Assembly: GCA_947174665.1 (NCBI GenBank)
Contig: CAMWJV010000013.1
Span: forward strand, 1 to 42,467
Direction: 5' to 3'
Origin: an uncultured Lachnospiraceae bacterium
Lineage (GTDB): Bacteria; Bacillota; Clostridia; Lachnospirales; Lachnospiraceae
Length of the DNA stretch: 42,467 nucleotides
Shown here: in pieces, positions 1 to 42,467 of the stretch
Layout: every line of letters begins with the position of its first letter
How positions within the stretch are numbered: position 1 is the stretch's first letter
Notes under the pieces: generated by a model
Seen by the model: the letters and a program-made list of their open reading frames with translations, nothing else
The model's database searches: none
Told to the model about the DNA's origin: nothing
Translations under genes and position numbers: made by a program

Positions 1-2
1 GG

Positions 3-1232
3 GTGGAACTGGCCCAGGTGGCGGCCCAGCTCATGCGGCCCAAGGCACCGAAGGCGGGAAAGAGAGTATTTTTGGAACGGATTCCCGTCCTGTGGAAGCA
101 TTTAAGCTTTTTAAGAAAAGTGTCGATAAGAAATATTTTCAGGTATAAGAAGAGACTGTTTATGATGGTGCTTGGAATCAGCGGATGCACGGCTCTGCTG
201 GTTACAGGCTTTGGAATCGAGGACTCTATCGCGGATGTGGCGACGCAGCAGTTCAGCAAAATACAGATTTATGACCTGGGAGTCAGTCTGAGGTCAGCCG
301 TGGACAGCGACATGGAGACCCGGCTGGAGGAGCTTGCGGATGCGGGGCTGGAAAGCTATCTCAGCGTCATGGAGACAAATATGGATATTGTCACCGACAA
401 AGGGGTAAAATCTGTTTATCTGGTGGCGGGCGAGCCTGCACGGATGTCGGAATACCTGGACATGCATACGGAGAGACATCAGACAATTCCCTATCCCGGC
501 GACGGAGAAGGCGTCATCACCCAGAAGATTGCAAAACAGTATGGCATTCAGGCGGGAGATGTGATATACTTGCGAGATGAGGACATGAATACGCTGTCGG
601 TGACGATTACCGCGGTTATGGAAAATTTTATCTATAACTACGTTTACATTTGTCCGGAGACCTGGATACAGGCCTTTGGGGAGGAGCCGGAGCGCAGGAC
701 TGTCTATATCAATCTGTCAGAGGAAGCTGACGCACATGAAATGTCGGCGGCGCTGATGAACCTGGACCAGGTGGTAAACGTCTCTGTGAATGCGGATACA
801 ATGGAGCGTATCGGAACTATGATGAAGAGCCTTGACGTGATTGTGCTGGTGGTTATTCTCTGCGCAGGGGGACTGGCATTTATTGTCCTGTATAACCTGA
901 CAAATATCAATATTACGGAGCGTGTCAGGGAGATTGCCACAGTGAAGGTTCTGGGTTTTTATAAAAGGGAGACTGCCAGCTATGTATTCCGGGAAAACAT
1001 TCTGCTGACGGCGCTGGGAATGCTGCTTGGGCTTATGCTGGGGCGGTTCCTGCACGCTTTTGTCATGAATGAGATACAGGTGGATATGATTGCCTTTGAT
1101 GTGCGCATCAGGTCGATAAGCTTCCTGTACAGCGGGTTGTTGACTTTCTGCTTCGCCTGGCTTGTGGACAGGTTCATGGGGCGGAAACTGGAGGAGATCA
1201 GCATGACGGAATCGCTTAAGAGCGTGGACTGA
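3..1232 (+). CDS. FtsX/MacB-type ABC transporter permease, C-terminal part (5' truncated by window)
   Basis: The gene runs in from the left edge, so the GTG at position 3 is only the first in-frame codon and not a credible start. The visible 409 residues show a membrane segment near residues 50-70, an extracytoplasmic domain to about 275, then three hydrophobic segments near 276-298, 333-354 and 372-391. The stretch ITERVREIATVKVLGFYKRE just after the second segment is typical of the cytoplasmic loop of FtsX-family permeases. Family members export lipids, peptides or antimicrobials, or act as mechanotransmitters, with a LolD/MacB-like ATPase. Neither partner nor substrate is visible. The PHP gene follows 20 nt later, probably in the same transcript. 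FtsX class is certain; substrate is unknown. Confidence 0.88.
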   Translation: MELAQVAAQLMRPKAPKAGKRVFLERIPVLWKHLSFLRKVSIRNIFRYKKRLFMMVLGISGCTALLVTGFGIEDSIADVATQQFSKIQIYDLGVSLRSAVDSDMETRLEELADAGLESYLSVMETNMDIVTDKGVKSVYLVAGEPARMSEYLDMHTERHQTIPYPGDGEGVITQKIAKQYGIQAGDVIYLRDEDMNTLSVTITAVMENFIYNYVYICPETWIQAFGEEPERRTVYINLSEEADAHEMSAALMNLDQVVNVSVNADTMERIGTMMKSLDVIVLVVILCAGGLAFIVLYNLTNINITERVREIATVKVLGFYKRETASYVFRENILLTALGMLLGLMLGRFLHAFVMNEIQVDMIAFDVRIRSISFLYSGLLTFCFAWLVDRFMGRKLEEISMTESLKSVD

Positions 1233-1252
1233 AACGAAATATTGAGGAAGGC

Positions 1253-2056
1253 ATGATTAATGGTATGAAATTTGATATGCACTGTCATACGAAGGAAGGG
1301 TCCCCGGATGGAAAGGTGCCCGTGGAGGAGTTTATTGACATATTGATTGAGAAAGGGTATGACGGAATGCTGGTCAGTGACCATGATTCCTACAACGGAT
1401 ACCGGGCATGGAAGCGGAATCCATGCTGCCAGCGGAAGCAGGATTTTGTGGTGCTCAAGGGTATTGAGTACGACACCATCGACGCGGGGCATATTCTCGT
1501 CATTATGCCGGAGGACGTTAAACTGCCCATCCTGGAACTGCGGGGTTTGCCGCTGCAGTTTTTGATTAAAATTGTTCATAAAAACGGTGGTATTCTGGGA
1601 CCGGCTCATCCCTGCGGCGTAAAGTTTATGAGCATTTTTAATACCAGGAGGCACCGAAATTGGCCTGAGATCATGGAACAGCTTGACTTTATAGAGGGTT
1701 TTAATGCCTGTGAGGAACCGGAAAGCAATGAAAAAGCCCGGGAGATTGCCGCACGGTTCGGGAAGCCTGCCTTCGGAGGCAGTGATGCCCATAAGCTGGA
1801 CTGTATCGGCCTGGGAGCAACGGAATTTGCGGGAAGGGTGACCTCCGAGTCCGAGCTGATCGCGCTGGTGAAGGAGAAAGGCTTTGAGGCCTGCACCTGC
1901 GGCGGGGAGTATTACCAGAATACCACAAAGAAAAAGATAGGGCGGCTCAATGGGGTGCTGGTACACTCTTTCTGGCTTTACAACCACATGGGGAGCATGT
2001 GGAAACACCACAGACGGAGTCTGGAACTGAAGCGGATGTACATCCGGCTCAGGTAA
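1253..2056 (+). CDS. PHP-domain metal-dependent phosphoesterase
   Basis: A 267-residue PHP domain protein. Metal-ligand signatures are visible: FDMHCHT near the N-terminus (HxH), VSDHDS about 40 residues later, KGIEYDT with the conserved Glu, GHILVIM, GPAHPCG, and a C-terminal FGGSDAHKL. These are the usual ligands for a two- or three-metal phosphoesterase site, as in YciV/RNase AM or polymerase-associated PHP domains. The substrate cannot be read from sequence. GAGGAAG at 1244-1250 lies only 2 nt before the ATG at 1253 and 14 nt before a second ATG at 1265, so the start could be either. The gene sits between an FtsX permease and binding-protein genes, which suggests co-transcription but not function. 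Confidence 0.87.
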   Translation: MINGMKFDMHCHTKEGSPDGKVPVEEFIDILIEKGYDGMLVSDHDSYNGYRAWKRNPCCQRKQDFVVLKGIEYDTIDAGHILVIMPEDVKLPILELRGLPLQFLIKIVHKNGGILGPAHPCGVKFMSIFNTRRHRNWPEIMEQLDFIEGFNACEEPESNEKAREIAARFGKPAFGGSDAHKLDCIGLGATEFAGRVTSESELIALVKEKGFEACTCGGEYYQNTTKKKIGRLNGVLVHSFWLYNHMGSMWKHHRRSLELKRMYIRLR

Positions 2057-2093
2057 CTGTTATGGATGATTGATGAAAAGGAGTGATGCAGAA

Positions 2094-4385
2094 GTGATCA
2101 TAAAAAGAGGTTTCAAAAAATTGTTTGCGGCAGGACTTGCCGCGCTTATGGCTGTTTCCCTTGCCGCCTGCGGCGGGGACGGCAAGAATGACGAAGGCGG
2201 GAATAAGGCGGCCGGAGAAGGCTTCGTCTATGTGCCGGAGTATATTTCTCTGGGAGAAGAAAATATGAGCACATCCAGTATGGTCTGTGCGGATGGAAAG
2301 CTGTACCTCAACGCATACATTTTTGACGAGGAAAACGGCATCAGCAGACAACCCATGTTTCAATACGATATTGCCACAGGCAGTATGGAGGAGCTGGAAC
2401 TGGGCAATTCTGAGGCCCTGGAAGATGCCTATGTCCAGGAGATGGCGGTGGATAAGGACGGCAATCTGTATATCCTCTGGGTGCGCAGCGTCTGGGATGA
2501 AAATAATCCGGAGAACTGGCACCAGGATACAATGCTGGCAAAATATGACACATCAGGCAGCAGCGTATTTCTGCAGGATATCAGCCAGGAAATGACAGCG
2601 GACGGGATGAACACATATGTACAGGAAATGGCAGTGGATGGAGAGGGAAGAATATATCTTTCGTCAGACAGCATCATCCGTCTCTATGACAGTGAAGGCG
2701 CTTACCGGGGAAATGTGGAAATCGGAAGTTATTGGATTAATGATATGATCCGGGGAAAAGACGGCAAGGTGTACATAGCTTACAATGACTGGAACACCGG
2801 AAACGGCTATGTGGCCGTGGAGATTGACTTCGACGGGAAGAAACAGGGAAATACCCATGCAATACAGTCCGATGTGAACAAACTGTCGGAAGGTCTGGAG
2901 AAGGATTTCCTGATAAATGACAGAATCAGACTATATGAGTATGACGTGGAGAGCGACACCCAGGAAGAATTGCTGAACTGGGTGGAATGTGACATTAACG
3001 GCGACTATGTGCAGTTGGTATGTCCTGCAGGAGACGGCAGGCTGCTGGCGGTTATATCTGACTGGGAAACAAGGAACACGGAGCTTGCTTTTCTTACGAA
3101 GACAAAGGCTTCTGATGTGGTGCAGAAGGAAGAACTGGTGCTGGGTACGCTGCAGATGAGCCAGGATTTGCGTTCCGCTGTGGTGGCCTTTAACAAGTCC
3201 AGCGAAAAATATCATATCACTATTAAGGAATATTACAGTTCGTACGATGACATGGATTACAGTACCGCTATAACAAACCTGAACAATGAGCTGGTTTCCG
3301 GCAGTGGTCTGGATCTTCTGGCGCTGGACAGCAACGTGGATGTGGGTCTGCTGGCGGAGAAAGGGATTCTTGCGGATCTGAATCCGTTCTTGAACGGCAG
3401 CAGTATCTTAAGCCGCGATTCATTTGTGGAGAGCGTATTGAGAAGCTATACCTACGGAGATACCCTGGTCAGTATTCCCAAGAGCTTTTCTCTCAATGCA
3501 GTGGCGGGAAAAACTTCCCAGGTGGGAGAAGGAATGGGATGGTCTATTCAGGACTTTATGGATTTATCCGCAAAGAATCCCGGTGCGGAACTGTTTGAGT
3601 ATGCCAGTCAGAGTATGATGATGCAGGTTCTGATGACCTTTAATCAGGATGCCTTTATTGACTGGGAGAAGGGCACCTGTAATTTTGATTCCGAGGAGTT
3701 CCGGCAGATGCTGGAGTTTGCGGCAGGTTTTCCCGAAGAATTCAGCTGGGATGGGGAACGGGAGTCTACACCCGTAAAACTGGCCACCGGCAAGCTGCTG
3801 CTCCGTTCGGATTCCATTTCCGGTTATTATGATATTCAGGTTACGGAAGCCATGTTTAATGAACCTGTGACTTACATCGGCTTCCCCACCACAGACGGCA
3901 GTGTCGGGTGCGTGATGAATGGAAACGGAGGCTATTGCATTATCGACAAATCCGGGAATAAGGACGGCGCCTGGGAATTTATTGAATTTTATTTAAACAG
4001 GGAAAGCGGTATGTTCAACTGGGGCTTCCCCAGCATGAAGGAAAAGCTGGAGGAAGAAATAGAAGAAGCCTGCAAGGCAGACTACGCCACGGACGTGAAT
4101 GGTGAGATCATGAAGGATGAGGAAGGCAATCCTATCATAATCTCACACCACAGCTACAGCTATGGTAATGACTGGAGTTATGAGAGTCACCCCTGCACGG
4201 AGGAAGAGATGGCGACTCTGCGTGAATTGATAGATGTGGCAAAGCCCATGCCCGCCGCCAACAGCGAGGTTCTGTCTATTATTACGGAGGAGGCTGAAGC
4301 CTTCTACAAGGGACAGAAAAGCCTTGACGATGTGGTGAGCACCATTCAGAGCAGAGTGTCCATGTATGTAGGCGAGAACAGCTGA
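2094..4385 (+). CDS. Extracellular solute-binding lipoprotein with propeller-like N-terminal half (paralog 1)
   Basis: Predicted surface lipoprotein that captures a solute for the MalFG-type permeases downstream. The signal peptide ends in the lipobox LAAC with Gly residues after the Cys. Residues ~50-350 hold repeated blades of the type vDgdGxxYi (KDGNLYI, GEGRIYL, GKDGKVYI), resembling an NHL/beta-propeller. The C-terminal ~400 residues look like a family-1 binding protein (SSEKYHITIKEY, GLDLLALDS, a YIGFPT segment, GAWEFIEFYL). GTG at 2094 is chosen because AAGGAG lies 10 nt upstream, and because this gives 763 residues, exactly the length of the paralog at 4623, whose start region aligns. 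TTG 2070 and ATG 2073 are upstream alternatives. At ~760 residues it is much longer than a usual 420-450-residue family member. The ligand is probably a carbohydrate, by inference from the permeases. Confidence 0.85.
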   Translation: MIIKRGFKKLFAAGLAALMAVSLAACGGDGKNDEGGNKAAGEGFVYVPEYISLGEENMSTSSMVCADGKLYLNAYIFDEENGISRQPMFQYDIATGSMEELELGNSEALEDAYVQEMAVDKDGNLYILWVRSVWDENNPENWHQDTMLAKYDTSGSSVFLQDISQEMTADGMNTYVQEMAVDGEGRIYLSSDSIIRLYDSEGAYRGNVEIGSYWINDMIRGKDGKVYIAYNDWNTGNGYVAVEIDFDGKKQGNTHAIQSDVNKLSEGLEKDFLINDRIRLYEYDVESDTQEELLNWVECDINGDYVQLVCPAGDGRLLAVISDWETRNTELAFLTKTKASDVVQKEELVLGTLQMSQDLRSAVVAFNKSSEKYHITIKEYYSSYDDMDYSTAITNLNNELVSGSGLDLLALDSNVDVGLLAEKGILADLNPFLNGSSILSRDSFVESVLRSYTYGDTLVSIPKSFSLNAVAGKTSQVGEGMGWSIQDFMDLSAKNPGAELFEYASQSMMMQVLMTFNQDAFIDWEKGTCNFDSEEFRQMLEFAAGFPEEFSWDGERESTPVKLATGKLLLRSDSISGYYDIQVTEAMFNEPVTYIGFPTTDGSVGCVMNGNGGYCIIDKSGNKDGAWEFIEFYLNRESGMFNWGFPSMKEKLEEEIEEACKADYATDVNGEIMKDEEGNPIIISHHSYSYGNDWSYESHPCTEEEMATLRELIDVAKPMPAANSEVLSIITEEAEAFYKGQKSLDDVVSTIQSRVSMYVGENS

Positions 4386-4491
4386 ACAGGCCGGAAACAG
4401 GTAACTATTACAAAATTATTGCAATTTTAACAGTTCTTACACAGCAATTCATAAATTCTTAAGGTTTATTTTGTATATAGTGTGTTATAAT

Positions 4492-4547
4492 GTTCAATAT
4501 GTAGTAGACTGCATAATATGCAGCAGACTGCATATTGAACTTTTTTT
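4492..4547 (+). terminator. Intrinsic terminator with nested hairpin between the two binding-protein paralogs
   Basis: Perfect 10-bp stem GTTCAATATG (4492-4501) / CATATTGAAC (4531-4540) followed by seven T (4541-4547). Inside the loop is a second stem, CTGCAT/ATGCAG. The 237-bp gap 4386-4622 otherwise shows a TATAAT at 4486-4491 with no convincing -35. The terminator would uncouple paralog 1 from paralog 2 unless read-through or a separate promoter supplies the downstream genes. Confidence 0.75.
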
Positions 4548-4622
4548 GTAAATACGTATGACGGTAGAACGGAATCTGCGGAGCCATGAAAAGGATGTTA
4601 GAGGAAAAGGAGTGATACAGGA

Positions 4623-6914
4623 GTGATTATGAAAAAAGGTTTCAGAAAATTGTTTGCGGCGGGACTTGCCGCGCTTATGGCTGTTTCCCTTGCCGCCTGC
4701 GGCGGGGACGACAGGGAGAAAAGCGGCGGGGATAAGGCGGCTGCGGGAGACAGCTTCGTCTATGTGCCGGAGTACGTTTCTCTGGGAGATGAAAATGTGA
4801 GGCTGTCCAGAGTGATCTGCTCCGATGGAATGCTTTACTATAACGGCTACATCTTTGATGAGGAGACCTATACCAGCAGGAGCCCCATATTTAAATATGA
4901 TGTTGCCGCAGGCAATCAGGAAGAGATAAAGGTGGATATGGAAGGCCTGGAAGATGCTTATGTTTCGCAGCTTGCGACGGATAAGGAAGGCAATCTGTAT
5001 ATAATCTGGGTGCGCAGTGTCTGGGATGAGAACAACCCGGACGACTGGCATCAGGATACTTTTCTGGCAAAGTATGATATCTCGGGCAACACCGTATTTC
5101 AGCAGGACATTACGCAGGAAATGAATTCTGATGATGAGAATACATATGTACAGAACATGGCTGTGGACGGAGAGGGCCGGGTCTACCTTGTGTGCAGCAG
5201 GATTATACGCCTCTTTGACGGCGATGGCTCCTACCGGGGAGACGTGGAAACCGAAGACAGCTGGATCAATAACGCTGTCCGCGGCAGGGACGGCAAGGTG
5301 TACATAATATATTATAACAGGAACGGCGGCAACGGCGGCTATGTGGCTGCGGAGGTTGACTTCGTTGGGAAAAAGCTGGGAAGCACCCATGCAATGCCGG
5401 ACAATGTGGACAGTTTGTCGGAAGGTGTGGAGAAGGATTTCCTGATAAATGACAGGACGAGGCTTTACGAGTACGATCTGGCCAGCGAAACATGGGAGGA
5501 AGTTTTGAACTGGGTGGACTGCGATATCATGGGAGACTATGTGCAGCTGGTGTGTCCCTCCGGAGACGGCAGGCTGATGGTGGTTATTTACGATTGGGAG
5601 AGCAACAATGCAGAGCTTGCTTTTCTCAAAAAGACAAAGGCCTCCGATGTGGTGCAAAAGGAGGAACTGGTGCTGGGCTGCATGTATATGTCTCAGGACC
5701 TGCGGGCGACAGCTGTTGCTTTTAACAAGTCCAACGAAAAATATCGTGTCACAATTAAGGAATATTACGACCGAAACAGCGACATAGATAGAGAGAACGC
5801 GCTTACAAATATGATTAATGAGCTTACCTCCGGCAAGGGTCCGGATCTTCTGGCACTGAGTTATGATCTGAATGTGGAGCAGCTTGTGGGAAAAGAGGTT
5901 CTGGCAGATCTGAATCCCTTTTTAGACAGCAGCAGTGCATTGAGCCGTGATTCCTTTGTGGAAAGTGTGCTCAAGGGATACACATACGGAGATACGCTGG
6001 TCAGTATTCCCAAGAGTTTTTCCATCAGTGCAGTAGCGGGAAAGACATCCCAGGTGGGAGAGAAGATGGGCTGGTCCATTCAGGACATTATGGATTTTTC
6101 GGCGGAGCATCCCGGTGCCGAACTTTTTGAGTATGTGAACCAGAGCACGATGATGGAGGTTCTGATGACTTTTAATCAGGATGCCTTTATCGACTGGGAG
6201 AAGGGCACCTGCAATTTTGACTGCGATGAGTTCAGGCAGATGCTGGAGTTTGCGGCCAGCTTCCCGGAGGAATACAACTGGGACGGGGAGCGGGAGTCTA
6301 CACCTACTCTGCTGGCTACCGGTAAGCTGCTGTTGTATTCCGACGGTATCAGTCAGTGTCAGGATATTCAGGTGGCCGAGGCTATGTTTAACGAGCCTGT
6401 GACCTATATCGGATTCCCTACCACGGACGGCAGTGTGGGCTGTGTGATGAATTGCAACGAAGGCTACTGCATCGTCGACAAATCAAAAAAGAAAGATGGT
6501 GCATGGGAGTTTATTGAGTTCTATTTAAACAGAGACAGTGACATGTTCTCCTGGGGATTCCCCAGTCTGAAGGAAAAGCTGGAGGAGAAAATTGCGGATG
6601 CCTGCAAGGTGGAATATGTAACGGATGAGAACGGTGAGATTGTGCTGGACGAGGATGGCAATCCCATTATCAGCGGGATGGGCGGCTTTGGCTGGAATGA
6701 CTGGGAATACACCTATCACCCCTGCACGGAAGAAGAGATAGCTACTCTGCGGGAGCTGATCAATGTGGCAATGCCCATGCCCACCAGCAACAGCGAGGTT
6801 CTGACGATCATTGCGGAGGAGGCAGAGCCCTTTTATAAGGGACAGAAGAGCTTGGACGAGGTGGTGAGTACCATTCAGAGCAGAATGTCCATGTATGTAG
6901 GAGAGAACAGCTGA
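4623..6914 (+). CDS. Extracellular solute-binding lipoprotein with propeller-like N-terminal half (paralog 2)
   Basis: Tandem paralog of the preceding lipoprotein, identical in length (763 residues) and very similar throughout. The C-terminal parts are close to identical by eye, for example in the segment around TFNQDAFIDWEKGTC. It has the same LAAC lipobox, propeller-like blades (KEGNLYI, GEGRVYL, GRDGKVYI) and C-terminal binding-protein fold. Start GTG 4623 has AAAGGAG 10 nt upstream; ATG 4629 is a possible alternative. The gene ends 20 nt before the MalF-type permease, so this copy is most directly coupled to the transporter. The N-terminal halves have diverged more than the C-terminal ones, suggesting different sensing or ligand preferences. 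Solute-binding lipoprotein is firm; sugar specificity is inference. Confidence 0.86.
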   Translation: MIMKKGFRKLFAAGLAALMAVSLAACGGDDREKSGGDKAAAGDSFVYVPEYVSLGDENVRLSRVICSDGMLYYNGYIFDEETYTSRSPIFKYDVAAGNQEEIKVDMEGLEDAYVSQLATDKEGNLYIIWVRSVWDENNPDDWHQDTFLAKYDISGNTVFQQDITQEMNSDDENTYVQNMAVDGEGRVYLVCSRIIRLFDGDGSYRGDVETEDSWINNAVRGRDGKVYIIYYNRNGGNGGYVAAEVDFVGKKLGSTHAMPDNVDSLSEGVEKDFLINDRTRLYEYDLASETWEEVLNWVDCDIMGDYVQLVCPSGDGRLMVVIYDWESNNAELAFLKKTKASDVVQKEELVLGCMYMSQDLRATAVAFNKSNEKYRVTIKEYYDRNSDIDRENALTNMINELTSGKGPDLLALSYDLNVEQLVGKEVLADLNPFLDSSSALSRDSFVESVLKGYTYGDTLVSIPKSFSISAVAGKTSQVGEKMGWSIQDIMDFSAEHPGAELFEYVNQSTMMEVLMTFNQDAFIDWEKGTCNFDCDEFRQMLEFAASFPEEYNWDGERESTPTLLATGKLLLYSDGISQCQDIQVAEAMFNEPVTYIGFPTTDGSVGCVMNCNEGYCIVDKSKKKDGAWEFIEFYLNRDSDMFSWGFPSLKEKLEEKIADACKVEYVTDENGEIVLDEDGNPIISGMGGFGWNDWEYTYHPCTEEEIATLRELINVAMPMPTSNSEVLTIIAEEAEPFYKGQKSLDEVVSTIQSRMSMYVGENS

Positions 6915-6934
6915 ACAGGTCAGAGGGATGTAAA

Positions 6935-7900
6935 GTGAACAGGAAATTTGGTAAAACAGGAAAAACAGGAAAGACGACAGAACTGAAAAAGCTGAATAAG
7001 GCGGAAACTCCGGAGAAAATGCGAATTAAGACTACGAGAAGAACCAGGAAGCTGAAAGTGAGCTCGGGGGCATTTATTGCTCCCAGCCTGCTTGGCGTCC
7101 TGCTGTTCTTTATTCTTCCTTTTATAGTGATCATCTGGTATTCCATGGTGGATAATCCCATCAGCGCAAACTTTGTCTTTTTGGATAATTTTAAAAGTAT
7201 TGTGGCCAATCCTGCGTTTCAGAGGGCAGTGCGCAATACATTCATGTTTTCGGTGGTATCAGTGCCCCTGGCTGTGGTGCTGTCCCTGATCCTGGCCATT
7301 GTGCTGGAATCAAAAATACCTTTTAAAAGTCAGTTCAGGACCTTTTTCCTGAGTCCTCTGATGGTGCCGGTGGCCTCCATTGTGCTGATCTGGCAGGTGC
7401 TGTTCCACTACAACGGAGCAGTGAATGAAATTCTGGGGCGTTTTGGGACGGATAAAATTGACTGGATGAAATCTGAGTATGCGCTTGCGGTGGTGGCCAT
7501 TCTCTTCCTGTGGAAGAATCTGGGCTATAATATGATCTTGTTCATGGCGGCGCTTGCCAGCATTCCAAAGGATATTCTGGAGGTGGCGACGCTGGAGAGC
7601 GCAACACCTTTTCAGACTTTCTTTCATATTAAGATCAGGTATCTGTCCTCCACACTGCTGTTTGTGACAATCATGTCACTTATCAGTTCCTTTAAGATTT
7701 TCAGGGAGGTATACCTGCTCACGGGAGATTACCCCACGGATACGGTATATATGCTGCAGCATTTTATGAACAACAAATTCCGGAATCTGGATTACCAGAC
7801 CCTTTCCGCAGCGGCAATTTTGATGTGCCTTGTCATTATTGTAATCATTGGCGTCCTGTTCATTGTTGAGGACCGATTCGGAAAGGATGTGGAAGGATGA
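6935..7900 (+). CDS. Sugar-type ABC transporter permease, MalF/UgpA-like
   Basis: 321-residue inner permease of a CUT1-type importer. A basic, Lys-rich N-terminal extension (~40 residues, with a short GKTGKTGKT repeat) precedes six predicted membrane segments, beginning with AFIAPSLLGVLLFFILPFIV. The EAA loop that docks on the ATPase is visible as LEVATLESATPFQTFFHIKI near residues 218-237. Start GTG 6935 has an AGAGGG-like site upstream. The stop codon overlaps the next permease by 4 nt (ATGA), implying translational coupling. No ATPase gene lies nearby, so a shared MsmX/MsmK-type ATPase elsewhere in the genome is likely, as is common in Firmicutes. Confidence 0.9.
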   Translation: MNRKFGKTGKTGKTTELKKLNKAETPEKMRIKTTRRTRKLKVSSGAFIAPSLLGVLLFFILPFIVIIWYSMVDNPISANFVFLDNFKSIVANPAFQRAVRNTFMFSVVSVPLAVVLSLILAIVLESKIPFKSQFRTFFLSPLMVPVASIVLIWQVLFHYNGAVNEILGRFGTDKIDWMKSEYALAVVAILFLWKNLGYNMILFMAALASIPKDILEVATLESATPFQTFFHIKIRYLSSTLLFVTIMSLISSFKIFREVYLLTGDYPTDTVYMLQHFMNNKFRNLDYQTLSAAAILMCLVIIVIIGVLFIVEDRFGKDVEG

Positions 7901-8817
7901 AAGGAAAGGAAAGAAAAAAAGCTGTTTCAAAGAAAAAAGTTTTTGCGATTTCCAGGCTTGCACTGGCGACCATCGTGGCGGCATTTTTTGCAATCCTGTT
8001 CCTGATGCCGATTATACTGACGATTACAAATTCCTTTATGAGTTCATCGGAGATTTCCTCAAACTATGGATCAGTCTTTGCAGTAAACAGCAACGGAGGA
8101 AAAGTTTATATATCAGAGAAGGTGAACCTGAAATTTGTTCCGGATATGGTTTCCTTCAGTCAGTATATTACAGTACTTTTCAAGAGTCCGAAATATCTGT
8201 ATAAGTTCTGGAACTCGGTCATTCTGGTGGGACCGATTGTGGTGTTTCAGCTGCTGGTGGCTTCGCTGGCTTCCTACGGATTTGCCAGATACAGGGGGAG
8301 GATCAGGGAGATTATCTTCTTTGCCTACATCATACTGATGCAGATGCCTTATCAGGTAACGCTGGTGCCGAACTACCTGGTCAGCGACTGGCTGAATCTG
8401 CTGGACACATACTGGGCTATCTGGCTGCCGGGCATCTTTTCACCCTTCACAGTATTTTTGCTGACAAAGTTTATGCGGCGTATACCGACGTCAGTGATTG
8501 AGGCGGCGCAGATAGACGGGGCGGGTGAATGGCAGATATATAAAAGAATCTGTATGCCGCTCTGTAAGGGAGCAATCTGTTCCGCGGCAATTCTGGTGTT
8601 TATCGACTACTGGAATATGGTGGAGCAGCCGTTGATTCTGCTGTCGGATGCGGAAACGCATCCTCTGTCTGTCTTCTTAAGTAAGATTAACGCAGGGGAG
8701 ATCGGACTTGCATTTGCAGTGGCAACGATTTACATGGTGCCCAGCCTGTTGATCTTCCTGTACGGTGAGGATTATCTGGTGAACGGCATCACGTACCAGG
8801 GCGGTATCAAAGGCTAA
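7897..8817 (+). CDS. Sugar-type ABC transporter permease, MalG/UgpE-like
   Basis: 306-residue second permease of the pair. The first membrane segment (ATIVAAFFAILFLMPIILTI) is followed by an extracellular stretch of about 60 residues (EISSNYGSVFAVNSNGGKVY and beyond) that is longer than in typical MalG proteins, then five more segments. The EAA motif EAAQIDGAGEWQIYKRICMP is canonical. It overlaps the MalF-like gene by 4 nt. The gene ends exactly where the multi-hairpin element at 8818 begins, so that element may set the relative expression of the genes on either side. Confidence 0.9.
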   Translation: MKGKERKKAVSKKKVFAISRLALATIVAAFFAILFLMPIILTITNSFMSSSEISSNYGSVFAVNSNGGKVYISEKVNLKFVPDMVSFSQYITVLFKSPKYLYKFWNSVILVGPIVVFQLLVASLASYGFARYRGRIREIIFFAYIILMQMPYQVTLVPNYLVSDWLNLLDTYWAIWLPGIFSPFTVFLLTKFMRRIPTSVIEAAQIDGAGEWQIYKRICMPLCKGAICSAAILVFIDYWNMVEQPLILLSDAETHPLSVFLSKINAGEIGLAFAVATIYMVPSLLIFLYGEDYLVNGITYQGGIKG

Positions 8818-8950
8818 GTTTGAGAAGAAGTTCTAATTGCTTTCAGCAATTTTTGCTCATGCCAGAGGGCATTTCGCAAAGAACTTCTACGCTCTGCGCT
8901 GCAGAGCTTTCTCAAACCGAAGAATGTCTCTTGCGAGCCATTCTTCTCGG
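8818..8950 (+). other. Multi-hairpin structured intergenic element
   Basis: The gap between the permease and the HlyD gene is almost entirely self-complementary. An outer stem GTTTGAGAA (8818-8826) / TTCTCAAAC (8909-8917) encloses AGAAGTTCT (8826-8834) / AGAACTTCT (8880-8888). Inside that are ATTGC/GCAAT (8836-8840/8846-8850) and TTTGC/GCAAA with ATGCC/GGCAT nested (8852-8880). A further hairpin GCTCTGC/GCAGAGC lies at 8891-8907. A last stem GAAGAATG/CATTCTTC at 8919-8946 closes with flanking CCG/CGG. No poly-T follows. It could be a cis-acting RNA, a dispersed intergenic repeat, or an mRNA processing site. It reads open in frame with the HlyD gene and could be mistaken for an N-terminal extension. 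Confidence 0.7.
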
Positions 8951-9004
8951 AACGGTTGTTTTGTGCAAAATAAATTTTTATATAAAGTAAGAGAGGGAAA
9001 GGAA

Positions 9005-10603
9005 ATGAGTGAGAACGGTAAGAACAAAAGGGAATGGGTGAAAACGGCAGCCATTATATTCTTGTCAGTGATGCTTGTGCTGACATTTTTCGCCAATAGC
9101 ATAATGAACTACTCCCTTCCGGAAGTGGCCACCAGTTATGTGCAGTCCGGCAGCATTACGGCGAAGATCCGAGGCACCGGCACGGTGGAGAGCGGCGATC
9201 CGTATGAAGTGAAGGTCACTGAGTCCAGAAAGGTCTCCAGTGTGGCTGTCTCGGTAGGGCAGACGGTGCAGAAGGGTGATGTGCTCTTTTACCTGGAGGA
9301 TGCTGAGAGCGAAGAGCTGAAGGCAGCCAAGTCAGCGCTGGAAGAAGCTCAAAAAAAGTATGAGCTTGCAGTGCTCACAGCCGAGATTTCTTCCTCAAAC
9401 ATTTTTTCCGCTAATGAGAACGTTTCTTCCGAAGTTTATCGCCAGCAGATTACAAACGCTCAGGCGGCGGTACAGAGAGCCGAGAAGGCATACAATGCGG
9501 CGATTGATGCAGTAACGGCGGCTGAGGCGGCAGTTGTCCCTTATCAGCAGCAGGTTGATCAGCTGACCCAGAAAATTTCGGATTACAGGGCACAGGTAAG
9601 CTATGAGAGTTCTCAGGATGTGGCAGCCCGGGATGATGCAAGAATCAAAGCAGCAGAGGATAAACTCAATGCTGTTGTATCAGGGGGGGACGCGGCAACT
9701 GTTGAGAATGCGCGAAAAGAGCTGGCTGATGCACAGAATGCCAAGGCAGCCCGGCAGACAACAATTGTCAATCTGAATGCCGCGGCGGCGGATATGGAGC
9801 TTCAGAAATACAGTTTAGAGAAGGATCTGGCAGCGGCTCAGGCAGTAGTGGCGGAGAAGAAAGCTGCAGTAGAAACGGCCAAGGCGGAATGGGATGAGAA
9901 AGAGGCGGATTTGAATAAGCTTGTTGGAAATATTGCCAATGTCATTAGTCTGGAGCAGATGCTGGATACAATTACCGAGGCACAGAAGCTTGTGGATGAA
10001 TTGAGCGCCAAGTCGTATGACGCAACCATAACCGCGGATATTTCAGGAACGGTCACTCAGATTAATGTGACGGCGGGAAACACTACTTCCGCATCTTCGC
10101 CCGTTGCGGTGCTGCAGCCGGAAGGAGCAGGCTATACTTTAAGCTTTTCTGTGACCAACGAACAGGCAAAACGGCTTTCTGTGGGCGACAGGGCGGATCT
10201 GGTGAATGCCTGGAGATATGATGATGTGGAAGTGACACTGGCAAGCATCAAGCCGGATAAGAACGATCCGAGCCAGAGGAAGCAGCTGACTTTTAATGTG
10301 ACGGGCAATGTCACCGCAGGTCAGACCTTTAATATTTCCGTAGGACAGAAAAGCGCCAACTATGATCTGACTGTACCCAACAGCGCCATTCGTGAGGACA
10401 GCAACGGTAAGTTTATTCTGATCGTGGAATCAAAGTCCAGTCCGCTGGGCGATCGCTATGTTGCCACCCGTGTGGATGTGGAGGTGCTGGCAAGCGATGA
10501 TACACAGTCCGCTATAAGCGGTGGTCTGAACGGATACGAGTATGTGATCACTACGTCTAACAAGCCTGTGGAAGCCGGCGATCTGGTGAGAATGCCTGAC
10601 TAA
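9005..10603 (+). CDS. HlyD/RND-type periplasmic-adaptor-like membrane fusion protein
   Basis: 532 residues from ATG 9005, which has a purine-rich GAGAGGGAAAGG site just upstream. An in-frame ATG at 8837 would add 56 residues encoded by the hairpin element and is rejected. One N-terminal membrane anchor (residues ~14-33) is followed by a half-lipoyl segment (SITAKIRGTGTVESGDPYEV, then VSVGQTVQKGDVLFYLED), a long Ala/Glu-rich coiled coil (~100-330), the second lipoyl half (ADISGTVTQINVTAGNTTSA), and a beta-barrel-like C-terminal region. Such adaptors work with MacB/FtsX permeases in Gram-positive export systems. The MacB-core-like protein immediately downstream fits that role, though no ATPase is adjacent. 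Confidence 0.87.
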   Translation: MSENGKNKREWVKTAAIIFLSVMLVLTFFANSIMNYSLPEVATSYVQSGSITAKIRGTGTVESGDPYEVKVTESRKVSSVAVSVGQTVQKGDVLFYLEDAESEELKAAKSALEEAQKKYELAVLTAEISSSNIFSANENVSSEVYRQQITNAQAAVQRAEKAYNAAIDAVTAAEAAVVPYQQQVDQLTQKISDYRAQVSYESSQDVAARDDARIKAAEDKLNAVVSGGDAATVENARKELADAQNAKAARQTTIVNLNAAAADMELQKYSLEKDLAAAQAVVAEKKAAVETAKAEWDEKEADLNKLVGNIANVISLEQMLDTITEAQKLVDELSAKSYDATITADISGTVTQINVTAGNTTSASSPVAVLQPEGAGYTLSFSVTNEQAKRLSVGDRADLVNAWRYDDVEVTLASIKPDKNDPSQRKQLTFNVTGNVTAGQTFNISVGQKSANYDLTVPNSAIREDSNGKFILIVESKSSPLGDRYVATRVDVEVLASDDTQSAISGGLNGYEYVITTSNKPVEAGDLVRMPD

Positions 10604-10643
10604 GGCTGGCTGACAATTAATCTTGATGGAAACGAGGCGGGCA

Positions 10644-11798
10644 ATGAGGAAATTAGTATTAAAAATCAGCGGAGTAGTCTCCTTCCTGTTCTTTTTGATC
10701 CTGCTCTTTGTGGCAAACAATCTGGGCAGGATGCAGGACTCCCAGACTATGGCGGAGCGGTGGAGTGAGAAAAAGGATGTAGCGCAGATCAGCTGTTTCT
10801 TCTCGGTGAATGCCGGGATTACAGAGGACAGGATAATAGAGTTTGAGCATTCCATAGATTCGGCGCTGACAGATGCTTCTGTGGTACAGGAATCGGAAAA
10901 TCCCGGCGCAAGGCTCTGGGCAGATGCGTACAGTGCGGATGGCAGGATCATGTTGTCCAGTGACAGGTCTTATTTGGAGGCGGATGCCATCGGTATCGGC
11001 GGAGATTTTTTCCTGTTTCATCCGCTGAAACTGCTTTCGGGCTCTTACTTTTCCGGAAATGATCTGATGCAGGACTACTGCATTATCGATCAGGATGCTG
11101 CATGGCAGCTGTTCGGCTCCAGCAATGTGGCGGGAATGACGGTTTCTATCGGCGGGATTCCCCACATGGTTATCGGCGTGGTAGAGCGGCCTGAGGGAAG
11201 ACTGGAGAAAGCAGCAGGGCTGGACGGAACGCTTGTCTATGTTTCCTATCAGACGCTGAAGGAACTCGGAAGCTGTAACGGAATCAACCACTATGAGATT
11301 GTGATGCCGGACCCGGTCACGAGTTTTGCCGAGAATTTTATCAGGGAGAAGCTCGGAACTTCTGAGAAAGAGACGGAGGTTCTGGAAAATACATCCCGCT
11401 ATTCCTTTCTATCCAGACTGAAACTGATTCCTGCATTCGGAACCAGGTCCATGAACGGCAGAGCGATCATCTATCCCTATTGGGAAAATATTGCCAGGGG
11501 ATATGAGGATATTCTGGCGGTGGTAACATTGTTTGAGTTGTTGTTTTTGCTGTATGCGATAGTGCTGGCGCTTGTCTTCTTCGGTATTTGGTGGAAGCAT
11601 AAGGGTTGGACGCTTAAGGATGTGTGGCTGTATCTGAAGGATAAGGCGGAGCGCCTGGGAGAGAAACTCAGGGCAAAGCGTCTGGAAAAGAAGAGGAATC
11701 CGGACGGAAGCACGGGTGAGATTAAGAGAACGCCGAAGAAAAAGGAGAGGACCAAAAAAAAGGAGAGGGCCCAAAAAAGGGAGGAGAAAGATTTATGA
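10644..11798 (+). CDS. MacB periplasmic-core-like membrane protein lacking the FtsX transmembrane bundle
   Basis: 384 residues from ATG 10644, preceded by GAGG at 10634-10637; ATG 10626 or TTG 10623 would add a few residues but lack a ribosome site. One membrane segment near residues 5-25 leads into an extracytoplasmic domain like the MacB periplasmic core. That domain contains ALTDASVVQESE, LLSGSYFSGND, CIIDQDAAWQLFGSSNVAGM and GIPHMVIGVVERPEG. One further membrane segment lies near 290-317, followed by a strongly basic tail rich in KKKERTKK. A standard MacB/FtsX permease has three C-terminal membrane helices and a cytoplasmic loop, which are absent here. It is probably an accessory partner of the HlyD-like protein. 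Its last 4 nt overlap the next gene. Confidence 0.68.
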   Translation: MRKLVLKISGVVSFLFFLILLFVANNLGRMQDSQTMAERWSEKKDVAQISCFFSVNAGITEDRIIEFEHSIDSALTDASVVQESENPGARLWADAYSADGRIMLSSDRSYLEADAIGIGGDFFLFHPLKLLSGSYFSGNDLMQDYCIIDQDAAWQLFGSSNVAGMTVSIGGIPHMVIGVVERPEGRLEKAAGLDGTLVYVSYQTLKELGSCNGINHYEIVMPDPVTSFAENFIREKLGTSEKETEVLENTSRYSFLSRLKLIPAFGTRSMNGRAIIYPYWENIARGYEDILAVVTLFELLFLLYAIVLALVFFGIWWKHKGWTLKDVWLYLKDKAERLGEKLRAKRLEKKRNPDGSTGEIKRTPKKKERTKKKERAQKREEKDL

Positions 11799-14383
11799 AA
11801 AAAGAATTTGTAAAAAAATGCCTGGCATTAGGGCTTGCAATTTTTATGACAGCAGGCCTCTGCGCCTGCGGCGGAGGGGGGAATGAGGCGGATCCCGCTC
11901 TTGCAAAGGAGAATGTCTACAGGCTGCAGGAGATTGAAATGCCTCAGTTATATGAGCCGAACAACGGCTATATGAACGTCCTGGGTTCTTCATACAGGGA
12001 TGGAAGAGTGAATCTGCTGATCATTGTCAGAGACTGGGGCGCTGAGGTTTACAACGAATATGATTATCGTCTGATTTCCATGAATGAGGATGGAAGTGAC
12101 CTTAAGATGGTAAACCTTGAGATTCCGGTTTCAGATGACGAGGAAGGCTGGGGAGATATTTGGGATGCTCCCGTGGAAGAGCCGCTGGATATTCCGGAAG
12201 CACCGGAAGAGGAAGAAAACGAAGAAGGAGAGGCATCGGAAAGTGAGGATGGCTCTGAAGCAGAGGAGCCGGAGGAAGTTCTGCCGGACGAGGATTACGG
12301 GATAGATTCTGACTATATGGGCAATAACATTTGGGAGTATACCAATTACAATCGATTTTCCATGGCGGCGGATGGAACAGTATATGCCATGAAGAACTAT
12401 CGTATGGAGGACTCGTCAGACCCGGATAATATTATCAGGAAATCGGAAAGCAGTGTATGCAGCTGGGATGACCAGGGGAAGATGCGCTGGGATATCAGCA
12501 TCGGAGAACTGGATGATTACACCTGGATCAGCGAAATGCTGGAGGGAGCGGACAAGGCGCTGTATCTGATTCTGGCGGTGAACAGTGAGGATTACAGCCA
12601 GACAGATTATTACAGGGTAAGAGTAGATATGGACGGCAACGTGGGTGAGCGGCAGAAACTTTCCGACGAAAGCCTGCAGGTCATCGCCAACAGTGGCCAG
12701 ACGGTTCCCAGAGGGGACGGTACAGTCTTTATATCCTTCAGCGACGAGGAGGATTGGACTAAGATGTTCTATACCTATTATGATGTGGTGGAAGACACCG
12801 TGGGTGAGATTAAGGAATTTCCTTCCTCCATTTCCTGGGCCTATGACTATAATGTGATGATACCGGGCGATTCCCATGACCTGATCTACACGGGGAACGG
12901 CGGCATCTATTACTGGGATCAGGGGAATGAGTCCGGACAGCTTATGGTGAACTACATTAACTCTGACCTGTACATCCAAAATGTCTATGGTATTGTTGAG
13001 CTGGATAAGGATTCTTTCCTGGGATTCTTTCAGGAGGATTGGGAGTCCGGCATCAAGGCAGGTATCTTTACCTATGTAAGGCCTGAGGACATTCAGGATA
13101 AGAAGGTGCTGGTGATGGCGGGCAACTATATAGACTCCGACCTGAAAAAGCGTGTCATTGAGTACAACAGGAATAACCCGGAGTACAGGATTGTCCTGAA
13201 GGAGTACAACACTTATAATTCCTATGAGGAATATATGGCGGGCTTCAACCAGCTGAACAATGACATTATTTCGGGCAATATGCCGGATATTCTGGTGAAC
13301 AGTGTTTATAACAGCCTGCCTATCAGCAACTACATCTCCAAAGGGCTGATTGCGGACATTGATAAGCTGATCAAGGAGGATGAGGAACTGTCAAAGGTGG
13401 AGTTCATGCAGAATGCCTTTGACGCTTACCGTGTAAAAGGAAAGCTGTACTATATCATCCCTGACTTTGAGATTTACACCGTGATAGCAAAGAAGTCTCT
13501 GGTGGGAGACAGGGAGACCTGGACCATGGAGGACATGCAGCAGGTACTGGCAAATCTGGGCAGTGAAACCAAGGCGTTCAGCGGTGAAACTACCCAAAAG
13601 AATTTCATCAACATGGTGATGCGGTACTGCGGCAATCAGTTTGTGGATGTGTCAACCGGAAAATGTGCCTTTAATACGGATGACTTTATCTCTATGATGG
13701 AATATGCGAAGACACTTCCTTCGGGTGAAGGGAATTCTGAGGGGGGGTATGATGAGGAGTACTGGGAGGATTACTGGAACAACTATGAGTCACAGTACAG
13801 GCAGAATAAGACTCTGCTGCTGGAAGCCAACTTCTGGAGGTTTGACAATCTGGCCTATACCATTAACGGCAGGATGGGAGAGGAGGTAAGCTATACGGGC
13901 TTCCCCACTGAGAGCGGCAACGGCTCCTATATCATGAGCAGCGAGACCTATGTTCTGTCTGCCAAGTCAAAGAACCTGGAAGAGGCATGGAATTTCATGC
14001 GGTACTATCTGACGGATGAGTATCAGGATAATGTGAATTACTTCCCGGTGCAGAAAGAAAAATTTTATGAGCAGTCCAAGAAAGCTACACAACTACCCAC
14101 ATATGAGTGGACCGACGAAAACGGAGAGACTCATGTGGAGGAGCAGGAGATGAGCATCTGGATGAACGGAGAGTCTGTCCCTTACGGACCTTTAACCCAG
14201 GAGCAGCTGGACGGGCTTATTGCCTTTATTGAATCCGTACACAATCCTTATTATTATAATGAGGAAGTCATGAACATCATCGAAGAGGAAATAGATGGCT
14301 TTTTCACGGGCCAGAAACCGGCTAAAGCTGTGGCTGATGTCATTCAGAGCAGAGTTCAGAACTACGTGGATGAGAATAACTGA
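11795..14383 (+). CDS. Large extracellular solute-binding lipoprotein (third family member)
   Basis: 862-residue lipoprotein with signal peptide and lipobox ending GLCAC followed by Gly residues. It shares the C-terminal binding-protein architecture of the two earlier paralogs (RNNPEYRIVLKEYNTYNSYE, SGNMPDILVN, a YTGFPTE segment, LEEAWNFMRYYL, and a terminal FFTGQKPAKAVADVIQSRVQ). The N-terminal half again has scattered DGxxY-type elements. An extremely acidic Glu/Asp/Ser stretch at about residues 110-165 looks like a disordered insert absent from the paralogs. The ATG overlaps the preceding stop by 4 nt and has GGGAGGAG before it. Ligand unknown. It may serve the same permease pair or a MacB-like complex. 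Confidence 0.85.
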   Translation: MKKEFVKKCLALGLAIFMTAGLCACGGGGNEADPALAKENVYRLQEIEMPQLYEPNNGYMNVLGSSYRDGRVNLLIIVRDWGAEVYNEYDYRLISMNEDGSDLKMVNLEIPVSDDEEGWGDIWDAPVEEPLDIPEAPEEEENEEGEASESEDGSEAEEPEEVLPDEDYGIDSDYMGNNIWEYTNYNRFSMAADGTVYAMKNYRMEDSSDPDNIIRKSESSVCSWDDQGKMRWDISIGELDDYTWISEMLEGADKALYLILAVNSEDYSQTDYYRVRVDMDGNVGERQKLSDESLQVIANSGQTVPRGDGTVFISFSDEEDWTKMFYTYYDVVEDTVGEIKEFPSSISWAYDYNVMIPGDSHDLIYTGNGGIYYWDQGNESGQLMVNYINSDLYIQNVYGIVELDKDSFLGFFQEDWESGIKAGIFTYVRPEDIQDKKVLVMAGNYIDSDLKKRVIEYNRNNPEYRIVLKEYNTYNSYEEYMAGFNQLNNDIISGNMPDILVNSVYNSLPISNYISKGLIADIDKLIKEDEELSKVEFMQNAFDAYRVKGKLYYIIPDFEIYTVIAKKSLVGDRETWTMEDMQQVLANLGSETKAFSGETTQKNFINMVMRYCGNQFVDVSTGKCAFNTDDFISMMEYAKTLPSGEGNSEGGYDEEYWEDYWNNYESQYRQNKTLLLEANFWRFDNLAYTINGRMGEEVSYTGFPTESGNGSYIMSSETYVLSAKSKNLEEAWNFMRYYLTDEYQDNVNYFPVQKEKFYEQSKKATQLPTYEWTDENGETHVEEQEMSIWMNGESVPYGPLTQEQLDGLIAFIESVHNPYYYNEEVMNIIEEEIDGFFTGQKPAKAVADVIQSRVQNYVDENN

Positions 14384-14412
14384 CGGAAACGGAATAGTAA
14401 AACATATAGAGG

Positions 14413-14443
14413 AACCTCCCGGCGGGAATGCCGGGAGGTTTTT
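14413..14443 (+). terminator. Intrinsic terminator of the binding-protein/adaptor cluster
   Basis: Perfect 11-bp stem AACCTCCCGGC (14413-14423) / GCCGGGAGGTT (14430-14440), 6-nt loop, continuing into a T-run to 14443. It ends the plus-strand cluster and abuts the stop of the convergent minus-strand gene. Confidence 0.92.
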
Positions 14444-14868
14444 CAGGTCAGTTTTATGGGGATTCCCTTCGATTCCAGATAATGCTCCAGAGTCAGCTCC
14501 CGGCCGTGCTCACGCAGCCAATTTTTATGTGTCTTATAGTCCGGCATGATGGAACCAACCATGTTCCAGAATTCTTTGGAATGATTCATGTGTGTCAGAT
14601 GACAGAGTTCATGGACTACAACATAATCCAACACTGTGGGCGGGGCAAAGATCAGCCGGTAATTGAAAGAGAGAGTACCCCGGGAGGAGCAGCTGCCCCA
14701 GCGGGTCTTCTGGTCCCGGATGGTGACAGATGTATAGCTGCCGCCGGTGAATTGATGATAATATGCGCAGCGCTGTTCAAATTGTGTCCTGGCGGCGCTG
14801 CGGTATCGTTTTTCCAGGGTTTCCAGGCGTTTTGTCTCCGCCTGAGTCAGGTAGATGATCCGGGGCAT
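14443..14868 (-). CDS. Short YgjP/M48-like metallopeptidase-domain protein
   Basis: 141 residues with the DUF45/YgjP signature: a KTRWGSCSSRGTLSFNYRL segment, then VVHELCHLTHMNHSKEFW, whose HELCH (HExxH) and downstream His/Glu are the expected zinc ligands, and a C-terminal DYKTHKNWLREHG. AAGGAG lies 5 nt before the ATG on the minus strand, so this start is good. The usual YgjP family length is about 220-240 residues. This protein lacks the N-terminal ~80 residues and keeps only the catalytic half, so it is either a compact family member or an old truncation. It is convergent with the upstream cluster and divergent from gpmI. Substrate unknown. Confidence 0.85.
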   Translation of the reverse strand: MPRIIYLTQAETKRLETLEKRYRSAARTQFEQRCAYYHQFTGGSYTSVTIRDQKTRWGSCSSRGTLSFNYRLIFAPPTVLDYVVVHELCHLTHMNHSKEFWNMVGSIMPDYKTHKNWLREHGRELTLEHYLESKGIPIKLT

Positions 14869-14937
14869 GAAGGCTCCTTTCTATAGTTGCTGTAAGTGTG
14901 TTCCCAACCTGTCGGCACTGATCCGCCCGCGCTGATC

Positions 14938-15082
14938 CGCCCGGCTTACCGTAGCAAGATTTTTCGGCGACAAGCTTTAGCTCGGGACTCCACACAGCGG
15001 ACGCATAAGTGACCGAAGTACGGCCACTAAAAGCCGGCGTTCCGTACGGTTGTTGATAGCCTCTGCTGCGGTAAGCCGGGCG
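14938..15082. other. Structured intergenic element bounded by 14-bp inverted repeats
   Basis: CGCCCGGCTTACCG (14938-14951) is perfectly inverted as CGGTAAGCCGGGCG (15069-15082), enclosing 117 nt. AGCA/TGCT three nt further in extends the pairing. Inside is a hairpin GTGaCCG/CGGcCAC at 15009-15027, and a GTACGG/CCGTAC pairing overlaps it. Just outside the left arm, CTGATCCGCCCG occurs twice in direct repeat, about 14914-14942. No ORF fits. It could be a structured RNA, a MITE-like element or a dispersed repeat. The rest of the 386-bp gap holds only the gpmI promoter. Confidence 0.6.
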
Positions 15083-15157
15083 TGCTTTGACTCAGTATAT
15101 CAGGCGGCGGGGAAAAATGCAAGGAAGCTAAGCATCGAAAAATTACCATAGTTGGTA

Positions 15158-15187
15158 TTGCATGGAAAATGCTTTCAGTGGTATAAT
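15158..15187 (+). promoter_or_regulatory. Sigma-A-type promoter of gpmI
   Basis: TTGCAT (15158-15163), 18-nt spacer, TATAAT (15182-15187). The predicted start near 15194 leaves a ~60-nt leader before the gpmI ATG. Confidence 0.7.
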
Positions 15188-15254
15188 GTAGCAAGTGCAG
15201 CAGGGAATCAAATAAAGTAAATGAATCAGTAGTGAAGTAAGGAGAAAAAGGGAA

Positions 15255-16826
15255 ATGAGCAGAAAACCAGTAGTTTTAATGATTTTGGACGGTTACGGCC
15301 TCAATGAAAAAGCGGCGGGAAATGCTATAGCCCAGGCGAAAACGCCCGTAATGGACAGGCTGATGAAGGAATATCCCTTCGTGAGAGGAAATGCCAGCGG
15401 CATGGCAGTGGGACTGCCTGAAGGGCAGATGGGCAATTCCGAGGTGGGACATTTGAATATGGGCGCAGGGCGTATCGTATATCAGGAGCTTACCAGGATT
15501 ACCAAGGAAATTCAGGATGGTACTTTTTTTGAGAATCCGGCGCTGTTGAAGGCGGTGGAGAACTGTAAAAAGAAGGGCAGTGCCCTGCATCTGATGGGAC
15601 TTTTGTCTGACGGCGGCGTACACAGTCACAATACACATCTGTACGGTCTGCTGGAGCTGGCGAAGAGAAACGGCCTGGAGAAGGTATATGTACATTGTTT
15701 CCTGGACGGGCGTGACACGCCTCCGGCAAGCGGCAAGGAATATGCAGAGGCACTGACGGCGGAGATGGAGAAAATCGGTGTGGGCAGGATTGCTTCCGTT
15801 ATGGGACGTTATTATGTGATGGACCGGGATAAGAACTGGGACCGCGTCAAGCTGGCCTACGATGCAATGACAAGGGGAGAAGGACTGACTGCAAACTGTG
15901 GCATCTGTGCCATTCAGGAGTCTTATGACAGGGAGGAGACGGACGAGTTTGTGAAGCCTACTCTGGCCATGGAGGATGGTAAGCCTGTGGCTACCGTGCA
16001 GGACGGGGATTCCATTATTTTCTTTAATTTCCGGCCCGACAGAGCGAGAGAGATATCCAGAGCTTTCTGTGATGATGACTTCCAGGGATTCGACAGGGGC
16101 CCCAGGAAGGATGTGACCTTTGTGTGTTTCTCCGATTATGACCCTACCATACCCAATAAGACCGTTGCTTTTGAAAAGCAGTCGGTGGATAATACCTTCG
16201 GCCAGTGGCTGGCTGCAAATAACTTAAAGCAGGCGCGTATCGCTGAGACTGAGAAATATGCCCACGTCACCTTTTTCTTTAACGGCGGTGTGGAGGAGCC
16301 CAATCCCGGTGAGGACAGAGTGTTGGTAAATTCTCCCAAGGACGTTGCAACCTACGATTTAAAGCCACAGATGAGCGCTCCTGAGGTATGCGAAAAGCTT
16401 TGTGAGGCGATTCGCTCCGGCAAATATGATGTCATCATCATCAACTTTGCAAATCCCGATATGGTAGGTCATACCGGTGTTCTGGAGGCTGCGGTGAAGG
16501 CTATCGAGACAGTTGACGAGTGTGTCGGAAAAGCTGTTGACGCTGTGAAGGAGGTGGACGGAGTCATGTTCATCTGTGCCGACCACGGAAATGCGGAGCA
16601 GCTGACTGATTACGAGACAGGCGAACCCTTCACGGCTCATACTACCAACCAGGTGCCCTTTATTCTGGTAAATTATGATGAGGCGTATGGTTTGCGGGAG
16701 GGTGGCTGCCTGGCGGATATTGTTCCTACCCTGATTCAGATCATGGGCATGAACCAGCCTGCAGAGATGACAGGAAAATCGCTGTTGATTCCCGCGAGCA
16801 ATGAGCCAAGTGCCATGCTTGCATGA
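15255..16826 (+). CDS. gpmI: 2,3-bisphosphoglycerate-independent phosphoglycerate mutase
   Basis: Interconverts 3- and 2-phosphoglycerate in glycolysis using two Mn ions and a phosphoserine intermediate. 523 residues, normal for the family. LMILDGYGLNEKAAGNAI carries the first metal-binding Asp (D12), and GQMGNSEVGHLNMGAG contains the nucleophile Ser62. RDTPPASG, SVMGRYYVMDRDKNWDR, FNFRPDRAREISRAF, FICADHGNAEQL and FTAHTTNQVPFILV are all family landmarks. GGAGAAAAAGGG precedes the ATG. It has its own promoter. Enolase, the next glycolytic step, lies 3.8 kb downstream but in a separate transcription unit. Confidence 0.97.
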   Translation: MSRKPVVLMILDGYGLNEKAAGNAIAQAKTPVMDRLMKEYPFVRGNASGMAVGLPEGQMGNSEVGHLNMGAGRIVYQELTRITKEIQDGTFFENPALLKAVENCKKKGSALHLMGLLSDGGVHSHNTHLYGLLELAKRNGLEKVYVHCFLDGRDTPPASGKEYAEALTAEMEKIGVGRIASVMGRYYVMDRDKNWDRVKLAYDAMTRGEGLTANCGICAIQESYDREETDEFVKPTLAMEDGKPVATVQDGDSIIFFNFRPDRAREISRAFCDDDFQGFDRGPRKDVTFVCFSDYDPTIPNKTVAFEKQSVDNTFGQWLAANNLKQARIAETEKYAHVTFFFNGGVEEPNPGEDRVLVNSPKDVATYDLKPQMSAPEVCEKLCEAIRSGKYDVIIINFANPDMVGHTGVLEAAVKAIETVDECVGKAVDAVKEVDGVMFICADHGNAEQLTDYETGEPFTAHTTNQVPFILVNYDEAYGLREGGCLADIVPTLIQIMGMNQPAEMTGKSLLIPASNEPSAMLA

Positions 16827-16848
16827 GCATTTGGCGAGTGCCGCGAGG

Positions 16849-16884
16849 GTCAACACCCCCGTTGTTTGCCGCGGGGGTGTTGAC
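16849..16884 (+). terminator. Strong hairpin after gpmI, no clear U-tract
   Basis: Perfect 13-bp stem GTCAACACCCCCG (16849-16861) / CGGGGGTGTTGAC (16872-16884) with a 10-nt loop, starting 22 nt after the gpmI stop. It is not followed by T residues, so it may be a leaky terminator or 3'-end stabiliser rather than a full intrinsic terminator. Confidence 0.55.
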
Positions 16885-16938
16885 TGAGAAGTAAAGTCTG
16901 CAAAAGAGGTATCCTGTAGAGGGAATGGAGCGAAGTGT

Positions 16939-17388
16939 ATGGCATTTATGTTCAGCGACAGCTTCGACGAGCTGGAAAGTATGCGCCTGAGTCTTAAGGT
17001 GCTTACAAAGGAACAGGGAAACGAGAAGGAGATACCGTATTATTGGTATGAGATCAGGCGGAAGCCGGATATGATCCCAATCGGTAAAGTAAGCATTAGA
17101 ATCGGCCAAAATTACCATTCCTACTATAACGGCAATATAGGCTATGAAATTGACGAGGCCTACAGAGGGCATCATTATGCACGGGAGGCAGCGGAACTGG
17201 TCCTGGATGTTGCCAGGTATCACGGGATAGAGAAGATTTATATCACCTGCGAAGAGGATAATGCTGCGTCTTACAGGACGATAGAGAGCCTGGGCGCCAG
17301 GCTGGCAGAAATTGCGGAGATTCCCGAAGATTACTTTGGATGGTATGAGGGGATTCCCAAACACAGAATTTATGAGCTGAAAATATGA
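16939..17388 (+). CDS. GNAT-family N-acetyltransferase
   Basis: 149 residues with a GNAT fold. A central beta strand NIGYEIDEAYRGHHYAREAA matches motif A (the Q/R-x-x-G-x-A acetyl-CoA loop appears as RGHHYA), followed by LVLDVARYHGIEKIYITCEE and DNAASYRTIESLGARL, the usual motif B region. The acceptor substrate cannot be inferred. The ribosome site is weak (GGAGCGAAG). It lies between gpmI and the aspartyl-tRNA synthetase leader; no clear functional link. Confidence 0.88.
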   Translation: MAFMFSDSFDELESMRLSLKVLTKEQGNEKEIPYYWYEIRRKPDMIPIGKVSIRIGQNYHSYYNGNIGYEIDEAYRGHHYAREAAELVLDVARYHGIEKIYITCEEDNAASYRTIESLGARLAEIAEIPEDYFGWYEGIPKHRIYELKI

Positions 17389-17471
17389 ATGATAAAGGAA
17401 TTGGCATATGTTTGAGATAATACGGACAACGCTTCACAGGGACGACGATAGGAAGCGCTTGTAGCGGTGGA

Positions 17472-17580
17472 GACCACGGCTGCAGGCGCTGCTTGTGATG
17501 CCGTGGTCCTTAAGAGATGATCTTACTGTGCTGAAAACAGGGACCATGGACTGTAGAGATACGGTTTATGGTCTCTTTTT
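17472..17580 (+). promoter_or_regulatory. Attenuator-like leader with competing hairpins and terminator, upstream of AspRS gene
   Basis: Segment 1 GACCACGGC (17472-17480) pairs perfectly with segment 2 GCCGTGGTC (17500-17508). Segment 2 (GTGGTCC, 17503-17509) can instead pair with segment 3 (GGACCAT, 17541-17547). Segment 3 (GGGACCAT, 17540-17547) also pairs with segment 4 (ATGGTCTC, 17568-17575) in a terminator whose inner stem ACTGTA/TACGGT closes a GAGA tetraloop and which runs into TTTTT (17576-17580). Three mutually exclusive stems are the usual logic of transcription attenuation. A simpler reading is a plain terminator for the GNAT gene. Confidence 0.55.
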
Positions 17581-17653
17581 GTTGCAGTCTGTGTAATTTA
17601 TCTGAATGGTGCTGGCCAGGGGCTGACGCCTGAATGTGAAAGAAGGTGATATT

Positions 17654-17710
17654 ATGTGGCATAAAGACGATGCCGGAATGGATAAAAAGGGAAGAGGGTC
17701 GGCTTGGTAA
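17654..17710 (+). CDS. Possible 18-residue leader peptide upstream of AspRS gene
   Basis: ATG TGG CAT AAA GAC GAT ... TAA encodes MWHKDDAGMDKKGRGSAW. An AAGGTG-type ribosome site sits 6 nt upstream. Three of the 18 residues are Asp, the cognate amino acid of the enzyme encoded 30 nt downstream. It lies after the terminator hairpin, so any effect would more likely be on translation or mRNA stability. It could be chance. Confidence 0.35.
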   Translation: MWHKDDAGMDKKGRGSAW

Positions 17711-17740
17711 GAATGAGAATGGAAAGGAATGGAGATAAAA

Positions 17741-19171
17741 ATGACTGAGAACATAGAATGTATGGAAAATATGGAAAGAATCGGGACACAAAACAGGAGG
17801 ACTGAAATAGAAGTGACAAAGCTGTCAGATTATATCGGGGAGCTCGTGACGCTTCATGGAAGTATCTACAAAATCAGAAAGATGAGCGGGTTTAGCTTTG
17901 CTATTCTGCGGACGGCAAGGTATACCGTGCAGTGTGTCTGTGACAGACAGGAGGTTTTGGGACAGCTGCAGGAGGAGGCCTGCGTGGAGCTGACTGCAGA
18001 GGTAGTGGAGGAGGAGAGGGCAAAGGCAGGAGCCGAACTGCATATTACCGAGGTAAGTGTTCTCTCAAGGCCGACGGCACAGATGCCTATAGTGATGAAT
18101 CAAAAACTGATTGAAACATCTCTTGAGAACAAACTGGACTACCGTCCCCTGACGCTACGCAATGAAAAGGAGAGAGCAGTGTTCAAAATCCAGGAGGGAC
18201 TGCTGCGGGGCATTCGGTATTTTCTTCAGGCGGAGGGCTTCACGGAAATCCATTCACCCAAGATTGTGTATGCCGGTGCGGAGGGAGGTGCAAACATTTT
18301 CAAGTTGGACTACTTTGGCAAAGAGGCCTACCTGGCCCAGAGCCCTCAGTTTTACAAGCAGATGATGGTGGGAGTGTTTGAGCGGGTCTTTGAGGCAGGG
18401 CCGGTATTCAGGGCGGAGAAGCATGACACGGCACGCCACCTGAATGAATACACAGGAGTTGACTTTGAGATGGGATACATTCACAGCTTCCGAGAAATAA
18501 TGGAGACAGAGACAAGGATGCTGCAGGCCGCATTTGAACTGTTGCGGGAGGAGTATGCTTATGAGTTGGAGCTGCTGAAGGTGCAGCTGCCCTGCGGTAT
18601 GCGGAAAACCGGAGTGGAGGAGGCTGCATTCAAACCGCTGCACCAGGAATATGCAGACGCTGCGGGTTTTGAAATTCCGGCGTTGAAATTTTCGGAAGCG
18701 AAGGCTTTGTTGAGGGAACACAGCAAGGGTACAGCGCAGGCGGACAGCAAAAAGGAAAGCCATGATTTTGACCCGGAGGAAGAGAAACTTCTGTCGGAAA
18801 TTATTTTCCGGGAGACAGGAAGCGACTTTGTCTTTGTGACTCATTATCCTTCTGACAAGCGTCCTTTTTATGCTATGGATGACCCTGAAAATTCAGAGGA
18901 AACCCTGAGCTTTGACCTGTTGTTCCGGGGCCTGGAAATCACCACGGGCGGACAGCGGATTCATGACTATGAGATGCAGGTGGAGAAAATGAAAAACCGC
19001 GGAATGAATGTGGAGGCCTTTGAGAGTTATCTGATGATGCATAAACACGGAATGCCGCCTCACGGTGGTCTTGGAATCGGGTTGGAGCGTCTGACGGCGC
19101 GGCTGCTGGGATATGACAATGTTCGTCAGGCCAGTCTTTTTCCCAGAGACATTCACAGGCTGGAGCCGTAG
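17741..19171 (+). CDS. aspS: Aspartyl-tRNA synthetase, archaeal/non-discriminating type
   Basis: Class II synthetase charging tRNA-Asp and, as is typical for this archaeal-type subfamily in Firmicutes, probably also tRNA-Asn for amidation by GatCAB. The N-terminal ~100 residues form an OB-fold anticodon-binding domain (LVTLHGSIYKIRKMSGFSFA). The catalytic core shows AQSPQFYKQ, motif 2 FRAEKHDTARHLNEY near residues 223-237, RGLEITTGGQRIHDYE, and motif 3 GGLGIGLERLTARLLG near the C-terminus. ATG 17741 is preferred because GGAG lies 6 nt upstream (476 residues); ATG 17729 is in frame upstream. The standard bacterial AspRS is ~590 residues with a GAD insert, which is absent here. Confidence 0.92.
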   Translation: MTENIECMENMERIGTQNRRTEIEVTKLSDYIGELVTLHGSIYKIRKMSGFSFAILRTARYTVQCVCDRQEVLGQLQEEACVELTAEVVEEERAKAGAELHITEVSVLSRPTAQMPIVMNQKLIETSLENKLDYRPLTLRNEKERAVFKIQEGLLRGIRYFLQAEGFTEIHSPKIVYAGAEGGANIFKLDYFGKEAYLAQSPQFYKQMMVGVFERVFEAGPVFRAEKHDTARHLNEYTGVDFEMGYIHSFREIMETETRMLQAAFELLREEYAYELELLKVQLPCGMRKTGVEEAAFKPLHQEYADAAGFEIPALKFSEAKALLREHSKGTAQADSKKESHDFDPEEEKLLSEIIFRETGSDFVFVTHYPSDKRPFYAMDDPENSEETLSFDLLFRGLEITTGGQRIHDYEMQVEKMKNRGMNVEAFESYLMMHKHGMPPHGGLGIGLERLTARLLGYDNVRQASLFPRDIHRLEP

Positions 19172-19190
19172 TATGTATTCTATAGGAAGC

Positions 19191-19226
19191 ATCAATGCCG
19201 CCGGAGGCTGTTCCGGCGGCATTGAT
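19191..19226. terminator. Bidirectional hairpin between convergent genes
   Basis: Perfect 15-bp stem ATCAATGCCGCCGGA (19191-19205) / TCCGGCGGCATTGAT (19212-19226), 6-nt loop, between the AspRS stop and the stop of the convergent Rpn-type gene. No strong T-run on either side. Confidence 0.65.
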
Positions 19227-19235
19227 TATGAAACA

Positions 19236-20318
19236 TTACTGTCTGGATGACTTTAGTTCTTCGTTTTCAGCTCTTAATTTGGCAATTTCATTTTCCTTGG
19301 CAGCAATTTCATTTTCCTTGGCAGCAATTTCGTTTTCTTTGGCGGCAAGCTCATTTTCCTTGGCGGCAAGCTCATCATTTTTAGCGGCGACCTGATTTGT
19401 CAGGCTTGTAAGTTCTTCCTGCATGTCGTCAATCATCAGACGTATAGTGTTGCGATCTGCAATAGCAAGTGCTTCTGAATACATATAAATCAACTCCTCC
19501 GGTTTTGTCCTGAATTGAGCAATTTCCTGATATAGTTCACAAAATTCAGGGTTTGCGGTTACCAGTTTCAGAATGTCTTCGGGCTCATCGGAACTGAAAA
19601 AGGTGAGCCACGCATGCAATTTGTTATTTATATTGTGAACGTATTTTCTGAAGGTGTCAAGAGAAATATATTTGGTTTTTATGAGTGAAGTGACTTCGGC
19701 ACCGCTGTCATAGGAGATTTGCTCATTGTGGATATAATGGGGTGAAACTTTATTAAAAGGGGCAGAACTGTGTTCCATGAGGATAATGAGAAAGAATGGT
19801 TTCATCATTTTGTAGCTGAACTTATCTTTTAGTTTACTTTTAAGCTCGCTGTATTGCCGCATAATGGCATCGGCGGCATAACAGTTGCTTCGTTCTCCCG
19901 GGAAATAGAGTCCCAGCTTTTGCATTTCCACATTGACGCGGGAACCGTCGGAGAGTTGAAGCAAAATATCCATGATAATAATGCCGGTTTCATCAGCCAT
20001 GGGCAATCCTTCTCGTGGAAGAACCTTTTCTATATGAACTTCTGCGCCCATCAGTTCGGCCAGAAAACTTTCCAGGCGATGCGGGTGAAGGACGGGAGAC
20101 ATGATTTTATGAAAAAGGGCATCATAGGTTATTTTCATACCGCGTTGTGCCTCGATAAAGGTAAGGAGTTTCTGCTGCACTCTATCAGGAAAGAGGAGAA
20201 AACGCTGATAGGTTTCTTTGTTTTGCATAATCAGCTTTTTTGCATCCTGTGACGAAAAACGCTCTCCCAGAACAGCAGTGAGTGATGGAGCCGATGGAGT
20301 GAAGTTGTCATAAGTCAT
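19236..20318 (-). CDS. Rpn/PD-(D/E)XK nuclease family protein with heptad-repeat tail
   Basis: 360-residue protein of the recombination-promoting nuclease/transposase-like group common in Lachnospiraceae. The nuclease core reads GIIIMDILLQL (Asp ~117) then DGSRVNVEMQK (Glu ~131 and Gln ~133), the ExQ form of the PD-(D/E)XK motif. YAADAIMRQYSELK and the later Phe/Tyr-rich region also match the family. The C-terminus (~300-358) is a coiled coil of near-perfect heptads of the type ELAAKEN. A GAGGT site lies upstream of ATG 20318. Not flanked by recognisable inverted terminal repeats, so it is probably a resident gene. Cellular role unproven. Confidence 0.85.
   Translation of the reverse strand: MTYDNFTPSAPSLTAVLGERFSSQDAKKLIMQNKETYQRFLLFPDRVQQKLLTFIEAQRGMKITYDALFHKIMSPVLHPHRLESFLAELMGAEVHIEKVLPREGLPMADETGIIIMDILLQLSDGSRVNVEMQKLGLYFPGERSNCYAADAIMRQYSELKSKLKDKFSYKMMKPFFLIILMEHSSAPFNKVSPHYIHNEQISYDSGAEVTSLIKTKYISLDTFRKYVHNINNKLHAWLTFFSSDEPEDILKLVTANPEFCELYQEIAQFRTKPEELIYMYSEALAIADRNTIRLMIDDMQEELTSLTNQVAAKNDELAAKENELAAKENEIAAKENEIAAKENEIAKLRAENEELKSSRQ
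19281..19382 (-). repeat. 21-bp tandem repeat encoding coiled-coil heptads
   Basis: Units start at 19299, 19320, 19341 and 19362, with a shorter flanking copy at 19281. Consensus on the plus strand is GGCAGCAATTTCATTTTCCTT with a few substitutions. Each unit encodes one 7-residue heptad, so unit gain or loss would keep the frame and change coiled-coil length. Confidence 0.9.
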
Positions 20319-21994
<1,676 letters not shown>

Positions 21995-22030
21995 AGGCAG
22001 GTGTCTATCGAATAATTTTTTCACGCATTA

Positions 22031-22092
22031 AAAATTCACCTTTCTGTTATGATAGAGTTGTTTGAGCTACTACATAACGGAAAGGTGATTTT
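22031..22092. terminator. Bidirectional terminator-like inverted repeat between eno and the left opp operon
   Basis: Arms at 22031-22051 and 22073-22092 are complementary over about 20 nt with one G-U pair and one bulge (core TCACCTTTC / GAAAGGTGA), with a 21-nt loop. T-rich sequence follows on both strands. It separates two convergent transcription units. Confidence 0.65.
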
Positions 22093-22117
22093 AATTTCCG
22101 GGTAGAAGAATATTCAT

Positions 22118-22501
22118 TCAGAGAAACTCATATACGGCCAATGCCACCAGCGCTAAAACAAGGTATACTGCTCCGGCCAGAAGCAGCCCTGCGGGAGATT
22201 TCCGTTCCGCTGCCTTCCGCTCCCGGTACTGATGGATGTCCTCCTTCTCCTCCCTCCTTAGGGCCGGCAGCGCCAGTTCGACGGCCACGCGCAGGCCATA
22301 ACCTGCCACGTCAAAGGCGCCCCGGTTGGATACTGCCTTAATGGTGCCCAGTCCCAGGAGAATCACTGCGGCCACGAAAAAACCGTCACACACCGATCGG
22401 CTCCACCCATAGTCCCTACTGACGTTCAAGGCACACACGGCCGCAGCAAGAATCGCACCGATAGCAAGGCATGTCAGAAGCCCTCTTCTTTTACCGCTCA
22501 T
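22118..22501 (-). CDS. DUF3899-like small membrane protein, last gene of left opp operon
   Basis: 127 residues with two hydrophobic segments at the N-terminal side ([36 protein letters not shown]), the short conserved-looking [13 protein letters not shown] stretch, a charged cytoplasmic segment ([16 protein letters not shown]), and a C-terminal helix. It overlaps the OppF stop by 4 nt (ATGA). A paralog of the same layout ends the right operon, which argues for a real link to this transporter type. Function unknown. Confidence 0.75.
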
Positions 22502-23652
22502 TTAGAGGAAAGCTCCGCCAGGATCTTTTGATATTCTGCTTCGTTGCATTGGACGAAGTGGCCGGGACGAACCTCGCGGAAAGATGGCTTGTCAACGCTG
22601 TAATCATGCTCTGCCAGCGGATTATATGTGATGCGCCGGCGCTGCCGCTCATAAATGGGATCCGGCAGCGGGATGGCGGAGAGCAGAGATCTGGTATAGG
22701 GATGCAGAGGATGAGCGAACAGCTCGTCAGAGTCCGCCAGCTCCACCATCCTGCCGTAATACATGACTCCGATGCGGTCGGAAAAATACTTGACCACGGA
22801 CAGGTCATGGGCGACAAAGAGAATGGTCAGGCCAAAGCGCTCCCGCAGATCATTCAGGAGATTGATGACCTGGGCCTGTACCGATACATCCAGGGCGGAC
22901 ACCGGTTCGTCAGCGATGATCAGCTCAGGATTCATGATGATAGAGCGCGCCACACCGATACGCTGCCTCTGACCGCCGGAGAACTCATGCGGGTAACGGG
23001 ACGCATGCTCCCTGACCAATCCAACCAACTCCAGCATTTCGTAAACCTTCTCGTCGATAACCTTCTTATTCCGCTCGCCCTGAATAACCAGTCCCTCTGA
23101 AATAATCTCCCGGACAGTCATCCGGGGATCCAGAGAGGCTATCGGATCCTGAAAGATCATCTGGATCTGTGTGACTAAGCGTGTCTTTCTGGCCTTTCTC
23201 ATTTCATCCTTATATTGAGTTTCCAGCAAGGTCTTTTCTTTACCGGCTGCCGCTGCAATTTTGGGTTCGTATTCGGCCTTCAGCTCCTCCATACGCCTGG
23301 CGGCATATTCTTTGTCACAATTCTTCTGATCATTCCGGGCTGCCTTAATCTGTGCCTTCAGTTCGGCAATGCGGGCAGGATCCTTCGTATCTTTAAGTTC
23401 GTCCCTGTAGGACTGGATGCCTGCGGCAATGCGCACTCCCTTAAAATAAATGTTGCCGGAGGTGATATTATACAGTTTGATGATGGAGCGTCCGGTAGTA
23501 GTCTTACCACAGCCGGATTCACCCACCAGACCGAAGACCTCACCTTTCCGAATATCGAAGCTGACGTCATCCACAGCCTTTGTCACAAAATTTCCGGCTC
23601 TAAAATACTGGCAGAGGTGTTCGACCCTCAGCAAGGGTTCCTGATTACTCAT
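22498..23652 (-). CDS. oppF: Oligopeptide ABC transporter ATPase OppF-like with coiled-coil insertion (left operon)
   Basis: 384-residue ATPase energising peptide import together with the OppD-like partner. Walker [10 protein letters not shown] at residues 44-52, Q-loop [13 protein letters not shown] (Gln ~168), signature [14 protein letters not shown], Walker [14 protein letters not shown]-loop VAHDLSVVK, and the C-terminal oligopeptide-family tail ([16 protein letters not shown]). Between ~79 and 158 there is an extra, highly charged, helical segment rich in Lys/Glu/Ala not found in ordinary OppF (~310-330 residues). Its first 8 nt overlap the end of oppD (ATGAGTAA), indicating tight coupling. 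Confidence 0.9.
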
Positions 23653-25798
23653 TTTCGGCCTCCCTTCTCTGGTTCATCCTGGCGATGCGGTCAATGACAG
23701 CCTTGGGCGGATCCACCTTGGGCGCATCCGGGTGCAGCAGCCAGGTAGCTGCATAGTGGGTGTCGCTGATCCGGAACATGGGCGGCTGCCGCTCAAAGTC
23801 AATCTGCATGGCATACTGGTTCCTGGCGGCAAAGGCATCCCCCTTTGGCGGATAGATCATGTTGGGCGGTGTGCCGGGAATGGCTGTCAGCTTCTCATTG
23901 GTATCCAGATCAGGCATGGAGGAAAGCAGCGCCCAGGTATAAGGGTGGGCGGCATGATAGAAAATGTCCTCGCTGGTGCCGTACTCCACGATTTTCCCGG
24001 CGTACATAACGGCCACGCGGTCCGCCATGTTGGCAACCACGCCCAGGTCATGGGTAATGAAAATCACGGACAGATGGCGCTCCACTTTAAGTCTGTTGAT
24101 GAGTTCCAGAATCTGGGACTGGATGGTCACATCCAGAGCCGTAGTGGGTTCATCACAGATAAGGATGTCCGGATTTGCTGCCAGGGCGATGGCAATGACG
24201 ATACGCTGGCGCATACCTCCGGAAAACTCAAAGGGATATTGCCGGAAGCGCTTGTGGGGCTCTGAGATACCCACCTCCTCCATCAGCCTGATAGCCCGGT
24301 GCCTGGCAATCCTGGGAGTCACCTTGTCAACAATGCCGGAGGAATTCTGCATCAGGTAATCGATGGCAGCAATGGTTTCAGTGTGGTAATCCCGGCTGTC
24401 AGCGGTGTTCAGAACATTCTGATAGTGCGCCGTAAGCCGATCAATAATGTGTGACAGGTTTGTCTTAATCAGCTCCAGATCGGTAACGGCAGCCTCCGCC
24501 ACTTCCCAATCGGGCTTTCCGCCCCTGGATACAATGGCATCATATTTACGCCTCTCCCGTTCGTGCCTGCGGAGGATTCCAACATTAGCTTTTACGCCGT
24601 GAAAATACTTGTCCAGCTCACTCCTCATGCTGGGTGAAAAGGTGTAGACAAGGCTGTCCTTGCTGATAGCAAGGGGATCAATGGTTCCTTTGACCGTTTC
24701 GCCCAGCTTCTTCCAGGTATCCACGCACTTATTTTTATCCAGCTGCTCTGCAGCATAAACCGACCGTGCGGACTCCAGCTCCTGGACTGCCGTGCGTATA
24801 CGGGCATAGCACTGGTTCGCAGAATAGATCAGGGCCCTCTGGGCATCGGAGACAAAGTCTGTCATAAAATCCTTTTCCAGATAATCCAGCAAAAAATCGT
24901 TCAGCTTTTCCAGCGGCATATCCGGCAGCGGTTTATCAGAGAATGTCAGATAATAGCCCATACGGAAGAAATTCGGCTTTGGCTTTTCCGCGCCCTCTGT
25001 CATAATTTCCCGCAAACGGTAAAGATTCTCAAGCACCGCCTGATAATCTTTTTTCTGAAAGTTCCCTTCCAGAGCAGAAGCGTTCTGCAGAACCTCAGCT
25101 TTATACTTATCCGGGTCTACCACATATTTGTTAAGGGACTCACGGCTGCGGCGGGCAATATCTTTAATGCGGTCCGCCGCACCTTTTGCCACGGTATTCT
25201 TTTCCAGTTCAAAGGCAATGATCCCGATATCGTCCAGCGCCTCTGTCGCTCCCTCATGGGAAGTGTTGTATGCAGATTCCAGTTCAGTATGCTTCCTTTC
25301 GAATTGCTGGAATTTCCTGCAGCTGACAGCAGCACGTGCTCGTTCCGTTTCATTCGAGGCGCTGGCAGCCATCATGTCTTCCAGATTCTTTAGATATGTG
25401 CGGAAGGAGCGCTTGCTTTCCCGCTGGCGGATTTTGCCCTTGAGAAGCATGGCTTCCGTAAGCTGACGGCCGATGCGTACGATGGGGTTCAAGGAGGACA
25501 TGGGATCCTGGAAAATCATAGCGATCCTGTCACCGCGGATCTTATGAAAATCCTCCTCTGATATTTTCAGCAGGTCCTGACCGTCATAAATGATTTCACC
25601 GGACTCCACAATGGAGTTGCCCGCCAAAATGCCCAGAATAGCCTTGCTGGTGACGGATTTGCCTGATCCCGACTCACCCACAATGGCCAGGGTTTCACCC
25701 TTGGCAAGGTCGAAATCAATTCCGCGGACCGCCTGCACCTTGCCATTGCCGGTGCGGAAGGAGATGCGTAAATCTTGTACATGCAATTTGTTTTCCAT
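23645..25798 (-). CDS. oppD: Oligopeptide ABC transporter ATPase OppD-like with ~370-residue insertion (left operon)
   Basis: 717 residues, about twice the usual OppD length. Walker A GESGSGKS at 41-48, Q-loop [12 protein letters not shown] (Gln 97), then an inserted region to about 490, then signature [15 protein letters not shown] at 525, Walker [13 protein letters not shown] (Asp 549, Glu 550), H-loop FITHDLG (His 583), and the peptide-transporter C-terminus ([15 protein letters not shown]). In ordinary OppD the Q-loop and signature are ~55-60 residues apart; here ~430. The insert is charged, mostly helical-looking, and falls in the helical subdomain that contacts the permeases. The start ATG shares one base with the oppC stop (TAATG). 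All catalytic motifs are intact, so it should be active. Confidence 0.9.
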
Positions 25799-27321
25799 TA
25801 GTCGTCCACCCCCCTTGTCGTTGGATTGAATGCGTCGCGAAGACCGTTGCCGAAGAGGTTAAAGCAGATCATCAAAAGCCCCAAAAAGATACTTGGATAA
25901 AGGATAGCGTGGGGCGCAGTGGTAACAACTGCATTGCCCTGACTTAGCAAGGTGCCGATGGTAGTACCGGCAAAAGCGCTCAGATTCACTATACCTAAGT
26001 AGGTCATGGAGGTTTCGGAACTGATAACACCGGGGATCACCAGAGCACAACTGGTAATGATGGTGCCGATGGCGTTAGGAAAAATATGCTTGAACATCAG
26101 CCGCCCGTCGCTGGCTCCCAGGGTGCGCGCCGCCAGGACAAACTCCTGGCTTTTGAAGCGATAGAACTGCTTTCTTGTCAGGGCGGACATGCCGATCCAC
26201 CCTGTCATCACAAAGGCAAACAGGAATGAGGGCACAATACCTACCTTTTGGGCAAGATGCAGTTGGAACAAGGTGGTGACCACCACGAAGGGCACGCCGG
26301 AAAGGATATCCGCAATACGGTCCAGCAGCATATCCACCCAACCGCCGTAATAACCCTGCAGGGCTCCATAAATCGCCCCAATGGTTAGATTGATGGCGCT
26401 GACCAGAATGGCGAAAATGATGGAGAATCTGGCTCCAACGCCGATCCCGCAGAAAATATCCTGACCCAAGGCATTTGTTCCCATGAGATAAGCGGGTTCC
26501 ATGCCGTTCAGGTATTGATAATAGTTATAATACAGCACACGGCATTGAACGGAACCGGATCTGCCGTAGGAGTAAATGTAGTCACCGGGATCGCCGGGAA
26601 TACGCAAAGAGCTATATTCCAGCCCTGCCTTATCTACGCTGGTGGAATAAACCGGAATGAAATCACCGTTGTCGTCTAAAACTGCGTTTCCCTTGGAGTC
26701 TACCTGGTACCAAATGTTGGGGTTATCACTGATATTGCCGATGTCCTTGGGCTCCACATAGGGATAGAGTACCTGGATGCCGGTTTCATTCTGCCAGTCC
26801 TGAATCCGCTGAAATTCATCATAGGAAAAGGTCTTATAAATCATCCCCTTCATATAATATGCATTGACCTCGATATCATAGGTAGTTCGGGTTATCGTCT
26901 GACCTTTGTGGATCATCTCAGTGTCATGGGTGCCCAGAACACGGATCACTGGCTCCAGGCCGGTCTCAACACCGATGGCCTTCCACGCAAGCATGGAATT
27001 GTCATTTTGACTGTCCAGGGTTCTGGCGCCATCCAAGATGCCGAGGTGCATATCGGAAACAGCGCGGACATAAGGCGGAAAGTTGATATAAATGCTGTCC
27101 TGATCCCGAATGTCATAAGGAGAGAGCATCGGTGCAACAATGGCGTACAGAATCAGCAGAGCCAAAATCCATGCGGCAATCACAGAAGACTTATTTTTGC
27201 CAAAGCGCAGCATGGCGTCCACAAAGAAACTGCGGGCTTTGGTCTGCAGTTCCCTGTCATGAAGCTTTTCATTTTCCTGGACGAAAGCGAACTTTTCAAC
27301 AGGAATCTTTTCATAGTCCAT
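25798..27321 (-). CDS. oppC: Oligopeptide ABC transporter permease OppC-like with large extracytoplasmic insertion (left operon)
   Basis: 507 residues compared with ~300 for standard OppC/DppC. The N-terminal cytoplasmic tail and first membrane helix (VIAAWILALLILYAIVAPML, ~50-70) are followed by ~200 extra residues facing outside (for example EFQRIQDWQNETGIQVLYPY). The usual five-helix permease core then starts at GTNALGQDIFCGIGVGARFS. The EAA-type loop is RTLGASDGRLMFKHIFPNAI. The C-terminus GNGLRDAFNPTTRG is typical. GGAGG lies upstream of the ATG; 15 nt separate it from oppB. The added domain may help capture or gate peptides with the binding protein; that is inference. Confidence 0.9.
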   Translation of the reverse strand: MDYEKIPVEKFAFVQENEKLHDRELQTKARSFFVDAMLRFGKNKSSVIAAWILALLILYAIVAPMLSPYDIRDQDSIYINFPPYVRAVSDMHLGILDGARTLDSQNDNSMLAWKAIGVETGLEPVIRVLGTHDTEMIHKGQTITRTTYDIEVNAYYMKGMIYKTFSYDEFQRIQDWQNETGIQVLYPYVEPKDIGNISDNPNIWYQVDSKGNAVLDDNGDFIPVYSTSVDKAGLEYSSLRIPGDPGDYIYSYGRSGSVQCRVLYYNYYQYLNGMEPAYLMGTNALGQDIFCGIGVGARFSIIFAILVSAINLTIGAIYGALQGYYGGWVDMLLDRIADILSGVPFVVVTTLFQLHLAQKVGIVPSFLFAFVMTGWIGMSALTRKQFYRFKSQEFVLAARTLGASDGRLMFKHIFPNAIGTIITSCALVIPGVISSETSMTYLGIVNLSAFAGTTIGTLLSQGNAVVTTAPHAILYPSIFLGLLMICFNLFGNGLRDAFNPTTRGVDD

Positions 27322-27336
27322 AAATTTCCCTCCTCC

Positions 27337-28290
27337 CTATTTTTTAGAACCCATACGAATCCGTGGATCGATGAATCCATAGCTGATGTCCACCACCAGA
27401 CTTGCCGCCAGGCCGATGGCCGTATAAAAACAGGTGGACATTATAAACACGTTATAATCCTGTGACCGGATCGCATTGAGCGTGAGACCGCCCACACCGG
27501 GGATTGCAAAAATATTTTCAATGATGAGGGAACCGCCAAGGATCCCGATAAACTCGCCGAAGATACCGGGAACGATGACTACAAAGCAGTTCCTTAAAGC
27601 ATGGCGCACTGTGGCCTGGGCTTTGGTCAGACCCTTGGTTCTGGCCAACAACATAAATTCGCTGGTCAGCACCTCCGTCAGCTCCGCACGGGTGGTGCGG
27701 CAAAATCCGGCGATGACGCCGAAACTAAGGGACAGGATTGCCGGAACCATACTTTTGAACATCTCCATGGAGAAATAGTCCGATCCACCTTTCATGATCA
27801 GGGGGAACAGACGAAGCCGGAAGCAAAAAATATACTGAACAAGAAAAGCATAGACGAAACTGGGGACAGAAATAACCACCATAGTCAGAGTGGAAATGAG
27901 GTAATCCACCCAAGTGTTTTTCTTCAACGCGGCCCAGATACCCAAAGCGATGCCGACAGGAATGGTCCACAAAATAGAGTATAGATTCACAATCATCGTA
28001 GCCGGCAGCTTTTCCAAAAATATGGTCAGGACGGACCGTCCTGTATAAAGCTGTTCGCTCAGCCCCCAGTCAAACTTGGTGAAAATGCCCCTGAGAAAAA
28101 TTCCGAATTGTACCAGATAGGGCTTATTATACCCTAAAGCCTCGCGGCGCATCTGGATGACTTCCGTATGAATATCGTCCGGAGGTAGGGCAGGAAGCGG
28201 CAGCATACGAATCAGGACGAAGCACATGAACGTGATGACAAAAAACACTATGATCATGTACAAAAGTCTCTGTAGGGTGTATTTGAACAT
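27337..28290 (-). CDS. oppB: Oligopeptide ABC transporter permease OppB-like (left operon)
   Basis: 317 residues, normal length. N-terminal helix LLYMIIVFFVITFMCFVLIR, a periplasmic segment with RREALGYNKPYLVQFG, KLPATMIVNLYSILWTIPVG, EAA loop RTKGLTKAQATVRHALRNCF, and C-terminal VVDISYGFIDPRIRMGSKK. About two-thirds identical by eye to the right-operon copy. The gap to the binding-protein gene contains a stable hairpin, a common way to give excess binding protein over permease. No change in key permease features is visible. Confidence 0.93.
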   Translation of the reverse strand: MFKYTLQRLLYMIIVFFVITFMCFVLIRMLPLPALPPDDIHTEVIQMRREALGYNKPYLVQFGIFLRGIFTKFDWGLSEQLYTGRSVLTIFLEKLPATMIVNLYSILWTIPVGIALGIWAALKKNTWVDYLISTLTMVVISVPSFVYAFLVQYIFCFRLRLFPLIMKGGSDYFSMEMFKSMVPAILSLSFGVIAGFCRTTRAELTEVLTSEFMLLARTKGLTKAQATVRHALRNCFVVIVPGIFGEFIGILGGSLIIENIFAIPGVGGLTLNAIRSQDYNVFIMSTCFYTAIGLAASLVVDISYGFIDPRIRMGSKK

Positions 28291-28371
28291 GCAGATATTC
28301 TCCTTTATTCCTCGGTTTTCATATACTTCGTCTCATTTTAGGAAGCGCGGTATATGAAAATCGATAAATAC

Positions 28372-28400
28372 AGGGGAAAGACTCAAACAGCCTTTCCCCT
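28372..28400 (-). promoter_or_regulatory. Hairpin between left binding-protein gene and oppB
   Basis: AGGGGAAAG (28372-28380) pairs perfectly with CTTTCCCCT (28392-28400), 11-nt loop. No clear T-run in the minus-strand direction. It is probably an mRNA 3'-end stabiliser or partial terminator that raises binding-protein over permease expression. The rest of the 148-bp gap shows nothing else. Confidence 0.6.
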
Positions 28401-28438
28401 CTCATCCCCTGCAAAAAGGGGGAAACAATGCAATTCAT

Positions 28439-31093
28439 TTAGTACTGAAGCTGACCGTGAGCTGCAATCTGATCCTCAACATACTTTTCCCACTCAGCAT
28501 CACTATAGTTATACCGTCTCGGCCCATAGCTCTGGAACAGCGGGTTGTAATCATCCAGGACATTAAACAGCTTCTGGGAGAGCAAGCTCTTGGCACCGAA
28601 GTTACACATAGGCAGGATGTCATAGCGGGACATCATTCTGCCCTCCAGGGCAGCCAGAATGGTCATACGGACATCGGGCTCCACATCGGTACTGCCGAAA
28701 GAGTAGTCTTTGCCATTCACAGTCACCATGCTCCCGTTCATGGCCCGATACCAGTCATAAACGCTCATCGTGATCTCTTCTCCCTTGACGGTCAGAGTGA
28801 TCATGTCAGTGGTAGGATCGTACCAGTTAGCGGTCAGGTTCTGGTTGGGATCACAATACAAAGACATAGCGCTGAAGGGATCGTAAATGGAGCCGCCCAC
28901 ACCGGCGATCATCATGTCTGCAGAGCCGTTACGATAAGCGTCGATCCAACCGCTGTCTCCCAGAGGTGCGGATTCCACCACATTGAGTTTGCCCTCAAAG
29001 GGAGTACCGACCACAGCTTCGCTGATCCATTTGTTTAAGTAATTGATCCGTCGGGTAACATAATCCGCAGGTGCTGAGGATGCGTAGATCATGGTAATGG
29101 TCTGGTCACAGATACCATCGCCATCAGCATCAGTGATGTAGCCCAGGGAAAGGGACTCGTCAAAAGCAGCCTTGTAAAGCTCTTTGGCGGCATCTAAGTC
29201 GTAACCGGTAATAGAGTCAACGGCAGCATCCAGATCCCCGCCATACTGGCTGACATTTACAGAATAAAAATCGCAGAGCGCCTGCTTGGCCTGATCAGTA
29301 TCACGGTAGAAAAGGCCGTCTTCCACATCATAGATGTACTGGTCGCCCAGAATACCATATCCGGGGGCGTAAGCGGGATGACATTCGTCACAGAAAGCCT
29401 GTCTGTCGAATGAAACGGCCAGAGCCTTATGGAAGCTTACAAGTCCGATGGTCTGAGTGTCCTGAGTAGTAGTGTCAAAATCAGCAGCTGCCTCCCGGGC
29501 TTCCAGACCGTTCATATTACCGGTGACCCAAAGACCTGCAGCCGTCTCGGAAGGATAGGACCAGACGTAATCGGAATGGCCATATTGCTCGTAGTCACTC
29601 TCTTCCAAACCGAAGGTTGTGATCTGCCCGGCAAGGAACATCTGGCGTCTGGTGGCAATCTCCGGTACATACTGCATGTCAATATTGGTCGTCATGTTAC
29701 CGCGATAGACATTGCCGTCGTTAGGGTCCTTGTAGACGTGATACAGATCCTCGGTCCAGCCGAACCATTTATCATTCTTGGCAAAGGTAATCTGCTTGTC
29801 GGTCTGATAACCGGTCATGGAGTAAGCTCCATAAGAAGGAGATGTCTCCTTGTTGGTCATGTATGTGCTGTACCATGCACCGGACTCATCCTGCTTCAGA
29901 CACGATTCATATACATCCGGCTCCACCAGAACCAGTGAGTCCTTAATGGCATAGGAATAGAGATAGAAACCGTCAAAGCCTCCCTTAAAGACTTGAACCA
30001 GGGTGTATTCGTCCTTTGCATAAAAGCCAACTGTGTCCTCAAAGCTGATACCGTCAGGCATTGTCTCCGCAATAACGAAGTAGGCAGGAACTGACAGACC
30101 ATCGGTCTCGTTCCAATTGGGATTTGTGGTAGTAACATCGGTGACCATGGCCAGAGTGTCATCATTCAAAGGAGCCAGGCCGTTGTCATCCATCAGAGCC
30201 ACCAGCTCTTCCCACCGATCCATTCCGAAGTATGCGTCACCATAGGCATCCACATAGTCCTTCAAGGTATTGCCTCCGGTCTGCGCAATAGCAAAATCAA
30301 CTGCTACATAGACAGGATTACCCTCAAAGGTATAGGTACCGTCTTCGCCCTTGACAAAAGACTCCAGGGGATTGCCAACGTTTCCATTGTCAATATAGTT
30401 AATCTGACCTTGCTTGAAGTACTCCTCAGCGCCGACAATACCGTAAGCACCGTCATAGACATCAGTAGCCCTGTAATTCTGAAGCCTCTGATCCAACAGA
30501 TACTTCATGGACTGGACATAAGTATCGGCGGTAATGTGATAGCCGGTGTCAAAGAACAGATCCTCGCGCAAAGGAATCTCCCATGCATAGCCCTCCGTAG
30601 CACTTGCGGGAATCCAGTCAGGGTGGGCAGCTTTGACCTCAGCGGTCACATCGGTGGGATAATCCGCAGCCATGCCGGGCAGGAAAATATAGGATTTCCA
30701 ATCCTCGGCGCCCTCCTTCGGATGAAGCTCGTCATTATAGGACAGATTATAAAATCCGTCCACCAGATAGTCGAAAATGTTCCCTGAAGCAGAATCCTCA
30801 TAGTCGTGCATATTCCAGTTACCCGGAATAGAGGTAAGTGCAACGCTCTGGGTATAGGTAGCGTTAGGGTCGAACTCAGTAATGGTGTAGCCGGGACCGC
30901 CTTCATTGTCGGACGAACCAGATTCTCCTGTCTCATTCTGATTGGCAGATTCTCCTGACTCACTTTGATCGGCAGATTCTTTCGTTTCACTTTGTTTCGT
31001 TTCCCCGGAAGAATCGCCATTGTTGTCGCCGCAGGCCGCCATGCTAAAGACCATGGCAGAGGCCAACAACAAGCTTAATGCTTTCTTTTTCAT
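28439..31093 (-). CDS. oppA: Peptide-binding lipoprotein, SBP family 5 (left operon)
   Basis: 884-residue OppA-like lipoprotein, longer than the usual 520-600. Signal peptide with lipobox MAAC (Cys ~21) and a Ser/Gln/Glu-rich linker (ETKQSETKESADQSESGES). Family-5 landmarks include WEIPLREDLFFDTGYHITAD and TYVQSMKYLLDQRLQNYRAT near residue 190. A Ca-loop-like DADGDGICD lies near residues 655-663. GAGGAG is 8 nt before the ATG. It is roughly half identical by eye to the right-operon paralog, so the two probably bind different peptide sets. In the orientation present here its promoter lacks a -35 box, so I predict the operon is off or weak. Confidence 0.9.
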   Translation of the reverse strand: MKKKALSLLLASAMVFSMAACGDNNGDSSGETKQSETKESADQSESGESANQNETGESGSSDNEGGPGYTITEFDPNATYTQSVALTSIPGNWNMHDYEDSASGNIFDYLVDGFYNLSYNDELHPKEGAEDWKSYIFLPGMAADYPTDVTAEVKAAHPDWIPASATEGYAWEIPLREDLFFDTGYHITADTYVQSMKYLLDQRLQNYRATDVYDGAYGIVGAEEYFKQGQINYIDNGNVGNPLESFVKGEDGTYTFEGNPVYVAVDFAIAQTGGNTLKDYVDAYGDAYFGMDRWEELVALMDDNGLAPLNDDTLAMVTDVTTTNPNWNETDGLSVPAYFVIAETMPDGISFEDTVGFYAKDEYTLVQVFKGGFDGFYLYSYAIKDSLVLVEPDVYESCLKQDESGAWYSTYMTNKETSPSYGAYSMTGYQTDKQITFAKNDKWFGWTEDLYHVYKDPNDGNVYRGNMTTNIDMQYVPEIATRRQMFLAGQITTFGLEESDYEQYGHSDYVWSYPSETAAGLWVTGNMNGLEAREAAADFDTTTQDTQTIGLVSFHKALAVSFDRQAFCDECHPAYAPGYGILGDQYIYDVEDGLFYRDTDQAKQALCDFYSVNVSQYGGDLDAAVDSITGYDLDAAKELYKAAFDESLSLGYITDADGDGICDQTITMIYASSAPADYVTRRINYLNKWISEAVVGTPFEGKLNVVESAPLGDSGWIDAYRNGSADMMIAGVGGSIYDPFSAMSLYCDPNQNLTANWYDPTTDMITLTVKGEEITMSVYDWYRAMNGSMVTVNGKDYSFGSTDVEPDVRMTILAALEGRMMSRYDILPMCNFGAKSLLSQKLFNVLDDYNPLFQSYGPRRYNYSDAEWEKYVEDQIAAHGQLQY

Positions 31094-31112
31094 AATTTTT
31101 CTCCTCTCGATA

Positions 31113-31255
31113 GATTTGCCATATACTTTGACGCTTTATTGCTTTAAACTTTCAAGTATAACAAAAAAGGGTTGAAATACCCTCCACTCCCTTGTGAATA
31201 CCTGTATACAGTTAGCGCCGTATGTAATTTGCATAGTTTAGTATAAATTACACTT
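31113..31255 (-). repeat. Left 143-bp inverted repeat (leader of left opp operon)
   Basis: The reverse complement matches 32884-33026 with no gaps and 9 mismatches in 143, nearly all transitions. Only two mismatches fall in the inner ~98 bp. It covers the left operon from just upstream of its -10 box to about 20 nt before the oppA start codon. Confidence 0.97.
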
Positions 31256-31268
31256 TGTACTGGACTTT
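31240..31268 (-). promoter_or_regulatory. Incomplete promoter of left opp operon: -10 without -35
   Basis: On the minus strand TATACT occupies 31245-31240. With a 17-nt spacer the -35 position (31268-31263) reads AAAGTC, which matches TTGACA at no position. Spacers of 16 or 18 give AAGTCC and GAAAGT, also poor. There is no extended -10 TG. Predicted inactive in this orientation. Confidence 0.7.
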
Positions 31269-31289
31269 CCAAAGACGAGTTGCTATAAT
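31261..31289 (+). promoter_or_regulatory. Promoter of the recombinase gene
   Basis: TGGACT (31261-31266), 17-nt spacer, TATAAT (31284-31289). The predicted start near 31296 lies in a small dyad GCAAAC/GTTTGC (31295-31310) that could be an operator. The promoter is inside the unique segment, so it would travel with the gene on inversion. Confidence 0.7.
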
Positions 31290-31339
31290 CCCTCCGCAAA
31301 CAGATGTTTGCCATACAAAAGACAAGGAGGAATTTGAAC

Positions 31340-32608
31340 ATGGCATCGATCAGAAGAGTCACACACAAAAACGGCAGGGTGGTGTACCGCATTGTCATCT
31401 GTCTGGGCTACAACGAAAACGGGGGAAAACTGGTTAAAAATCTCACCTGCGCGGTAAATCAGTCCGCCACTCCGAAGCAGCAGGAGAAGGAGGCGCTGAA
31501 GTACGCATTAAATATGGAAGATAAACTAAAGTACGGATATGAGACAAACTCCTGTCAGGAATCCTTTGAAGCGTTCGCGGAGCGGTGGCTGGAAAGCGTG
31601 AAAGACAGCCTGGCCCGGGGAACCTACATCGGATATGAAAATCTGCTGAGAACAGGAATCCTGCCATATTTTAAAGGGTATAAACTGGCCTGCGTCCGGA
31701 CGGCGGATATAGAAGCGTTTTACAGAACGCTTGTTGTTCGTTACGCTCCGGGGACCATCAAGCGTTATGCAAATGTGATGAACTGTATTTTCAAGACGGC
31801 CAGGCGCTGGAATCTCATTGAAGACAATCCCTGCCAATATGCCAGAAGGCCCCGGAAAAGGCCGGCAAATGACAGGCTGCGGTACTTTACACCGGATCAG
31901 TCCCTGATGTTCCTGAAATCCCTGAACCTGACTTATACGGAAGCCGGTGACGGTCCGGGGCATTCTGTAAGGACGTACACAGTATCCACACAGTATAAGG
32001 TGTTTTATATGCTCTCCCTGTTCTGCGGTTCCCGAAAGGGAGAGACTCTTGCTCTGCAATGGTCGGACATTGATTTTATGGCACAGGAGATTTCCATCAC
32101 AAAATCAATCGGACGGACAGAGAATGGTTTTGACTACAAGGAGCCGAAAAGCAGTGCTTCCATGCGCAGAATTCCGTTTCCGGACTGTGTGACGGATATC
32201 CTGAAGCGCTATCGGCTGGAATATGACGCTTTAAAGGACAGCATGGGCAGTGACTGGGCGGGGAAAGATAATCTGTTCATCCGCACGGACGGAAGGCTCA
32301 TGGGGCAAACCACTGCCTATCAGCATTTTATCAGGCATTTGGAGCGGTATAATCAATGGATAAGGACATATCCGGAGAGGGCCCGTGCAGAAGGGCTGGA
32401 GGAACTGCCTGCTATACCGCTTCACGGACTGAGGCATTCCTGTGCCACTCTGCTGAATTATCTGGAAGTCAATATTATTGACATTTCAAAATATCTGGGA
32501 CATGCCAGCTGCTCTACTACAATGAATATCTACGCGCACAGCTTTGAGGCTCAAAGAAAAGCCGCACAGGAAAAAATAAATGCTTTTCTGCGTCGGAATA
32601 CCCACTGA
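31340..32608 (+). CDS. Tyrosine recombinase (integrase family), proposed invertase of the switch
   Basis: 422 residues from ATG 31340, with AAGGAGG 8 nt upstream; an in-frame ATG at 31304 is rejected. The N-terminus (RRVTHKNGRVVYRIVICLGY) resembles the arm-binding domain of Tn916/phage-type integrases. A SAM-like core-binding domain spans ~75-170. Catalytic residues are complete: Arg232 (FCGSRKGETLAL), a Lys in the beta-hairpin (EPKSSASMRRIPF), His362 and Arg365 (LHGLRHSCATLLN), His388 (YLGHASCST) and the nucleophile Tyr398 (MNIYAHSF). It therefore should be active. No excisionase, relaxase or phage gene is nearby. It is the only gene between the inverted repeats, hence the proposed role of flipping its own segment. 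An alternative is a degenerate remnant of an integrative element. Confidence 0.93.
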   Translation: MASIRRVTHKNGRVVYRIVICLGYNENGGKLVKNLTCAVNQSATPKQQEKEALKYALNMEDKLKYGYETNSCQESFEAFAERWLESVKDSLARGTYIGYENLLRTGILPYFKGYKLACVRTADIEAFYRTLVVRYAPGTIKRYANVMNCIFKTARRWNLIEDNPCQYARRPRKRPANDRLRYFTPDQSLMFLKSLNLTYTEAGDGPGHSVRTYTVSTQYKVFYMLSLFCGSRKGETLALQWSDIDFMAQEISITKSIGRTENGFDYKEPKSSASMRRIPFPDCVTDILKRYRLEYDALKDSMGSDWAGKDNLFIRTDGRLMGQTTAYQHFIRHLERYNQWIRTYPERARAEGLEELPAIPLHGLRHSCATLLNYLEVNIIDISKYLGHASCSTTMNIYAHSFEAQRKAAQEKINAFLRRNTH

Positions 32609-32870
32609 ACGCTGCCTCAGCGTCATACTGTTTCCATACTGAAACTGTAGTATGGGGATAACTGTTTGTTGTCAAAAATGCCGTATTTTAACAAGTATTG
32701 ATGCTATTCACCCTAAATCGGTATGAAATGGGCGGTTATTATGAAATAACTTTGTGAATTTCATGGATATACGGTTTACAGAATATCCCGGGATTGTTAA
32801 ATAGTAACAAATATCGGGAAATCCCTTACATTCCCAGCATTTGTCAGCTTAGTGCATATGTAAAAAAATC
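32609..32870 (+). other. Recombinase 3' region with hairpin and dyad
   Basis: No gene seen. CGCTG/CAGCG (32610-32622) directly follows the stop. A larger hairpin CATACT+GTTTC (32624-32634) pairs with GAAAC and AGTATG (32641-32645, 32649-32654), plausibly the recombinase terminator although without a long T-run. Near the right end a dyad TCCCG...CGGGA (32786-32819) encloses TTGTTA/TAACAA and may be an accessory or arm-type protein site. Confidence 0.5.
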
Positions 32871-32899
32871 TTGACAATTTCTTAAGTGTAATTTATACT
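32871..32899 (+). promoter_or_regulatory. Complete sigma-A promoter of right opp operon; -35 inside, -10 within the inverted repeat
   Basis: Consensus TTGACA (32871-32876), 17-nt spacer, TATACT (32894-32899). The inverted repeat begins at 32884, so the -35 lies in unique invertible DNA while the -10 is shared with the left repeat. Predicted strongly active for the right operon in this orientation. Confidence 0.88.
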
Positions 32900-33026
32900 A
32901 AACTATGCAAATTACATACGGCGTTAATTGTATACAGGTATTCACAAGGGAGTGGAGGGTATTTCAACCCTTTTTTGTTATATCTGGAAATTTAAAGCAA
33001 TAAAGCGTCAAAGTGTACAGCAAATC
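32884..33026 (+). repeat. Right 143-bp inverted repeat (leader of right opp operon)
   Basis: Partner of 31113-31255, 134 of 143 positions identical. It contains the -10 box, an 8-bp-armed dyad TGTAATTT (32887-32894) / AAATTACA (32909-32916) with a 14-nt centre that suits a tyrosine-recombinase core site, an 8-bp palindrome TGTATACA (32929-32936), and a T-run hairpin. It ends ~15 nt before the oppA start codon. Confidence 0.97.
32956..32976 (+). promoter_or_regulatory. Attenuator-like hairpin in the shared opp leader
   Basis: AGGGT (32956-32960) / ACCCT (32967-32971), 6-nt loop, then a T-run to 32976. AAGGG at 32946-32950 can compete for the same CCCTT. The identical structure exists in the left repeat. 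The stem is short, so termination would be weak or conditional. Confidence 0.4.
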
Positions 33027-33041
33027 AGAAGGAGGAGAATT

Positions 33042-35654
33042 ATGAAAGGAAAGAAATTTCTAGCCCTCGTAATGGCGGCGGCCATGACCATGTCGCTGGC
33101 ATCCTGCGGGGACAATTCCGGAGATGCGTCCGGAAACAGCGGAAACACCGAAAACGCCGGGGACAGCGGAAATACCGGCAACACGGAGTCGGAAAGCAGT
33201 TCCGAACCCGAATCCCAGTCAGGCGGAGAGACAAATGCAGACACCCGATACATATATAAGGATGCTGTGAACCTGCTTGCTTCTAACTGGAGTGTCCATA
33301 CATATCGGACAGCAGACGATGGTTATCCGGTAGACTATATTGCAAGCGGTTTTTATGATTTTGTTTACAATGACGAGTATCATCCGGTGGAAGGGATGGA
33401 TCCCTTTACGGGATATACGATTGTGCCTCTGATGGCGGCATCCGATCCCGTGGATGTGACCGCGAAGATAAAGGCGGAGCATCCCGAGTATGGTATCCCT
33501 GAGTCTGCCACTGCCGGATTTGCATATACCATCGACCTGAATCCCAATGCAGTATGGGAGGATGGCACTGTTATCAATGCGGACAGCTATGTGTATTCCA
33601 TGAAGCAGCTGCTGGATCCCAAGATGAAGAACTACAGAGCTACCGACTATTTTGATGGCGATTTTATCATTGCAGGTGCGAAAGCATATAATTACGCCGG
33701 ACGTGACGCTTTCTTTGAGGTTGCGGCAGCAGCGGAGTCCATAGACGACCTCACAGTAGGTGATGACGGCTTCTATACTCTTTCCGACGGCAGCGCTGTA
33801 TATGTGGCTCTGACTGACGGGCTGGAATGGCTGGGAGGAAATACCCTGGCAGACTATGTGAACGCTTACGGTGAAGCATATTTCGGCGTGGAGGACTTCA
33901 ATGCCCTGCAGGGAATGGCTGACGAGAACGGCCATGTACAGCTGAACGAAGAGACCCTTGCTCATATTGTGGGCGTGATCACCACTGTGGCAGATTGGGG
34001 CGAGACAGAGGCTGATGCTGTAAATTACCTGGTGTATGGAGTACCTTTCCCCGAGTGCGATTATGATTCCACAGTTGGATTGTTCAAATCCGGTGAGTAT
34101 CAGATTACTATCGTGCTTGAAAACTCCTTAAGCGGATTCAATCTGTATTACAATCTGGCAGGCCCTACCTGGCTGGTAAAGGAAGATATTTATGAGAGCT
34201 GCAAGAGATTTGACGGTGATGCATTTACCTCTTCTTACTGCACCAGCGTAGAGACCACCAGCAGCTATGGCCCTTATAAGATGACTGAGTTCCAGTCCGA
34301 CAAGGCAATGCACTTTGTGAGAAACGAGAACTGGGTAGGATATGCGGACGGACAGCATACTTATGTAGATCCCACAGACGGTGAGACCTATGATATGTAC
34401 ATGACCGACGAGATTGACACTCAGGTAGTGTCTGAGTCCTCCACTTCAAAGCTGATGTTCCTGAAGGGTGAGCTGATGGGCTACGGCTTGCAGGCTGAGG
34501 ATTTCGACACCTACAGAAACAGTGAGTATGCATACGCAACTCCCAGAACCACAACCTTCTTCTTTATCTTTAATGGCTATCTGGATGCTATTAAAGAGCG
34601 TGAAGCAAATGATGGCTTTGACCAGACTAAGAACGATCTGGAGACCATGACTTTGCAGTCCTTCCGCCGTGCAGTTGCGGTTACTTATGACAAGGAGCTG
34701 TTTGCAAGCACCATTTCTCCTGCCAGAAAGGGCGGCTATGGATTGATCGGCAGCGCGTATGTGTATGATCCCGACACAGGTGCCAAGTACCGTGATACGG
34801 ACCAGGCGAAGCAGGTTCTCTGTGATTTCTATTCTGTGAACACAGCTGAATACAGCAATCTGGATGAGGCGGTTGCTTCCATCACAGGTTATGACCCTGA
34901 GGCGGCAAAAGAACTGTATACACAGGCCTTCAATGAGGCTCTTGAGAAGGGCTTTATCACCGATAATGACGGCGACGGCATCAGCGATCAGAGCATCAGC
35001 ATTGAATATGCTATGGGAGATGACCCTAATGACTTTATGACAAAGACCATCAACTACCTGAACGAGAAGATGGCTGATGTTACCACAGGAACACCTTTCG
35101 AGGGCAAGATTCAGTTTGTGATGTCCGCTAACTACGGAAATGACTGGGACAAGAAACTGAAGGCCGGTATGTCTGACACTGTTCTGGCCGGCTGGCAGGG
35201 TTCTCTGCTGAATCCTTTCAGCATCATCCGTCTGTATACCAACGGCACTGACCAGCAGTATGACTACCAGTGGTTTGATGCCAGCAAGATCAGTCTTACC
35301 CTGGAGCTGGAGGGAGAGTCCATCACCATGAACCTGAGACAGTGGTCTGAGGCTCTGCTGGGATCTACGGTTAAAGTTGGAGAAAATGAATATAACTTCG
35401 GTGAGGCAGATGCGGATGTGGATACCAGACTGACCATTCTGGCAGCTCTGGAGGGCCAGATACTTCAGACCTATGACTATATCCCCATGCTGGAGGATGC
35501 AAGTATGGCTCTGCTGTCACAGCAGGTATTCTATGTGGTAGATGATTACAGCCCCATCATGGGCCGCGGCGGTATCGCTTACATGAAGTACAATTATAAC
35601 GAGAGCGAATGGGCGGCATATGTTGCGGAGCAGGGCGGCGAACTGAAGTACTAA
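33042..35654 (+). CDS. oppA: Peptide-binding lipoprotein, SBP family 5 (right operon)
   Basis: 870 residues from ATG 33042, which has AAGGAGGAG at 33029-33037; the longer frame from 32928 would run through the inverted repeat and is rejected. Lipobox LASC, then a Gly/Ser/Asn/Glu linker. Family-5 landmarks include FAYTIDLNPNAVWEDGTVIN and DSYVYSMKQLLDPKMKNYRA. A Ca-loop-like DNDGDGISD lies near residue 645, matching the left paralog. Roughly half identical to the left paralog by eye, with conserved framework but diverged in many surface stretches. It has a complete promoter in this orientation, so it is predicted to be the expressed copy. Confidence 0.92.
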   Translation: MKGKKFLALVMAAAMTMSLASCGDNSGDASGNSGNTENAGDSGNTGNTESESSSEPESQSGGETNADTRYIYKDAVNLLASNWSVHTYRTADDGYPVDYIASGFYDFVYNDEYHPVEGMDPFTGYTIVPLMAASDPVDVTAKIKAEHPEYGIPESATAGFAYTIDLNPNAVWEDGTVINADSYVYSMKQLLDPKMKNYRATDYFDGDFIIAGAKAYNYAGRDAFFEVAAAAESIDDLTVGDDGFYTLSDGSAVYVALTDGLEWLGGNTLADYVNAYGEAYFGVEDFNALQGMADENGHVQLNEETLAHIVGVITTVADWGETEADAVNYLVYGVPFPECDYDSTVGLFKSGEYQITIVLENSLSGFNLYYNLAGPTWLVKEDIYESCKRFDGDAFTSSYCTSVETTSSYGPYKMTEFQSDKAMHFVRNENWVGYADGQHTYVDPTDGETYDMYMTDEIDTQVVSESSTSKLMFLKGELMGYGLQAEDFDTYRNSEYAYATPRTTTFFFIFNGYLDAIKEREANDGFDQTKNDLETMTLQSFRRAVAVTYDKELFASTISPARKGGYGLIGSAYVYDPDTGAKYRDTDQAKQVLCDFYSVNTAEYSNLDEAVASITGYDPEAAKELYTQAFNEALEKGFITDNDGDGISDQSISIEYAMGDDPNDFMTKTINYLNEKMADVTTGTPFEGKIQFVMSANYGNDWDKKLKAGMSDTVLAGWQGSLLNPFSIIRLYTNGTDQQYDYQWFDASKISLTLELEGESITMNLRQWSEALLGSTVKVGENEYNFGEADADVDTRLTILAALEGQILQTYDYIPMLEDASMALLSQQVFYVVDDYSPIMGRGGIAYMKYNYNESEWAAYVAEQGGELKY

Positions 35655-35698
35655 TCTGTTCTGTCACAGTTAATTTAAAATATTAAGAACTAATAAAT

Positions 35699-35731
35699 AG
35701 GCATTTTAGGGGCGTATGCCCCTGAATGCCT
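35699..35731 (+). promoter_or_regulatory. Stable hairpin between right oppA and oppB
   Basis: AGGCATT (35699-35705) / AATGCCT (35725-35731) outer stem and AGGGGC/GCCCCT (35708-35713/35718-35723) inner stem with GTAT loop, no T-run. It has the same position as the hairpin in the left operon but unrelated sequence, and probably sets the binding-protein to permease ratio. Confidence 0.65.
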
Positions 35732-35801
35732 GTTGTTAATAAATGAGGCTTATCCTAATATTGAGTAAATGTCCGGCAGAGGCGGACAGAAGGGTATATT
35801 T

Positions 35802-36755
35802 ATGGGAAAATATGCGGTAAAGAGAATTTTATTGATGCTGATGACTTTGTTTATTATCACGTTTATGTGTTTTGTATTGATCAGAATGCTTCCTCTGGCG
35901 AATCTGCCTCTCGGAGACCCGCATTCTGACGTTATTCTGGCCCGCAGGGAGGCTGCCGGGTACAATAAACCTTATCTGGTTCAGTTTGGGATATTTCTGA
36001 AGAATATTTTTACCAAAGGGGACTGGGGCGTAAGCGATGTGCTTTACTTTGGGCAGGAAGTGTCCGCTGTCTTTGTATCGAAGCTTCCGGCTACTATCAT
36101 TGTTAACCTTTATTCTATTCTTCTGAGCATCCCTATCGGGATTATTCTTGGTATTTTGGCGGCGATCAAGAAAAACAGCTGGATAGACCACACGATTTCA
36201 ACCTTGACTATGGTATGCATATCCGTACCTTCTTTCGTGTATGCATTTGTAATACAATATTTTCTGTCATATAAACTGGGTCTGTTTCCTTTTCTGATGA
36301 AAGCCGGGACTGACTGGTTTTCCTGGAAAATGTTTGTCAGTATGCTTCCGGCGGTGCTCTCTCTGTCTATGGGCGTGATCGCGGGCTTTACCCGCACCAC
36401 CCGTGCAGAGCTGACCGAGGTCTTGACCAGCGAGTTTATGCTGCTGGCCAGGACGAAGGGTCTGACAAAGACGCAGGCCACCGTGCGCCATGCAATGAAA
36501 AACTGTATGGTGGTGGTATTACCTTCTATTTTTGGTGAGTTTGTCGGCATCATGTCGGGGTCACTGATTATCGAGAAAATCTTTTCTATTCCGGGAGTGG
36601 GGCAGTTGTATCTGAATTCTATCAACGGAAGGGATTACCCTATGTTTACTATGCTGGTGGTCTTTTATACCACAGTTGGACTGGCAGCCAGTATTGTGGT
36701 AGATATCAGTTACGGATTTATTGATCCCCGCATCAGAATGGGATCGAAAAAGTAA
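35802..36755 (+). CDS. oppB: Oligopeptide ABC transporter permease OppB-like (right operon)
   Basis: 317 residues from ATG 35802, which has AGAAGGG 7 nt upstream and gives the same length as the left paralog; ATG 35769 would add 11 residues. Landmarks: IITFMCFVLIRMLPLANLP, RREAAGYNKPYLVQFGIFL, KLPATIIVNLYSILLSIPIG, EAA loop RTKGLTKTQATVRHAMKNCM, and C-terminal DISYGFIDPRIRMGSKK identical to the left copy. It forms the translocation pore with the OppC-like partner, 11 nt downstream. Confidence 0.93.
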   Translation: MGKYAVKRILLMLMTLFIITFMCFVLIRMLPLANLPLGDPHSDVILARREAAGYNKPYLVQFGIFLKNIFTKGDWGVSDVLYFGQEVSAVFVSKLPATIIVNLYSILLSIPIGIILGILAAIKKNSWIDHTISTLTMVCISVPSFVYAFVIQYFLSYKLGLFPFLMKAGTDWFSWKMFVSMLPAVLSLSMGVIAGFTRTTRAELTEVLTSEFMLLARTKGLTKTQATVRHAMKNCMVVVLPSIFGEFVGIMSGSLIIEKIFSIPGVGQLYLNSINGRDYPMFTMLVVFYTTVGLAASIVVDISYGFIDPRIRMGSKK

Positions 36756-36766
36756 GGGGGCAGACT

Positions 36767-38305
36767 ATGGAGAAAAAAACACAGGATCTGGAACGTATTC
36801 CAAAAGAAAAATTTGAGTTTGCACAATTGGATGAGGCCATTCATGACAAAAAATTTGATACAAAGACCAGAGGCTTTTTTGCAGATGCCATGATTCGTTT
36901 CCGCAAAAATCAGTCTTCCGTGATAGCGGCCTATATCATAGCGCTGCTGGTGCTGTATGCTATTATTGTGCCAATCATTGCCCCGATCAAGATGGATAAC
37001 AAAGATAAGGTATTTATAAATACACCGCCTTTCATCAGAGCCATCGCCGAAAAGGGATGGGGGATTTTTGACGGTGCGGTAGTACATGAGAGTCAGAATG
37101 AAACTCAGATGAATTACTGGAGAGGCATCGGAATCGAGACCGGCTATGACCCTGTTGTAGAGATTCTCGGAACCTCTGAGACGGTTTCCAGATACAGAGG
37201 GAAAGATAAGATTTCATATTTTTACAAGATGTCCACCAACAGATATTATGATACCGGTGTGGTGTACAGGGTGTTTTCCTATAATGAGTTTCAGAATATC
37301 CAGGACTGGCAGAATGAGACAGGGATTCAGGTGATATATCCTTATGTGGAGCCTGAGTCTATCAACGGGATCAATGACAATCCCAATATCTGGTATGAAG
37401 TGGATTCCAAGGGAGCGGCCCAACTGGACAAGGACGGCAATTTTGTGCCTGTGTATTCCACCAATGCGGCAATTGAAGGCGCTCCATACAACAGCATCCG
37501 TATAGCCGGAGATGACGGCAGCTATATCTATAGTGTCCGTAAGTCCGGTTCCGTTCAGGCCAGGGTCTGCTATTATAATTACTATACCTATGTGAACGGA
37601 TATGAACCCATGTATATTCTGGGAACAAATTCCATGGGAGAGGACCTGTTCTGCGCAATCGGTGTAGGAGCCAGATTTTCACTTATCTTTGCAATTCTGG
37701 TGTCTGCGATCAATTTGACGATCGGTGCAATCTACGGTGCGATTCAGGGATATTACGGCGGGGCTGTCGACATGGTGCTGGACAGATTTGCGGATCTTTG
37801 TTCCGGCATTCCCATGATCGTTGTGACGGTGCTGTTCCAGCTTCATCTGGCAGCAAAAGTGGGAACCATAGGAGCTTTTCTGTTTGCCTTTGTCATGACA
37901 GGCTGGATCGGCATGAGTGCCTTGGTCAGAAAGCAGTTTTACCGTTTTAAGAGTCAGGAATTTGTGTATGCGGCACGGACACTGGGGGCGTCGGACAAGA
38001 GGCTGATGTTCAAGCATATATTCCCCAATGCCATAGGCACCATCATCACAAGCTGCGCCCTGGTCATTCCTTCAGTCATACTTTCCGAGACTACGATGAC
38101 ATATCTGGGCATTGTAAATATCAGTGATTTTGCGGGAAGCAGTATCGGTACATTGCTGTCAAAAGCACAGAGCGCCATGACTACATCACCCCATGCCATG
38201 CTGTATCCGTCCATCTATTTTGCTTTACTGCTGATCTGCTTTAACCTGTTCGGAAACGGCCTGAGAGATGCATTTAACCCTACAACGAGAGGAGTGGAGG
38301 ACTGA
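36767..38305 (+). CDS. oppC: Oligopeptide ABC transporter permease OppC-like with large extracytoplasmic insertion (right operon)
   Basis: 512 residues. Same plan as the left paralog: N-terminal tail KIPKEKF-like region, first helix (VIAAYIIALLVLYAIIVPII), ~200-residue external insert containing EFQNIQDWQNETGIQVIYPY, then the core from GTNSMGEDLFCAIGVGARFS, and EAA loop RTLGASDKRLMFKHIFPNAI. The insert is conserved between the two operons, including that IQDWQNETGIQV stretch, which argues for a selected function rather than drift. The stop is 1 nt before the oppD ATG. Confidence 0.9.
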   Translation: MEKKTQDLERIPKEKFEFAQLDEAIHDKKFDTKTRGFFADAMIRFRKNQSSVIAAYIIALLVLYAIIVPIIAPIKMDNKDKVFINTPPFIRAIAEKGWGIFDGAVVHESQNETQMNYWRGIGIETGYDPVVEILGTSETVSRYRGKDKISYFYKMSTNRYYDTGVVYRVFSYNEFQNIQDWQNETGIQVIYPYVEPESINGINDNPNIWYEVDSKGAAQLDKDGNFVPVYSTNAAIEGAPYNSIRIAGDDGSYIYSVRKSGSVQARVCYYNYYTYVNGYEPMYILGTNSMGEDLFCAIGVGARFSLIFAILVSAINLTIGAIYGAIQGYYGGAVDMVLDRFADLCSGIPMIVVTVLFQLHLAAKVGTIGAFLFAFVMTGWIGMSALVRKQFYRFKSQEFVYAARTLGASDKRLMFKHIFPNAIGTIITSCALVIPSVILSETTMTYLGIVNISDFAGSSIGTLLSKAQSAMTTSPHAMLYPSIYFALLLICFNLFGNGLRDAFNPTTRGVED

Positions 38306-38306
38306 G

Positions 38307-40478
38307 ATGGAGAAAAAATTATCGGTTAGAAATCTTACCATATCCTTCAGAACTGCCAATGGCCGGGTGCAGGCTGTGCGGGGAATCGATTTTGATCTTG
38401 CCAAGGGCGAGACGCTGTCCATTGTGGGTGAGTCCGGTTCCGGAAAATCCGTGACCAGCAAGGCAATCCTGGGGATTCTTGCCGGGAATGCCATTATTGA
38501 AGGCGGCGAGATCATTTATGACGGCAAGGACTTGCTGAAGCTGTCCGAGCAGGAATTCCATAAGATCCGCGGCGACAAGATTGCCATGATATTTCAGGAT
38601 CCTATGTCCAGCTTGAATCCTATTGTCAGAATCGGACGACAGCTGACAGAAGCCATGATCCTAAAGGGAAAAGAACGCCAGAGGGAGAGCCGGGCCTGTT
38701 TCAACGGGTATCTGAAAGACCTGAAAATAAATATGACTGCCGCGATCGCCGGAGACGATAAAGAAAAGGCAGCACAGCTTGCAAAAAAATGCGCTGATTT
38801 TGATAAGTTTGAGTACAAGCATCTGGAACTGGAGAAGGCTTACAGCATTGCCCATGAGGCGGCACAGGAGGCAGTGGATGATATTGCCGACCTGGTGTTT
38901 GAGATGGAGAAAAACGCGGCAAAGGATGCCCCTTACCGCATCAGGGAACTTGTGAAGCTTGCAAAGGCTTCCATTCAGGAATATGTAGTCAGGGAAGATG
39001 CTGAAAAGCTGCAGGCATTAATTGACGAACTTAAGCAGGATGCAGGCGCGGTTAAGAAGCCTGACTGCAAATATGATGCCATTATCGGCAGGCTGAACCG
39101 GGTAGATGAGATACTGAAGAAGGCTCTGGCCCTTGAAGAACCTAATTTCTTCTGTATGGGCTATTATCTGACCTTCAGCGGGAAAGAGCTTCCTGCCATG
39201 AACAGCATAGGGGAGTTAAATGAATTCCTGCGCAAGTATCTTGATGATAATTTCATGCTGGATTTTATCGCCGATGCCAAAAAGGGGATGATGTATGCGG
39301 CGGAGGGCTCCTGCCGCAGCAAGGAGGCCGCTGTCAAGGCATTGAAGGAGGCCCTGCCTGCATTCGAGAAAAAGGAATTGGATGCGGCTGAGTGCCGCAG
39401 TGTGCAGAAGGAGCTTTCTAAAAAGGTACTGGCTACGATCAACAAACTGGAGGTTGTCAAGGACAATCTCACCTATACATTTCCCGTCCGCCTGGAGAGT
39501 GAGATCAACCGCTACTTTTCTTCCATTACCAAGAACCGGGATGAGGAAAAGCGCTATGCGAAGGCAAAGGCAAAATATGACAGGCTGGCAGCTCGGGGAA
39601 AAACTCCGGAATGGAAGGTTGTAGAGGCTAAGATTACCGATCTGGATGAGGTTCGGGATGATATCTGTCACCAGATCACGCGCCAGATTGAGCATTTTGA
39701 AGCTGCCCTTTCCAGAGAAAAGGAACGCGATTTCGATACGGAGACCGTGGCGGGCATCGACTATCTGAAGGAAAACGCATCCGGTGTGGTCAACAAGGTA
39801 ACGAAGCAGATTGCAAAAGCAAAAGCAATTCGTCTGATGGAGGAGGTTGGCATTGCGGAGCCCAGAAAGCGCTACCGGCAGTATCCCTTTGAATTTTCCG
39901 GCGGCATGCGTCAGCGTATCGTGATCGCCATCGCCCTGGCGGCAGACCCTGACATCCTGATCTGCGACGAACCTACTACGGCGCTGGATGTGACTATCCA
40001 GGCACAGATACTGGAACTGATAAACAAATTGAAAGCCGAGAGGCACCTTTCCATTATCTTTATTACCCATGACCTCGGCGTGGTGGCCAACATGGCTGAC
40101 CGCATTGCGGTGATGTACGCGGGGAAAATCGTGGAGTACGGCACCTCGGAGGATCTGTTTTACCAGGCTGCCCACCCTTACACCTGGGCGCTGCTTTCCT
40201 CCATGCCGGACCTGGATACCGACGAAAAGCTGGAGGCCATACCCGGCACACCGCCCAATATGATATACCCGCCTGTGGGTGATGCGTTTGCGGCGCGAAA
40301 CAAATATGCGCTGAAAATAGACTTTGAACAGCAGCCTCCTATGTTCAGGATTTCCGACACACATTATGCTGCTACATGGCTGCTTCACCCGGACGCTCCA
40401 AAGGTAGACCCGCCTAAGATTGTAACGGACAGAATCGCCAGAATGAAAGCCAGAAGGGAGTACGAAGATGGAGAATAA
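38307..40478 (+). CDS. oppD: Oligopeptide ABC transporter ATPase OppD-like with ~370-residue insertion (right operon)
   Basis: 723 residues from ATG 38307, matching the paralog start (MEKKLSVRNLTISFRTANGR); an ATG at 38268 overlapping oppC is rejected. Walker [10 protein letters not shown]-loop [20 protein letters not shown], a ~370-residue charged helical insert, signature [15 protein letters not shown], Walker [13 protein letters not shown], and H-loop [14 protein letters not shown]. The insert is clearly homologous to that of the left copy (shared [11 protein letters not shown] and DNLTYTFPVRLESE-like segments) but more diverged than the catalytic core. It overlaps the next gene by 11 nt. 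Confidence 0.92.
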   Translation: MEKKLSVRNLTISFRTANGRVQAVRGIDFDLAKGETLSIVGESGSGKSVTSKAILGILAGNAIIEGGEIIYDGKDLLKLSEQEFHKIRGDKIAMIFQDPMSSLNPIVRIGRQLTEAMILKGKERQRESRACFNGYLKDLKINMTAAIAGDDKEKAAQLAKKCADFDKFEYKHLELEKAYSIAHEAAQEAVDDIADLVFEMEKNAAKDAPYRIRELVKLAKASIQEYVVREDAEKLQALIDELKQDAGAVKKPDCKYDAIIGRLNRVDEILKKALALEEPNFFCMGYYLTFSGKELPAMNSIGELNEFLRKYLDDNFMLDFIADAKKGMMYAAEGSCRSKEAAVKALKEALPAFEKKELDAAECRSVQKELSKKVLATINKLEVVKDNLTYTFPVRLESEINRYFSSITKNRDEEKRYAKAKAKYDRLAARGKTPEWKVVEAKITDLDEVRDDICHQITRQIEHFEAALSREKERDFDTETVAGIDYLKENASGVVNKVTKQIAKAKAIRLMEEVGIAEPRKRYRQYPFEFSGGMRQRIVIAIALAADPDILICDEPTTALDVTIQAQILELINKLKAERHLSIIFITHDLGVVANMADRIAVMYAGKIVEYGTSEDLFYQAAHPYTWALLSSMPDLDTDEKLEAIPGTPPNMIYPPVGDAFAARNKYALKIDFEQQPPMFRISDTHYAATWLLHPDAPKVDPPKIVTDRIARMKARREYEDGE

Positions 40479-41718
40479 GGACAAAACATTGGATGGCCGG
40501 GCTGTTCAGTCAGAACCGCTGCTGAGAGTGGAACATCTCTGTCAGTATTTTCCCATGGGAAGTTCGGAACTGAAGGCTGTGGATGATGTCAGCTTTGAGA
40601 TTCAAAAGGGCGAGGTATTCGGGCTTGTGGGCGAATCCGGCTGCGGTAAGACCACTACAGGGCGTTCCATTATAAAACTCTACGATATCACATCCGGTAA
40701 TGTGTATTTTAAAGGAGTCCGCATTGCCGCAGGTAAACGTTCCTATATTAATGCCATTTCTGAAGCACGAAAAGCTTATAAGGAAAAAATTGCCGCGGCG
40801 GGAAGTGATGAGGAAAAGCAGCGGCTGAAAAAGGAGCTGGATGCTGTCATTGCCGAAAATAAGGAGCAGATCAGGAAAGCCAGATATGACCAGAAAAACT
40901 GTGATAAGGAATATTCCGATAAGCTGGTGGCGGAACTGAAGGAAAAATATCTTCCTCAGATTGAAAAGGCTCAGGGGGATGAGAAGAACAGACTGAATGC
41001 AGAGTATCGGAAGGAGCTTCATAAAGCCAGGCATACCAAGCTGGTTACCCAGATACAGATGATCTTTCAGGACCCCATAGCATCCCTTGACCCCAGGATG
41101 ACCATACGCGAGATCATCGCGGAGGGGCTGGTGATCCAGGGAGAAAAGGATAGAGCGGTACTGGATAAAAAAGTCTTTGAAATGCTGGAGCTGGTGGGAC
41201 TGGTGCGTGAACATGCAGGCAGATATCCTCATGAGTTTTCCGGCGGCCAGCGCCAGCGTATCGGCGTGGCGCGCTCTGTCATCATGAACCCGGAGCTTAT
41301 CATTGCGGATGAGCCCGTATCTGCGCTGGATGTGTCCATACAGGCGCAGGTGATCAACCTGCTGAACGATCTGAGAGACAGTCTGGGACTGACGATCCTG
41401 TTTATTGCCCATGATCTTTCCGTGGTCAAGTATTTCTCAGACAGGATCGGGGTTATGTATTTCGGGAAGATGGTAGAACTTGCTTCTTCGGAAGAATTGT
41501 TTAAGAATCCGCTGCACCCATATACCAGGTCGCTGCTTTCAGCAATCCCTCTGCCGGATCCGGTCTATGAGAAGAAGCGGAAGCGGATAACTTATAACCC
41601 GCTGGCAGAGCATGATTATTCAACAGATAAGCCCTCTTTCCGTGAGATCAGACCGGGACATTATGTACAGTGTAACAATGCAGAGTATGAGACATATCTG
41701 ACTATGCTGAAGGACTGA
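40468..41718 (+). CDS. oppF: Oligopeptide ABC transporter ATPase OppF-like with coiled-coil insertion (right operon)
   Basis: 416 residues. Walker [10 protein letters not shown] at 55-63, Q-loop [14 protein letters not shown] (Gln ~201), signature [14 protein letters not shown], Walker [14 protein letters not shown]-loop IAHDLSVVK. The insert between Walker A and Q-loop (~90-190) is about 20-30 residues longer than in the left copy and is strongly charged, with a Lys/Glu helical pattern (EEKQRLKKELDAVIAENKEQ). AGAAGGGAG precedes the ATG, and the start lies inside the end of oppD. All catalytic motifs are intact. Confidence 0.91.
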   Translation: MENKDKTLDGRAVQSEPLLRVEHLCQYFPMGSSELKAVDDVSFEIQKGEVFGLVGESGCGKTTTGRSIIKLYDITSGNVYFKGVRIAAGKRSYINAISEARKAYKEKIAAAGSDEEKQRLKKELDAVIAENKEQIRKARYDQKNCDKEYSDKLVAELKEKYLPQIEKAQGDEKNRLNAEYRKELHKARHTKLVTQIQMIFQDPIASLDPRMTIREIIAEGLVIQGEKDRAVLDKKVFEMLELVGLVREHAGRYPHEFSGGQRQRIGVARSVIMNPELIIADEPVSALDVSIQAQVINLLNDLRDSLGLTILFIAHDLSVVKYFSDRIGVMYFGKMVELASSEELFKNPLHPYTRSLLSAIPLPDPVYEKKRKRITYNPLAEHDYSTDKPSFREIRPGHYVQCNNAEYETYLTMLKD

Positions 41719-41731
41719 AGCATAAAAAATG

Positions 41732-41767
41732 GTAACAGTTCAGCTATGCAGATGGCTGGACTGTTAC
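41732..41767 (+). promoter_or_regulatory. Hairpin between right oppF and DUF3899 gene
   Basis: GTAACAGTTCAGC (41732-41744) / GCTGGACTGTTAC (41755-41767): 13-bp stem with one G-U pair, 10-nt loop, no T-run. The left operon has no room for such an element, because its two genes overlap there. Confidence 0.6.
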
Positions 41768-41783
41768 AAAACAGAGGTGCGGA

Positions 41784-42185
41784 ATGAATAGAAAGCGCGC
41801 GGGACAGTATGCAGCAGCCGTTATTCTTGCAGCCGCGGTGTTTGCGGCAGGTGCGATAACCCAAAATCTGTTTCAGGAAGAGGATATACAGAAAAAGCTG
41901 GGGATACTCTCGGACTGCTTTCTGTTTCCTGCCGTTTTGCTGGGGGGAATGGGCGGGTTAAGCTGGGCGGCATCAGAGGGAACCTTTGATATGCTGCAAT
42001 ACGGATTTTATATGGTATTTCAAAGGCTTCTGCATCCCCATAAGGCAATAGAAGGTTTTTACGAATATAAGGTCAGCAGGGAAGAGTCTCGGGATGGGTG
42101 GCTGAAGCATTTTTTGATCATAGGTTTGATCTGTCTTTTTGCCAGCGTTATCTGCCTGCTGTTTTATACGGCATCCGGCGGATGA
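41784..42185 (+). CDS. DUF3899-like small membrane protein, end of right opp operon
   Basis: 133 residues, same architecture as the left-operon protein: N-terminal helix (AAAVILAAAVFAAGAI), second helix (CFLFPAVLLGGMGGLSWAAS), the GTFDMLQYGFYMVF stretch equivalent to [12 protein letters not shown], a charged loop, and a C-terminal helix (FLIIGLICLFASVICLLFYT). Sequence identity to the left protein is low, but layout and operon position are conserved. Function unknown. The window shows it 65 nt after oppF and 28 nt before an ABC ATPase gene. Confidence 0.75.
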   Translation: MNRKRAGQYAAAVILAAAVFAAGAITQNLFQEEDIQKKLGILSDCFLFPAVLLGGMGGLSWAASEGTFDMLQYGFYMVFQRLLHPHKAIEGFYEYKVSREESRDGWLKHFLIIGLICLFASVICLLFYTASGG

Positions 42186-42213
42186 TGGTGACCTGAAAGA
42201 GGAGGATACTGCC

Positions 42214-42467
42214 ATGTCTGCTTATTTGACAATGGAAAATATTTCGAAATATTATACCGCAGGGCAATCTGTCGTTATGGGTTTAAACAGCGTCAGTTTG
42301 TCCTTTTCTATAGGGGAGTTTGTGGCTGTCACGGGCGAAAGCGGCAGCGGAAAATCGACGCTGGCCAAAGTGCTGGCCGGGATTCTGCCCTATGAAGGCG
42401 GGGAGATGTATGTGAACGGAAATCCCACATCTCATTACGGGCATCTTGAATGGGAACAGTATCGGAT
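42214..42467 (+). CDS. ABC transporter ATP-binding protein, N-terminal part (3' truncated by window)
   Basis: 84 complete codons visible. MENISKYYTAGQSVVMGLNS is followed by Walker [10 protein letters not shown] near residues 40-48 and LAKVLAGILPYEGGEMYVNG. GAGGAGG lies upstream of the ATG. The pattern fits a LolD/MacB-type ATPase, which often pairs with FtsX permeases, but too little is present to assign a substrate or to see whether it is fused to a permease. Confidence 0.85.
   Translation, partial: MSAYLTMENISKYYTAGQSVVMGLNSVSLSFSIGEFVAVTGESGSGKSTLAKVLAGILPYEGGEMYVNGNPTSHYGHLEWEQYR

Follow-up and report, generated by a model that had tools for sequence, protein, structure and literature searches.

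Organization of the locus

The window is the whole stretch of DNA that was analysed, 42,467 nucleotides from an uncultured Lachnospiraceae bacterium, and its features are listed in Table 1. Two operons of five genes each are transcribed away from each other, the left one spanning 31093-22498 (- strand) and the right one 33042-41718 (+ strand). Both have the composition of an Opp ABC importer, i.e. an SBP_bac_5 protein, two permeases and two ATPases; the assignment was made by Pfam for the right operon, and by Pfam (binding protein) and similarity (remaining genes) for the left. The last left gene (22498-23652) is an OppF-like ATPase by NCBIfam, with a score below the family cut-off. From this gene content, the products are predicted to be opp-type importers of peptides.

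The operons are separated by an inverted repeat with arms of 143 nt, 134/143 identical and spaced by 1,628 nt. It is the best inverted repeat in 31000-33200 (227 bits; the maximum over 100 dinucleotide shuffles was 38.3). The similarity ends at the arm boundaries (inner flanks 11/60, outer flanks 19/60, ungapped), and the left arm matches only the two arms in the source genome, which is 82.7% complete. The segment between the arms contains a tyrosine recombinase gene and no second gene. This is the layout of an inverton, with inverted repeats around an intergenic segment 5' of genes. The original prediction had described a lone recombinase gene between 143-bp inverted repeats, each repeat forming the leader of one of two back-to-back paralogous opp operons; the repeat alignment, the Pfam assignment, the gene layout and the similarity of the binding proteins agree with it on both points. 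The left and right binding proteins are only 42% identical, and the similarity between the leaders thus greatly exceeds that between the genes they serve.

Table 1. Features of the switch region and its surroundings in the window
Feature	Coordinates	Strand	Basis
Enolase (eno), landmark beside the switch	20666-21994	+	
Left operon, two permeases and two ATPases	27337-28290, 25798-27321, 23645-25798, 22498-23652	-	Similarity to right operon
Left operon, SBP_bac_5 peptide-binding protein	28439-31093	-	Pfam
Left inverted-repeat arm, leader of left operon	31113-31255	-	Repeat alignment
Terminator-like hairpin with T run, left leader	31166-31185	-	Consensus scan only
Left-arm copy of leader motif, one mismatch	31196-31211	-	Leader alignment
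Left core (TGTAATTT-14 nt-AAATTACA), predicted recombinase site	31223-31252	-	Sequence; crossover mapped to equivalent core in relatives
Left -10, TATACT, in left core	31240-31245	-	Sequence
Promoter-like site of recombinase, TGGACT-17-TATAAT, within segment	31261-31289	+	Promoter scan
Tyrosine recombinase, 422 aa from ATG at 31340	31340-32608	+	Pfam PF00589, PF14659, PF22022
-35, TTGACA, 17 nt 5' of TATACT, in unique segment	32871-32876	+	Promoter scan, arm comparison
Right inverted-repeat arm, leader of right operon	32884-33026	+	Repeat alignment
Right core, sequence as left core	32887-32916	+	Sequence
Right -10, TATACT, in right core	32894-32899	+	Sequence, promoter scan
Conserved leader motif TTGTATACAGGTATTC	32928-32943	+	Leader alignment
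Terminator-like hairpin with T run, right leader	32954-32973	+	Consensus scan only
Right operon, SBP_bac_5 peptide-binding protein	33042-35654	+	Pfam
Right operon, two BPD_transp_1 permeases and two ATPases	35769-36755, 36767-38305, 38268-40478, 40468-41718	+	Pfam, NCBIfam

Recombinase

Residues R232, K267, H362, R365, H388 and Y398, which we take to be the R-K-H-R-H-Y catalytic set of tyrosine recombinases, lie inside the PF00589 domain and are invariant among 12 aligned relatives, as expected from the earlier claim that all catalytic residues are present. The domain places the protein among the tyrosine recombinases and not in the serine recombinase fold of the Hin family. The region with the catalytic residues aligns with solved Int chains, e.g. 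6emy; this chain and 6en0 are presumably integrases of the Tn1549/Tn916 type. Domain layout and class are the same, but those enzymes integrate and excise, whereas here the gene stands alone between inverted sites. In a recombinase tree of 35 rows, the 11 switch rows form one clade (100/100), the sisters of which are rows from Hespellia and UBA4845 (97/90); several terminal branches are long. The recombinase gene of genome G059 is separated from the ON core by approximately 1.6 kb of additional DNA (L035:10964-12584), so the segment can contain more than the recombinase.

Promoter anatomy and leaders

The best promoter-like site of the region, TTGACA-17-TATACT (32871-32899), points toward the right operon and is split: its -10 lies within the repeat, while its -35 belongs to the unique segment and stops 7 nt short of the repeat. 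Both cores hold the identical -10, yet the left one has no matching -35 (best 2/6). The remaining minus-strand sites of the scan are two, scoring 9/12 each, inside the recombinase gene and at least about 0.8 kb from the left core; the consensus scan as a whole was near chance (6 sites against a shuffle mean of 3.5, sd 1.7). The repeat is thus predicted to carry the -10 and the leader and not the whole promoter, a refinement of the two-output switch reading. The promoter-like site of the recombinase itself is present in 7/12 loci, with near forms in 3/12; none was detected in G057 and G003 within 160 nt.

The leader motif reads TTGTATACA(A/G)GTATTC, and its GTATACA is invariant across 15 aligned leaders; it may be an operator or an extra recombinase site. 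Terminator-like hairpins stand between promoter and first gene, where attenuation is possible. The fold of the 15 leaders gave no convincing hairpin (energy -7.02; two-sided changes in 5/31 pairs), and an attenuator is therefore simply noted. A known RNA element as the identity of the leader was rejected, since an Rfam search of 30800-33300 returned no match up to E = 1.

Proposed switch

The segment from approximately 31240 to 32899 is likely an invertible half-promoter switch between the two peptide importers. The recombinase encoded inside the segment would cross over at the two identical cores, and the flip would carry the sole -35 from one importer operon to the other. With the segment oriented as in the window, the right operon would be ON and the left OFF, and one importer would be expressed at a time. 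The recombinase would be transcribed from its own promoter in both states, which would make the switch reversible and populations mixed.

Inversion between relatives

Inversion had been deduced from the inverted geometry, and a search of related genomes for the flipped form was proposed; such a form was found. Genome G055 and Acetatifactor muris DSM 23669 (G003) have the same two operons, of types O and P (see below), with the segment inverted. Over kilobases on either side the two genomes are collinear (84-89%); the inverted alignment is confined to the middle (83% over 1,882 columns). The outer junction halves remain with their own operons (107/108 and 104/108 identical), while the inner halves are swapped (168/200 and 148/199; unswapped, only 74/175 and 81/175). 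The exchange point falls within 22 nt, inside TAATTTATACTAAACTACGTTA. As a result of the inverted segment, the -35 points at operon O in G055, whereas in A. muris it points at operon P, a change of promoter side seen at the level of sequence. The pair shows an inversion between species and is not a measure of its rate. The recombinase gene of A. muris (L045:9471-10714) is split by a frameshift in the assembly, so the orientation of this strain may be frozen; where the recombinase is broken, as here and in the gene remnants of G008 and G012, the switch may be locked.

An inversion of this kind could also arise by general homologous recombination in the repeats or through another recombinase, with the gene inside the segment as a passenger. 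Arms of 143 nt at 94% identity are long enough for homologous exchange, and G008 and G012 keep arm sequences with remnants of the gene only. The leaders of G055 and A. muris, however, share only the 22-nt core, which fits site-specific exchange, and the supposed passenger has kept an open frame and invariant catalytic positions in the 12 aligned relatives and stays beside the core. We regard this explanation as improbable, and site-specific inversion by the enclosed recombinase as the preferred one.

Junctions of both orientations were also found within the assembly of one isolate. Two orientations should give four junctions, and three of these are present in the draft assembly of isolate B63 (G002). 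On contig C8, the leader of operon type N is joined to the 3' flank of the recombinase (307 bp, up to the gene end); after 11 N the same leader follows again (388 bp, 100%), now connected with the 5' flank and the complete gene. The leader of type P is joined to the recombinase 3' flank (175 bp), and the contig with the gene ends at TAATTTATACTA, the exact point where leaders P and N diverge. Past the P junction, the sequence passes to the hflX-smpB-rnr side, which may reflect an error of gap closing. The duplicate is unlikely to stem from a third operon that begins identically, since the B63 genome holds, besides the N-type binding protein and an 83-residue duplicate, just one 31% partial match. 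The strains of the mouse culture collection, to which B63 appears to belong, are described in PMC8763404 as cultured to purity; the same paper gives PRJEB18589 as the accession of their reads. Being drawn from a draft assembly, these junctions are strong but not final evidence that both orientations occur in one isolate. G057 has two contigs with identical final 48 nt, made up of core and leader, which follow the ON flank on one contig and the OFF flank on the other; they were set aside as proof of two orientations because two identical leaders would look alike.

Divergent paralogous operons with a duplicated leader might also be static, the orientation being fixed and the left operon silent or served by an unseen promoter. 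Only one orientation is known in the window species. It is shared by the nearest relative, G072, so an inversion between these two was rejected. Against fixed orientation stand the inverted relatives, the B63 junctions of both orientations and operon types that are ON or OFF depending on the species; it is a slightly poorer candidate still than homologous recombination.

Distribution of the switch and position of the -35

Recombinase matches below 1e-100 were found in 14/138 genomes of the genus. Thirteen of these 14 contain the core, as do G008 and G012, which have gene fragments only. The exception, G132, was rejected as a switch: its recombinase matches at E 4.8e-133, yet there is neither a core nor a nearby opp match. 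Eight loci (G000, G072, G059, G060, G055, G003, G133 and G092) combine the gene and both arms with divergent operons, or binding-protein genes, on either side.

TTGACA at a spacer of 17 is present in 16/16 arms on the recombinase 3' side (15 loci; two of the 16 rows are one B63 flank), whereas 0/12 of the other arms reach a -35 of at least 5/6 at spacers 16-18. The other arm of G092 has TTGACA at a spacer of 15, and therefore may not be fully OFF. Among other TATACT sites in ten sources, taken as control, 3/109 reach 5/6 and 2 reach 6. Because the arms were gathered with the exact string TAATTTATACT, selection accounts in part for the -10 rule; the -35 played no role in this selection. The inverted relatives, the two-orientation junctions of B63 and this one-sided -35 support the earlier reading of the locus as a two-output switch that is real, conserved and probably active.

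The core is absent in 68/79 of the genome loci listed (52 searched up to 4 kb from the gene and 27 along the full locus) and in 17/18 loci of a family search (flanks of approximately 1.5 kb); both are sampled collections and do not prove absence elsewhere. The core-bearing loci in both recombinase collections are the switch loci, and a switch outside the genus is not supported by these samples.

Chromosomal setting and origin

Ten loci are anchored to eno and/or rnr-smpB (G000, G059, G003, G009, G057, G062, G133, G008, G060 and G002). The two anchors are on opposite sides of the switch in G059, G003 and G009; one side is visible in G000, G062, G133 and G008, while G057 extends over two contigs and B63 is scrambled. 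In G060 (L231, G060:C22:205001-221000), unlike the other anchored loci, smpB adjoins enolase on the same side of the switch, a local rearrangement. The contigs of G072, G055, G092 and G093 are short and, like the 18 kb examined of G012, gave no eno or rnr-smpB marker. The recombinase is directed away from eno in G000 and G059, whereas those of G060 and A. muris are directed toward eno; the recombinase of G133 and the remnant in G008 are directed toward the rnr side.

Strain D16-50 (G009) has the order eno, recombinase, ON core, operon M, operon L (convergent), OFF core and rnr, so its cores enclose approximately 18 kb with both operons. Eno is beside the 5' side of the recombinase also in G057 and G062. 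In such an inside-out layout, the logic of the switch would be equal and the moving part different.

The promoter-core string, with at most one mismatch, was matched in 62/138 genomes. Five genomes lacking the switch recombinase were picked by eye, namely four of the eight exact matches outside switch loci and G053 (one mismatch). In all five, an opp-type operon lies 3' of the promoter-core, the promoter is intact and there is no recombinase; the operon is beside eno in G014, G073, G053 and G105, and at a contig edge in G097. Because these integrase-less loci keep it, the ON promoter looks native to an eno-linked importer that the recombinase joined. The recombinase copies of Hespellia and Faecalicatena, the closest outside relatives that were checked, are directly 3' of a serine resolvase gene, for which reason descent from a mobile element is likely. 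That the locus is still an ordinary mobile element between two opp operons, with the repeats as attachment sites and moving instead of flipping, would suit these copies and the near-identical copies in distant genera, but is hardly credible, since the recombinase is the only gene of the segment, the core is absent from most sampled recombinase loci and the ten anchored loci lie by eno and/or rnr-smpB.

The operons fall into about ten types by similarity of the binding protein, of which type N is loose (43-54% between some members). Type R has three partners (G000, G072 and G059). Other pairs are Q-N (G060), N-P (G092 and B63), O-P (G055 and A. muris), M-L1 (G133 and G009) and P with another type (G008). 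Judged by the position of the -35, four types (P, O, Q and N) would be ON in a given species but OFF in a different one.

Comparison with known systems

Known cases of phase variation mostly concern surface coats, pili and signalling. The Hin system of Salmonella (fljBA) uses a serine recombinase, has the whole promoter in the segment and represses the second output in trans. It shares with the present locus an invertible segment that encodes its own recombinase and chooses between two outputs, but here the recombinase is of the tyrosine class, only the -35 would move and both outputs are in cis. In E. coli fimS there is one output, with the whole promoter inside the segment and the recombinases FimB and FimE encoded outside; promoter inversion and the tyrosine recombinase class are shared. 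At the sap locus of Campylobacter fetus, as proposed here, one promoter serves either of two divergent targets; these are surface-layer genes, however, and the segment is not known to contain a recombinase. The SusC/SusD inversions of Bacteroides concern outer-membrane importers of a Gram-negative organism in a shufflon-like arrangement; nutrient importers under inversion are the common element, although these are not ABC importers with a split promoter. Work on the B. fragilis invertase is listed in a review (PMC11868660).

RecV of Clostridioides difficile acts on sites elsewhere. It is a tyrosine recombinase with DNA inversions at cwpV and flagella (PMC5903667), and clostridial DNA inversion by this class is shared with the present locus; the outputs are surface or signalling genes. 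The fimbrial inverton of Providencia stuartii, with an 844-bp segment, 14-bp inverted repeats and an enclosed recombinase gene, is reported in the same source; it shares the enclosed recombinase but is fimbrial and, in the part available, is described with no second, importer-like output. The terms 'ABC transporter' and 'peptide' are absent from that part of PMC5903667, as are 'transporter' and 'peptide' from the available main text of a survey of gut invertons (PMC11892184), in which a Clostridia inverton group is linked to a tyrosine recombinase group. A survey of invertons may include a site of this type that it does not describe. No peptide-importer inverton was found in the literature searched, in line with the opinion that an alternation of complete peptide importers is not a standard example.

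It is reasonably likely that the locus represents a switch of new design, with a recombination site that also serves as the -10, flips that re-splice one -35 to the other of two complete importers, and two slots filled from a pool of about ten importer operons that species of the genus exchange; some species would have the inside-out form, with both importers (approximately 18 kb) as the flipping part. The split promoter is a compact either/or design. If the reading is true, a gut commensal makes a heritable and reversible choice of what it takes up, through one peptide importer or the other. Mechanism and origin can be tested directly in cultured commensals by means of the natural inverted pair, the loci that lack an integrase but keep an intact promoter, and those in which the recombinase is broken.

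Additional observations

A PD-(D/E)XK transposase-family ORF (19236-20318, - strand) is located immediately before the enolase gene of the window. A small DUF3899 gene is found 3' of the right operon (41784-42185), and a 34% match is also found 3' of the right operon of G133. In an uncultured Eubacterium MAG (L097:8400-11200), a distant recombinase (approximately 32% identity) lies between inverted repeats of 316 bp and 78% identity, which lead into the gene of a secreted-looking protein on the right and an apparent paralogue on the left; this locus is perhaps an independent switch. A repeat resembling that of L097 is also present in L139 (G514).
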